Below, one piece after another: positions 1 to 57,536 of a DNA stretch of 57,536 nucleotides. This DNA is from Stutzerimonas stutzeri. GTDB lineage: Bacteria > Pseudomonadota > Gammaproteobacteria > Pseudomonadales > Pseudomonadaceae. The translations under genes and the position numbers were made by a program. The stretch covers positions 1-57,536 of the forward strand of contig NZ_JANGEY010000016.1 of the NCBI RefSeq assembly GCF_024451105.1, written 5' to 3'. Numbering within the stretch: position 1 is the first letter of the stretch; each line of letters starts with the position of its first letter. A model generated the notes under the pieces. That model was not told where the DNA came from. It did no database searches and was given only the letters and a program-made list of their open reading frames with translations.

Positions 1-127
1 TCGTGGTTTCTCCGGTGATGGTCAGGTCAGCAAACTCAACCTAGCCAGAAACCACGGTGACCATCCTCCTCACGCCTGACGGCGCTTCTGATGGTGCTCA
101 GTTACACCACTTCCCGGGACACAATCT
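1..127. repeat. Left copy of a 127-bp terminal inverted repeat
   Basis: Bases 1-127 are the exact reverse complement of 57410-57536; the match stops at base 128 (g here, t in the partner). Read on the plus strand, 61-127 carries the same recombinase codons as the right-end integrase fragment, but here the frame hits TGA TAA at 127-132, just after the Thr-Ile that precedes Phe-Cys-Asn in the other copy. A 10-bp inverted pair (cgtggtttct at 2-11, agaaaccacg at 47-56) lies within it. The length equals a common assembler k-mer, so the exact boundaries are probably set by assembly and the true repeat likely extends outward. Confidence 0.95.
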
Positions 128-481
128 GATAAAGGCCAAGACGACAGGAGCGTGCTCTGCATGCAACAAGCGCCAAGCAGCGTGCTCAGCAAACAAGCGC
201 CTGTAGCGTGCCTGTTGTTCATACAAGCTCATCGACACCTCCCTGTGTATCCACCCACGTCTTGAAGCTGATCACAGAATACGCGCCAATGCTTGCAACG
301 GCGATATCGGCCTCTCAACCCGCCGCGAGCGCTGGGTGGCGCCATAGACGTTCCACTGCACAAGCATGCAGCCAAGCCTGTGGCTCGTCACTCCACTACC
401 TAACGACCTCGACGGATCCCCGCTCTCGGTTTACAATTTTTAGATAATGCTAATTCTTATAAACCAAGAGGAGGGGTCAGC
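128..481. other. Non-coding stretch left of the XRE/ImmA gene
   Basis: I see no convincing gene. A 79-codon open frame at 208-447 has no ribosome binding site and a composition unlike a protein. The last 60 bases become AT-rich and carry the Fur-box-like sequence listed separately, so the end of this stretch is the likely promoter of the downstream regulator. Confidence 0.5.
443..461 (+). promoter_or_regulatory. Fur-box-like 19-mer
   Basis: gataatgctaattcttata matches the classical 19-bp Fur consensus (gataatgataatcattatc) at 15 of 19 positions by my count. It lies 20 bp before the start codon at 482, where a promoter would be expected. AT-rich promoters can match by chance, and the downstream gene is not a known iron gene. 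Confidence 0.35.
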
Positions 482-1549
482 ATGATCGGCGAACGCTTGA
501 AGCGTGCACGCGCAGCTGCTGGCCTGTCGATGCAGGCCCTGGGGCAGCAGGTTGGCGTCAGCGCCAACATGATCAAGAAATACGAGCATGACGAAAGCAT
601 GCCCAGCTCGGGCATCCTGATCCGCCTGAGCAAAGCCCTCGCGGTGCGTGCCGAATATTTCTTCCGCCCGGTCAAGGTCGAACTCACTGGAGTGGAGTAC
701 CGCAAGCGCTCCAGTACCCCCCAGAGCACCCTGAAGCGCATCGAGGCCGATGTGCTGGATCAGGCCGAACGCTGGCAGGAGCTGGCCAACCTGTGGCCTG
801 AGTTCCCCGTCCAGCAGTTTTCCGCGCCAGCGCAGCTGCCGGCCAACATCGACGCCATGGAGCAGATCGACGCCGTCGCCGATCAGCTGCGCGCCGCCTG
901 GAGTCTGGGGCTGTCGCCCATCCCCGACCTGATCGATGTTCTGGAGTCACACGGCATCCTGGTGATCATCACCCAGGTCGACGTACAGGCGAAGTTCGAT
1001 GGTTTACAGGCCTCGGTCGCCGGCAAGCCGGTGATCGTGGTGTCGGCCAATTGGCCAGGTGACCGCCAGCGCTTCACCCTGGCCCATGAGCTCGGTCACT
1101 TGCTGCTGCATGGTCGCCTGGCGGCAGAACTCGACGAAGAGAAAGCCTGCCATCGCTTCGCTTCGGCGTTTCTGCTCCCGGCCAGCGCCATGCGCCAACA
1201 ACTCGGCGACAAGCGCCACATGCTGGAAATGCGCGAGCTGTATCTGCTGAAACGCGAGTACGGCCTCAGCATGCAAAGCTGCCTGTACCGCGCTGCCGAC
1301 CTGGGCATCATTCCGCAAAGCGTGCGCGAACGCCTGTTCATGGTGTTCGTGAAACAGGGCTGGCGAAAGCAGGAACCTGGCCAACCTTATCGCCAGGAAA
1401 CGACCCTGCTGTTCCAACAGTTGGTGTATCGCGCCCTCGGCGAAGGGATCATCGGCGAATCCAAGGCCGCCGAACTGCTCGGCATCCCGGTGTTCCAGTT
1501 CCATCAGGCGCGCAAACTGGAGTTGCTGGATGCAGCTGCTCATCAGTGA
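482..1549 (+). CDS. XRE-family regulator fused to ImmA/IrrE-type metallopeptidase
   Basis: The 355-residue protein has an N-terminal helix-turn-helix of the XRE type (about residues 1-60) and a central COG2856-like metallopeptidase domain with the zinc motif HELGH at residues 202-206. Proteins of this build bind DNA and can cleave or relieve repressors; many act as the antitoxin or regulator of a neighbouring toxin or mobile element. The start at 482 follows a strong aggaggggtcag ribosome binding site. The last 20 bases overlap the start of the PIN-domain gene, so the two are translationally coupled and probably act together. Length is normal for the family and the motif is intact. The specific target is unknown. 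Confidence 0.88.
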   Translation: MIGERLKRARAAAGLSMQALGQQVGVSANMIKKYEHDESMPSSGILIRLSKALAVRAEYFFRPVKVELTGVEYRKRSSTPQSTLKRIEADVLDQAERWQELANLWPEFPVQQFSAPAQLPANIDAMEQIDAVADQLRAAWSLGLSPIPDLIDVLESHGILVIITQVDVQAKFDGLQASVAGKPVIVVSANWPGDRQRFTLAHELGHLLLHGRLAAELDEEKACHRFASAFLLPASAMRQQLGDKRHMLEMRELYLLKREYGLSMQSCLYRAADLGIIPQSVRERLFMVFVKQGWRKQEPGQPYRQETTLLFQQLVYRALGEGIIGESKAAELLGIPVFQFHQARKLELLDAAAHQ

Positions 1550-2018
1550 TGCCAACATCCTGATCGACCTGGAAGAAGGGGAGCTGCTCAACGAGCTGTT
1601 CCAGCTCCCCTACCGGTTCAGCGTGCCCGACATCCTGTTTTTCGAAGAGCTGGAAGACCAGCACGCCCACCTGTTGGAGAGGGGACTTGTCCTCGGCGAA
1701 CTCAACTCCGGTGCCATGCTCTACGCCCTGGAGCTGACTGCACGCGTGAGAGGCCCCAGTCGCAATGACTGCTTCGCCCTGGCGCTGGCCAAACAGGAGA
1801 ACTGTCCACTGCTCTCGGGTGACCAGGCATTGCGCAGAGCCGCTGAACAGGAGGCCGTCGTGGTGATGGGCACCATCTGGCTGGTGGAACAGCTGATCCA
1901 CCACCAGATCATCACTATCCCCAGGGCCAGAGCAGCCTATGCCCGGATGAGGGCCAACGCCCGCCGCTTGCCGTGGGAGATCGCCCTTCACAACCTCGAA
2001 GCGCTCGACCAGCCCTGA
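1530..2018 (+). CDS. PIN-domain protein, putative ribonuclease partner of the XRE/ImmA regulator
   Basis: This 162-residue protein opens with the beta-strand and first acid of a PIN fold (LLISDANILIDL, Asp7) and carries further candidate metal ligands at Glu39/Glu40, Asp80 (SRND) and Asp98 (LLSGDQAL). PIN proteins are Mg-dependent single-strand ribonucleases and commonly serve as toxins in type II toxin-antitoxin pairs. It begins inside the end of the XRE/ImmA gene, out of frame with it. The arrangement regulator then PIN toxin with overlap suggests a toxin-antitoxin-like module; toxicity is inference. No promoter of its own is apparent. Confidence 0.8.
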   Translation: MQLLISDANILIDLEEGELLNELFQLPYRFSVPDILFFEELEDQHAHLLERGLVLGELNSGAMLYALELTARVRGPSRNDCFALALAKQENCPLLSGDQALRRAAEQEAVVVMGTIWLVEQLIHHQIITIPRARAAYARMRANARRLPWEIALHNLEALDQP

Positions 2019-2057
2019 GCCTGTCAGCGACCCAGCCACCTTACGGTAGATCACCCT

Positions 2058-3224
2058 TCACCAGCGCCCATAGCCATACGGCGAGGGGATCTCGATCTCC
2101 TGATCCAGCAGCTCGTCCGCCGCCGCAACCAGGGGATCCAGCCAGTCTGCCTTGGCCCGCCCCCAGGCTAGGAACGCACGTTGCTCCTCGGTCAGCTCCC
2201 CACCCAGCTGGGCCTGCTGCTCGAAAGCGTTCAGGTAATCGCGCAGTTGCTGCGCCCGCCGCCAGGCCTGCGCATCGTCCTCCACCTGCTGGAGTCGCTC
2301 CCGCTCCGCATCCTGAAGTGCCTTCCGCGCCAGGGCTTGCTCGCGTCTGCGCCGCAGTTCAACCTCTTCAATAGCCCGCTGCTCGCGGGCCAGCAGAATC
2401 CCAACCGCCCGGCGCGCCATCAGCACAATGAACGCATTGAGCTGAGCCTCGACGGGCAGCTCCGGCGTGTCGACCACCTTGCCGCTGTAGCCCTGATCGG
2501 CGATCACATGCAGCCGTCCGGAGGGTGTGTATTGCCACTGGGGGAGGTAGACCCACTGGCCACGCGCCTGCTTGGCGACCTCTTCAGGGCTGGGGACATA
2601 GCGGGAACGGCGCGTCGGCTCGAAAAAGCTGAGCGTAGAGGAAATGCCGAGAATCTCGACCTGGACGGAGCGCTCGCCCAGCGTGACCCGGTAGCCGCGT
2701 TGCTCCAGGGCCTTGAGCAACGCGTCGGCCACCCGCAATGCCCTGGGCAGCAACGCGGTGGACACCTTGAGATCCAGGGCCTGCTCTGTCGGCAGCGGGA
2801 TACCCCGCTGATCGTGGGCGGGCTTCTTCAGGGCATCACGGGTCTTCACCACCAGGGGGTGCGGGCGGCGCAAGCGTTCCGCCACCCGGACATGATGAGC
2901 CGGATCCTCCTCATAGCTGAGGATGGCCTGTAGACGCGGATCGACCGGCTCGCTGGGTGGCGAACTACAGGGCACGGCGGCAACACGCTTGGGCTTGAGC
3001 AGCGCACCAGGCGAGCCGGTGTACTCGCGCAGCTCCGGCCGGGCAGGCAGCCGCTTGCCGGCCTTCAGCTTGGCCCAGTAGCCGCGACCTGGTGTCGGAA
3101 TCTGGAGGCGGACACAGAGTTTCTGCAGCCCCACATCCGAGAGGCCATACCGGGGTGCGACTTCGCGCAAGGGGGCCGACCATACTTCCTCCAGCAGCCG
3201 GGCGCGGTCATAGTATTCAGCCAT
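2058..3224 (-). CDS. Conserved protein of unknown function with N-terminal HTH-like region and coiled coil
   Basis: The 388-residue product begins with a region (YYDRARLLEEVWSAPL, then VAPRYGLSDVGLQKLC and PGRGYWAK) that I recognise as the recurrent N-terminus of a family of unnamed proteins in proteobacterial accessory DNA; its helices look like a resolvase- or sigma-type helix-turn-helix. Residues from about 275 to 345 are rich in Arg, Glu, Gln and Leu and should form a coiled coil. I chose ATG at 3224 because GGAGG lies 10 bases upstream; a GTG at 3230 is in frame but too close to that site. DNA binding is inference and no enzymatic motif is visible. Confidence 0.7.
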   Translation of the reverse strand: MAEYYDRARLLEEVWSAPLREVAPRYGLSDVGLQKLCVRLQIPTPGRGYWAKLKAGKRLPARPELREYTGSPGALLKPKRVAAVPCSSPPSEPVDPRLQAILSYEEDPAHHVRVAERLRRPHPLVVKTRDALKKPAHDQRGIPLPTEQALDLKVSTALLPRALRVADALLKALEQRGYRVTLGERSVQVEILGISSTLSFFEPTRRSRYVPSPEEVAKQARGQWVYLPQWQYTPSGRLHVIADQGYSGKVVDTPELPVEAQLNAFIVLMARRAVGILLAREQRAIEEVELRRRREQALARKALQDAERERLQQVEDDAQAWRRAQQLRDYLNAFEQQAQLGGELTEEQRAFLAWGRAKADWLDPLVAAADELLDQEIEIPSPYGYGRW

Positions 3225-3320
3225 CGTCACGTGCCTCCGGGTTACGGATGGAACGATGATGGGCCAAGCAGCGTGGCCCGCCCACGCAATTGGTCGCTCA
3301 GGGCTGGCTTGACCCGAAGG

Positions 3321-3614
3321 CTACGACTCCCCCCAGTAGTCGTCGCGGGCTACCCGGCCAAAGGCCTCGTCGTCGGGCTGTTCATCATCGAATAGCCTTT
3401 GGATCCGCCGCACCTGGCGAAGATGGGCAAGTGCCAGAAAGAAACAGGATTCGCAGAGACAGACGCGGTAGCGCTCGCCGTCATGCTGCGAGCTGTACCC
3501 CCACAACGCTTGCAGCGTGCCGAACTGCTGGCCGTAGCCGGGTACACAAGCGCTGCTGCCACACACCTCACAGCGGATCTCGTCCTTGACCTGAGTCGAG
3601 TCATCCATCGCCAT
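3321..3614 (-). CDS. Small zinc-ribbon-like protein of unknown function
   Basis: This 97-residue protein has two Cys pairs, CEVCG near the N-terminus and CLCESC about 40 residues later, spaced as in a treble-clef or zinc-ribbon fold, followed by a helical, acidic C-terminus. The frame opens further upstream, but ATG at 3614 (MAMDD) has an AGAGGAG site directly in front and is the better start. It lies in a row of four minus-strand small genes (4444 to 3321) that looks like accessory cargo. Similar short double-CxxC proteins occur in Pseudomonas accessory DNA; none that I recall has a known role. Confidence 0.6.
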   Translation of the reverse strand: MAMDDSTQVKDEIRCEVCGSSACVPGYGQQFGTLQALWGYSSQHDGERYRVCLCESCFFLALAHLRQVRRIQRLFDDEQPDDEAFGRVARDDYWGES

Positions 3615-3685
3615 CACTCCTCTGTACGGGGTGTATCCACTGGTGCCGGAACGTATCGCCATCGATCCGAACACGGGTTATGCGC

Positions 3686-3736
3686 AGTGCGGTTCGAATC
3701 CCCTACGCGCCGGAGTCAGGGGGCTCACACCGCACT
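3686..3736. repeat. 8-bp inverted repeat after the DUF6957-like gene
   Basis: agtgcggt at 3686-3693 pairs with accgcact at 3729-3736, and the second arm ends at the stop codon of the minus-strand gene 3735-4136. The intervening sequence contains ggttcgaatc, which looks like a tRNA T-loop. The flanking stem does not pair as a tRNA would, so I do not call a tRNA. It may be a weak transcription end or a scar of an old integration. Confidence 0.3.
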
Positions 3737-4136
3737 AGAAAATCTTGACCACCGTCGAGGCCGGGGCCGTTTTCCGACGCCCCACGCCAAACAGGACGTA
3801 CACAGTGTTGGCCGTCTCAAAAAAACAGCCTTCAGAGAACGCAACCAAAGGCGTGCTGCGCACCCAGTCGCCGGAACAGAATCGCCCCTGGCTATCCAGC
3901 ACTACGTTGTGGGCATACAGCACCACCGGCTGCCGTCCTGAATTCTCCAGATCTTCGCGCACCGACTCCGGCATCGTCAGATCGACCCACAACCATTGCC
4001 GAACGAGGCAGAACGGCTTGTGAGGAAAGCGCTCGCGCACTCTGGCCATTGCCTCATCGTCGGTCATCTCCTCTCCCAGCATGACCACGCCCGGCTCCTG
4101 GAAAAAATTTACTGCGGCTCCCAGTTCATCCTCCAT
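3735..4136 (-). CDS. DUF6957-like protein
   Basis: The 133-residue protein contains segments I associate with the DUF6957 family of Pseudomonas accessory genomes: DDEAMARVRERFPHKPFCLV, then a W-x-W-V-D-L strand, VVLYAHNVVLDSQGRF, GDWVRSTPL and FFETANTVYVLFG near the C-terminus. It looks like a compact alpha/beta domain without a signal peptide or membrane segment. The function of the family is unknown to me. It is followed downstream by a zinc-ribbon gene and preceded, 35 bases away, by a 90-residue gene on the same strand, so the three may be co-transcribed. Family assignment is from memory of the motif pattern. Confidence 0.6.
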   Translation of the reverse strand: MEDELGAAVNFFQEPGVVMLGEEMTDDEAMARVRERFPHKPFCLVRQWLWVDLTMPESVREDLENSGRQPVVLYAHNVVLDSQGRFCSGDWVRSTPLVAFSEGCFFETANTVYVLFGVGRRKTAPASTVVKIF

Positions 4137-4171
4137 TGCAGCACCTCCCGCTCGTTGAGCAACGTGTCTGG

Positions 4172-4444
4172 TTACTGAAGAAGCCGGCTCGACTGCGCGA
4201 GCTTGGCCGTCTGGTACAGGTCGATGAGGTGCATCAGCGCCTGACGGCCGCCTGGTGCAAAATTGACGATGACGAGGCCGTCATGCCCTCGGGCCCTGAT
4301 CAGCCAGCGGTGCTGGTACTGGATCACCTCGCGGATCTCGCCCGAGCGGAGGAGCTCACCTTCGCCGTAGCCACGCGACTCCCAGTAAGCGTCATTGTTC
4401 GGGTTGAGTGGATTGCTGTGATTATCATCGTCGTGCTTGGCCAT
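4172..4444 (-). CDS. Small hypothetical protein (NPNNxAYWxSRG type)
   Basis: This 90-residue protein starts with a polar, Asn/Asp-rich tail followed by NPLNPNNDAYWESRGY, a motif found at the start of small uncharacterised proteins in Pseudomonas accessory regions, and ends in an amphipathic helical segment. The start at 4444 has a GGAGGAAG ribosome binding site. It is the first gene of the minus-strand accessory row 4444-3321. No catalytic residues or membrane segments can be seen and no function can be assigned. Confidence 0.6.
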   Translation of the reverse strand: MAKHDDDNHSNPLNPNNDAYWESRGYGEGELLRSGEIREVIQYQHRWLIRARGHDGLVIVNFAPGGRQALMHLIDLYQTAKLAQSSRLLQ

Positions 4445-4607
4445 GGCTTCCTCCTGACACTGATCATCCCTTTGCTCCAGCGCCAGCTACAGGAAACGCT
4501 TCAGAAAAATTTGCTCCCTGAACGCCCAATCCCGGCAGACAGCGTCTGCTGGGGCTTGTCTAACCGCGAGAGTAGAGCCCGCCTCCGCACAAACGGGCAA
4601 ATCTGCT

Positions 4608-4671
4608 TGTGGATAACTTTGATGGGGACGCAATTGTGCCCCCATCAATAGCGCATAAACACTTATCCACA
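4608..4671. other. Inverted pair of perfect DnaA boxes around an 8-bp stem-loop
   Basis: tgtggataa at 4608-4616 and ttatccaca at 4663-4671 are both perfect DnaA boxes in opposite orientation. Between them tgatgggg (4620-4627) pairs with ccccatca (4640-4647) around a 12-base loop. It lies between the accessory genes and the gyrB terminator, outside the two main origin-like regions. It could titrate DnaA or be a decayed part of an origin array; function is inferred. Confidence 0.6.
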
Positions 4672-4800
4672 GCGCAACCATTCCGCTCCAGCCCAACCAG
4701 CAACATTTTTTCGGCAGAACCTTCCAACAACGCTTTGGTGAGGCGCCTGACAAGACGGAAAAACTCCAAGACGTCTCGTTGCAACTCCTTGATCTAAAAG

Positions 4801-4827
4801 AAAAACCCGGCGTATAGCCGGGTTTTT
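4801..4827. terminator. Rho-independent terminator downstream of gyrB
   Basis: An 11-bp perfect stem (aaaaacccggc / gccgggttttt) with loop gtata is flanked by A-runs on one side and T-runs on the other, so it can work in both directions. It sits 57 bases beyond the gyrB stop codon. Confidence 0.85.
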
Positions 4828-4883
4828 CTCTATGACAAGTTATGCGTCCCACCGTGACACTTTATAGTCTCTAGGTCAGCCGA

Positions 4884-8401
<3,518 letters not shown>

Positions 8402-8449
8402 GGGGAACTCTGTCGCTGCGCACCGCTTCCCGACAGCCTGTGCACAGCG

Positions 8450-8533
8450 TTATCCACAGGATTGGCCCCGCATGGGGCCCGCAAACCCGGGCGGAGGAGA
8501 GCCTGCGGCACACGCACGCACATCTTATCCACA
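8450..8533. other. Two DnaA boxes in the dnaN-recF gap
   Basis: ttatccaca occurs at 8450-8458 and 8525-8533, same orientation, 75 bp apart, in the only sizeable gap of the cluster downstream of dnaN. They could let DnaA repress recF-gyrB transcription or add to origin titration. Confidence 0.7.
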
Positions 8534-8550
8534 GGCGCCACCCGCCGTCC

Positions 8551-9654
8551 TCACAAGCGCATCGGCATCACGACGTAGGCCGAATCGTCGTTGCCGGCCT
8601 CCTGCAGCAGGGCGCTGCTGTTGGCGTCGGCGAGGGTGATGCGCACCTGGTCGGTGGTCATCACGCCGAGCACGTCGAGCAGGTAGCTGACGTTGAAGCC
8701 GACCTCCAGGGCGTCACCGAAGTAGTCGACCTGCACCTCCTCCTCGGCCTCTTCCTGCTCGGGGTTGTTGGCCTGGATCTTCAGCAGGCCGCTGGCCAGC
8801 TGCAGGCGGATGCCGCGGTACTTCTCGTTGGAGAGGATCGCCGTGCGGCTGAACGCCTCGCGCAGCGCCTGGCGGTCGCCGACGACCAGCTTGTCGCCAT
8901 TGCGCGGCAGCACGCGCTGATAGTCGGGAAACTTGCCGTCGACCAGCTTGGAGGTGAAGGTGAAGTCGCCGGTGGTGGCGCGGATATGGTGCTGGCCGAG
9001 GACGATGCTGACCGGCTCGTCCGGCTCGGTGAGCAGGCGCGCCAGCTCGAGGATGCCCTTGCGCGGCACGATCACCTGGTGCTTGTCGGGCGCCTCGAGG
9101 CCGGCCTGCAGGGTGCACAGCGCCAGGCGGTGACCGTCGGTGGCGACGGCGCTGAGCTGGCCGGCGTTGACCTCCAGCAGCATGCCGTTGAGGTAGTAGC
9201 GCACGTCCTGCTGGGCCATGGCGAAGCTGGTGCGCTCGATCAGCCGGCGCAGCTTGCCCTGCGCCACGGCGAAGGTCAGCGAGCCCTGGCTTTCCTCCAC
9301 CGAGGGGAAGTCGCTGGCCGGCAGGGTGGACAGGCTGAAGCGGCTGCGTCCGGCCTTGATCAGCAGCTTCTGCTCGTCGACGCGGACGTCGATCAGCGCG
9401 TCGCTGGGCAGGCTCTTGCAGATGTCCATCAGCTTGCGCGCCGGCACGGTGATCTCGCCGGCCTCGGCCGGTTCCTCGAGGGCCACGCGGCCGACCAGTT
9501 CGACCTCGAGGTCGGTGCCGGTCAGCGACAGCTGCTGGCCCTGTACCACCAGCAGCACGTTGGACAGCACCGGCAGGGTCTGCCGGCGTTCGACGACGCC
9601 GGCGACCAGCTGCAGCGGCTTGAGCAGGGCTTCGCGTTGAATGGTGAAATGCAT
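8551..9654 (-). CDS. dnaN: DNA polymerase III beta subunit (sliding clamp)
   Basis: The 367-residue protein begins MHFTIQREALLKPLQLVAGVVERR and ends in SAYVVMPMRL, both hallmarks of the beta clamp, whose dimer encircles DNA and tethers polymerase III. Three repeated clamp folds fit the length. It lies 30 bases downstream of dnaA and is probably read from the dnaA promoter. The C-terminal residues that bind clamp-binding peptides are intact. Confidence 0.98.
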   Translation of the reverse strand: MHFTIQREALLKPLQLVAGVVERRQTLPVLSNVLLVVQGQQLSLTGTDLEVELVGRVALEEPAEAGEITVPARKLMDICKSLPSDALIDVRVDEQKLLIKAGRSRFSLSTLPASDFPSVEESQGSLTFAVAQGKLRRLIERTSFAMAQQDVRYYLNGMLLEVNAGQLSAVATDGHRLALCTLQAGLEAPDKHQVIVPRKGILELARLLTEPDEPVSIVLGQHHIRATTGDFTFTSKLVDGKFPDYQRVLPRNGDKLVVGDRQALREAFSRTAILSNEKYRGIRLQLASGLLKIQANNPEQEEAEEEVQVDYFGDALEVGFNVSYLLDVLGVMTTDQVRITLADANSSALLQEAGNDDSAYVVMPMRL

Positions 9655-9684
9655 CTTCGGTCTCAGCTTGCGGGGGCGCGCCCG

Positions 9685-11145
9685 TCAGGTGGTCAGGGTG
9701 CGCAGCAGGTTCTTGTAGTCTTCGCGGATGTCGGCGTCTTCCTCGCGAAGTTCGGCGATCTTGCGGCAGGCGTGCAGTACGGTGGTGTGGTCGCGGCCGC
9801 CGAAGGCGTCGCCGATCTCCGGCAGGCTGTGGTTGGTCAGCTCCTTGGACAGGGCCATGGCCACCTGGCGCGGCCGCGCCACCGAGCGCGAGCGGCGCTT
9901 GGACAGCAGGTCGGAAATCTTGATCTTGTAGTACTCGGCCACGGTGCGCTGGATGTTGTCGATGCTGACCAGCTTGTCCTGCAGGGCGAGCAGGTCCTTG
10001 AGCGACTCGCGCACCAGCTCGATGCTGATCTCGCTGCCGGTGAAGTGGGCGTGGGCGATCACCCGCTTGAGCGAGCCTTCGAGCTCGCGGACGTTGGAGC
10101 GGATCCGCTGGGCGATGAAGAAGGCGGCGTCGTGGGGCAGCTCGACCTTGGCCTGCTCGGCCTTCTTCATCAGGATCGCCACCCGGGTCTCCAGCTCCGG
10201 CGGCTCGACCGCCACGGTCAGGCCCCAGCCGAAGCGCGACTTCAGGCGCTCCTCGAGGCCCTCGATCTCCTTGGGGTAGCGGTCGCTGGTGAGGATCACC
10301 TGCTGGCCACCCTCGAGCAGCGCGTTGAAGGTGTGGAAGAACTCCTCCTGGGAGCGCTCCTTGCGGGCGAAGAACTGGATGTCGTCGATCAACAGGGCGT
10401 CCACCGAGCGGTAGAAGCGCTTGAAGTCGTTGATCGCGTTGAGCTGCAGGGCCTTGACCATGTCGGCGACGAAGCGCTCGGAATGCAGGTAGACCACCTT
10501 GGCGTTGGGGTTCTTCTTCAGCAGGTGGTTGCCCACCGCGTGCATCAGGTGGGTCTTGCCCAGGCCCACGCCGCCATACAGGAACAGCGGGTTGTAGCCG
10601 TGCTTGGGGTTGTCGGCGACCTGCCAGGCGGCGGCGCGCGCCAGCTGGTTGGACTTGCCCTCGACGAAGTTCTCGAAGGTGAAGTTGCGGTTCAGGTAGC
10701 TGGTGTGCTTGAGACCGCCCTCGACCTGCACCGTGCGCTCGGTGCGCACCGCCGGCGGAGTGGGCGCCTCGGCCACGGCCTCGACCTGCGCCGGGGCCAG
10801 CTCGGCGAGCTCCGCCTGGGCCGGCACGAACGCCGGAGCCGGTGCAGGCGCAGCCACCGCTGCGGGAGCAGGTGCCGGCCGCGGCGGCGGCGGCGCCGGG
10901 CGCTTGCTGCCGATCAGCAACGACAGCGGCGGCACCTGGCCGTCGCTGCGCTCGTTCATCAGTTCCAGCAGGCGGGAGATGTACTTCTCGTTGACCCAGT
11001 CAAGCACGAAACGATTGGGCGCGTAGACGCGCAGCTCCTCGCCGTGCATCTCGACCTGCAGCGGACGGATCCAGGTGTTGAACAGCTGGGAAGGCAGCTC
11101 GTCGCGCAGGACTTCCACGCACTGCTGCCACAGTTCCACGGACAC
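9685..11145 (-). CDS. dnaA: Chromosomal replication initiator DnaA
   Basis: The initiator protein has 486 residues from a GTG start at 11145. This start reproduces the conserved (V/M)SVELWQQC opening; the open frame runs on upstream to 11460 but that part is origin DNA. Domain I is at 1-80. Domain II is a Pro/Ala-rich linker (about 83-130). The AAA+ domain has Walker [10 protein letters not shown] (Lys197) and Walker B LLIDDIQF, and domain IV ends with the [15 protein letters not shown]-binding signature. The promoter upstream appears to overlap a DnaA box, so the gene is likely autoregulated. Confidence 0.98.
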
Positions 11146-11194
11146 TCGGTTTCCCTCGCTTGGCAAAGCGTCTTGATAGACAGGCAAAGGACGC

Positions 11195-11225
11195 ATTGTA
11201 GCGGCGGGCTGCCGAGTTATCCACA
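11195..11225 (-). promoter_or_regulatory. Putative dnaA promoter overlapped by a DnaA box
   Basis: On the minus strand a TACAAT -10 (complement of 11195-11200) is preceded at 17 bp by TGGATA (complement of 11218-11223). The perfect DnaA box ttatccaca at 11217-11225 covers that -35. Binding of DnaA there would block polymerase, matching known dnaA autorepression in other bacteria; the role here is inferred. Confidence 0.55.
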
Positions 11226-11530
11226 CGCGCCCGCCGCCACCGCGCGGGCGTCGTCGCGATCTGCCCGAACGCAGTCCCCGACCGTGTGGATAACCGGACG
11301 ACAAAGCCGCCGCGAGCCCTCGGGAAAAGCCGTGTGCCGATCTGCCTGTGGACAGAAGCGCCGTTCGTCCCCAGCTTTCCCCAAGCCGTCGCACATGTCC
11401 CGCACCTCTTCTTGACACGGTTGTGCAAGCCGTCAGGGCCTGTGGATAAAGGGCTGGCAATGGTTATCCACAGAAATGGGGCTTCCTATACATCATTACC
11501 AAAACGATCTTTTAAAAGATTTCTCTGGTT
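11217..11530. other. oriC: Origin-like region 1 (dnaA-rpmH): DnaA boxes and AT-rich unwinding element
   Basis: Four perfect DnaA boxes lie at 11217-11225, 11285-11293, 11441-11449 and 11464-11472, with a variant tgtggacag at 11347-11355 and another (tgtggatga) further right at 11679-11687. Directly after the last perfect box comes an AT-rich stretch (about 11482-11530) containing gatcttttaaaag, close to the E. coli 13-mer pattern. The gap between dnaA and rpmH is the classical Pseudomonas oriC position. No gene is seen here. Confidence 0.8.
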
Positions 11531-11711
11531 GTGTTGATTGTGCACAGGCGAACGCCGGCGAGGCGGGAAGTCTGCGCAGCGGCGCCAGGCAGGCAAGAGC
11601 AGCGCCGCGGGCGGAGGGAGTGGAAGACGCTGGAAGAACGGGGAGGCGGGCGGCGACGAACGGGAGACGCGACGGGGCTGTGGATGAAACTCGGCGAACG
11701 CTGGTTGGAAA

Positions 11712-11740
11712 TTGACCTGTGCCGAGCCTTTCTCTAGAAT
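11712..11740 (+). promoter_or_regulatory. rpmH promoter
   Basis: TTGACC (11712-11717) and TAGAAT (11735-11740) are separated by exactly 17 bp, a near-consensus sigma-70 promoter 60 bases before rpmH. It likely drives rpmH-rnpA-yidD-yidC. Confidence 0.8.
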
Positions 11741-11800
11741 CGCCGATCTCTTTAACTGGGGCTGCCTGTCGGCGCCCTGCGATCACCAGGTAACTGACCC

Positions 11801-11938
11801 ATGAAACGTACTTTTCAGCCCAGCAATCTGAAGCGCGCTCGTACCCACGGTTTCCGTGCGCGTATGGCCACCAAGAACGGTCGTGCAGTCCTGTCGCGTC
11901 GTCGCGCCAAGGGCCGCAAGCGTCTGACCACCGTCTGA
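11801..11938 (+). CDS. rpmH: 50S ribosomal protein L34
   Basis: L34 is a small basic protein of the large ribosomal subunit; 45 codons here encode [20 protein letters not shown] and a C-terminus [13 protein letters not shown]. One extra Thr near the end makes it one residue longer than the 44 I remember for P. aeruginosa. It is the first gene of the rpmH-rnpA-yidD-yidC run, preceded by a canonical promoter, and sits 13 bases before rnpA. Confidence 0.98.
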
Positions 11939-11951
11939 TTGCCCGGAACGG

Positions 11952-12356
11952 GTGGTGAGTCGGAGTTTCGGCCGGGACAAGCGACTGCTCAAGTCCCGAC
12001 AGTTTGCGGCAGTCTTCGACTCCCCCACCGGCAAGGCTCCCGGCAAGTGCGTGCTGCTCCTGGCCCGTGACAACGGGCTCGATCATCCGCGCCTCGGCCT
12101 GGTGATCGGCAAGAAGAGCGCCAAGCTTGCCGTCGAGCGCAATCGCCTCAAGCGCATCATCCGCGACTCCTTCCGCCTGCATCAGGAGATGCTCGCCGGA
12201 CTGGATATCGTGGTGGTCGCGCGCAAGGGCCTCGGCGATCTGGACAATCCCGAGCTGCACCAGCAGTTCGTCAAGCTCTGGAAGCGCCTGGCGCGCAACC
12301 GCCAGAGCCCGCCGGCCCGCCCCGAACAGCCGCCGACCGACGGACCCCATGCGTAA
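11952..12356 (+). CDS. rnpA: Ribonuclease P protein component
   Basis: RnpA binds the catalytic RNase P RNA and helps remove 5' leaders from pre-tRNAs. The 134-residue basic protein has [17 protein letters not shown] at the N-terminus and the RNR signature ([15 protein letters not shown]). Translation starts at GTG 11952 or the next codon, GTG 11955, neither with a strong binding site, suggesting coupling to rpmH. Its end overlaps yidD by 8 bases. The Pro-rich C-terminal tail is not part of the conserved fold. Confidence 0.96.
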
Positions 12357-12594
12357 ACTGGCCCTCGCCCTGATCCAGTTCTACCGCTACGCCATCAGCC
12401 CGCTGATGGCCAGCCGCTGTCGCTTCTATCCCAGCTGTTCCTGCTACGCCCACGAAGCCATCAGCACGCATGGCCTCGCTCGCGGTGGCTGGCTGACCCT
12501 GCGTCGGCTGTCCCGCTGCCACCCCTGGCATGCCGGCGGTTACGACCCGGTGCCGCAGTCCCGCACGTCCCGACCCTCTTCGATGGCCGAATAA
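12349..12594 (+). CDS. yidD: Membrane protein insertion efficiency factor YidD
   Basis: The 81-residue protein shows the complete YidD signature: [28 protein letters not shown] and [23 protein letters not shown]. It is an inner-membrane-associated amphipathic protein that aids YidC-dependent insertion. The gene starts within the end of rnpA and stops 4 bases before yidC, the invariant rpmH-rnpA-yidD-yidC arrangement. Confidence 0.97.
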
Positions 12595-12598
12595 AACC

Positions 12599-14269
12599 AT
12601 GGACATTCAACGCTCGATACTGATCGTCGCTCTGGCAATCGTGTCTTACCTGATGGTTCTGCAGTGGAACCAGGACTACGGCCAGCCGCAACTGCCGCCG
12701 CAGGCGGTCGCCGCCAACGGCGCGCCGGCCCTGCCGAACGACAGCGTGCCGACCCCGGCCGGCCAGGCCGACGTGCCGGTCGCCGGCGAGCAGAGCAACG
12801 CCCCGGCCGTCGGCAGCGCGGCGCCGAGCAAGCAACTGATCCAGGTGGAAACCGACGTGCTCAGGCTGGCCATCGATCCGCAGGGCGGCGACGTGGTGCA
12901 ACTGGCTCTGCCGCAGTATCCGCGCAGCCTGCAGAACCGCGAGGTACCCTTCGCCCTGTTCGACAACGGCGTCGAGCGCACCTACGTCGCGCAGAGCGGT
13001 CTGACCGGCGCCAACGGTCCGGACGCGCGCGCCAGTGGCCGCCCGCTGTACAGCGCCGAGCAGCAGGCGTTCCGGCTGGCCGACGGCCAGGACGAACTGG
13101 TGGTCGAGCTGAAGTTCAGCGAGGCCGGCGTCGACTACCTCAAGCGCTTCGTGTTCAAGCGTGGCGACTACGCCTTCACCGTCAGCCATCGCATCGACAA
13201 CCGCAGCGAGGCGCCGTGGAGCGGCAACCTGTTCGCCCAGCTCAAGCGCGACGCCAGCGGCGATCCGTCGGCGAGCGGCGGCGCCAGCATGGCCACCTAC
13301 CTGGGCGCCGCGCTGTGGACCAGCGAGGAGCCGTACAAGAAGGTGTCCATGAAAGACATGGACAGCAAGAGCCTGCGCGAGAACGTGCAAGGCGGCTGGG
13401 TCGCCTGGCTGCAGCACTACTTCGTCACCGCCTGGGTGCCGAGCAAGGACGACAGCAACCTGGTGACCACCCGCAAGGACAGCCAGGGCAACTACATCAT
13501 CGGCTTCACCGGCCCGGCGCTCAACGTGCCGGCCGGCGCCAGCGCCGAGACCGCCGCCACCCTGTACGCCGGGCCGAAGACCCAGGACCGCCTGGGCGAA
13601 TTGTCGCCGGGACTGGAGCTGACCGTCGACTACGGCTTCCTGTGGTTCATCGCCCAGCCGATCTTCTGGCTGCTGCAGGTCATCCACAGCATCGTCGGCA
13701 ACTGGGGCTGGGCGATCATCGTCCTCACCGTGATCATCAAGCTGGCGTTCTTCCCGCTGTCGGCGGCCAGCTACCGCTCCATGGCGCGCATGCGCGCGGT
13801 GGCGCCCAAGCTGCAGGCGCTCAAGGAGCAGTTCGGCGACGATCGCCAGAAGATGTCCCAGGCGATGATGGAGCTGTACAAGAAGGAGAAGATCAATCCG
13901 CTGGGCGGCTGCCTGCCGATCCTGGTGCAGATGCCGGTGTTCCTCGCCCTCTACTGGGTGCTGCTGGAAAGCGTGGAGATGCGCCAGGCCCCGTGGCTGG
14001 GCTGGATCGCCGACCTGTCGATCAAGGATCCGTTCTTCATCCTGCCGATCATCATGGGCGTCAGCATGTTCGTGCAGACCAGCCTGAACCCGACCCCGCC
14101 GGATCCCATGCAGGCGCGCCTGATGAAGCTGATGCCGATCATCTTCACCTTCTTCTTCCTCTGGTTCCCGGCCGGTCTGGTGCTGTACTGGGTGGTCAAC
14201 AACGTCCTGTCCATCGCCCAGCAGTGGTACATTACCCGGCAGATCGAAGGGGCCATGAAGAAGGCCTGA
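12599..14269 (+). CDS. yidC: Membrane protein insertase YidC
   Basis: YidC, 556 residues, inserts and folds inner-membrane proteins with or without SecYEG, including ATP synthase subunit c encoded further along. The start MDIQRSILIVALAIVSYLMV gives the first membrane segment. A Pro/Ala-rich linker and large periplasmic beta domain (about 60-340) follow, then the conserved five-segment core with GGCLPILVQMPVFLALYWVL and the C-terminal FFLWFPAGLVLYWVVNN. ATG 12599 lies 4 bases after yidD; an upstream in-frame ATG at 12530 would overlap yidD and is not used. A terminator hairpin follows. Confidence 0.97.
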   Translation: MDIQRSILIVALAIVSYLMVLQWNQDYGQPQLPPQAVAANGAPALPNDSVPTPAGQADVPVAGEQSNAPAVGSAAPSKQLIQVETDVLRLAIDPQGGDVVQLALPQYPRSLQNREVPFALFDNGVERTYVAQSGLTGANGPDARASGRPLYSAEQQAFRLADGQDELVVELKFSEAGVDYLKRFVFKRGDYAFTVSHRIDNRSEAPWSGNLFAQLKRDASGDPSASGGASMATYLGAALWTSEEPYKKVSMKDMDSKSLRENVQGGWVAWLQHYFVTAWVPSKDDSNLVTTRKDSQGNYIIGFTGPALNVPAGASAETAATLYAGPKTQDRLGELSPGLELTVDYGFLWFIAQPIFWLLQVIHSIVGNWGWAIIVLTVIIKLAFFPLSAASYRSMARMRAVAPKLQALKEQFGDDRQKMSQAMMELYKKEKINPLGGCLPILVQMPVFLALYWVLLESVEMRQAPWLGWIADLSIKDPFFILPIIMGVSMFVQTSLNPTPPDPMQARLMKLMPIIFTFFFLWFPAGLVLYWVVNNVLSIAQQWYITRQIEGAMKKA

Positions 14270-14283
14270 CTCGTCGCCGAATG

Positions 14284-14308
14284 AAGACGCCCCCTCGTGG
14301 GGCGTCTT
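14284..14308. terminator. Stem-loop after yidC
   Basis: aagacgcccc pairs perfectly with ggggcgtctt (10 bp) around ctcgt, 14 bases after the yidC stop. There is no long T-run, so termination may be partial and allow read-through into mnmE. Confidence 0.65.
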
Positions 14309-14332
14309 GCTATCCGCCCTCCGGAGACCGCC

Positions 14333-15700
14333 ATGCAACCCGTCCGTGACACCATCGCCGCCGTCGCCACCGCGCAGGGGCGCGGCGGCGTCGGCATCGT
14401 CCGCGTCTCCGGGCCGCGCGCTCGGGCCATCGCCATCGCCTTGAGCGGCCGCGAGCCCGAGCCGCGGCACGCCTACTACTGCGAGTTCTTCGCCGACGAC
14501 GGCGAGGTGCTCGACCAGGGCCTGCTGCTGTTCTTCCGCGGCCCCAACTCGTTCACCGGCGAGGACGTGCTCGAGCTGCAGGGCCACGGCGGCCCGGTGG
14601 TGCTCGACATGCTGCTGCGCCGCTGCCTGGAGCTGGGCGCCCGCCTGGCGCGGCCCGGCGAGTTCAGCGAGCGCGCCTTCCTCAACGACAAGCTCGACCT
14701 GGCCCAGGCCGAGGCGATCGCCGACCTGATCGAGGCCAGCAGCGAACAGGCGGCGCGCAACGCGGTGCGCTCGCTGCAGGGCGAGTTCTCGCGCCGCGTG
14801 CAGCGCCTGGCCGACAAGCTGATCGAGCTGCGCATGTACGTCGAGGCGGCCATCGACTTCCCCGAGGAGGAGATCGATTTTCTCGCCGACGGCCACGTGC
14901 TCGGCCAGCTCGACGGCGTGCGCAGCGAACTGCTGGCGGTGCAGCGCGAGGCGGGGCAGGGCGCGCTGCTGCGCGACGGCATGACCGTGGTCATCGCCGG
15001 CCGGCCGAATGCCGGCAAGTCCAGCCTGCTCAATGCCCTGGCCGGGCGCGAGGCGGCGATCGTCACCGACATCGCCGGCACCACCCGCGACGTGCTGCGC
15101 GAGCATATCCACATCGACGGCATGCCGCTGCACGTGGTCGATACCGCCGGCCTGCGCGATACCGCCGATCAGGTGGAGAAGATCGGCGTCGAGCGCGCCC
15201 TGCAGGCGATCGGCGAGGCCGACCGGGTGCTGCTGGTGGTCGACGCCACCGCCCCGGAGGCGGCCGATCCGTTCGCCCTGTGGCCGGAATTCCTCGACCG
15301 GCGCCCCGATCCGGCGCGGGTCACCCTGATCCGCAACAAGGCCGACCTGTCCGGCGAGGCCATCCGCCTGGAAACCTGCGCCGACGGCCACGTGACGATC
15401 AGCCTGTCGGCGCGCAACGGTGGCGGCCTCGAGCTGCTGCGCGAGCACCTGAAGACCTGCATGGGCTACCAGCAGACCACCGAGAGCAGTTTCAGCGCGC
15501 GACGCCGCCATCTCGACGCGCTGCGCCAGGCTGGCGCCTGCCTCGAGCACGGCCGCCAGCAGCTGACCCTGCTCGGCGCCGGCGAACTGCTCGCCGAGGA
15601 CCTGCGCCTGGCCCACCAGGCGCTCGGCGAGATCACCGGTGCCTTCACCCCCGACGACCTGCTCGGGCGGATCTTCTCCAGCTTCTGCATCGGCAAGTAG
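14333..15700 (+). CDS. mnmE: tRNA modification GTPase MnmE
   Basis: MnmE, 455 residues, works with MnmG to add the aminomethyl-type group at uridine 34 of certain tRNAs. The N-terminal tetrahydrofolate-binding domain begins [22 protein letters not shown]. The G domain (from about 215) shows [26 protein letters not shown] and NKAD, and the protein ends in the required FCIGK with its catalytic Cys. ATG 14333 has GGAG eight bases upstream and matches the family start; the earlier in-frame ATG at 14297 lies on the terminator hairpin. Its partner gene mnmG lies beyond the second origin-like region. Confidence 0.97.
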
Positions 15701-15808
15701 CCCGGCCGCGCGGCCGGTGCATCCCCGCCGGCCGTCCTTCACCGCTCCTCCCTCCCATCGGCAGCCGTCCGTACGGCGCGGCTGCGTGCATCCCTGCCCG
15801 CGGCACTC

Positions 15809-16141
15809 TTGTCCACAGGGCAGACAGCACATCCCGAGCATTGTGGATAACCGCCAGGCAGCACTTTCTATAAGCCCCCGGCAAGGCTGTGGACAACCTC
15901 ACCTGTGGATAACCGACTTGTCCACACACAGCTCCAGGACACTTTTCCAGAGCCCTCAGGGGCACCTGTGTACAACCTTATTCAATCCACAACACATTGA
16001 TCTAAAAGGCTTTTAATGATCTATCCACAGAATTTGTGCACACCTACAACAAGCTCTGAAACAAGCTTTTTAAAAATCCCTTCTGTCTATTTTTTCTGTT
16101 GATCGGGTATCGGTGGTCCGTCTGGCTACTTTTTGTCCACA
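15809..16141. other. Origin-like region 2 (mnmE-mnmG): dense DnaA boxes and AT-rich stretches
   Basis: DnaA boxes or one-mismatch versions lie at 15809-15817, 15842-15850 (perfect), 15888-15896, 15904-15912 (perfect), 15918-15926, 16021-16029 and 16133-16141, with weaker forms at 15967 and 15982. Two AT-rich stretches follow (about 15988-16020 and 16060-16105, with gctttttaaaaat and tattttttctgttgatc). No gene fits in 15701-16219. The layout, boxes then AT-rich DNA, is that of a replication origin and is denser than region 1. Confidence 0.75.
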
Positions 16142-16219
16142 CAGCTTCATTCACCCTCGAGAAGCCTCTATACTGCGCGGCTTCCCGAATTCCCTTCCCG
16201 AACAGGCACGAGGTGCGTG

Positions 16220-18111
<1,892 letters not shown>

Positions 18112-18112
<1 letters not shown>

Positions 18113-18759
18113 TGTCCGCCGTGACCCCCGCCCACGCCGCCGAACTGGTCCGCGGCGCCGCCCAGCTCGGCGTCGCGCTGAGCGAGGCGCAGCAGCGCCT
18201 GCTGCTCGCCTACCTGGCTCTGCTGATCAAGTGGAACAAGGCCTACAACCTCACCGCGGTGCGCAATCCCGACGAGATGGTCTCGCGGCACCTGCTCGAC
18301 AGCCTGAGCATCCTGCCGTTCGTCCGCGAAGGCGGCGACGACTGGCTGGACGTCGGCAGCGGCGGCGGCATGCCGGGTATCCCGCTGGCGATCCTGTTCC
18401 CCGAGCGGCGCTTCGCCACCCTGGACTCCAACGGCAAGAAGACCCGCTTCCAGACCCAGGTGAAGCTCGAACTCGGCCTGGACAATCTGGAAGTCGTGCA
18501 CAGCCGCGTGGAGGAGTTCCGCCCGGCGCAGGCGTTTTCCGGCATCGTCTCGCGGGCGTTCAGCTCGCTGGCCGACTTCGTCGCCTGGACCCGCCACCTG
18601 GGCGACGCCGAGACCCGCTGGTTGGCGATGAAGGGCCAGTATCCCCACGAGGAACTGGCTGCGCTGCCGGAGGACTTCCGCGTCGAAGCCGAACACCTGC
18701 TGCAGGTGCCCGGTTGCCAGGGCCAGCGTCACCTGCTGATACTGCGCCGCAACGCCTGA
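18112..18759 (+). CDS. rsmG: 16S rRNA (guanine-527-N7)-methyltransferase
   Basis: RsmG (GidB) methylates G527 of 16S rRNA using S-adenosylmethionine. The 215-residue protein shows [27 protein letters not shown], the SAM-binding loop [15 protein letters not shown] and the acidic DSNGKKTRF segment. It overlaps mnmG by one base and is followed 15 bases later by parA, the usual gidA-gidB-parA-parB order. Length and motifs are normal. Confidence 0.97.
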
Positions 18760-18774
18760 GGAGAGATGCCGAGC

Positions 18775-19566
18775 ATGGCCAAAGTATTCGCGATCGCCAA
18801 CCAGAAGGGCGGGGTGGGCAAGACCACCAGCTGCATCAACCTGGCCGCCTCGCTGGCGACGCTGCAGCGCCGCGTGCTGCTGATCGACCTCGATCCGCAG
18901 GGCAACGCCACCACCGGCAGCGGCGTGGACAAGCTGACCCTCGAGCACTCGGTCTACGACGTGCTGGTCGGCAACTGCGATCTCGCCGCGGCCATGCAGG
19001 CCTCCGAGCACGGCCGCTACCAGCTGCTGCCGGCCAACCGCGACCTGACCGCCGCCGAGGTCACCCTGCTCGACCTGCCCAACAAGGAACAACGCCTGCG
19101 CCAGGCGCTGGCGCCGATCCGCGACAACTACGACTTCATCCTCATCGATTGCCCGCCGGCGCTGTCGATGCTCACCGTCAACGCGCTGGTCGCCGCCGAC
19201 GGAGTGATCATCCCCATGCAGTGCGAGTACTACGCGCTGGAAGGGCTCTCCGATCTGGTCAACAGCATCCAGCGCATCGTGGCGCTGCTCAATCCGCAAC
19301 TGAGGATCGAGGGCATCCTGCGCACCATGTACGACGGCCGGGTCGGCCTGACCAACGACGTCACCGCGCAGCTGCGCCAGCACTTCGGCGAGGTGCTCTA
19401 CGAGACCACCATCCCGCGCAACGTGCGCCTGGCCGAGGCGCCCAGCCACGGCGTGCCGGCGCTGGTCTACGACAAGGCCTCGCGCGGCGCCAAGGCCTAC
19501 CTGGAGCTGGCCAAGGAAGTGCTCGTCCGTCAGCGCCGCGGCCAGCGCGCCACCACCATCGCTTGA
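18775..19566 (+). CDS. parA: Chromosome partitioning ATPase ParA (Soj)
   Basis: ParA, 263 residues, is a Walker-type ATPase that binds DNA non-specifically and moves ParB-parS complexes. The deviant Walker A KGGVGKTT is near the N-terminus, followed by LLIDLDPQGNATTGSG and FILIDCPPALSMLT. ATG 18775 has a GGAGAG site nine bases upstream and gives the family start MAKVFAIANQKGG; an ATG at 18766 is in frame but has no room for a binding site. It is co-transcribed with parB. Confidence 0.97.
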   Translation: MAKVFAIANQKGGVGKTTSCINLAASLATLQRRVLLIDLDPQGNATTGSGVDKLTLEHSVYDVLVGNCDLAAAMQASEHGRYQLLPANRDLTAAEVTLLDLPNKEQRLRQALAPIRDNYDFILIDCPPALSMLTVNALVAADGVIIPMQCEYYALEGLSDLVNSIQRIVALLNPQLRIEGILRTMYDGRVGLTNDVTAQLRQHFGEVLYETTIPRNVRLAEAPSHGVPALVYDKASRGAKAYLELAKEVLVRQRRGQRATTIA

Positions 19567-19576
19567 GGAGTTGCAC

Positions 19577-20446
19577 ATGGCTGTGAAGAAACGCGGCCTC
19601 GGCCGCGGCCTGGACGCCCTGCTCGGTGGCGCCACCGTCACTGCGCTGCAGGAGCAGGCGGCCCGGGCGCCGCGCGAGGAGCTGCAGCAACTGCCGGTCG
19701 AGGCCCTGCAGCGCGGCAAGTATCAGCCGCGCCGTGACATGGATCCGCAGGCGCTCGAAGAGCTGGCCCAGTCGATCCGCCGCCAGGGTCTGATGCAGCC
19801 GGTGGTGGTGCGCCCACTCGACGCCGAGCGCTACGAGATCATCGCCGGCGAACGGCGCTGGCGCGCCTGCCAGCTGGCAGGCCTGCAGCGCATCCCGGCG
19901 CTGGTCCGCGAGGTCGGCGACGAGGCGGCGATCGCCATGGCGCTGATCGAGAACATCCAGCGCGAGGACCTCAATCCGATCGAGGAGGCCGCCGCCCTGC
20001 AGCGCCTGCAGCAGGAATTCCAGCTGACCCAGCAGCAGGTCGCCGAGGCGGTCGGCAAGTCGCGGGTCAGCGTCGCCAACCTGCTGCGCCTGATCGCCCT
20101 GCCCGAGGAGGTGAAGACCCTGCTGGCCCGCGGCGACCTGGAGATGGGCCATGCCCGCGCGTTGCTCGGCCTGCCGGCGGCGCGCCAGGCGGAAGGGGCG
20201 CGGCACGTTGTCGCACGCGGCCTGACCGTTCGTCAGACCGAAGCGCTGGTGCGTCAGTGGCTGGGCGGCCGCAGCGAGAGCGAGGCGCTCAAGACCGATC
20301 CGGATATCGCCCGTCTCGAACAGCGCCTGGCCGAGCGCCTGGGCGCCGCGGTGCAGATCCGTCACGGCGACAAGGGCAAGGGCCAGCTGGTGATCCGCTA
20401 CAACTCGCTGGACGAGTTGCAGGGTGTGCTGGCGCATATCCGCTGA
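19577..20446 (+). CDS. parB: Chromosome partitioning protein ParB (Spo0J)
   Basis: ParB, 289 residues, loads at parS and slides along DNA as a CTP-dependent clamp. The start MAVKKRGLGRGLDALLGG is the ParA-stimulating tail. The CTP-binding region has IAGERRWRACQLAG and ALIENIQREDLNPIEEA. The central helix-turn-helix (TQQQVAEAVGKSRVSVANLLRL) reads parS, and the C-terminus dimerises. GAGGAG lies upstream of ATG 19577. Two likely parS targets are in this window at 7335 and 32172. Confidence 0.97.
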   Translation: MAVKKRGLGRGLDALLGGATVTALQEQAARAPREELQQLPVEALQRGKYQPRRDMDPQALEELAQSIRRQGLMQPVVVRPLDAERYEIIAGERRWRACQLAGLQRIPALVREVGDEAAIAMALIENIQREDLNPIEEAAALQRLQQEFQLTQQQVAEAVGKSRVSVANLLRLIALPEEVKTLLARGDLEMGHARALLGLPAARQAEGARHVVARGLTVRQTEALVRQWLGGRSESEALKTDPDIARLEQRLAERLGAAVQIRHGDKGKGQLVIRYNSLDELQGVLAHIR

Positions 20447-20476
20447 AAGTGTCGGGCGCGTAGCGGATGGTCTTAA

Positions 20477-21859
<1,383 letters not shown>

Positions 21860-21893
21860 CGGACACCCGACCGTAAACCCAACGTAACCTTGA

Positions 21894-22169
<276 letters not shown>

Positions 22170-22258
22170 TCCGATGATTTCGCTGGTCGGCAGGGCTCCC
22201 GCCCTGCCGATTCCGGTGTAATCGCCCAGGAAACAACGAAATAGCATGAGGTAGATCA

Positions 22259-22729
22259 GTGAACATTAATCTGACGCTGTTCGGTCAAACGATTGCCTTC
22301 GCTATTTTCGTCTGGTTCTGCATGAAGTTCGTGTGGCCGCCTCTCACGGCAGCCATGCAAGCCCGCCAGAAGAAAATTGCCGAAGGTCTGGATGCTGCCG
22401 GCCGTGCCCAGCGCGATCTGCAACTTGCCCAGGAAAAAGCTGCCCAGACGCTCCGCGAAACCAAGGAGCAGGCCGCCGAGATTCTCGAGAAGGCGAACAA
22501 GACCGCCAACGCGATCGTCGAGGAAGCCAAGCAGCAGGCCCGTAGCGAAGGCGAGCGTCTGCTTGCCGGTGCCAAGGCCGAAATCGAGGTTGAAGTGAAT
22601 CGCGCCAGGGATCAACTGCGCGCCCAGGTTGCGGCTCTCGCCGTCGCCGGTGCCGAGAAGATCCTGGAGTCCTCCGTGGACGCCAAGGCACACAACGATC
22701 TGGTCGAAAAACTGGCCTCCCAACTCTAA
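22259..22729 (+). CDS. atpF: ATP synthase subunit b
   Basis: Subunit b, 156 residues, is the peripheral stalk: one N-terminal membrane helix ([22 protein letters not shown]) followed by a long charged Ala/Glu/Lys helix that dimerises and meets subunit delta. The start is GTG 22259 with an AGGTAGATCA leader. It lies between atpE and atpH in the standard order. Confidence 0.97.
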
Positions 22730-22741
22730 ACGAGGCGAGCA

Positions 22742-23278
22742 ATGGCAACTATCAACACGCTTGCTCGGCCTTATGCGAAAGCCGCCTTCGAGTTCGCTTC
22801 CGCAGCCAAACAATCCGATGCGTGGTCGAGCATGCTCGCGCTCGCCGCAGCCTTCGTGGAATCCCCCGAAGTGATCGCCCAACTGCGCAACCCGGCACTG
22901 ACCTGGGAGCGCAAGTCCGCTCTGCTGGCCGAGCTGTGTGCAGACCGCATCGACGAGTCGTTCCGCAACTTCGTGGTAGCCCTGGGTGAGAACGATCGCC
23001 TGGAGCTGCTGCCGACCATTCGCGACCAGTTCGAGCTGCTCAAGGCCGAGGCCGAGCGTTCGCTCGAGGTCGAGATCGAGACGGCTCACGAACTGAGCGC
23101 GGAGCAACTCCAGACTCTGGCTGCCGCCTTGTCGAAGCGGCTCGATCGCACCGTCCAGCCGACCCCGGTCGTCAATTCCGCCCTGATCGGCGGCTTGATC
23201 ATCCGCGCGGGTGACCTGGTCATCGACGGTTCGGTCCGCGGCAAACTGAACCAGTTGGCCGAAGCGTTGAAATCCTGA
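22742..23278 (+). CDS. atpH: ATP synthase subunit delta
   Basis: Subunit delta, 178 residues, links the F1 head to the b-stalk. The signature TLARPYAKAAFEFA opens the helical N-terminal domain, and the C-terminal pattern NSALIGGLIIRAGDLVIDGSVRGKLNQLAEAL is typical. It starts 12 bases after atpF with a GAGGCGAGC leader and ends 15 bases before atpA. Confidence 0.97.
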   Translation: MATINTLARPYAKAAFEFASAAKQSDAWSSMLALAAAFVESPEVIAQLRNPALTWERKSALLAELCADRIDESFRNFVVALGENDRLELLPTIRDQFELLKAEAERSLEVEIETAHELSAEQLQTLAAALSKRLDRTVQPTPVVNSALIGGLIIRAGDLVIDGSVRGKLNQLAEALKS

Positions 23279-23293
23279 TTTGAGGGGCATGGC

Positions 23294-24838
<1,545 letters not shown>

Positions 24839-24844
24839 GCCGCA

Positions 24845-24866
24845 GCGGGGGCCGCAAGGCCCCCGC
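24845..24866 (+). other. Intercistronic stem-loop between atpA and atpG
   Basis: gcgggggcc pairs with ggcccccgc around gcaa (a GNRA tetraloop). There is no T-run, so it is more likely an RNA-stability or processing element than a terminator. Confidence 0.6.
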
Positions 24867-24888
24867 CTGCTAACCCGAAAGGTGTCAA

Positions 24889-25758
24889 ATGGCAGGCGCA
24901 AAAGAGATTCGCAGCAAGATTGCGAGCATCAAAAGCACGCAGAAGATCACCAGCGCCATGGAGAAAGTGGCGGTCAGCAAGATGCGCAAGGCTCAGCTGC
25001 GCATGGCTGCCAGCCGTCCCTACGCGGAGCGCATCCGCGAGGTGATCGGCCACCTGGCCAAGGCGAACCCGGAATACCGCCATCCGTACATGGTCGAGCG
25101 TCCGGTCAAGCGCGTCGGCTACATCCTGGTTTCCAGCGATCGTGGTCTCTGCGGCGGCCTGAACATCAACCTGTTCAAGGCCCTGATCAAAAACCTGAAG
25201 GACTGGCGCGATGCCGGCGTCGAGGCGGATTTCTGCGTCATCGGCAGCAAGGGCGCCAGCTTCTTCCGCAGCTACGGCGGCAACGTGGTCGCTGCGGTCA
25301 GCCACCTGGGCGAAGCGCCGTCGGTCAACGACTTGATCGGCAGCGTCAAGGTCATGCTCGACAAGTTCAACGAAGGCCAGCTGGATCGCCTGTACGTGGC
25401 GTCCAACAAGTTCGTGAACACCATGACCCAGAAGCCCACGGTCGAGCAATTGCTCCCCCTGGCCCCCGCTGCCGAGGCCGAAGACGGCGCGAAGCAGGGG
25501 ACCTGGGATTACCTGTACGAACCCGACGCCCAGCAACTGCTGGATGCCCTGCTGGTTCGCTATGTCGAATCGCAGGTGTATCAGTCCGTAGTCGAGAACA
25601 ACGCCTGCGAGCAGGCGGCTCGAATGATCGCCATGAAGAACGCCACCGACAACGCCGGTCAGCTGATCAAGGATCTGCAGCTGATCTACAACAAGGCGCG
25701 TCAGGCTGCGATCACCCAGGAGATCTCGGAAATCGTCGGCGGCGCTGCCGCGGTTTAA
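24889..25758 (+). CDS. atpG: ATP synthase subunit gamma
   Basis: Subunit gamma, 289 residues, is the rotating central shaft. The N-terminal helix [27 protein letters not shown] and the C-terminal helix [20 protein letters not shown], which form the coiled-coil axle, are both intact, with [11 protein letters not shown] in between. It has an AAAGG leader and sits 30 bases before atpD. Confidence 0.97.
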
Positions 25759-27165
<1,407 letters not shown>

Positions 27166-27170
27166 CTGGC

Positions 27171-27220
27171 GCGCCCGTTCGCGGGCGCAACCAGGCCAGC
27201 GCGGGAGCTCCGCTTCCCGC
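27171..27220 (+). other. Two intercistronic stem-loops between atpD and atpC
   Basis: gcgcccg/cgggcgc (27171-27188) closes on a UUCG tetraloop, and gcggga/tcccgc (27201-27220) follows with an 8-base loop. Neither has a T-run. Such stems can lower expression of the following gene or protect the upstream mRNA end. Confidence 0.6.
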
Positions 27221-27245
27221 CTGACCTGACAACCGAGGCATGAAT

Positions 27246-27680
27246 ATGGCTATGACAGTCCATTGCGATATCGTCAGCGCGGAAGAAGAGCTGTTCTCGG
27301 GCCTGGTGGAAATGGTCGTCGCCCACGGCAACATGGGCGATCTCGGTATTCTGATGGGACACACCCCGCTGCTGACCGATCTCAAGCCCGGTCCGGTGCG
27401 AGTGATCAAGCAGGGTGGTGAGGAGGAGGTGTACTACATCTCCGGCGGTTTCCTCGAAGTGCAGCCGAACATGGTGAAGGTCCTCGCCGACACCGCCGTG
27501 CGCGCCACCGATCTCGACGAAGCTGCCGCTCTCGAGGCCAAGAAGGCCGCCGAGAAGGCGCTCAGCGAGAAGGGTGCCGAGTTCGACTACAGCACCGCCG
27601 CCGCCCGTCTGGCCGAAGCTGCCGCACAGCTGCGGACCATTCAGGAACTGCGCAAGAAGTTCGGTGGCCCGATGCACTGA
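27246..27680 (+). CDS. atpC: ATP synthase subunit epsilon
   Basis: Subunit epsilon, 144 residues, joins the shaft to the c-ring and can inhibit ATP hydrolysis. The N-terminal beta-sandwich begins [19 protein letters not shown], and the two C-terminal helices ([19 protein letters not shown], then [17 protein letters not shown]) are intact. I chose ATG 27246 from the family start; ATG 27240, two codons earlier, is also possible. It closes the operon before a strong terminator. Confidence 0.95.
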
Positions 27681-27712
27681 TCCGCCCTGCGGTCCAGTCG
27701 TCCGGTCCACGG

Positions 27713-27743
27713 AAAAGGGGGTAGCCTTGGCTATCCCCTTTTT
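27713..27743 (+). terminator. Terminator of the atp operon
   Basis: aaaaggggg-tagcc pairs with ggcta-tcccctttt (one G-T wobble) and is followed by TTTTTCGTTT, a good rho-independent terminator 33 bases after atpC. Confidence 0.85.
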
Positions 27744-27839
27744 CGTTTCCGGCGCCCGCATTCCGTGGCGCCGCCGGCCATACTGTTCGTGTCCATTCCG
27801 CTCCGGCGTGGCGCCGGGGTCGCATAGGGAAATACATCC

Positions 27840-29207
27840 ATGAGTCTGGAAATCGTCATTCTCGCCGCCGGTCAGGGTACGCGCATGCGCTCGAGCCTGC
27901 CCAAGGTGCTGCATCCGGTGGCCGGCAAGCCGATGCTGGCCCACGTCATCGACACCGCCCGGCAGCTGCAGCCGCAGCGCATCCACGTGGTGATCGGCCA
28001 CGGCGCCGAGGCGGTGCGCGAGCGCCTGGCCGCCGACGACCTCAACTTCGTCCTCCAGGAGCAGCAGCTCGGCACCGGCCACGCGGTGGCCCAGGCGCTG
28101 CCGTTCGTCCGGGCCGAGCAGGTGCTGGTGCTCTACGGCGACGTGCCGCTGATCGAGGCGCCGACCCTCGAGCGCCTGCTGACCCGGCTCGATCCGCAGC
28201 AGTTGGCACTGCTCACCGTTGAACTGGACGACCCCACCGGCTACGGGCGGATCGTCCGCGATGCCGCCGGCGAGGTGCAGGCTATCGTCGAGCAGAAGGA
28301 CGCCAGCGTCGAGCAGCGGGCGATCCGCGAGGGCAACACCGGCATCCTCGCCCTGCCCGGGACGCGCCTGGCCGACTGGCTGGGTCGGCTCTCCAACAGC
28401 AACGCCCAGGGCGAGTACTACCTGACCGACGTGATCGCCATGGCGGTGGCCGACGGTCTGCGGGTCGCCACCGCGCAGCCGGAGGACGCCATGGAGGTGC
28501 AGGGCGCCAACGACCGCCAGCAGCTGTCGCAGCTCGAGCGCCACTACCAGCAGCGCGCCGCCCGCCGACTGATGGCCCAGGGCGTGACCCTGCTCGACCC
28601 GGCGCGCTTCGACCTGCGCGGCGAGGTGACGGTCGGCCGCGACGTGCTGATCGATGTCAACGTGATCCTCGAGGGGCGGGTGGTCATCGAGGACGGTGTC
28701 GAGATCGGCCCGAACTGCGTGATCCGCGACAGTACCCTGCGCCGCGGCGCCATCGTCAAGGCCAACAGCCACCTGGAGGGCGCCGAGCTGGGCGAGGGCG
28801 CCGACTGCGGGCCGTTCGCCCGCCTGCGTCCGGGCAGCCGGCTGGGCGCCAAGGCCCACGTCGGCAACTTCGTCGAGCTGAAGAACGCGGTCATGGGCGA
28901 GGGTGCCAAGGCCGGCCACCTGGCCTACCTGGGCGACGCCGAGATCGGTGCGGCGAGCAACATCGGCGCTGGAGTGATCACCTGCAACTACGACGGTGCC
29001 AACAAGCACCGCACCGTCATCGGCGTGGATGCCTTCATCGGCACCAACAACTCGCTGGTCGCGCCGCTGACCATCGGCGACGGCGCCACCACCGCCGCCG
29101 GCTCGGTGATCACCAGCGAAGTCCCGGCCAATGCCCTGGCGGTCGGCCGCGCGCGCCAGCGCAACATCGACGGTTGGCAGCGTCCTAAGAAGAAGCCGAG
29201 GAGCTGA
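27840..29207 (+). CDS. glmU: Bifunctional UDP-N-acetylglucosamine pyrophosphorylase / glucosamine-1-phosphate acetyltransferase
   Basis: GlmU, 455 residues, performs the last two steps to UDP-GlcNAc for peptidoglycan and lipopolysaccharide. The N-terminal uridylyltransferase has [25 protein letters not shown] and YGDVPLI. The C-terminal half is a left-handed beta helix of hexapeptide repeats with GPFARLRPG, the catalytic His region ([14 protein letters not shown]) and [10 protein letters not shown]. It lies one gene from glmS, which supplies the pathway's substrate. Confidence 0.97.
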
Positions 29208-29224
29208 ACCGGCCGCCGCGGCGC

Positions 29225-29363
29225 TGTGGATAACGCTGCGCCGGAGCCTTGTCGCGCGAGCCGGGACGCCCTGTGGACAACCGCAGGACACCGGTTGTCC
29301 ACAGGGCGTTTGCGTTTGCCGGACGGTGCCCGTGTGGATAACGCATTGGGCCGGTTGTCCACC
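29225..29363. other. Third DnaA-box cluster with an 18-bp perfect hairpin (glmU-glmR gap)
   Basis: Boxes lie at 29225-29233 and 29333-29341 (perfect tgtggataa), 29272-29280 and 29295-29303 (tgtggacaa / ttgtccaca) and 29355-29363 (ttgtccacc). The middle two sit in opposite arms of a perfect 18-bp inverted repeat, 29266-29283 and 29292-29309, with an 8-base loop. No AT-rich unwinding element follows. The hairpin may double as the glmU terminator, but its T-run is poor. Confidence 0.75.
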
Positions 29364-29369
29364 GCCGGC

Positions 29370-29379
29370 GGGGGGGGGG
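29370..29379. repeat. Run of ten G
   Basis: A mononucleotide G10 tract lies in the glmU-glmR gap, about 100 bases before glmR. It is a slippage-prone site and also a common place for sequencing error. Confidence 0.8.
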
Positions 29380-29432
29380 CGTCCCGGGGAAGCTTTCGTC
29401 CGCCCGGGCTTGACGCTGCGGAGCCGGCCGGG

Positions 29433-29465
29433 TTTTGATTCGCAGCTATAATTTACGAATCGAAA
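29433..29465. promoter_or_regulatory. Inverted repeat around the glmR -10 element, candidate operator
   Basis: ttttgattcg and cgaatcgaaa (9 of 10 paired) flank a perfect TATAAT at 29447-29452, and further cgaaa-type repeats continue to about 29478. DeoR/GlpR regulators bind such repeated CGAAA/TTTCG motifs, so GlmR may bind its own promoter. I see no matching -35. Confidence 0.5.
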
Positions 29466-29484
29466 CTTCGAGGCGAAACATAGG

Positions 29485-30258
29485 ATGTCCAAGCGCAATA
29501 CCCCGCAGCGTCGCCACGCCATCCTCGCCCTGCTCGCCGAACGGGGCGAGGTGCACGTCGATGCGCTGGCCCGCCATTTCGCCACCTCGGAGGTGACCAT
29601 CCGCAAGGACCTGGCCGCGCTGGAGAACAACGGCCTGCTGCTGCGTCGCTACGGCGGTGCGGTGCCGGTTCCCCAGGAACTGGTGATCGAACACTGCCAA
29701 CCGGTGTCGCCGTACAAGCAGGCCATCGCCCGCGCCGCCGCAGCCTGCATCCGCGAGCATGCGCGCATCGTCGTCGACAGCGGCAGCACCACCGCGGCGC
29801 TGATCCCCGAGCTGGACCGCCGCCCCGGGCTGGTGGTGATGACCAACTCGCTGAGCGTGGCCAACGCCCTGCGCGAGCTGGAGCAGGAGCCGGTGCTGCT
29901 GATGACCGGCGGCACCTGGGATCCGCATTCCGAGTCGTTCCAGGGCCAGGTCGCCGAGCAGGTGCTGCGCTCCTACGACTTCGACCAGCTGTTCATCGGC
30001 GCCGACGGCCTCGACCTGGCGCGCGGCACCACGACCTTCAACGAGCTGCTCGGCCTCTCGAGGGTGATGGCCGAGGTGGCCCGCGAGGTGATCGTCATGC
30101 TCGAGGCCGACAAGGTCGGCCGGCGGATGCCGAACCTGGAGCTGCCGTGGAGCAGCATCCACACTGTGATTACCGACGAGCGCCTTGCAGCCGCGGCGCG
30201 CGAACAGATCCAGGCGCGCGGCATCCGGCTGATCTGCGCTGCCGCGCCCAACCGATAG
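29485..30258 (+). CDS. glmR: DeoR-family transcriptional regulator GlmR
   Basis: The 257-residue protein has the DeoR winged helix (RRHAILALLAERGEVHVDALARHFATSEVTIRKDL, then LRRYGGAV) and a C-terminal sugar-phosphate-sensing domain with DSGSTT and IGADGLD. In P. aeruginosa, as I recall, a DeoR-type gene next to glmS is named glmR and acts in amino-sugar control. Here it sits 15 bases before glmS on the same strand. A candidate operator overlaps its own promoter. Confidence 0.85.
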   Translation: MSKRNTPQRRHAILALLAERGEVHVDALARHFATSEVTIRKDLAALENNGLLLRRYGGAVPVPQELVIEHCQPVSPYKQAIARAAAACIREHARIVVDSGSTTAALIPELDRRPGLVVMTNSLSVANALRELEQEPVLLMTGGTWDPHSESFQGQVAEQVLRSYDFDQLFIGADGLDLARGTTTFNELLGLSRVMAEVAREVIVMLEADKVGRRMPNLELPWSSIHTVITDERLAAAAREQIQARGIRLICAAAPNR

Positions 30259-30273
30259 ATAAGGAGAGCCCGC

Positions 30274-32109
<1,836 letters not shown>

Positions 32110-32132
32110 TCCCGGATCCGCCGATCCCCCGC

Positions 32133-32156
32133 GATGCCCGGCCTCGGCCGGGCATC
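32133..32156 (+). terminator. Terminator after glmS
   Basis: gatgcccggcc pairs with ggccgggcatc (11 bp), followed by ttcgttt, 24 bases after the stop codon. Confidence 0.75.
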
Positions 32157-32171
32157 TTCGTTTCCGGGAGT

Positions 32172-32187
32172 TGTTCCACGTGGAACA
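32172..32187. other. parS site
   Basis: tgttccacgtggaaca is a perfect 16-bp palindrome identical to the ParB-binding consensus of Pseudomonas as I know it. It lies in the glmS-downstream gap, about 12 kb from parAB on the opposite side from the other candidate at 7335. Confidence 0.92.
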
Positions 32188-32255
32188 GCGCCTGGCCGCC
32201 GAACGGCCGAGACTGGTCTACCCTTCAAGGGGCTTTCCATGAAAGGGGATAGGAC

Positions 32256-33440
32256 ATGCTGGCGATGCTTCCGCCCGTCCTGCGCTCGCTGCAGCTGCCG
32301 CTGCGCGTGCGCCTGTGGGACGGCCATCAACTGGATCTCGGCCCGGAGCCGCAGGTGACCCTCGAGGTGCGCGATCCGCAGCTGTTGACCCGGCTGGCGC
32401 GTCCCAGTCTGGACCTGCTCGGCAGCGCCTACGTCGAGGGTGCCATGGATATCCACGGGCCGCTGGAGACGGCGATTCGCCTGGCCGACCACCTCAGCGC
32501 CGCGCTGCTCGGCGATCCGGATGCGCCAGCCCCGCAGCGTCCGGCGCACGACAAGGCCGGCGACGCCGAGGACATCCACTACCACTACGACCTGTCCAAC
32601 GATTTCTACCGGCTCTGGCTGGACCGCGACATGGTCTATTCCTGCGCCTACTACGAGAGCGGCACGGAGGATCTCGACACCGCCCAGCAGGCCAAGCTGC
32701 GCCACCTGTGCCGCAAGCTGCGCCTGGCGCCCGGCGAGCGTCTGCTCGACGTCGGCTGCGGCTGGGGCGGCCTGGCGCGCTTTGCCGCCCGCGAATTCGG
32801 CGCCGAGGTCTACGGCATCACCCTGAGCCGCGAGCAGTTGGCGCTGGCCCGCGAGCGGGTGGCCGCGGATGGACTGGAGGATCGCGTGCAGCTGGACTAC
32901 CTGGACTACCGCGACCTGCCGGACGACGGCCGCTTCGACAAGGTGGTCAGCGTCGGCATGTTCGAGCACGTCGGCCACGCCAACCTGCCGCTGTACTTCC
33001 AGACCTTGCAGCGCGCGGTGAGACCGGGCGGCCTGGTGCTGAACCACGGCATTACCGCCAGGCACACCGACGGCCGCCCGGTGGGCCGTGGCGGCGGCGA
33101 GTTCATCGACCGCTACGTGTTCCCCCACGGCGAGCTGCCGCACCTGGCCACCGCGGTGGCGCGGATGAGCGAGGCCGGTCTCGAGGTGGTCGACGTCGAG
33201 AGCCTGCGCCTGCACTACGCGCGCACCCTGCGCTTCTGGAGCGAACGGCTGGAGCAGCGTCTCGACGAGGCTGCACGCCTGGTCCCGGAGCGTGCCCTGC
33301 GCATCTGGCGCCTCTACCTGGCCGGCTGCGCCTACGGTTTCGAACGCGAATGGATCAACCTGCACCAGATCCTCGCCGTGCGCCCGCGCGCCGACGGCTC
33401 CCACGATCTGCCATGGAGCCGTGCCGACCTGTATCGCTGA
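32256..33440 (+). CDS. Cyclopropane-fatty-acyl-phospholipid synthase family methyltransferase
   Basis: The 394-residue protein has an N-terminal lipid-binding-type domain (to about 100), then DIHYHYDLSNDFYRLWLDRDMVYSCAYY and a SAM-binding loop LLDVGCGWGGLARFAA, as in CFA synthases that methylate membrane lipid double bonds. ATG 32256 follows a GATAGGA site. It differs from the main Cfa enough that another lipid substrate is possible. It stands alone between a parS site and a c-di-GMP gene. Confidence 0.88.
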   Translation: MLAMLPPVLRSLQLPLRVRLWDGHQLDLGPEPQVTLEVRDPQLLTRLARPSLDLLGSAYVEGAMDIHGPLETAIRLADHLSAALLGDPDAPAPQRPAHDKAGDAEDIHYHYDLSNDFYRLWLDRDMVYSCAYYESGTEDLDTAQQAKLRHLCRKLRLAPGERLLDVGCGWGGLARFAAREFGAEVYGITLSREQLALARERVAADGLEDRVQLDYLDYRDLPDDGRFDKVVSVGMFEHVGHANLPLYFQTLQRAVRPGGLVLNHGITARHTDGRPVGRGGGEFIDRYVFPHGELPHLATAVARMSEAGLEVVDVESLRLHYARTLRFWSERLEQRLDEAARLVPERALRIWRLYLAGCAYGFEREWINLHQILAVRPRADGSHDLPWSRADLYR

Positions 33441-33652
33441 CTCCGGAGGCCGGCGCCGGCCGGCATCCGCCGCGCGCTGGCGTCAACAGACCGTCATGCC
33501 TGCGTCCCGCTCGGACGACTCGACTTTCCGCCGACAGAGATTGACGCCTGGCGAGGGCGCAGGCACATTCGCGCGTCACGCCCGAGATGGGAAACGGCGC
33601 GACGAGGGCCGGCGGATCGCCGCTGCGGCGCAGGCATGGGGGAGGGAGGCTG

Positions 33653-36568
33653 GTGCTGTTGGGCTTGACGCGGGTTCACCCGCAACATCGGGATTCGTTG
33701 CGCCTCACCCTGAGGGTGCTGTTCGCGCTGCTCGGCGGACTGGGGCTGATGGGCCTGTTCGGTACGTCGCTGCCGGCCTCCGGCCACTATCTGCCGTGGC
33801 ACATGCTGCTGGAAACCACCGCCATCGCCGTAGCGGCGCTGGTGTTCGCGGTCGGCTGGAACACCCACAGCCTGCATCCCCAGCGCAACGTCCTGCTGCT
33901 GGCCTGCGCCTTTCTCGGCGTCGCCCTGCTCGACTTCTCGCACATGCTGTCGTTCCAGGGAATGCCCGACTACGTCACTCCCAGCGACCCGCAGAAGGCC
34001 ATCCACTTCTGGCTGGCGGCGCGTTATCTGGCCGCTCTCGGTCTGCTGCTGGTGGCCTGGCTGCCCTGGCCGCCGCCGGGCGGCGCGGCAGATTCGCTGC
34101 CGGTACGCGGGCGCTTCCTGCCGCTGCTCGGCGTGCTGCTGCTGGTCGCCGGGGCGCACTGGGTGTTCCTCTGGCACCCGCACTGGATGCCGGCCACCTT
34201 CGTCCCTGGCCAGGGCCTCACCGCCTTCAAGCGTTGGGCGGAGTACGGGGTGATCGCCCTGCACCTGCTCACGGCGGCCGTGCTGCTCGTCCGCCTGCGC
34301 CAGGCCAGCGGCTGCAACATCCCGCTGCTGCTCGGCGCGGTGCTGGCCATGGTGTTCAGCGAGCTGTTCTTCACCCTCTACGCGGCGGTCACCGATGTCT
34401 TCAACCTGATGGGGCACGTCTACAAGGTGATCGCCTACCTGCTGCTGTATCGCGCGGTGTTCGTCGACATGATCGCCGCGCCCTACCGCGCGCTGAGCAG
34501 CGCACGCCGCCAGGCCCAGGCGGTTCTCGAGGCGATTCCCGACCTGCTGTTCGAGTTCGACCGCGACGGCCGCTACCTGCAGGTGCACGCGCCGCGGCAC
34601 GGACAACTGGTCGCCAGCGCCGGGCGGCTGCTCGGCCGTACCCTGTACGAGATGCTGCCGCTGGAGGCCGCGCGGATCTGCATGGCCGCGCTGGAGGAGG
34701 CCGCCGACCGCGGCCACTCGGCCGGCCAGCTGGTGCTGATCCCGCTGGCCGACGGCGAGCACTGGTTCGAGCTGTCGGTGGCGGCGATGCCGCGCGGCCA
34801 CGACGGCGAGCCGCGCTTCGTCATGCTGGCCCGCGACGTCACCGCGCGCGTCAGCGACCAGGCGACCCTGCGCAAGCTGAGCCAGGCGGTGGAGCAGAGC
34901 CCGAGCACCATCGTCATCACCGACCTGGACGCGCGCATCGAGTACGCCAACCAGGCCTTCAGCCGCGTCACCGGCTACAGCCTGGAGGAGGCTCTCGGCC
35001 AGAATCCCAAGCTGCTGCATTCGGGCAAGACCCCGCCGAGCACCTACCAGGACATGTGGCAGCAACTGACCGCCGGTCGCGCCTGGCGCGGCGAGTTCGT
35101 CAACCGGCGCAAGGACGGCAGCGAGTACACCGAGACGGTGCTGATCTCGCCGGTGTTCGACGACGCCGGCCAGCCCACCCATTACCTGGCGATCAAGGAG
35201 GACATCACCCAGCGCAAGCTCGACGAGCAGCGCATCGAGCGCCTGGCGCATTTCGACGCGCTCACCGACCTGCCCAACCGCAAGCTGTTCGCCGCCCGCT
35301 GCGAGCAGGCGCTGGGCCTGTCCGAGCGCAGCCAGCAGCCGCTGGCGGTGCTGTACCTGGACCTTGACCACTTCAAGCACATCAACGACTCGCTGGGCTA
35401 CCGGATCGGCGATGCCTTCCTGGTCCAGGTCGCCCAGCGCCTGAAGTCGGTGCTGCGCGACGAGGACACCCTGTCGCGCCAGGGCGGCGACGAGTTCGTG
35501 CTGGTGCTGCCCTACACCGACGCCCAGGGCGCCGCCCACGTCGCTGCGCGGCTCAAGGCGCTGCTCGGCGTGCCCTGTCAGGTGGAAGGCCACAGGCTGG
35601 TGGTCACCACCTCGATCGGCATCGCGGTATTCCCCGAGGACGGTCGCGACTTCGAGACCCTTTCCCAGCGTGCCGACATGGCCATGCACCGGGCCAAGCA
35701 GGAGGGGCGCAACGCCTTCCGCTTCTTCACCGCCGAGATGCAGCGTCAATCGGCGCGCATCCTGCAGCTGGAGAACGCCCTGCGCCAGGCGCTGGACAAC
35801 GGCGAGCTGCACCTTTGCTATCAGCCGCAGCTGAGCGTCGACGGCGGGCGCCTGGTCGGCGCCGAGGCGCTGCTGCGCTGGAGCCATCCGCAACTGGGCG
35901 CGATCAGTCCGGCCGAGTTCATCCCCATCGCCGAGAGCAGCGGGCTGATCCTGCCGATCGGCGAATGGGTGCTGCGCAGCGCGGCGCGGCAGATGAAGGA
36001 GTGGCTGGAGCGCGGCTATCCGGCGGAGATGACGGTGGCGGTCAACCTGTCGCTGGCGCAGTTCCGCCATCCCGGCCTGGTCGAACTGGTCGCCGAGGTG
36101 CTCGCGGAAGTCGGCCTGCCGGCGCGTTGCCTGGAGCTGGAGCTGACCGAGAGCGTGGCGATGCAGGATCCGGCCGCCGCCATCGCGGTGGTGCAGCGTC
36201 TGCGCGAGCTGGGCGTGCTGCTGTCGATCGACGACTTCGGTACCGGCTACTCGTCGCTCAGCTACCTCAAGCAGTTCCAGGTGCACAAGCTGAAGATCGA
36301 CCAGTCCTTCGTCCGCCACATCAGCGAGGACGGTCACGACCAGTCGATCGTCCGGGCGATCCTCGGCATGGCCAGGAGCCTCGGCATGCTGAGCATCGCC
36401 GAGGGGGTGGAGACCGCCGCGCAGCACGCCGAACTGGAGCGCCTCGGTTGCGACGAGGTGCAGGGCTACCTGTTCGGCCGGCCGCTGCCGGCGGCGGAGT
36501 TCGAGGCCCTGGTGCGCGGACGTCTGGCCCCGGCGGAGCGGATCGAGCAGCCGGACTTCTGCATCTGA
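33653..36568 (+). CDS. Membrane sensor with MASE3, two PAS, GGDEF and EAL domains
   Basis: The 971-residue protein has about eight hydrophobic segments in the first 270 residues, with LDFSHMLSFQGMPDY and KAIHFWLAARYLAALG resembling MASE3. Two PAS domains follow, then GGDEF with an intact motif at 611-615 and an RxxD inhibitory site five residues before it, and EAL (Glu738-Leu740) with DDFGTGYSSLSYL and KIDQSFV. It could both make and degrade cyclic di-GMP. GTG 33653 has GGGAGGGAGG a few bases upstream and is preferred over ATG 33587. Confidence 0.9.
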   Translation: MLLGLTRVHPQHRDSLRLTLRVLFALLGGLGLMGLFGTSLPASGHYLPWHMLLETTAIAVAALVFAVGWNTHSLHPQRNVLLLACAFLGVALLDFSHMLSFQGMPDYVTPSDPQKAIHFWLAARYLAALGLLLVAWLPWPPPGGAADSLPVRGRFLPLLGVLLLVAGAHWVFLWHPHWMPATFVPGQGLTAFKRWAEYGVIALHLLTAAVLLVRLRQASGCNIPLLLGAVLAMVFSELFFTLYAAVTDVFNLMGHVYKVIAYLLLYRAVFVDMIAAPYRALSSARRQAQAVLEAIPDLLFEFDRDGRYLQVHAPRHGQLVASAGRLLGRTLYEMLPLEAARICMAALEEAADRGHSAGQLVLIPLADGEHWFELSVAAMPRGHDGEPRFVMLARDVTARVSDQATLRKLSQAVEQSPSTIVITDLDARIEYANQAFSRVTGYSLEEALGQNPKLLHSGKTPPSTYQDMWQQLTAGRAWRGEFVNRRKDGSEYTETVLISPVFDDAGQPTHYLAIKEDITQRKLDEQRIERLAHFDALTDLPNRKLFAARCEQALGLSERSQQPLAVLYLDLDHFKHINDSLGYRIGDAFLVQVAQRLKSVLRDEDTLSRQGGDEFVLVLPYTDAQGAAHVAARLKALLGVPCQVEGHRLVVTTSIGIAVFPEDGRDFETLSQRADMAMHRAKQEGRNAFRFFTAEMQRQSARILQLENALRQALDNGELHLCYQPQLSVDGGRLVGAEALLRWSHPQLGAISPAEFIPIAESSGLILPIGEWVLRSAARQMKEWLERGYPAEMTVAVNLSLAQFRHPGLVELVAEVLAEVGLPARCLELELTESVAMQDPAAAIAVVQRLRELGVLLSIDDFGTGYSSLSYLKQFQVHKLKIDQSFVRHISEDGHDQSIVRAILGMARSLGMLSIAEGVETAAQHAELERLGCDEVQGYLFGRPLPAAEFEALVRGRLAPAERIEQPDFCI

Positions 36569-36628
36569 ACCGAGGGGGGAGCATTTGTTAGGCTTGCGCC
36601 TTTCCGCCATCCTCGACAGGAGCTAGCG

Positions 36629-37669
36629 ATGATTTACCGTCCTCTCGGCACCACCGACATCCGGGTCAGCGCACTGGCGCTGGGCAGCATGACCTGGGGC
36701 GAGCAGAACAGCGAAGCCGAGGGCTTCGCGCAGATCGACCGGGCGCGCGCCGCCGGGATCAACTTCATCGACACCGCCGAGATGTACCCGGTGCCGCCGA
36801 AGGCGGAGACCTGCGGCGCCACCGAGACCATCATCGGCAACTACCTCAAGCGCCGCGGCGGTCGCGAGCAGTGGATCGTCGCCAGCAAGGCGGCGGCGCC
36901 GGGCAACGGTATCAGCCACATTCGCAGCGGCCGGCCGCACCACGACCGTGCCAACCTGATCGCCGCCGTCGACGGCAGCCTGCGCCGGCTGCAGACCGAC
37001 TACATCGACCTCTACCAGCTGCACTGGCCGGACCGGCAGACCAACTACTTCGGCCAGCTCGGCTACCAGCATGACCCCGATGCGCACCTCACCCCCATCG
37101 AGGAGTCGCTGGAGGCGCTCGACGCTCTGGTGAGGAGCGGCAAGATCCGCCACATCGGCCTGTCCAACGAGACGCCCTGGGGCGTGCACCGCTTCCTGCA
37201 GCTGGCCGAAACCCGCGGCTGGCCGCGTGCGGTGTCGATCCAGAACCCCTACAACCTGCTCAACCGCAGCTTCGAGGTGGGACTGGCGGAGATGGCGATC
37301 CGCGAGCAGGTCGGCCTCCTGGCCTACTCGCCGCTGGCCTTCGGCCTGCTGTCCGGCAAGTACGAGAACGGCGCCCAGCCGGAGCGGGCGCGGCTGACCC
37401 TGTTCGAGCGCTTCCAGCGCTACAACAACCCGCGTGCGCGCCGCGCCGCCAGCGCCTACGTCGCCCTGGCCCGCGAGCATGGCGTCGATCCGGCGCAGCT
37501 GGCGCTGGCCTGGGTCACCAGCCGGCCGTTCGTCACCAGCAACATCATCGGCGCCACCACGCTCGAGCAGCTGGACAGCAACCTGGCCAGCCTCGACCTG
37601 CCGCTGTCCGCCGAGCTGCAGGCCGGCATCGAGGCCATCCACCTCGAGCAGCCCAACCCGGCGCCCTGA
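36629..37669 (+). CDS. tas: Tas-type NADP(H)-dependent aldo/keto reductase
   Basis: The 346-residue TIM-barrel enzyme shows the AKR pattern: MIYRPLGTTDIRVSALALGSMTWGEQ, the catalytic Asp/Tyr (DTAEMYPVPP), Lys (ASKAA) and His (LHWPDRQTNYF). The MYPVPP and RQTNYFGQ segments are particular to Tas. The natural substrate is not known. GGAGCTAGC precedes ATG 36629. Its stop codon abuts a large hairpin. Confidence 0.9.
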   Translation: MIYRPLGTTDIRVSALALGSMTWGEQNSEAEGFAQIDRARAAGINFIDTAEMYPVPPKAETCGATETIIGNYLKRRGGREQWIVASKAAAPGNGISHIRSGRPHHDRANLIAAVDGSLRRLQTDYIDLYQLHWPDRQTNYFGQLGYQHDPDAHLTPIEESLEALDALVRSGKIRHIGLSNETPWGVHRFLQLAETRGWPRAVSIQNPYNLLNRSFEVGLAEMAIREQVGLLAYSPLAFGLLSGKYENGAQPERARLTLFERFQRYNNPRARRAASAYVALAREHGVDPAQLALAWVTSRPFVTSNIIGATTLEQLDSNLASLDLPLSAELQAGIEAIHLEQPNPAP

Positions 37670-37729
37670 GCGCGCGTCCTGCGGCCCGCCGCGCATTTTT
37701 CCGGCAGGGCTATACCGCAGGACGCGCGC
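37670..37729. repeat. 15-bp perfect inverted repeat between tas and siaA
   Basis: gcgcgcgtcctgcgg (37670-37684) pairs with ccgcaggacgcgcgc (37715-37729) around a 30-base loop, beginning right after the tas stop. It could end tas transcription or act as an operator or leader structure for sia; no T-run follows. Confidence 0.7.
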
Positions 37730-37797
37730 AGGCTGCACAATGGCGCTTTTTCCGGCCGTGCCGGTGCGGCGGATGCGAGGGGAGCCTGGGGGCATTC

Positions 37798-39807
37798 ATG
37801 GCGGCTAACTGGGGGCTGCGCAGCAAGTCGGTACTGGCTCTGCTGCTGGCATGCGTGCTGGCGCTGATTCCGGCGATCCTGCTCGGCTGGCGGGCCATGG
37901 AAGACATCCGCCAGCATTTCGGCGAAGCCTATGCGCGCAACTTCACCCTGCTGCACCGCGAACGCATCCTCGCCCCGCTGGCGCGCGAACTGGCCCTGGC
38001 GCGCCGGTTCGCCGATGCCCAGCTGACCCGCCGGTGGCTGCAGGACGAGGGCGACGCGCAACGCCGCGCGGAGTTCTTCGCCGAGGCCGAGGGCTACCAG
38101 CGCGACTTCCGCGACCGCTCCTGGTTCGTCATCAGCGCGACGACTCGCCACTACTACTTCGCCGAGGCCGGCACGCCGGGCAGCGAGCGGCCGCGCTACC
38201 TGCTCGATCCCGCCGATCCGCAGGACGCCTGGTTCTTCGCCAGCGTCGCCGCCGCCGAGGACTACAACCTCAACGTCAATGTCGACCACAAGCTCAAGGT
38301 GACCAAGGTCTGGTTCAACGTGCCGGTGCACGACGGCGCCCGGGTGCTCGGCCTGGCCGGCACCGGCCTGGATCTGAGCGACTTCCTCGAACGCTTCATG
38401 GTCAGCCGCGAGGCGGGCGTGACGCCGATGATCCTGGCGGTCGACGGCGCCATCCAGGCCCATCCGGATCGGGCGCGCATCGCCTACAGCTCGGGTGCCG
38501 GGCAGGCCGTCGGTCAGGGACTGATCTTCGACCAGCTCGGCGGGCCGGCCGAGCGACGCGCGCTGCAGGAGGCCATGCGGCGGGCCGAGGCCGAGCCGGA
38601 CGGCGTGCAGCTCCTCCACGCCAGCCTCGACGGCCAGCCGCGCCTGCTGGCGCTCAGCTACATCGCCCCGCTGCGCTGGCACCTGCTCACCGCCGTCGAC
38701 CTGCATGCCGCACAGCTGCTCGACCAGCGCTGGCTGTGGCCGCTGCTCGGCACCCTGGTGGTGCTGCTGGCGGCCTTGCTGCTCGGCTTCGCCTATGCCC
38801 TCGAGCGTCTGCTGCTGCAACCGCTGCGCAGCCTCAAGCAGTCGGCCAAGGCGATCGCCGCCGGCCACTACGCCACCAGCCTGCCGCCGGCGCGCGGCGA
38901 CGAGATCGGCGAGCTGTCGACTGCCTTCGCCAGCATGGCCGAGCAAGTGCGCCGCCACACCGCCGAGCTGGAGGGCAAGGTGCGCGAGCGCACTCGAGCC
39001 CTCGAGCAGGCCAACCGCGAGATGGTCGCCGCGCACAAGCAGATCGACGACTCCATCGACTACGCCAGCCTGATCCAGCGCGCCATCCTGCCCGATCGCC
39101 AGCTGTCGGCGGCCCTCGGCGAGCATCACTTCGTGCTCTGGAAGCCGCGCGACGTGGTCGGCGGCGATTTCTACGTGTATCGCGAGAGCGGCGACGGTTG
39201 CCTGCTCGGCGTGGTCGACTGCGCCGGCCACGGGGTGCCCGGCGCGCTGATGACCATGCTGGCGCGTGCCGCCATCGACCACGCCATCGCCGTCGCCGGG
39301 GTGGACGATCCGGCGGCGATCCTGCGCGAGACCGACCGCACGGTGCGCGGCATGCTGCGCGAGGAGCAGATGTCGCGTGCCCTGGCCACCAACATGGATG
39401 CCGGTCTGGTGTGGGTGGATCGCGCGACCCGGCGCCTGCGCTTCGCCGGCGCGAAGATCGCCCTGTACGCCAGCGACGGTTTCGAGGTGCGCGAATACAA
39501 GGGGGCACGCCGCGCCCTGGCCGACAAGCGCCAGGGCGAGTACGAGAACCTCGAGATCGAGCTGCCGCGCGGCTGGACCTGCTACCTGTGCACCGACGGC
39601 TTCCTCGACCAGGCCGGCGGCGAGCACGGCTTCGGTTTCGGCAGCCGGCGCTTCGCCGACCTGCTGCGTGCCCATGCCCAGCGCCCGCTGGCCGAGCAGG
39701 CCGAGCGCTTCGTCGCCCGCTTCGACGCCTATCGCGGCGAGCGGCCGCAGCTCGACGACATCACCGTGCTTTCCTTCCGTTTCGACCAAGCGCCAACCAA
39801 GGAGTGA
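37798..39807 (+). CDS. siaA: SiaA, membrane PP2C-type phosphatase
   Basis: The 669-residue protein has an N-terminal membrane helix (about 9-30), a periplasmic sensor region, a second helix (about 315-340), a HAMP domain, a coiled coil (about 390-425) and a C-terminal PPM/SpoIIE phosphatase with KPRDVVGGDFYVY and VVDCAGHGVPGAL. In P. aeruginosa SiaA dephosphorylates SiaC and so promotes c-di-GMP production and aggregation. siaB starts 3 bases after its stop codon. Confidence 0.92.
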   Translation: MAANWGLRSKSVLALLLACVLALIPAILLGWRAMEDIRQHFGEAYARNFTLLHRERILAPLARELALARRFADAQLTRRWLQDEGDAQRRAEFFAEAEGYQRDFRDRSWFVISATTRHYYFAEAGTPGSERPRYLLDPADPQDAWFFASVAAAEDYNLNVNVDHKLKVTKVWFNVPVHDGARVLGLAGTGLDLSDFLERFMVSREAGVTPMILAVDGAIQAHPDRARIAYSSGAGQAVGQGLIFDQLGGPAERRALQEAMRRAEAEPDGVQLLHASLDGQPRLLALSYIAPLRWHLLTAVDLHAAQLLDQRWLWPLLGTLVVLLAALLLGFAYALERLLLQPLRSLKQSAKAIAAGHYATSLPPARGDEIGELSTAFASMAEQVRRHTAELEGKVRERTRALEQANREMVAAHKQIDDSIDYASLIQRAILPDRQLSAALGEHHFVLWKPRDVVGGDFYVYRESGDGCLLGVVDCAGHGVPGALMTMLARAAIDHAIAVAGVDDPAAILRETDRTVRGMLREEQMSRALATNMDAGLVWVDRATRRLRFAGAKIALYASDGFEVREYKGARRALADKRQGEYENLEIELPRGWTCYLCTDGFLDQAGGEHGFGFGSRRFADLLRAHAQRPLAEQAERFVARFDAYRGERPQLDDITVLSFRFDQAPTKE

Positions 39808-39809
39808 CC

Positions 39810-40325
39810 ATGGACACACACGACCTGCTGGCCATGCGCGAGAGCTACAATCGCCAGCGCATCATGCTCTGCTTCAACGGGCCGATCTCGCGCAGCCTGA
39901 TCGAGGAGATCGGCAACGCCCTGCGCAACTACCTGGCGGCCGAGCAGGCGCAGCCCTCGGCGGCCATGGACGTGTTCGCCGTGTACATCGAAATGACCCA
40001 GAACATCCGCCACTACGCCACCCGCATGCAGTACTGCGACCAGGACGCCTCGGCCACCGTGGCCATCGCCCGCAACGAGGAGGGTCGTTACGTGGTATCG
40101 GCCGGCAACCTGGTCGAGTGGGTCGAGGGCCTGGCCGGGCTGGACAAGGCGCAGCTCAAGGCCGCCTACAAGGAGCAGCTGCGCAAGCCGCGCGACGGCG
40201 AGAGCGCCAGCGGTGCCGGACTCGGGCTGCTCGACATCGCCCGCAAGTCGAGTCGACCGCTGCATGCCTCGCTCAAGGAGCAGCCTGGCGGTCGCGCCTT
40301 CTTCAGCCTGCGTGCAGTGATCTGA
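39810..40325 (+). CDS. siaB: SiaB, SiaC kinase
   Basis: The 171-residue GHKL-type protein has an N-box (YIEMTQNIRHYATR) and a G-box (ESASGAGLGLLDIARKSS). SiaB is known to phosphorylate SiaC, opposing SiaA. AAGGAG precedes ATG 39810, which lies 2 bases after siaA; siaC follows after 21 bases. Confidence 0.92.
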   Translation: MDTHDLLAMRESYNRQRIMLCFNGPISRSLIEEIGNALRNYLAAEQAQPSAAMDVFAVYIEMTQNIRHYATRMQYCDQDASATVAIARNEEGRYVVSAGNLVEWVEGLAGLDKAQLKAAYKEQLRKPRDGESASGAGLGLLDIARKSSRPLHASLKEQPGGRAFFSLRAVI

Positions 40326-40346
40326 GCAATCTTCACGGGAATGACC

Positions 40347-40727
40347 ATGACTGTACTGAACATTGACGGAACCCAGTCCACGCCGGCCATTCAGGGCGAC
40401 TGGAGCGCAGGCGTGCTGGCCATGCAGGGCGACTCCTATCCGGAAAACTCCTTCGAGCTGTTCGGCCAGGTGATCGACTGGGTCGAGCGCTTCCTGCGCG
40501 AGGAGGCCCGGCCGCTGGCCCTCGAGCTGCGCCTGCTGTACCTCAATACCAGCTCGATCAAGGCGCTGATGGATATCTTCGACCTGCTTGAGGACGCCCA
40601 TCGCGACGGTCGTGCGGTGAGCGTCAACTGGCACTACGACAGCCGCAACGAGCGGGTCGCCGAACTGGCCGAGGAGTTCCGCGAAGACTGCAGCTTCCCC
40701 TTCGCCATCCTGGCCCACAGCGAGTAG
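40347..40727 (+). CDS. siaC: SiaC, phospho-switch activator of SiaD
   Basis: SiaC has 126 residues from ATG 40347; ATG 40341 is in frame but too close to the GGGA site. With this start the Thr of LYLNTSSIKALMD is residue 68, the position known to be phosphorylated in P. aeruginosa SiaC. The GTQSTPAIQGDW and GDSYPENSFELFG segments are family hallmarks. Unphosphorylated SiaC binds and activates the cyclase SiaD encoded next. Confidence 0.93.
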   Translation: MTVLNIDGTQSTPAIQGDWSAGVLAMQGDSYPENSFELFGQVIDWVERFLREEARPLALELRLLYLNTSSIKALMDIFDLLEDAHRDGRAVSVNWHYDSRNERVAELAEEFREDCSFPFAILAHSE

Positions 40728-40732
40728 ACGCC

Positions 40733-41542
40733 ATGAGCAGCGAGAGCGATCTGGACCTGCTGGTCGAGAGCCTGCTGAGCGATCCGCAGTACTACGGCCA
40801 TCCCCTGCGCGAGGCGCTGGCGCGTCTGCAGCAGCAGAACCTCGATCAGCTGTCGCGGCTCGAGCGCATCGCGCGGATATCCGACGGTTACCAGGCGCTG
40901 GCGCGCGAACGCAATCTCTCGCTGTCCGAGCGCTACCACCGCCAGTTGCGCCAGCTCGAGAAGGTGGCGCGCATCTCCGACCGCTATCAGGACATGCTGC
41001 GCGACCTCAACCAGGCGCTGAAGACCGCTTCGCAGCGCGACGTGCTCACCGGCCTGGCCAACCGGCGCCTGCTGATGGAGCGCCTGCGCGAGGAGGAGCT
41101 GCGCAGCCAGCGCAGTGGGCGCACCTTCGTGCTGGAGATGGTCGACGTCGACCACTTCAAGCAGATCAACGACACCTGGGGACACGATGTCGGCGATCGT
41201 GCCCTCAGCGAGATCGCCAGGGTCCTGCAGACCAGCGTGCGCGGTTGCGATCTGTGCGGCCGCTGGGGTGGCGAGGAGTTTCTGCTGCTGCTGCCGGAAA
41301 CCGTGCTGGACGAGGCGCAGCCGTTGATCGACCGGTTGCGTGCGGCGCTGCGCGAGCTGCGGGTGATGGTCGGGGAGGAGTGCCTGGCGATCACCGCCAG
41401 TTTCGGCGTGGCCGAATACCGGACTCCCGAGAGCTACTCGCAGGTGCTCAACCGCGCCGATGCGGCGCTGCTCGAGGCCAAGCGCAGCGGTCGCGACCGT
41501 TGCGTGCTGGCGGAGGGGGACTGGGAGCAGAGGGATCTCTGA
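40733..41542 (+). CDS. siaD: SiaD, diguanylate cyclase
   Basis: SiaD, 269 residues, has an N-terminal helical region (1-95) that provides the SiaC-binding stalk and a GGDEF domain with active motif GGEEF at 179-183 and an RxxD inhibitory site (RGCD) five residues upstream. It makes cyclic di-GMP when bound by SiaC. It is the last gene of siaABCD, ending before a shared terminator. The helical part seems longer than in P. aeruginosa SiaD as I remember it. Confidence 0.92.
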   Translation: MSSESDLDLLVESLLSDPQYYGHPLREALARLQQQNLDQLSRLERIARISDGYQALARERNLSLSERYHRQLRQLEKVARISDRYQDMLRDLNQALKTASQRDVLTGLANRRLLMERLREEELRSQRSGRTFVLEMVDVDHFKQINDTWGHDVGDRALSEIARVLQTSVRGCDLCGRWGGEEFLLLLPETVLDEAQPLIDRLRAALRELRVMVGEECLAITASFGVAEYRTPESYSQVLNRADAALLEAKRSGRDRCVLAEGDWEQRDL

Positions 41543-41547
41543 GGGGG

Positions 41548-41574
41548 CCCCGCCCGCGGATGGCGCGGGCGGGG
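41548..41574. terminator. Shared hairpin between convergent siaD and gabT
   Basis: ccccgcccgcg pairs with cgcgggcgggg (11 bp) around gatgg, between the two stop codons. There is no T-run on either side, so efficiency is uncertain. Confidence 0.6.
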
Positions 41575-41586
41575 TACAGGAGGGGG

Positions 41587-42867
41587 TCAGGCCAGTTCGT
41601 CGAAGCACTCGGCGATGATCGCCAGCCCCTTGTCGAGCAGCGCGTCTTCGGCGGTCAGCGGCACCAGGATGCGCAGCACGTTGTAGTAGGGACCGCAGGA
41701 CAGCAGGATCAGCCCCTTGTCGCGCGCCCTGGCCACCACCTGGGCGACCAGCTCGGCGTCCGGCTGGTGCGGATCGCCGTCCCTGAACAGCTCGACCGCG
41801 ATCATCGCGCCGAGACCGCGCACGTCGCCGACCGCCTTGTGCCGGGCCTGGATCTCGCGCAGGCCGGCCTTGAGGCGCTCGCCGACGGCCTGGCAGCGCT
41901 CGAGCAGGCGCTCCTCCTCGAACACGTCCAGTACCGCCAGCGCCGCGGCGCAGGCCAGCGGACTGCCGGCGTAGGTGCCGCCCAGGCCGCCGGGCGCGAC
42001 GCTGTCCATCAGCTCGGCGCGGCCGCATACCCCGGCCAGCGGGAAGCCGCCGGCGATCGACTTGGCGAAGGTGGTCAGGTCGGCGGCGACGCCCATCTGC
42101 TCCATGGCGAAGAAGGTGCCGGTGCGGCCGGCGCCGGTCTGCACCTCGTCGGCGATCAGCAGGATACCGTGCTGGTCGCACAACGCACGCAGACGCTGCA
42201 TGAATTCGCGCGGCGCCGGATAGAAGCCGCCCTCGCCCTGCACCGGCTCGATGACGATGGCGGCGATGTCGCGCGGCTCGGCGTCGTTCTTGAAGATCCG
42301 CTCGATGCTGGCGATGGAGTCGTCGAGGCTCACCCCGTGCAGCGCGCAGGGATACTGGGCGCGGTAGACGCCGCCGGGCATCAGGCCCATGCCGGCGGCG
42401 TAGGGCACCTTCTTGCCGGTCAGCGAGAGGGTCATCATGGTGCGACCGTGGTAGCCGCCGGTGAAGGCGATCACTCCGGCGCGGCCGGTGGCGGCGCGGG
42501 CGATCTTCACGGCATTCTCGACGGCTTCGGAGCCGGTGGTGACCAGCAGGGTCTTCTTGGCGAAATCGCCGGGCACCAGCGCGTTGATCTTCTCGCACAG
42601 CGCGATATACGGCTCGTAGGCCAGCACCTGGAAGCAGGTATGGCTCAGCTTGCCGAGCTGTTCCTGGACGGCGGCGACGATCTTCGGATGCAGGTGGCCG
42701 GTGTTGAGCACGGCGATGCCGCCGGCGAAGTCGACGTACTCGCGGCCCTCGACGTCCCACACGGTGGCGTTCTCGGCGCGCGCGGCGACGATCGGGTGGA
42801 TCTGGCTGACGCCACGGGCGACAGCGGCTTGGCGGCGTTGCAGCAGGGAGGCGTTGGTCTGGCTCAT
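41587..42867 (-). CDS. gabT: 4-aminobutyrate aminotransferase
   Basis: GabT, 426 residues, is a class III PLP aminotransferase that moves the amino group of GABA to 2-oxoglutarate, giving succinate semialdehyde. The start MSQTNASLLQRRQAAVARGVSQ matches the Pseudomonas protein. The PLP lysine lies in TFAKSIAGGFPLAGV, and DEVQTGAGRTGTFFA is intact. It is downstream of gabD on the same strand, so the pair forms a GABA-to-succinate operon. Confidence 0.94.
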   Translation of the reverse strand: MSQTNASLLQRRQAAVARGVSQIHPIVAARAENATVWDVEGREYVDFAGGIAVLNTGHLHPKIVAAVQEQLGKLSHTCFQVLAYEPYIALCEKINALVPGDFAKKTLLVTTGSEAVENAVKIARAATGRAGVIAFTGGYHGRTMMTLSLTGKKVPYAAGMGLMPGGVYRAQYPCALHGVSLDDSIASIERIFKNDAEPRDIAAIVIEPVQGEGGFYPAPREFMQRLRALCDQHGILLIADEVQTGAGRTGTFFAMEQMGVAADLTTFAKSIAGGFPLAGVCGRAELMDSVAPGGLGGTYAGSPLACAAALAVLDVFEEERLLERCQAVGERLKAGLREIQARHKAVGDVRGLGAMIAVELFRDGDPHQPDAELVAQVVARARDKGLILLSCGPYYNVLRILVPLTAEDALLDKGLAIIAECFDELA

Positions 42868-42983
42868 GGCATTCTCACGCAGGACAGTCGGAGCGTCGGT
42901 CGAAACCGGCCTGCCGGCATGGCTGACCGGTCGGAAAAGAGGGGTGAAGGGCCGTCGCCGACAAAACACGGCCCTCACCCACC

Positions 42984-42999
42984 CCGGGCCGCGGCCCGG
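42984..42999. repeat. 16-bp GC palindrome between gabD and gabT
   Basis: ccgggccgcggcccgg is a perfect palindrome in the 144-base gap downstream of gabD. It could form a short stem affecting the gabD/gabT mRNA ratio. Confidence 0.55.
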
Positions 43000-43011
43000 A
43001 GTTCGTGCGAA

Positions 43012-44466
43012 TCAGATGCCGCCGAGACACAGGTACTTGATCTCGAGATACTCGTCGAGACCGTACTTGGAGCCTTCTCGGCCGAGTCCGGAGGACTTCA
43101 TGCCGCCGAACGGCGCCACCTCGGTGGAGATCAGTCCGGTGTTGATACCGACCATGCCGTACTCCAGCGCCTCGGCGACACGGAACACCCGACCCAGGTC
43201 GCGGGCATAGAAGTAGGCGGCCAGGCCGAACTCGGTGTCGTTGGCCTGGGCGATCACGTCTTCCTCGTCGCGGAAACGGAATAGCGGAGCCAGCGGGCCG
43301 AAAGTCTCTTCCCTGGCCACGCGGGCACTGGCCGGCACGTCGACCAGGATGGTCGGCTCGAAGAAGTTGCCGCCCAGGCCGTTGCCGCCGGCGATCACCC
43401 GCGCGCCCTTGGCCACCGCGTCGTCGAGGTGCTGGCGCACCTTGTTGACCGCATTGGCATCGATCAGCGGGCCGGTGGTCACCCCGGCCTCGGCGCCGTT
43501 GCCCACCTTGAGCTTGGCCACCGCGACCTTGAGCTTCTCGGCGAAGGCGTCGTAGACCTTGTCCTGTACGTACAGGCGGTTGGCGCATACGCAGGTCTGC
43601 CCGGCGTTGCGGTACTTGGAGATGATCGCGCCCTCGACCGCGGCGTCCAGATCGGCATCGTCGAAGACGATGAAGGGCGCGTTGCCACCCAGCTCCAGCG
43701 ACAGCTTCTTCAGAGTCGGCGCGCACTGCTCCATCAGCTTGATGCCGACGCCGGTCGAGCCGGTGAACGAAAGCTTGCGCACCACCGGGCTCTCGCACAG
43801 CTCGGCGCCCACCTCGCGGCTGTTGGCGACGTCCGCCGGCAGCACGCTGAGCAGCCCGGCGGGAATGCCGGCGCGCTGAGCCAGTTCGGCCAGCGCCAGG
43901 GCGGAGAAGGGCGTCTGCGGCGCCGGCTTGAGCACCATGGCGCAGCCCACCGCCAGCGCTGGACCGGCCTTGCGGGTGATCATCGCACTGGGGAAGTTCC
44001 ACGGAGTGATAGCTGCGGTCACGCCGACCGGCTCCTTCTGCACCAGGATGCGCTTGTCGGCGGCATGTGCCGGGATCACGTCGCCATAGGCGCGCTTGGC
44101 TTCCTCGGCAAACCACTCGATGAAGGAGGCGGCGTAGACCACCTCGCCACGCGCCTCGGCCAGCGGCTTGCCCTGCTCGGCGGTCATGATCTGCGCGAGG
44201 TCTTCCTGATTGACGAGGATCAGCTCGTACCACTGGCGCAGCCTGGCAGCTCGCTCCTTGGCGGCGAGCTTGCGCCACGCCGGTTGCGCTATGCGCGCCG
44301 CTTCGATGGCGCGCTGCGTCTCCGTACGGCCCATGTTCGGCACGCTGCCCAGTTTCTCCCCGGTGGCCGGGTTGAAGATGTCGGTCCGCGCGCCGCTGTC
44401 GGCCTCGCACCAATGGCCGTTCACATAGGCCTGCTGGCGGAACAGGCTGGGGTCTTTCAGTTCCAT
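43012..44466 (-). CDS. gabD: Succinate-semialdehyde dehydrogenase (NADP+)
   Basis: GabD, 484 residues, oxidises succinate semialdehyde to succinate. It has the aldehyde dehydrogenase features TPWNFPSAMITRK, FTGSTGVG, the catalytic Glu in LELGGNAPFIVFDDADLD, and the catalytic Cys in GQTCVCANR. It is the first gene of gabDT; upstream are 240 bases with an AT-rich part near 44510-44570 that may hold its promoter. Confidence 0.95.
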   Translation of the reverse strand: MELKDPSLFRQQAYVNGHWCEADSGARTDIFNPATGEKLGSVPNMGRTETQRAIEAARIAQPAWRKLAAKERAARLRQWYELILVNQEDLAQIMTAEQGKPLAEARGEVVYAASFIEWFAEEAKRAYGDVIPAHAADKRILVQKEPVGVTAAITPWNFPSAMITRKAGPALAVGCAMVLKPAPQTPFSALALAELAQRAGIPAGLLSVLPADVANSREVGAELCESPVVRKLSFTGSTGVGIKLMEQCAPTLKKLSLELGGNAPFIVFDDADLDAAVEGAIISKYRNAGQTCVCANRLYVQDKVYDAFAEKLKVAVAKLKVGNGAEAGVTTGPLIDANAVNKVRQHLDDAVAKGARVIAGGNGLGGNFFEPTILVDVPASARVAREETFGPLAPLFRFRDEEDVIAQANDTEFGLAAYFYARDLGRVFRVAEALEYGMVGINTGLISTEVAPFGGMKSSGLGREGSKYGLDEYLEIKYLCLGGI

Positions 44467-44638
44467 CGCGGTCTCCGGCGAGTGTTCGAAATCTCAAACA
44501 ATCCTAGGGATTTGACGGGAAAAGAGCAACGGTCCGTTCAGAAAAAACAACGGAACGAGTAAAATCGCAGTGTTTTCAAGGACATGCGTGCGGTCTCTGG
44601 CTGGGTGGGTTCTCGATTGCGCGCAAGGCGTGCTGCCA

Positions 44639-44667
44639 TGGACGACTCCGACGAACATGCGTATGAT
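44639..44667 (+). promoter_or_regulatory. Putative tRNA promoter
   Basis: TGGACG (44639-44644) and TATGAT (44662-44667) are 17 bp apart, followed by a GC-rich discriminator as in stringently controlled tRNA promoters, 40 bases before the first tRNA sequence. Confidence 0.45.
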
Positions 44668-44707
44668 GTCAGGCGCGCTGTCGGGGGCTTCTTCCGGTAG
44701 CGAACAG

Positions 44708-44751
44708 GCATCCGTAGCTCAGCTGGATAGAGTACTGCCCTCCGAAGGCAG
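44708..44751 (+). pseudogene. Truncated tRNA-Arg(CCG), 5' half only
   Basis: The acceptor 5' strand (gcatccg), D-arm (gctcagctggatagag) and anticodon arm (ctgcc ctccgaa ggcag) match the intact tRNA at 44811, but after 44751 the variable loop, T-arm and 3' acceptor are absent. It differs from the intact gene in the acceptor and anticodon stems, so it is not a recent partial copy. It may be a scar of site-specific integration or deletion. Confidence 0.85.
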
Positions 44752-44810
44752 TGATCATCGGCTTGAGAAGCTCGGAAGCTAGTGGTCAAATAGGTCTCTG
44801 CAAAAAATAC

Positions 44811-44887
44811 GCACCTGTAGCTCAGCTGGATAGAGTATTGCCCTCCGAAGGCAAGGGTCGTGGGTTCGAATCCCGCCAGGTGCGCCA
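44811..44887 (+). tRNA. tRNA-Arg (anticodon CCG)
   Basis: A complete cloverleaf of 77 bases: acceptor gcacctg/caggtgc, D-arm, anticodon stem ttgcc/ggcaa with loop ctccgaa (anticodon CCG, reading CGG), T-loop ggttcgaatc, discriminator G and encoded CCA at 44885-44887. It shares the promoter region of the truncated copy and borders the accessory region to the right. Confidence 0.97.
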
Positions 44888-45497
44888 TATCTTCTTGATT
44901 TACAAGCCTTTTTCCTAAGGTGTCGCTGGTTAGATCCCTGAATAGGTTCCTCCCGCAACATATCCCCATGCCAGCTGTCATGGCCGCGATGAGCACTGCC
45001 CTCAGCGCCATTTCTCGATGACTTTTCAGGGTGTGCCAATCTTGTGCCCAAATCGTGCCGCACGGCCTGTGCACATGCCGCGCCTGGGCAGCTCGCGAGC
45101 ACTAGCTACGTCGTACCCTGCCCTTATACGAGCAGGAGTGATCTCAACCGGATCCAGCTGGTCAGTTCTGGCTCACACGCGGCTGCTATGGGTTGACAAA
45201 GCCCCCCTAGTGCGTAGGCAGAAACGCCTCTAGAAAAGCAGGGGCCATTCAGTGTGTCGCGCCCTGCCAGAACACAGCATGAAGCCATTGCGTATGCGCT
45301 TCTGGCAATCCATCATTCATGGTTAGGGGCCCTATAAGGCCTGCAGAGGCGGCCGCCATGTATAGCCCGGCAAAGCTCCCAAACGGGTGTTGCGAAGCTT
45401 TATGGAGAAGGAAATCCCCTACGAAGGATTTACAGGCTCTAGCAAAGAGCCGCCCAAGCGCTCCTTCTTTAATATCGATGAACCCTGGTAGGAGCCC
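44888..45497. other. Non-coding stretch between tRNA-Arg and the defence operon
   Basis: I see no convincing gene. A minus-strand frame reading across the tRNA is an artefact, and an 86-codon minus-strand frame at 45249-45509 has no recognisable similarity. A consensus TTGACA at 45193-45198 with a weak TAGGCA at 45215 could be a promoter for the operon starting at 45498. Confidence 0.4.
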
Positions 45498-46859
45498 ATG
45501 AAAACCCAAGATTTCCCTCCACTCCCCGCCTCCGAAGAGCCTTTGATGTTTGCAGATTTGTTTGCAGGCTGTGGCGGCCTATCCCTCGGGCTGTCGCTTT
45601 CGGGTATGAACGGCGTGTTTGCCATCGAACGCGACAAGATGGCTTTCTCGACCCTATCCGCCAACCTGCTTGAAGGGCGGAAAGTGCCGGTGAACCAGTT
45701 TTCATGGCCCTCGTGGCTGGAGAAGAAGGCCTGGGCAATCGACGAGGTTCTCGAGCAACACCCGATTGAGCTCACCCAGCTAAAGGGCAAAATCCATGTC
45801 CTGGCAGGAGGCCCACCCTGCCAAGGCTTCAGCTTTGCAGGAAAGCGGAATGAGTCCGACCCTCGCAACAAGCTGTTCGAGAAGTACGTCGAAATGGTTC
45901 AGGCTATCCGGCCATCGGCCCTTGTCCTGGAAAATGTGCCCGGGATGAAAGTGGCGCACGCCGCAAAGACATGGAAGCAACTGGGTATCTCGGTCAAGCC
46001 CCAGTCCTACTACGACAAGCTGGTAGAGAGTCTGGACAGGATCGGGTACCAAGTCCTAGGCAAGATCGTCGACTCCTCTCGCTTCGGGGTACCTCAGAAG
46101 CGCCCACGCCTGATAGTAATCGGACTCAGAAAGGACCTGGCCCAGCACCTCGAAGGTGGGGTAGCCCGAGCCTTTGAGGTGCTAGAGGAAGCCCGACTTA
46201 AGCAGCTGCATGAACTCGGTCTTCCCGAGGCCATCCATGCCGAGGATGCCATCTCGGACATGGAGATAGGTCACGCGGGCACGAGGCCCTGCAATGACCC
46301 TGACTCTCCGAAGAAATTCGAAGAGATTGCCTATGCCGGCCCTCGAACGGTGTTCCAAAGGCTCATGCATCAAGGCTGTGATGGCACCATCGATAGCTTG
46401 CGCCTCGCTAGGCACAAGCCAGAAATCAAGGCCAGGTTCCAGGCGATCATCGACGATCCTAACTGTGCCAAGGGCGTACGGATGAACGCCGAGATACGCC
46501 AAGCATATGGACTCAAGAAGCACCGCATCTATCCAATGCAAGCTAGCGCTCCGGCTCCCACTATCACGACACTGCCGGACGATGTCCTCCACTACAAGGA
46601 GCCCAGGATACTGACCGTACGGGAGTCTGCTCGGCTGCAGTCATTCCCGGACTGGTTCCAGTTCCGTGGAAAATTCACCACTGGCGGGAGCCAGCGGACC
46701 AAAGAGTGCCCGCGCTACACACAAGTGGGCAACGCGGTACCACCCTATTTGGCACGCGCCGTCGGCATGGCTATCAAGGCAATGCTGGATGAAGCCGTGA
46801 TGCTCGCCAGCCAAAAGGCAGAGCGTGAACTAGAAGAAAAAATGATAGCCATCGCTTGA
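45498..46859 (+). CDS. DNA (cytosine-5) methyltransferase
   Basis: The 453-residue enzyme transfers a methyl group to C5 of cytosine in DNA. Motif I is DLFAGCGGLSLG (from Asp20), motif IV GGPPCQGFSFAGK (catalytic Cys108), motif VI ENVPG, motif VIII QKRPRLIVIG, motif IX RESARLQSFPDWF and motif X GNAVPPYLARAVG. The target-recognition region lies about residues 230-360 and is not one I recognise. TAGGAG precedes ATG 45498. It heads an operon with three Dpt-like genes and vsr, so it probably makes the self-mark for that system. Confidence 0.95.
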   Translation: MKTQDFPPLPASEEPLMFADLFAGCGGLSLGLSLSGMNGVFAIERDKMAFSTLSANLLEGRKVPVNQFSWPSWLEKKAWAIDEVLEQHPIELTQLKGKIHVLAGGPPCQGFSFAGKRNESDPRNKLFEKYVEMVQAIRPSALVLENVPGMKVAHAAKTWKQLGISVKPQSYYDKLVESLDRIGYQVLGKIVDSSRFGVPQKRPRLIVIGLRKDLAQHLEGGVARAFEVLEEARLKQLHELGLPEAIHAEDAISDMEIGHAGTRPCNDPDSPKKFEEIAYAGPRTVFQRLMHQGCDGTIDSLRLARHKPEIKARFQAIIDDPNCAKGVRMNAEIRQAYGLKKHRIYPMQASAPAPTITTLPDDVLHYKEPRILTVRESARLQSFPDWFQFRGKFTTGGSQRTKECPRYTQVGNAVPPYLARAVGMAIKAMLDEAVMLASQKAERELEEKMIAIA

Positions 46860-46879
46860 ATACATAGGAGTCGAGGGGA

Positions 46880-49027
46880 ATGGATAGCTCCCAACTGGAA
46901 GGGGCACAATACCCTGCCGCGCTTGTCGACTGGGCCGGCCATCACTCAGGGGGGGTAAAACGGCTACTGGATAAGAACAGCGGTCAGCCGAACAAGCAGT
47001 TGCTGCGGACAAACCTCTTGTCCCGTCTCCAGGCCTGGGCTAACAGGCTTCCCACCGAGGCCTCAGCTGTCCCTAGGATTGTCCTGCTTGTGGGTGGTCC
47101 CGGGAATGGGAAAACCGAGGCAATCGAGTGCACCATCCGTTGGCTCGACGAAAGCCTCGGCTGCGATGGCCGGTTGGTCGACGAGCTCTCGAAAGCCTTC
47201 CATCCCTCAACAGGTTCGGCAGTCCCCCGGCTGGCAAGGGTCGATGCCGGCAGTCTTGCCAGGCTGGACAGCCGCCTGAGCCTCGACATCGTCCAGGACG
47301 CCTCTGCCACTGCCGGACATGAGGGAAGCACTGCCCCGGTCCTCCTTATAGATGAGCTTGCCAGGCTACTGGATGGGCCCCCTACCCAGGCCTATCTCTG
47401 CTGTGTCAATCGTGGTGTACTCGATGACGCTCTGATCCATGCAATAGACAACAACCTGGAACAAGCACGTACTCTTCTCGAAGCCGTTACCCGGGCTGTA
47501 AGCCTGGCGTACGACGCCCCCTCGTGCTGGCCCCTCGATGGCTTCCCATCAATTGCAGTCTGGCCAATGGATGCCGAGTCGCTTTTGGTGAAGCCGGACG
47601 ACGAGCCCGTAGCCCCTGCCGAGATACTTCTGGGCCAGGCCACCGCTTCCGAGATGTGGCCAGTAAAAGGGGGATGCCCAGCAGGTGACAAATGCCCCTT
47701 TTGTTTCAGCCAGGCCATCCTCGCACGCGATGAAAATAGGACATCCTTGCTAAGGATACTGCGCTGGTACGAGCTAGCCAGTGGCAAGCGTTGGAGTTTC
47801 CGGGACCTATTCTCTCTCACGTCGTACTTGCTGGCAGGCCATCATCCTGTAGTGCACGACCCGGCGGGAACTCCACACCAGTCTACTCCCTGCCAATGGG
47901 CGGCGAACCTTGTCGACCTCGACCAAAAGGCTCTAACGGCGAAGAGGCATGGCAGGCAATCGCTAACTGCCATTTTCCACCTGGCGACTTCGGGCTACCA
48001 ACATGCGCTCTTCCATCGCTGGGACAGGAACGCAGCCACCTCACTCCGCCGCGACCTCAGGGATCTTGGCCTCGAGAAGGAACTCGACATGGAGGAAGGG
48101 CGGACCCTGATGGGGCTCGTCTATTTCCTTTCGGAACGCAAAAGCCACTACCTCCCAGCGACCATCGCCCCCCTGCTGGAGGGCCTAGTCGAAACCCTGG
48201 ACCCGGTCTTCGCGAGCCCAGACAGTGAAGTAGCAGTGAGCAGTCGAAACACAATAGTCCTCGGCGACCTGGACATGCGTTTCAGTCGCTCCCTGGCAGG
48301 CGGCATTGAGTTCATTCGCAAGTATCAGGTGCTATCACCAAACGAGCTCGATTTACTCCGGCGCCTATCCGCGTCAGACGCCATGCTTTCCTTGCCGAGT
48401 ATACGGCGCAAGAGGCCAGTGGCAGCCAGCCGAGTCCAGCACGTCCTCCGTGATTTCGCATGCCGCCTAGTACGAAGGAGCATATGCACCCGGACGGCCA
48501 TCGTGGCGGACGCTCCAATCCTGAAGGCATTCCAGCAGGTCGTCGAGGACAGCGACAAGCACCATCACCTCTTCAAGGTAGCAAGGCAAGTAAAGGAACT
48601 GCTGAACACTGGCAAGGAGTTCGAGGTGTCGCTAACCACTACCTTCGGTCAACCACTCCCCCCACGACAACGCCAAGCAACACTGCTCGTCCAACAGAGC
48701 CCGGTCCGGATGTCTCCCCTGAACATCAAGGGGCGCCCCCACCCACCGATTTGCTATCTCCATGTCGGCCAAGGGCAATCAGCCCAACCAGTCCCACTGA
48801 CCTATGACCTTTTCAAGGCCGTGAAGGAACTGGAAAAGGGGCTTTCACCTGCATCCCTTCCACGCACGGTCGTTGCACTACTAGACACGACAAAGGCCCG
48901 GCTATCTGGCCCAATTGTCCGCGACCATGAACTACTCGATGATGCCCGGATCCGCGTTGGCGCAGATGGCACGGTAGTGAGCCGCTCGTGGAATGGTTTC
49001 GTTGAAAGCCGGGAGGACAACGTATGA
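46880..49027 (+). CDS. DptF-like P-loop ATPase of a restriction module
   Basis: The 715-residue protein has Walker A GGPGNGKTE (Lys78), Walker B VLLIDELARLL (Asp158-Glu159) and a sensor-like strand CCVNRGVLDDAL, the pattern I associate with DptF of phosphorothioation-dependent restriction. A Cys cluster, C266-x5-C272-x2-C275 (CPAGDKCPFC), follows, then SGKRWSFRDLFSL. No membrane segments are present. It begins 20 bases after the methyltransferase and its stop overlaps the next start (ATGA). The DptF assignment rests on motifs and gene order, not on a search. Confidence 0.65.
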   Translation: MDSSQLEGAQYPAALVDWAGHHSGGVKRLLDKNSGQPNKQLLRTNLLSRLQAWANRLPTEASAVPRIVLLVGGPGNGKTEAIECTIRWLDESLGCDGRLVDELSKAFHPSTGSAVPRLARVDAGSLARLDSRLSLDIVQDASATAGHEGSTAPVLLIDELARLLDGPPTQAYLCCVNRGVLDDALIHAIDNNLEQARTLLEAVTRAVSLAYDAPSCWPLDGFPSIAVWPMDAESLLVKPDDEPVAPAEILLGQATASEMWPVKGGCPAGDKCPFCFSQAILARDENRTSLLRILRWYELASGKRWSFRDLFSLTSYLLAGHHPVVHDPAGTPHQSTPCQWAANLVDLDQKALTAKRHGRQSLTAIFHLATSGYQHALFHRWDRNAATSLRRDLRDLGLEKELDMEEGRTLMGLVYFLSERKSHYLPATIAPLLEGLVETLDPVFASPDSEVAVSSRNTIVLGDLDMRFSRSLAGGIEFIRKYQVLSPNELDLLRRLSASDAMLSLPSIRRKRPVAASRVQHVLRDFACRLVRRSICTRTAIVADAPILKAFQQVVEDSDKHHHLFKVARQVKELLNTGKEFEVSLTTTFGQPLPPRQRQATLLVQQSPVRMSPLNIKGRPHPPICYLHVGQGQSAQPVPLTYDLFKAVKELEKGLSPASLPRTVVALLDTTKARLSGPIVRDHELLDDARIRVGADGTVVSRSWNGFVESREDNV

Positions 49028-50565
49028 GCCTTGCGGATTTCAAGCAGACCCCATGGAGCAAGTCACATCCGAGCTACCAGAAGTCAGCCCTGGCAATCAG
49101 CCCTGCCCCTGAGTATGCAAGCTCAGAAGTCCTGCTTGCCTCGCTCTACCGAACCATAGGCTTCGCATCAGCCAGCGAGGGCAGTGTGCCGCAGGCCGGG
49201 CGAGACCTGGACAGGCGCATCCAGAAACTCCGCGAGAAACGCCAATCCCCACCAACGGGAGCGGTCGTCGGCGTAGAGGCCTGGAATACTGTGCTCCATG
49301 GGATTCTGGAGAGCCCAAAGCTTCCCAACCAGTCGTCCAAGCGGTTCCTACAGGTAACCCCCATCGTACCCGGGGCGACACTCTTCTCGGGGTCTGCCCG
49401 ACTGAGCAGCAACTCCTGGCCTGCCGGCAGCTTGATTCGCCGCATGGTCTGCCTGGGATCGAAGGATCGGGAGTCTGCGCTACGACTCTGGCAAAGTCTC
49501 TTCGCTGCATTGAGCGTCGATGACGAGGACGATGTCTTCGCACGCTGGCTCGACCAAGAGACATCGGCGTGGAACCCAGAAGCAAGCAACTGGGCACTTT
49601 CGCCAATACCTGAGGATGAGATGGCAATACTGGAAGCGTCGGATTTTCAGGGAATCTCGTTCCTCCCAGCCCGGCGATTTACCAAAGACCTGCAGGCTAT
49701 CATGCATGCCAAGGGTTCCATGACCCGCCGGCAGTGGACCAGCCTGCTCGAGGCGCTGCTTCGCCTGGCAGCTGTCTCCCACGTGACATGGTTGTGCGAC
49801 GTCCACTCCAGGACATGGGGCTGCCTGTGGGCCGCACTCATGGATGGCATTGCTCCTTCTAGCGAACTGGACGCAAGACGTGCGCTGTTCCCGGAAGCCC
49901 CCCAGTACATGATGTACGGAGGGAAAGCCCTCCAAGGCATCAAGGACAAGGTGTCCAGCTACCTAAACGCTCGGTTGGGGATCAATGCCCTTCTCTGGTC
50001 TCTGGACCAGATAGGGGCACCCTACTCTGGCAACCTCTCCTCGAGCGCCGGAATTGCTGCACTTTGCCAGCATATCCGCCAGCATAAGGCCGAGCTGACT
50101 CGCCTAGGCACGCTTGAGATGATTGCCGATGTGCGCGAGCAAGAAGCCCGTGCGCTGCTTTGCAAGAAAGGCATAGGCTCCAACCTGCTGGAGTTTGCGC
50201 GGCACGTCCTTGGGCAACGTCAGGCTGCCGTCCCATTGCTGAGGGGGTACGATCAGGGATACATACTGAAGAAGAAAGGCAGCAGCCCATCCAGCCCATG
50301 GATAGTCTCCCTTGGTCCCGTCGCCGTGCTTGCCTTGGTGCACTGCGCCCTCGCAGGAATGGGCGGCCCCCGCTCGGTCCACCGGCTTGGACAACACCTC
50401 GAGGCCTATGGCATGGCCGTGGACAAGCATGACATCGGCAGGAACGACCTGGGCCACCAGCTACGGATGCTCGGCCTGGTGCTTGATAGCCCCGATGCTG
50501 AGAGCGGCATGCTGCTACTCCCCCCCTTTCCCCATAAACCAAGCCAGCCAGGGACCGGAAGATGA
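49024..50565 (+). CDS. Unrecognised protein in the DptG position
   Basis: I do not recognise this 513-residue protein. It is soluble-looking, with a mixed alpha/beta N-terminal half (Trp/Ser-rich strands, SARLSSNSWPAGSLIRRMV) and a mostly helical C-terminal half. The last 80 residues (VLALVHCALAGMGGPRSVHRLGQHLEAYG, then GRNDLGHQLRMLGLVLDSPD) look like a winged helix. It overlaps both neighbours by ATGA, so the three proteins are made together and probably form a complex. By position it corresponds to DptG, but sequence similarity is not evident to me. Confidence 0.6.
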   Translation: MSLADFKQTPWSKSHPSYQKSALAISPAPEYASSEVLLASLYRTIGFASASEGSVPQAGRDLDRRIQKLREKRQSPPTGAVVGVEAWNTVLHGILESPKLPNQSSKRFLQVTPIVPGATLFSGSARLSSNSWPAGSLIRRMVCLGSKDRESALRLWQSLFAALSVDDEDDVFARWLDQETSAWNPEASNWALSPIPEDEMAILEASDFQGISFLPARRFTKDLQAIMHAKGSMTRRQWTSLLEALLRLAAVSHVTWLCDVHSRTWGCLWAALMDGIAPSSELDARRALFPEAPQYMMYGGKALQGIKDKVSSYLNARLGINALLWSLDQIGAPYSGNLSSSAGIAALCQHIRQHKAELTRLGTLEMIADVREQEARALLCKKGIGSNLLEFARHVLGQRQAAVPLLRGYDQGYILKKKGSSPSSPWIVSLGPVAVLALVHCALAGMGGPRSVHRLGQHLEAYGMAVDKHDIGRNDLGHQLRMLGLVLDSPDAESGMLLLPPFPHKPSQPGTGR

Positions 50566-53500
50566 ATAGACTTGCACACTGGCTTGCCGCCACTGTCCAC
50601 GAGAAGGTCCGGGGCTCGACACAAGGGTTCGGAGGTACCAACCTCGAGTACCGACTGATATTCCGTGGTCCTCCCCTCGAGCTCCTCGAGCCGACCTACG
50701 ATGAACTGACTCGGGATGGAGGGATCAAGGTGCCGGGTGGGGCGGACGGAGGGCTGGTGACCCTGCCGGTACTGCTCCAGTACCCGGCCGGCCAGTTGCA
50801 GGGGCCCAGGCCCCGCATTGGAGCATCCGGAAAGTGCGACAACGACCACTTGCTGGATGTGCGCAACAGCCCTAAACCTAGCTTTATTGCTCTGGTCCCG
50901 CCAGATCTGCACAACAATCGATCGATCGAAACCACGGCCGACGAGTTCGGGTTGGGGGCAACTACCAGCACAGACCATGCATCCTTCGAACAATGGTGGG
51001 AGGATGGCTTTGTCCAACAAGCAGTCAACGAGGCATTGCTCGCCGCCGGCATAACGGACGCCCAGAGGGATGACGCCAGGGGTCTGGTTCGTGCAGCCGC
51101 GGCTTCGGTCGACGAGGTGGATCCAGACAAGCGCGGTCATCGCGCTGCCTGGCGCCTGCTCTCCCGTATCTACTCGATAGCAGGCGCGAATCAAGAGCTG
51201 CCTGCAGGGACAGCACTATCACTTGCATGCGGCCTCCCCCCGATGAAGGAGGGAGGAGTTTCCGCCAAAATACAGCTTTCGGTTCTAGGAAAAATCGCCG
51301 ACGAGCTTGCAGACGGTTTCAAGACTGGCATCGAGCGTCTGGCGCAAGGCGTCCAGCAAGGGGTTGCGCAAGCGCTGCACGAACTGCTTTCTCATCTCCA
51401 GTCGAATTGCGACGTACTTACGGCCTTTGAGCGTGCCACAGCAGCTTTCTACCTGCCCTGCGCCGATATTGAACTGGCGCCCCCTCCATCCTGGTGGACA
51501 TCGCTCACCACCGAGCAATGGACGGAGCTATTTGCCGACGAGCCCGACGAGGTCGTGGGAGAGCTAACGATCCGGTGCACCAATAGTGTGCTCCCCATGG
51601 GAAAGGGCTTGCCGGCCGTGGTGCGAGACAAAGTCGAGCTATTGATCTCCACAAGCGAGGAGAGCCAACCAAAGGAGTTCCTGCTAACAGGAGGCTCTCA
51701 CGGCAAGGTGCCGCTGGCAGTGCCAGCGGGCTCCAACGGAACTACCAGCCACGTTGACCTGTTCACCTCCCCCCACAAAGCGCCAATTAGCTACAAGGTC
51801 TCCGCGGACGGCTGCAAGCCTGCAAGCGTCCGGGTCATCTCCCTCGCGAGCTGGAAGCCCGGGATCCTTGTTACCTGCAGGCTCGCGACAAAGCTCTCGC
51901 CACCGAGGAAGCCCCGCAAGAACTCTGTGGCGATGGACTGGGAGACGTCCCTGTCGCTGCCTGGCTCCGGTCGTTATGAACTCCGGCTCCACCTTGCTCC
52001 GGGGGCATGCATTAGGAAGGTAGAAGGTTTGCTGGACGATGCCACTGAGTTCGAGGAGCAGCGGGAGACAATCGAACCACGGCAGGTTGGTGGGGACGAA
52101 TACCTGATAGAGATCGAGGCCGATGGCAAGTACCAGCTGGACATCACCTTTACTCCAGCCGGCGAGCAAGTCCCGAAGGCCTGCCGGGTCTACCTGGCCT
52201 GCGAGGAGGCAAAGGAGGAAGGCTGCAGGAGCGAGTTCGAGCGACTCATCAAGCTCAACCGGCGGCATCTCGAGAGGTTCGATACCAAGGCCGTTGTACA
52301 TCTCGACCGGAATGCACGCTCCTCCAGCCTGCAGTCATGGATGCTGGAGGATCAGAACGTATCCAACTCCTTCAGGCCATTGGTGATCGCGGACGACTAT
52401 GCGTCCCGCTGGGCCCCCCCTGACTGGGACGCCCCGCATGGCCCTGTACTCTCGAACGGGCGTTTCCTGCATGACCCCCGCCCTGAGGCCATGAGCTTCC
52501 AACCACCGAAGGGCTTCGTCGAGGCCAGGAAGGGTATCGCCCGGTACATACGAGGTAGTGACGACCAGTCGGGGCTGCTTGAGTCCGCCCCGCTTGGCGC
52601 CTGGCTATCCGAAGACCCGGAGTTCCGCTCCCTTGTCGAGGGCTACCTCGGTGCATTCATGTCATGGCTGGATGCCGATCCGGGTATCGCCTGCTGGATC
52701 GACACCATTGCCGTCTGCTCCCTGGAGCCTGATGGCCGTACCCTGGGAAGGATTCCTGACGCCATCATCCTTTCCCCCCTGCACCCATTGCGCCTCGCAT
52801 GGCACTGCTTCGCCCAGAAAGTGCTCCGTGACGAGGCCGAGGGCGAATCCCCGTGCCCGGCGGCAAGCATCCTCGATCCGGATTGCGTCCCCGACCTACT
52901 GACCATCTCGCTGCAGGCACCGGGAGGTGTGGACAAGGTCGACTTTCTTTCCGTCGAATGCAGCTCCGACTACTGGGCCGTGCTTTGGAACGGCTCCCGG
53001 CTGGGACAAATACCCGACCGCGCTCGCCGGGCCCCGTTCGACAGTAGCTTCGGGCTGGCAGTCGGAGGGATATCGAGCGGGTTCAGCCCCGCCCAGGTCT
53101 CGCGAGCACTCGACGACGTCACCGACCTCCTGGCAGCAAAGCCTATCGTCAGCCTGGTAGTGTCCAGCGCAGGTGGCACCACGGATGCATGCAACGAGGG
53201 GTTGGCCACCTGGTGCACCAAACGGTTCGGCAACGGGGACCAAGACACCCCGCGGCACGGTGTCGGGCCAAGGATTGTGGAGGTATTCGATACCAGGCAG
53301 GCTGGCCGGCCCGACCAGGCGACGATTGCCAACCTCTCCGAGGACACAGGTAACCATGTCCGCTGGTATGACAAGCAGCCAGCTGGATCCAAGCCCGATC
53401 TGGGCATCATTGCCCAACTCGATTCGGCCCAACCCGAGTCCAAGGAAGTCGGAATGCTCTCGCCGATGGGAGCCGGCGGACTGATCAGGCACCGCGTCAG

Positions 53501-56141
53501 GCGCCAACTCCAGGCCTCGTTCCTGAGTGAATCCCGGCAGGGCCTGCAGATGCCACCCTCCGGCGAACCGTTTGCCGACAAGGTTTCCGCATGCATGCTC
53601 ATGATGGAAAGGCTCCGGGACGGCAAGGTCGGCCTGCAGTTCTCCCCGAATGTCCATGCAGTGTCTAGCATGCTCGAGGAAAACAGCGCTGGGTTCGTCG
53701 CGGTCTCGTCGTCGGCGATCGACCCCGCCTGCTTCCTTGGTGGTTGGATACAAGGGACGTATCTATGGGACTACGACCTACCCTCGTACTCGCATCGCGC
53801 AGGCGACACCAGCGGCTACTACCTGTTGTCGCAGGTCAAGCAGGCCGATCGCGATGCGCTGCGGCGAGTCTTGAAGCCCCTGCCGGGGTGCGAGGATCTG
53901 GACGATAATCAGGTTGAGCAAATCCTCCTCGAGGTTGCGCGTAGGGGGATTCCTACGGTGCGCGGCCTCTCCGGGGACGACACGGGGGCAACGGGCGACC
54001 TTGGCCTGTTCCTCGCTGTCCGGCTCCTGCAGGACCAGTTCCGTGTGACAGGCAATAAGGAAAGCCTGCTGCCGGTGCTTGCCGGATCGCCGGAGGACTC
54101 GACTATAGCAATAATCATCCCCGTCGACCCCTTCCGGGGTTACCTTTCCGACCTTGCCCGCTCCCTTGGCAAGGAGCGCAAGGATACGTCCCTGTCGCGT
54201 CCCGACCTACTGGTAGTGGGCGTACGCGCATACAGCGACAAGATCCACCTGCACCTTACGCCCATAGAGGTCAAGTGCAGGCAGGGAGTTGTCTTTGGTG
54301 CAGTCGAGTCAACCGAGGCGCTCTCCCAGGCTAAGGCCCTGTCGTCATTGCTTCGTGCCATCGAGGAGCGCGCAAGTAGTTCCCTGGCATGGCGCCTTGC
54401 CTTCCAGCACCTGCTGCTTTCAATGGTTGGCTTCGGCCTGCGTGTCTACAGCCAGCATCAGGCAGTAGGTGGGCATGCCGGCCGCTGGGCTAGCTATCAC
54501 GAGCGTATCGCCGCAGCCATACTCAGCCCAACCCCGCCGATCAGCATCGATGAGAAGGGAAGGCTAATCGTGGTGGATGCGTCGCCCCAGAGCAGCCCCC
54601 ATGATCGCGATGGCGACAAGTATACGGAAACCATTGTCATTTCCAGCCGGGATGCAGGTCGTATAATCGTAGGGGATGACACACAGTCCTTCTATGATGG
54701 CGTGCGTGCTAAGGTCGACGACTGGGGGCTGCTACCCTCCCAAGCGAGTGCGGTCGGCACCCCACCCATGCAGGTCGAAACCACTCCCTCGGATGAGGCT
54801 CAGGCGGGCGAATCCACAGTAGCTCCAGCAGGGGATATCCCCGAGGCATCTATCAGGTTGGTCGAGCAACCATCCACCAGAGTGGCGGAATCAGGGACAA
54901 TCCCAACCACCCCAACCACCCCAACCACCCCAACCACCCCAACCACCCCAACCACCCCAACCACCCCAACCACCCCAACCACCCCAACCACCCCAACCAC
55001 CCCAACCGACGAGCCAGGGACCGGGATCGTCATGTCCGTTGGCAAGACTGTCGATGGTTTCGAGCCCCGATCACTCTGCCTGAACATATCCGACACCCGG
55101 CTCAACCAGTTGAACATTGGTGTCGTTGGCGACCTCGGGACAGGCAAGACCCAGTTCCTCAAGTCGTTGATCCTGCAAATATCTAGGGCCCGCAAAGCTA
55201 ACCGTGGGATCACGCCAAGGTTCCTGATCTTCGACTACAAGCGCGACTACAGCAGCCAGGACTTTGTCGAGGCCACAGGCGCCAGGGTGGTGAAACCCTA
55301 TCGCCTGCCCCTGAATCTCTTCGACACCACGGGGATGGGAGAGTCCTCCGCCCCGTGGCTGGACAGGTTCCGCTTCTTCGCCGACGTCCTGGACAAGGTG
55401 TATTCCGGCATCGGCCCTGTGCAGCGGGACAAGCTCAAGGGTGCAGTCCGCAGCGCCTACGAGGCGGCCAGCGCGCAAGGCCGCCAGCCAACGATCTACG
55501 ATATCCATGCCGAGTACCGAGAGCTACTCGCTGGGAAGTCGGACTCGCCGATGGCTATCATTGACGACCTCGTGGACATGGAGGTCTTCGCGCGCTCAGG
55601 GGAAACGAAGCCGTTCGACGACTTCCTCGATGGCGTCGTGGTGATATCCCTGGACTCCATGGGGCAGGACGACAGGAGCAAGAACATGCTCGTCGCCATC
55701 ATGCTGAACATGTTTTACGAGAACATGCTCCGCACGCCGAAGCGCCCGTTTCTTGGCACATCCCCGCAGCTACGCGCCATCGACTCTTACCTATTGGTAG
55801 ACGAGGCGGACAACATCATGCGCTATGAATTCGACGTGCTCCGCAAGTTGCTACTGCAGGGCCGCGAGTTCGGCACGGGCGTCATCCTTGCCTCGCAGTA
55901 TCTGCGGCACTTCAAGGCAGGGGCAACCGACTACCGCGAGCCGCTGCTGACCTGGTTCATCCACAAGGTACCGAACGCAACACCCGCTGAACTTGGAGTA
56001 CTTGGGTTCACTTCGGACCTGGCGGAGCTATCAGAGCGGGTGAAAACCCTTCCCAACCACCACTGCCTGTACAAGTCATTCGACGTAGCTGGGGAGGTCA
56101 TACGGGGACTACCTTTCTTCGAACTCACCAACCAAGGCTGA
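50562..56141 (+). CDS. DptH/HerA-like ATPase with candidate nuclease motif and PTT-repeat hinge
   Basis: This 1859-residue protein ends in a HerA/FtsK-type ATPase: Walker A GDLGTGKTQ (Lys1529), FLIFDYKRDYSSQDFVEATGA, PLNLFD, Walker B LLVDEADNIM (Asp1747-Glu1748) and a closing GVILASQYLRHF, which I associate with DptH. Upstream, Asp1215 (RPDLLVVG) and Glu1236-x-Lys1238 (IEVKCR) fit a PD-(D/E)XK nuclease core. Between them lies a (Pro-Thr-Thr)11 linker (1448-1480). The first 1100 residues are large, beta-rich and unrecognised. It overlaps the previous gene by ATGA. It is likely the effector that translocates on DNA and cuts it; this is inference. Confidence 0.7.
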   Translation: MNRLAHWLAATVHEKVRGSTQGFGGTNLEYRLIFRGPPLELLEPTYDELTRDGGIKVPGGADGGLVTLPVLLQYPAGQLQGPRPRIGASGKCDNDHLLDVRNSPKPSFIALVPPDLHNNRSIETTADEFGLGATTSTDHASFEQWWEDGFVQQAVNEALLAAGITDAQRDDARGLVRAAAASVDEVDPDKRGHRAAWRLLSRIYSIAGANQELPAGTALSLACGLPPMKEGGVSAKIQLSVLGKIADELADGFKTGIERLAQGVQQGVAQALHELLSHLQSNCDVLTAFERATAAFYLPCADIELAPPPSWWTSLTTEQWTELFADEPDEVVGELTIRCTNSVLPMGKGLPAVVRDKVELLISTSEESQPKEFLLTGGSHGKVPLAVPAGSNGTTSHVDLFTSPHKAPISYKVSADGCKPASVRVISLASWKPGILVTCRLATKLSPPRKPRKNSVAMDWETSLSLPGSGRYELRLHLAPGACIRKVEGLLDDATEFEEQRETIEPRQVGGDEYLIEIEADGKYQLDITFTPAGEQVPKACRVYLACEEAKEEGCRSEFERLIKLNRRHLERFDTKAVVHLDRNARSSSLQSWMLEDQNVSNSFRPLVIADDYASRWAPPDWDAPHGPVLSNGRFLHDPRPEAMSFQPPKGFVEARKGIARYIRGSDDQSGLLESAPLGAWLSEDPEFRSLVEGYLGAFMSWLDADPGIACWIDTIAVCSLEPDGRTLGRIPDAIILSPLHPLRLAWHCFAQKVLRDEAEGESPCPAASILDPDCVPDLLTISLQAPGGVDKVDFLSVECSSDYWAVLWNGSRLGQIPDRARRAPFDSSFGLAVGGISSGFSPAQVSRALDDVTDLLAAKPIVSLVVSSAGGTTDACNEGLATWCTKRFGNGDQDTPRHGVGPRIVEVFDTRQAGRPDQATIANLSEDTGNHVRWYDKQPAGSKPDLGIIAQLDSAQPESKEVGMLSPMGAGGLIRHRVRRQLQASFLSESRQGLQMPPSGEPFADKVSACMLMMERLRDGKVGLQFSPNVHAVSSMLEENSAGFVAVSSSAIDPACFLGGWIQGTYLWDYDLPSYSHRAGDTSGYYLLSQVKQADRDALRRVLKPLPGCEDLDDNQVEQILLEVARRGIPTVRGLSGDDTGATGDLGLFLAVRLLQDQFRVTGNKESLLPVLAGSPEDSTIAIIIPVDPFRGYLSDLARSLGKERKDTSLSRPDLLVVGVRAYSDKIHLHLTPIEVKCRQGVVFGAVESTEALSQAKALSSLLRAIEERASSSLAWRLAFQHLLLSMVGFGLRVYSQHQAVGGHAGRWASYHERIAAAILSPTPPISIDEKGRLIVVDASPQSSPHDRDGDKYTETIVISSRDAGRIIVGDDTQSFYDGVRAKVDDWGLLPSQASAVGTPPMQVETTPSDEAQAGESTVAPAGDIPEASIRLVEQPSTRVAESGTIPTTPTTPTTPTTPTTPTTPTTPTTPTTPTTPTTPTDEPGTGIVMSVGKTVDGFEPRSLCLNISDTRLNQLNIGVVGDLGTGKTQFLKSLILQISRARKANRGITPRFLIFDYKRDYSSQDFVEATGARVVKPYRLPLNLFDTTGMGESSAPWLDRFRFFADVLDKVYSGIGPVQRDKLKGAVRSAYEAASAQGRQPTIYDIHAEYRELLAGKSDSPMAIIDDLVDMEVFARSGETKPFDDFLDGVVVISLDSMGQDDRSKNMLVAIMLNMFYENMLRTPKRPFLGTSPQLRAIDSYLLVDEADNIMRYEFDVLRKLLLQGREFGTGVILASQYLRHFKAGATDYREPLLTWFIHKVPNATPAELGVLGFTSDLAELSERVKTLPNHHCLYKSFDVAGEVIRGLPFFELTNQG
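54902..55007 (+). repeat. Perfect 9-bp tandem repeat coding the PTT hinge
   Basis: The unit cccaaccac occurs 11 times without a single change (54902-55000), plus seven bases of a twelfth. Nine bases equal three codons, so gain or loss of units changes linker length without breaking the frame. Perfect identity, including third positions, points to recent expansion. Confidence 0.97.
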
Positions 56142-56185
56142 CCGAGGCCCGGCCTGCGAATGCAGGCCGGGCAAGGACGCTCCTA

Positions 56186-56626
56186 ATGACAGACTTCCTT
56201 TCTCCCGCAGAGCGCTCGGACAGGATGTCACGCATTCGGGGCAAGGATACGAAACCGGAGATTGCGCTACGCAAGGCGCTTCACGGGCTTGGGCTTCGCT
56301 ATCGACTTCATGGTGCAGGGCTCCCCGGCAAACCTGACCTGGTGTTTCCGAGATATAGGACCGTCGTGTTCGTGCATGGATGCTTCTGGCATCGACACAG
56401 TGGTTGCAATATCGCCACCACGCCGAAGAGCAATACACAATTCTGGCTGGAAAAATTCGAAAAGAACGTAGAGCGCGACGCCCGCGTTATCACCCAGCTA
56501 CAAATGATGGGGTGGAAGGTTATAACCGTGTGGGAGTGCGAACTAGCATCGTTTACGAAATCACAGGAAACTGCAAAGTTAGTTCAAGCCATGATAATAG
56601 GAAACAATCAAACTGGTGCCCAGTAG
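56186..56626 (+). CDS. vsr: Very short patch repair endonuclease Vsr
   Basis: Vsr, 146 residues, nicks DNA next to T-G mismatches left by deamination of 5-methylcytosine. The family signature is complete: RSDRMSRIRGKDTKPE, LPGKPDLVF with Asp51, FVHGCFWHRH with Phe62, His64, Trp68 and His69, PKSNTQFWLEKFEKNVERD, and GWKVITVWECEL. These residue numbers match the E. coli enzyme. It follows the 1859-residue gene by 44 bases in the same operon, supporting 5-methylcytosine as the modification made by this system. Confidence 0.96.
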   Translation: MTDFLSPAERSDRMSRIRGKDTKPEIALRKALHGLGLRYRLHGAGLPGKPDLVFPRYRTVVFVHGCFWHRHSGCNIATTPKSNTQFWLEKFEKNVERDARVITQLQMMGWKVITVWECELASFTKSQETAKLVQAMIIGNNQTGAQ

Positions 56627-56712
56627 TCCTTGAGCCTGACCTTGAAACGCGGGCCGATGGCCTCGCCGTCTTCCTTGATGAGCCTCTGCTCGCGGGTCCA
56701 CAGCCAGGGCAT
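56608..56712 (-). pseudogene. Short coding remnant on the integrase strand
   Basis: A 34-codon frame reads MPWLWTREQRLIKEDGEAIG and ends KVRLKDYWAPV before TGA. It looks like the C-terminal end of a real protein, with an in-frame TAG five codons upstream of its ATG and no ribosome binding site. I do not recognise the family. It lies between vsr and the terminator of the integrase-linked gene and is probably debris of a mobile element. Confidence 0.35.
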
Positions 56713-56798
56713 GCCGGGGTATGCTATCTAAACGCAGCATCTTAACCAAAGGTCTCGGGGCGGGGATGAAATCTCGCTTTCAGGACATCAGACAGAAT

Positions 56799-56820
56799 GA
56801 AGGGGCCTTTCGGCCCCTTC
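56799..56820. terminator. Terminator of the integrase-linked gene
   Basis: gaaggggcc pairs perfectly with ggccccttc around tttc, starting 7 bases beyond the stop of the minus-strand gene 56827-57111. Confidence 0.75.
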
Positions 56821-56826
56821 GTCGCT

Positions 56827-57111
56827 TCAGTTGTTGAGCAGGTCTTCCAGCTTCGCGATCAGGAAGTCCAGCGGGCTGCGGCCCTCCAGGCGGGTTTCGA
56901 AGACCTCGTTGCGGTGGTAGGCGACCCAGGTATCGAGCGCCTGGCGGTTGTTCTTCTCATAGCCGGAGCCGAGGATGCAGACCAGTTCGGTGCCGTTGGG
57001 GTTCTCGAGGTAGTGGCTCATGGCCGAGGCCAGGTGCTTCAGGTACTGGTGCTCGCGAGCTTCCATCGACGGGTGTAGCTGGATGACGTTGCTGCGCTTG
57101 ATCAGTTTCAT
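56827..57111 (-). CDS. Hypothetical protein downstream of the integrase
   Basis: The 94-residue protein from ATG 57111 (GAGGAG nine bases upstream) begins MKLIKRSNVIQLHPSMEARE, followed by a helical segment and RLEGRSPLDFLIAKLEDLL. It is charged, has no membrane segment and no known motif that I can see. It starts 11 bases after the integrase stop and likely shares its transcript. Small partners of this kind sometimes act as regulators or directionality factors for the recombinase, but nothing here proves that. Confidence 0.65.
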   Translation of the reverse strand: MKLIKRSNVIQLHPSMEAREHQYLKHLASAMSHYLENPNGTELVCILGSGYEKNNRQALDTWVAYHRNEVFETRLEGRSPLDFLIAKLEDLLNN

Positions 57112-57122
57112 GTGGGTACTCC

Positions 57123-57476
57123 TCAGGCCTTGAGATTGGCTTGGATCAGGTTGTCGAAGGCGCTTCCGTCTCGTCGGGTCAGGTTGGGCACGTAGCGCGA
57201 GTAGACGCGGAACAGCATCTCGGTGGTCGTATGGCCCATCTGCCGGGCGATCCACTCCGGGTTTTCACCGGCGGCCAGCCACAGGGTCGCTGCGGTATGG
57301 CGCGTCTGGTAAGGGCGCCGCTGACGCAGCCCCAAGTGGCGAAGCAGCGGGTACCAGACCCGGTTGTTGATGTTGCGGTACGCGTAGGGCGTGCCTTCCC
57401 GGTTGCAGAAGATTGTGTCCCGGGAAGTGGTGTAACTGAGCACCATCAGAAGCGCCGTCAGGCGTGAGGAGGATGG
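57123..57476 (-). pseudogene. C-terminal fragment of a tyrosine recombinase (phage integrase)
   Basis: The frame, open from just after an in-frame stop at 57477-57479, encodes about 117 residues. It has the second catalytic box RPYQTRHTAATLWLAAG (Arg present, Tyr in place of the usual His), the MGHTTTEM box and the nucleophile region RVYSRYVPN. The N-terminal half, including the first catalytic Arg, is missing. The upstream 67 bases lie in the 127-bp terminal repeat. Either the gene is truly truncated or the contig end cuts and misjoins it. It marks the accessory region as a mobile island. Confidence 0.85.
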
Positions 57477-57536
57477 TCACCGTGGTTTCTGGCTAGGTTG
57501 AGTTTGCTGACCTGACCATCACCGGAGAAACCACGA
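57410..57536. repeat. Right copy of the 127-bp terminal inverted repeat
   Basis: This is the exact reverse complement of 1-127. Its inner part codes for the start of the integrase fragment on the minus strand; the outer 57 bases contain the cgtggtttct/agaaaccacg inverted pair. Because the copies are inverted, the contig cannot be a simple circular molecule closed by overlap. Confidence 0.95.

Follow-up and report, generated by a model that had tools for sequence, protein, structure and literature searches.

The five-gene cluster of Stutzerimonas stutzeri described here probably encodes a restriction-modification system, with a DndFGH-type complex as its presumed restriction half and C5-cytosine methylation as its presumed self-mark. 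DndFGH/DptFGH is the restriction module of the Dnd phosphorothioate systems. The role assigned to 5-methylcytosine is deduced from the gene neighbourhood, from co-inheritance and from the replacement of the methyltransferase in one related locus (L009).

Organisation of the cluster

The window, i.e., the whole stretch of DNA that was analysed, comprised 57,536 nt (assembly GCF_024451105.1, contig NZ_JANGEY010000016.1, positions 1-57,536 of the forward strand), and the completeness of the host genome was 99.78%. As the first-pass annotation had claimed, five open plus-strand genes occupied positions 45498-56626. They encode, in order, a C5-cytosine DNA methyltransferase of 453 residues (45498-46859), a P-loop protein of 715 residues, hereafter F (46880-49027), a 513-residue protein, G (49024-50565), a HerA protein of 1859 residues, H (50562-56141), and the 146-residue mismatch endonuclease Vsr (56186-56626). 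The two ATGA junction overlaps that it had reported were visible in the DNA at 49024 (F/G) and 50562 (G/H). Between H and vsr, the sequence contained an 11-bp perfect inverted repeat with a 4-base loop (56147-56172, plus strand). Upstream of the cluster, ARAGORN placed a tRNA-Arg(CCG) gene (44811-44887, plus strand), beside which sequence comparison located a partial second tRNA-like copy from position ~44709; together they are likely the attachment site of an island. When the window was compared with L005, its nearest relative, dN/dS was 0.05 for the methyltransferase, 0.09 for F, 0.14 for G and 0.10 for H, meaning that all four genes are under selection.

The C5 methyltransferase and Vsr

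The identities proposed earlier for the first and the last gene held, both products scoring above the NCBIfam cut-offs. The methyltransferase matched TIGR00675 (dcm) with 159.9 bits (cut-off 100.65) and PF00145 with E = 9.8e-55, and its PCQ and ENV motifs were conserved in all 12 aligned sequences of the window type, the window included. Vsr matched TIGR00632 with 156.7 bits (cut-off 97.85) and E. coli Vsr (1cw0) with E = 1.1e-35. Among the 14 loci that extend beyond gene 4, Vsr was found in ten; its presence in the system thus stands, as an optional accessory and not as a defining part.

Two related loci are informative with regard to the methyltransferase. In L008, a window-type enzyme and an unrelated C5 methyltransferase were both present, and in L009 the window-type gene was down to a remnant, with an unrelated C5 methyltransferase upstream. 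The remnant was also considered as a piece of that neighbouring enzyme, but its best match was the window type and the neighbour gave none. This comparison indicates that some C5 methyltransferase is always retained and that Vsr is dispensable. The methyltransferases of L009, L029 and L030 were distant from that of the window; if their target sites differ, the self-mark reading would leave it unexplained how one kind of F-G-H reads them all. We must also note that one genome (G408) carried a methyltransferase of 44% identity without F-G-H, so the type at that distance is not exclusive to the module.

Relationship of F, G and H to DptF, DptG and DptH

The strongest similarity was found in H. 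Residues 1505-1855 matched the PADLOC DndH model (E = 6.9e-69), and the HerA/FtsK-type translocase domain (residues 1485-1855; 55014-56126, plus strand) matched the solved DptH structure 7es4 with E = 4.1e-47, or 1.8e-45 by hhalign. H was 34% identical to DptH across this domain, and in the HerA tree the H domains formed their own clade with support of 98/94. The similarity extended upstream, where three stretches, including an N-terminal one, one with SPxHPL and the PD-(D/E)XK nuclease, aligned with DptH in the same order (0/200 shuffles each). In the N-terminal part, the relation to DptH is read from these aligned stretches and not from an assignment of the SNF2, beta-sandwich, recognition and inactive methylase domains one at a time. 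The nuclease region (RPDLLVVG ... TPIEVK; approximately residues 1195-1300, 54144-54461, plus strand) aligned with that of DptH with a score of 44.8, compared to a shuffle maximum of 25.9, and its PD and EVK were conserved in all 13 aligned H proteins. Between the nuclease and HerA domains, a perfect 9-bp tandem repeat of 11.8 copies (54902-55007, plus strand) codes for a Thr-Thr-Pro linker that varies among relatives. By alignment, H is detectably DptH-like beyond its HerA domain.

F gave no library match above cut-off in PADLOC, NCBIfam or Pfam, and a pairwise search matched neither F nor G to DptF or DptG. Nevertheless, when F was compared by hhalign with seven canonical DptF proteins, two ordered stretches aligned with E = 7e-4 and 6e-3; the HHalign probabilities were only 26% and 6%, and rose to 59% and 56% when the matching segments were used alone. 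None of 200 column shuffles reached the score of either stretch, and none of 60 shuffles was as good for the whole protein. Three features were invariant in 14/14 proteins: the Walker A motif GGPGNGKT, the asparagine at the Walker-B site (Asn177) and Asp140, which occupies the strand-2 position; a P-loop, a Walker-B asparagine and a strand-2 acidic residue are likewise features of DndF in the excerpts of Rakesh et al. (PMC10853773). F also has a cysteine cluster (C266, C272, C275). A profile search of the PDB returned weak matches alone (best E = 0.017), and an AlphaFold2 model built from a shallow alignment of eight sequences had a mean pLDDT of 47.5, too low for comparison with the DndF fold, which has a large helical lid and a C-terminal alpha+beta domain. 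Despite the low HHalign probabilities, F is detectably related to DptF.

G had no match in PADLOC, NCBIfam or Pfam. Its length of 513 residues nearly fits that of DndG (450-500 residues, with three winged helices), as does its position. The C-terminal 55 columns of G aligned with DptG at its C-terminal winged helix, a possible fold for this part of G, with 17/400 shuffles equally good; with one further DptG added, the counts were 6/300 and 8/300 in two cuts, and for the whole proteins 11/60. The AlphaFold2 model of G (seven sequences, shallow alignment) was poor, with a mean pLDDT of 51.2, and a Foldseek search of the PDB with it was uninformative, returning nothing at E ≤ 0.001. Thus, the alignments are suggestive of a DptG-like protein. 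The first-pass annotation had called the three genes a DptFGH-like module and had made this depend on a relation of the ATPases to the Dpt families; such a relation was found for F and H, and for G it is only suggestive.

Association of the methyltransferase with F-G-H

A C5 methyltransferase was adjacent to F in all 15 loci, the window included, together with G and H on contigs that extend far enough. None of these loci was retrieved via the methyltransferase, and one of them ends after F. The set includes very diverged loci, with approximately 30% identity in F, and the methyltransferase occupies two different positions relative to F-G-H. Such recurrence means that the arrangement is more than chance. 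By comparison, none of eight canonical dptFGH stretches contained a C5 methyltransferase within the 13-40 kb scanned, and five contained dnd genes. In one of these stretches (L042), a gene was annotated as a phosphorothioation-associated putative methyltransferase; it gave no C5 match. Among 72,556 plasmid records, the methyltransferase (E ≤ 1e-50), F, G and near-full-length H all matched the same four plasmids, and plasmid CP002245, from the same strain as L016, had a partial H without matches to F, G or the methyltransferase. E. coli genomes searched with the window DNA and with the HerA-region DNA of L018 gave no match.

The distance matrix of the methyltransferase correlated with those of F, G and H (r = 0.93-0.98; 11 loci, 10 for H) when L009, L029, L030 and L038 were set aside, although neighbouring genes that are inherited together on mobile islands also give agreeing trees. 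L018, whose H is split into two open frames, was omitted from the alignment of full-length H, and L038 from those of G and H (contig ends). The DptH set excluded L034 and L035, the region of the latter having no DptH match, and the DptG set excluded L034, where DptG is split in the record. L022-L026, L037 and L047-L049 are repeats of loci already counted.

C5 methyltransferases paired with Vsr are well known without F-G-H (Dcm-Vsr). F-G-H might be a standalone nuclease that senses invaders, with the methyltransferase and Vsr as a separate solitary methylation module on the same islands, and methylation would then not be its off-switch. In the excerpts consulted, Rakesh et al. found DndABCDE commonly decoupled from DndFGH and proposed that the latter is a standalone system sensing other signals (PMC10853773), and methylase and VSR genes occur in MORC operons (excerpts of PMC2292703). 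We consider such independence doubtful, as it sits poorly with the presence of a C5 methyltransferase at every locus, including the very diverged ones and in either position, with its absence from the canonical stretches, and with the decay of the window-type gene in L009 being matched by another C5 methyltransferase.

The first-pass annotation had also stated that Dnd modification genes are missing, and the searches agree. With one tblastn query set, DndB-E had no matches in any of the 15 locus stretches of 12-57 kb, the whole window included; DndE was weakly covered, its query having missed the annotated dndE of L041. DndC had no match genome-wide in the host, and in 14 further genomes or records no match was above the cut-off and one was below. 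A DndC candidate in L010, with 130 bits against a cut-off of 290.4, was taken by inspection as another PP-loop protein. DndD (six genomes) and DndA gave matches below the curated cut-offs only. A role of the five genes in the service of a dnd cluster at another place in the genome was also considered, and was rejected on the results for DndC, DndD and DndA.

A phosphorothioate mark could still be in play if the module were a member or sister of SspFGH, which is the restriction half of the single-strand phosphorothioate system, and not of DndFGH; the relatives of the module may then use this modification too. We searched for DUF4007, which we take to be SspB. It was absent in four module-bearing genomes, but the controls were equally blank, so this weighs little. 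For DndC-like proteins on plasmids (best 60 of 2467), four regions inspected contained no ssp genes. Compared by description, SspFGH resembles the module in having three genes, a Walker A motif in the first and an FtsK/HerA-like C terminus in the third (excerpts of PMC8092258). Its host range is also partly similar, since sspBCD-sspFGH is reported mainly in Rhizobiales, Pseudomonas, Escherichia and Burkholderia. In the same excerpts, SspFGH is coupled to sspBCD phosphorothioation and reported as lacking homology to DndFGH, which contrasts with the 34% identity of H to the DptH HerA domain and makes this assignment improbable. A type IV-like machine that attacks foreign-modified DNA, with the methyltransferase protecting by occupying or otherwise marking sites, is highly improbable: little favours it beyond the methyltransferases differing between loci, with no single protective site evident, F, G and H had no modified-base reading domain in Pfam at E ≤ 1, and the precedents, DndFGH and SspFGH, attack unmodified DNA (excerpts of PMC11662687 and PMC8092258).

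Proposed mechanism

In the excerpts of PMC11662687, DndFGH forms a 2:2:1 complex that nicks DNA in a translocation-coupled manner; phosphorothioate represses its ATPase, and the complex harms cells without that mark. In the restriction-modification system that we favour, F, G and H would likewise form one complex, load on DNA and translocate via the HerA motor; as judged from sequence, the nuclease and HerA translocase motifs of H are intact. On host DNA, 5-methylcytosine from the adjacent methyltransferase would block or stall the ATPase, as phosphorothioate does for DndFGH. On incoming unmethylated DNA, the complex would be free to move along and to nick or cut it. At the loci that have it, Vsr would act outside the cutting machine, repairing T:G mismatches that arise from deamination of 5-methylcytosine.

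Comparison with known systems and implications

Like DndFGH/DptFGH, the module has three genes in the same order, an H protein in which a PD-(D/E)XK nuclease precedes the HerA translocase at the C terminus, and aligned stretches of F and H in the order of the DptFGH proteins. It departs from DptFGH in the lack of pairwise matches of F and G to DptF or DptG, in a G whose relation to DptG is only suggestive and in the separate HerA clade, and from Dnd systems in having a C5 methyltransferase next to it at every locus found and no DndB-E matches nearby. The CxC-DndE systems share with it the proposal of cytosine methylation where phosphorothioation would be expected; in those, the methylase accompanies an HKD-helicase nuclease and the DndD/CxC-DndE modification core (excerpts of PMC10853773), whereas in the present cluster it accompanies a restriction module, F-G-H, with no DndD or DndE match nearby. 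A C5 methyltransferase with Vsr is also found in Dcm-Vsr and in the MORC/Vsr operons, and L030 carries a GHKL ATPase gene after H; these operons are described as having helicases and GHKL ATPases, but not a DndH-type translocase (excerpts of PMC2292703). The first-pass annotation knew of no named system of this composition, and we found none in the literature searched, which was available mostly without full texts.

Self/non-self recognition by DndFGH is unsettled, as Rakesh et al. describe common decoupling from phosphorothioation, whereas in Salmonella the module depends on this mark in experiments. With a conserved F-G-H-like lineage tied to a one-gene C5 methyltransferase, the self-mark question becomes easy to test, since a single gene suffices to install or take away the mark, and routine bisulfite or enzymatic sequencing can detect it. 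Tentatively, DndFGH-type machines may have no one fixed mark: this lineage could have changed its licence from backbone sulfur to base methylation, with a methyltransferase that can itself be replaced by an unrelated one (L008 to L009, L029, L030), and the self-signal might be a swappable module that is perceived through the halting of translocation, independently of any particular chemical group or site. If true, restriction motors and self-marks would be exchangeable as modules across chemistries. If the cluster works as it looks, the same machine is run here with a different self-mark, a cytosine-methyl group instead of sulfur.

Gene cluster and its genomic setting

The five plus-strand genes reported in the first-pass annotation were confirmed at their positions, namely the C5 methyltransferase (45498-46859), F (46880-49027), G (49024-50565), H (50562-56141) and Vsr (56186-56626), as were the ATGA overlaps at the F/G and G/H junctions. 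The methyltransferase and Vsr both scored above the NCBIfam curated cut-offs. Vsr is clearly related to E. coli Vsr and, judged by its family, probably serves as an accessory in repair. Within F, G and H, library recognition was confined to the last 350 residues of H, which matched DndH in PADLOC (6.9e-69) and the solved DptH 7es4 (4.1e-47). PADLOC returned no match for F or G at E ≤ 1; in Pfam and NCBIfam, F gave weak P-loop matches only and G gave none.

A perfect 9-bp tandem repeat, CCCAACCAC, with 11.8 copies (54902-55007), runs in frame within H and encodes a Thr-Thr-Pro linker joining the nuclease and HerA domains; relatives carry different low-complexity sequences in this linker. Between H and vsr lies a putative GC-rich hairpin (56147-56172), which possibly separates vsr expression from the operon.

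Upstream of the cluster, an intact tRNA-Arg(CCG) follows an incomplete and diverged duplicate of itself (44709-44887), a pattern such as integrating elements would leave. A tyrosine recombinase-like fragment was recognized by inspection on the minus strand downstream, at the contig end (57123-57446). The surroundings of the cluster are the setting of a genomic island, and the window stops at the contig end, before any right border. Two minus-strand genes upstream of the cluster resemble, by inspection, gabT and gabD.

Relationship of H, F and G to the Dpt proteins

The proposal that the three central genes correspond to DptF, DptG and DptH was examined by hhalign comparison of family profiles, using sequences from canonical loci (DptF, seven; DptG, six; DptH, five). 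It was supported for H and F and left G as a candidate only.

The HerA domain of H matched that of DptH at 1.8e-45, and the nuclease region, an N-terminal stretch and a middle SPxHPL stretch accompany it, their order being shared by the two proteins. When whole proteins were aligned, the nuclease stretch reached E 0.0019, while the other two (E 0.27 and 0.41) were not significant alone; taken as matching segments, none of the three was bettered by column shuffles (0/200 each). The nuclease and translocase motifs of H are intact. In the HerA tree, which leaves 8 of its 18 inner branches unresolved and has flagged long branches, the methyltransferase-coupled H proteins formed one clade (98/94), adjoining three proteobacterial DptH; the DptH of locus L046 and those of two Firmicutes lie far away. 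A HerA protein from a Vibrio plasmid (L020) also adjoins this clade, with lower support (90/88); its gene (8213-11149) lies next to mobI and tra genes, and its HerA domain groups with proteobacterial DptH. The tree is not a history of the whole machine, because DndH drew its HerA domain from several sources, according to Rakesh et al. (PMC10853773).

F aligned with DptF over a P-loop stretch (E 6e-3, probability 6%) and a C-terminal stretch (E 7e-4, 26%), in order. As matching segments these reached probabilities of 56% and 59%, respectively, with 0/200 shuffles as good in each case, and after the addition of one more DptF no whole-protein shuffle was as good (0/60). The Walker-B place of F is occupied by an asparagine (N177) and the end of strand 2 by an aspartate (D140), both invariant (14/14). 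Rakesh et al. (PMC10853773) describe the same Walker-B asparagine and strand-2 acidic residue in DndF and note that some members have a lid with a Zn-binding insert, which Cys266, Cys272 and Cys275 of F fit.

The best local match of G was to the C-terminal winged helix of DptG, equalled by 17/400 shuffles. Adding one more DptG gave 6/300 and 8/300 shuffles at two cuts, and 11/60 when whole proteins were compared. Since shuffles reach its match, G is only a candidate DptG. Structure prediction was of no help for the DptFGH relation.

Distribution and coupling to a C5 methyltransferase

Module loci were retrieved through G, F or H, the methyltransferase never serving as query. They number 15 distinct loci, 14 with F, G and H together and one (L038) ending with its contig after F. 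Besides the window, they comprise Pseudomonas sp. ZH-FAD, P. aeruginosa PA7, Pseudomonas sp. BN102, a Massilia MAG and Pseudoduganella lurida (L005-L009), plasmids of Shinella oryzae, Sinorhizobium fredii, Rhizobium leguminosarum and Pseudoalteromonas (L015-L018), two IMG/VR contigs (L027, L038) and three further genomes (L028-L030), with identities to the window F from 93% down to about 30%. The module is rare. Beyond the window's own genome it occurred in 1/397 of the remaining genomes in an even sample of the phylum, 3/397 in a family sample (two being PA7 and BN102 again) and 1/368 in a class sample; the orders to which the two distant finds belong, with 77 and 53 further genomes, yielded no additional carrier. 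Canonical DptG (TIGR03236) occurred in 1/398 genomes of a phylum sample.

A C5 methyltransferase adjoins F-G-H in all 15 loci, upstream in 14 and downstream in Pseudoalteromonas, whose H (7517-12890) is annotated as two genes (164 and 1623 residues). DndB, C, D and E of Aliivibrio wodanis gave no match at E ≤ 1e-6 in any of the 15 (fetched stretches of 12 to 57 kb); the DndE query missed the annotated dndE in the canonical locus L041, so this absence rests on DndB, C and D. The same scan of eight canonical dptFGH stretches (13 to 40 kb) detected no C5 methyltransferase and no Vsr, and dnd genes were present in five.

Among 72,556 plasmid records, the methyltransferase (E ≤ 1e-50), F (E ≤ 0.01) and G (E ≤ 1e-5) each matched four, and these were the identical four. 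H had 14 matches, with at least 80% of its length covered in those same four records. Nine further matches, two carrying the annotation dptH, were limited to the HerA domain and spanned about 18-19% of H; CP002245, a record of the strain that also carries the S. fredii plasmid, matched 65% of H and had no F, G or methyltransferase match. Of 283 Pseudomonadaceae genomes, four had the methyltransferase at E ≤ 1e-60, three of them with F-G-H. Seen from the F-G-H side, the tie is strict in the sample; from the methyltransferase side it is close but not strict, because in the fourth genome (G408, 44% identity) the enzyme stands without F-G-H. There it precedes a 774-residue frame, a GHKL-type ATPase by eye. 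The distance matrix of the methyltransferase agreed with those of F, G and H (r 0.93 to 0.98, Mantel p 2e-4; 11 loci, 10 for H), as expected if the genes travel together.

Changing methyltransferase type and absence of Vsr

In Massilia (L008, 4550-7861), two C5 methyltransferases precede F, one of the window type and a second, MT_b (578 aa), that belongs to another type. In Pseudoduganella (L009, 5793-7876), MT_b is whole and separated from F by 385 bases, which hold only a C-terminal methyltransferase remnant of about 51 residues. The remnant best matched the window-type enzyme (2e-15, 53%); derivation from MT_b was ruled out, as there was no match to MT_b at all. Distant C5 methyltransferases occupy the same place in L029 and L030. 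A C5 methyltransferase is thus always present though its type changes, and Vsr is absent from four of the 14 loci reaching past H (L005, L018, L029, L030). This constancy beside an optional Vsr would be expected if F-G-H were harmful without some C5 methylation, and is no proof of it.

Other genes were observed after H. L030 has a GHKL ATPase gene (HATPase_c_3 and HATPase_c; 870-3242, minus strand) directly after H, where others carry vsr. In L029, a 443-residue gene (2228-3556, minus strand) matched LmuA, PDC-M48B and RTasMBL in PADLOC (best 2.4e-11) and nothing in Pfam at 0.01. In each of two Rhizobiaceae plasmids, vsr is followed by a gene for an uncharacterized protein of about 582-586 residues (L015, 13991-15751; L016, 14987-16735), the L016 copy having no Pfam or PADLOC match.

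Proposed mechanism and family placement

As reported in PMC11662687, DndFGH forms a 2:2:1 complex in which nicking is coupled to translocation, its ATPase is repressed by phosphorothioate, and the host is damaged once the mark is lost. Unmodified DNA is also damaged by SspFGH, which becomes toxic when its own mark is missing (PMC8092258). By analogy, 5-methylcytosine would be the counterpart, in the F-G-H module, of phosphorothioate in these systems.

In the literature searched, mainly openly readable, no DndFGH-like module was found described together with a C5 methyltransferase. The nearest published statement, that cytosine methylases take the place of phosphorothioation in CxC-DndE systems, comes from Rakesh et al. 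(PMC10853773). There, DndFGH is termed a standalone system without an inbuilt modification module, and the screen set aside DndH-like proteins having only the C-terminal ATPase. The family name adopted for the module is challenged chiefly by the possibility that SspFGH is a closer relative than DndFGH. Such closer kinship, if true, would leave the coupling to C5 methylation unchanged.
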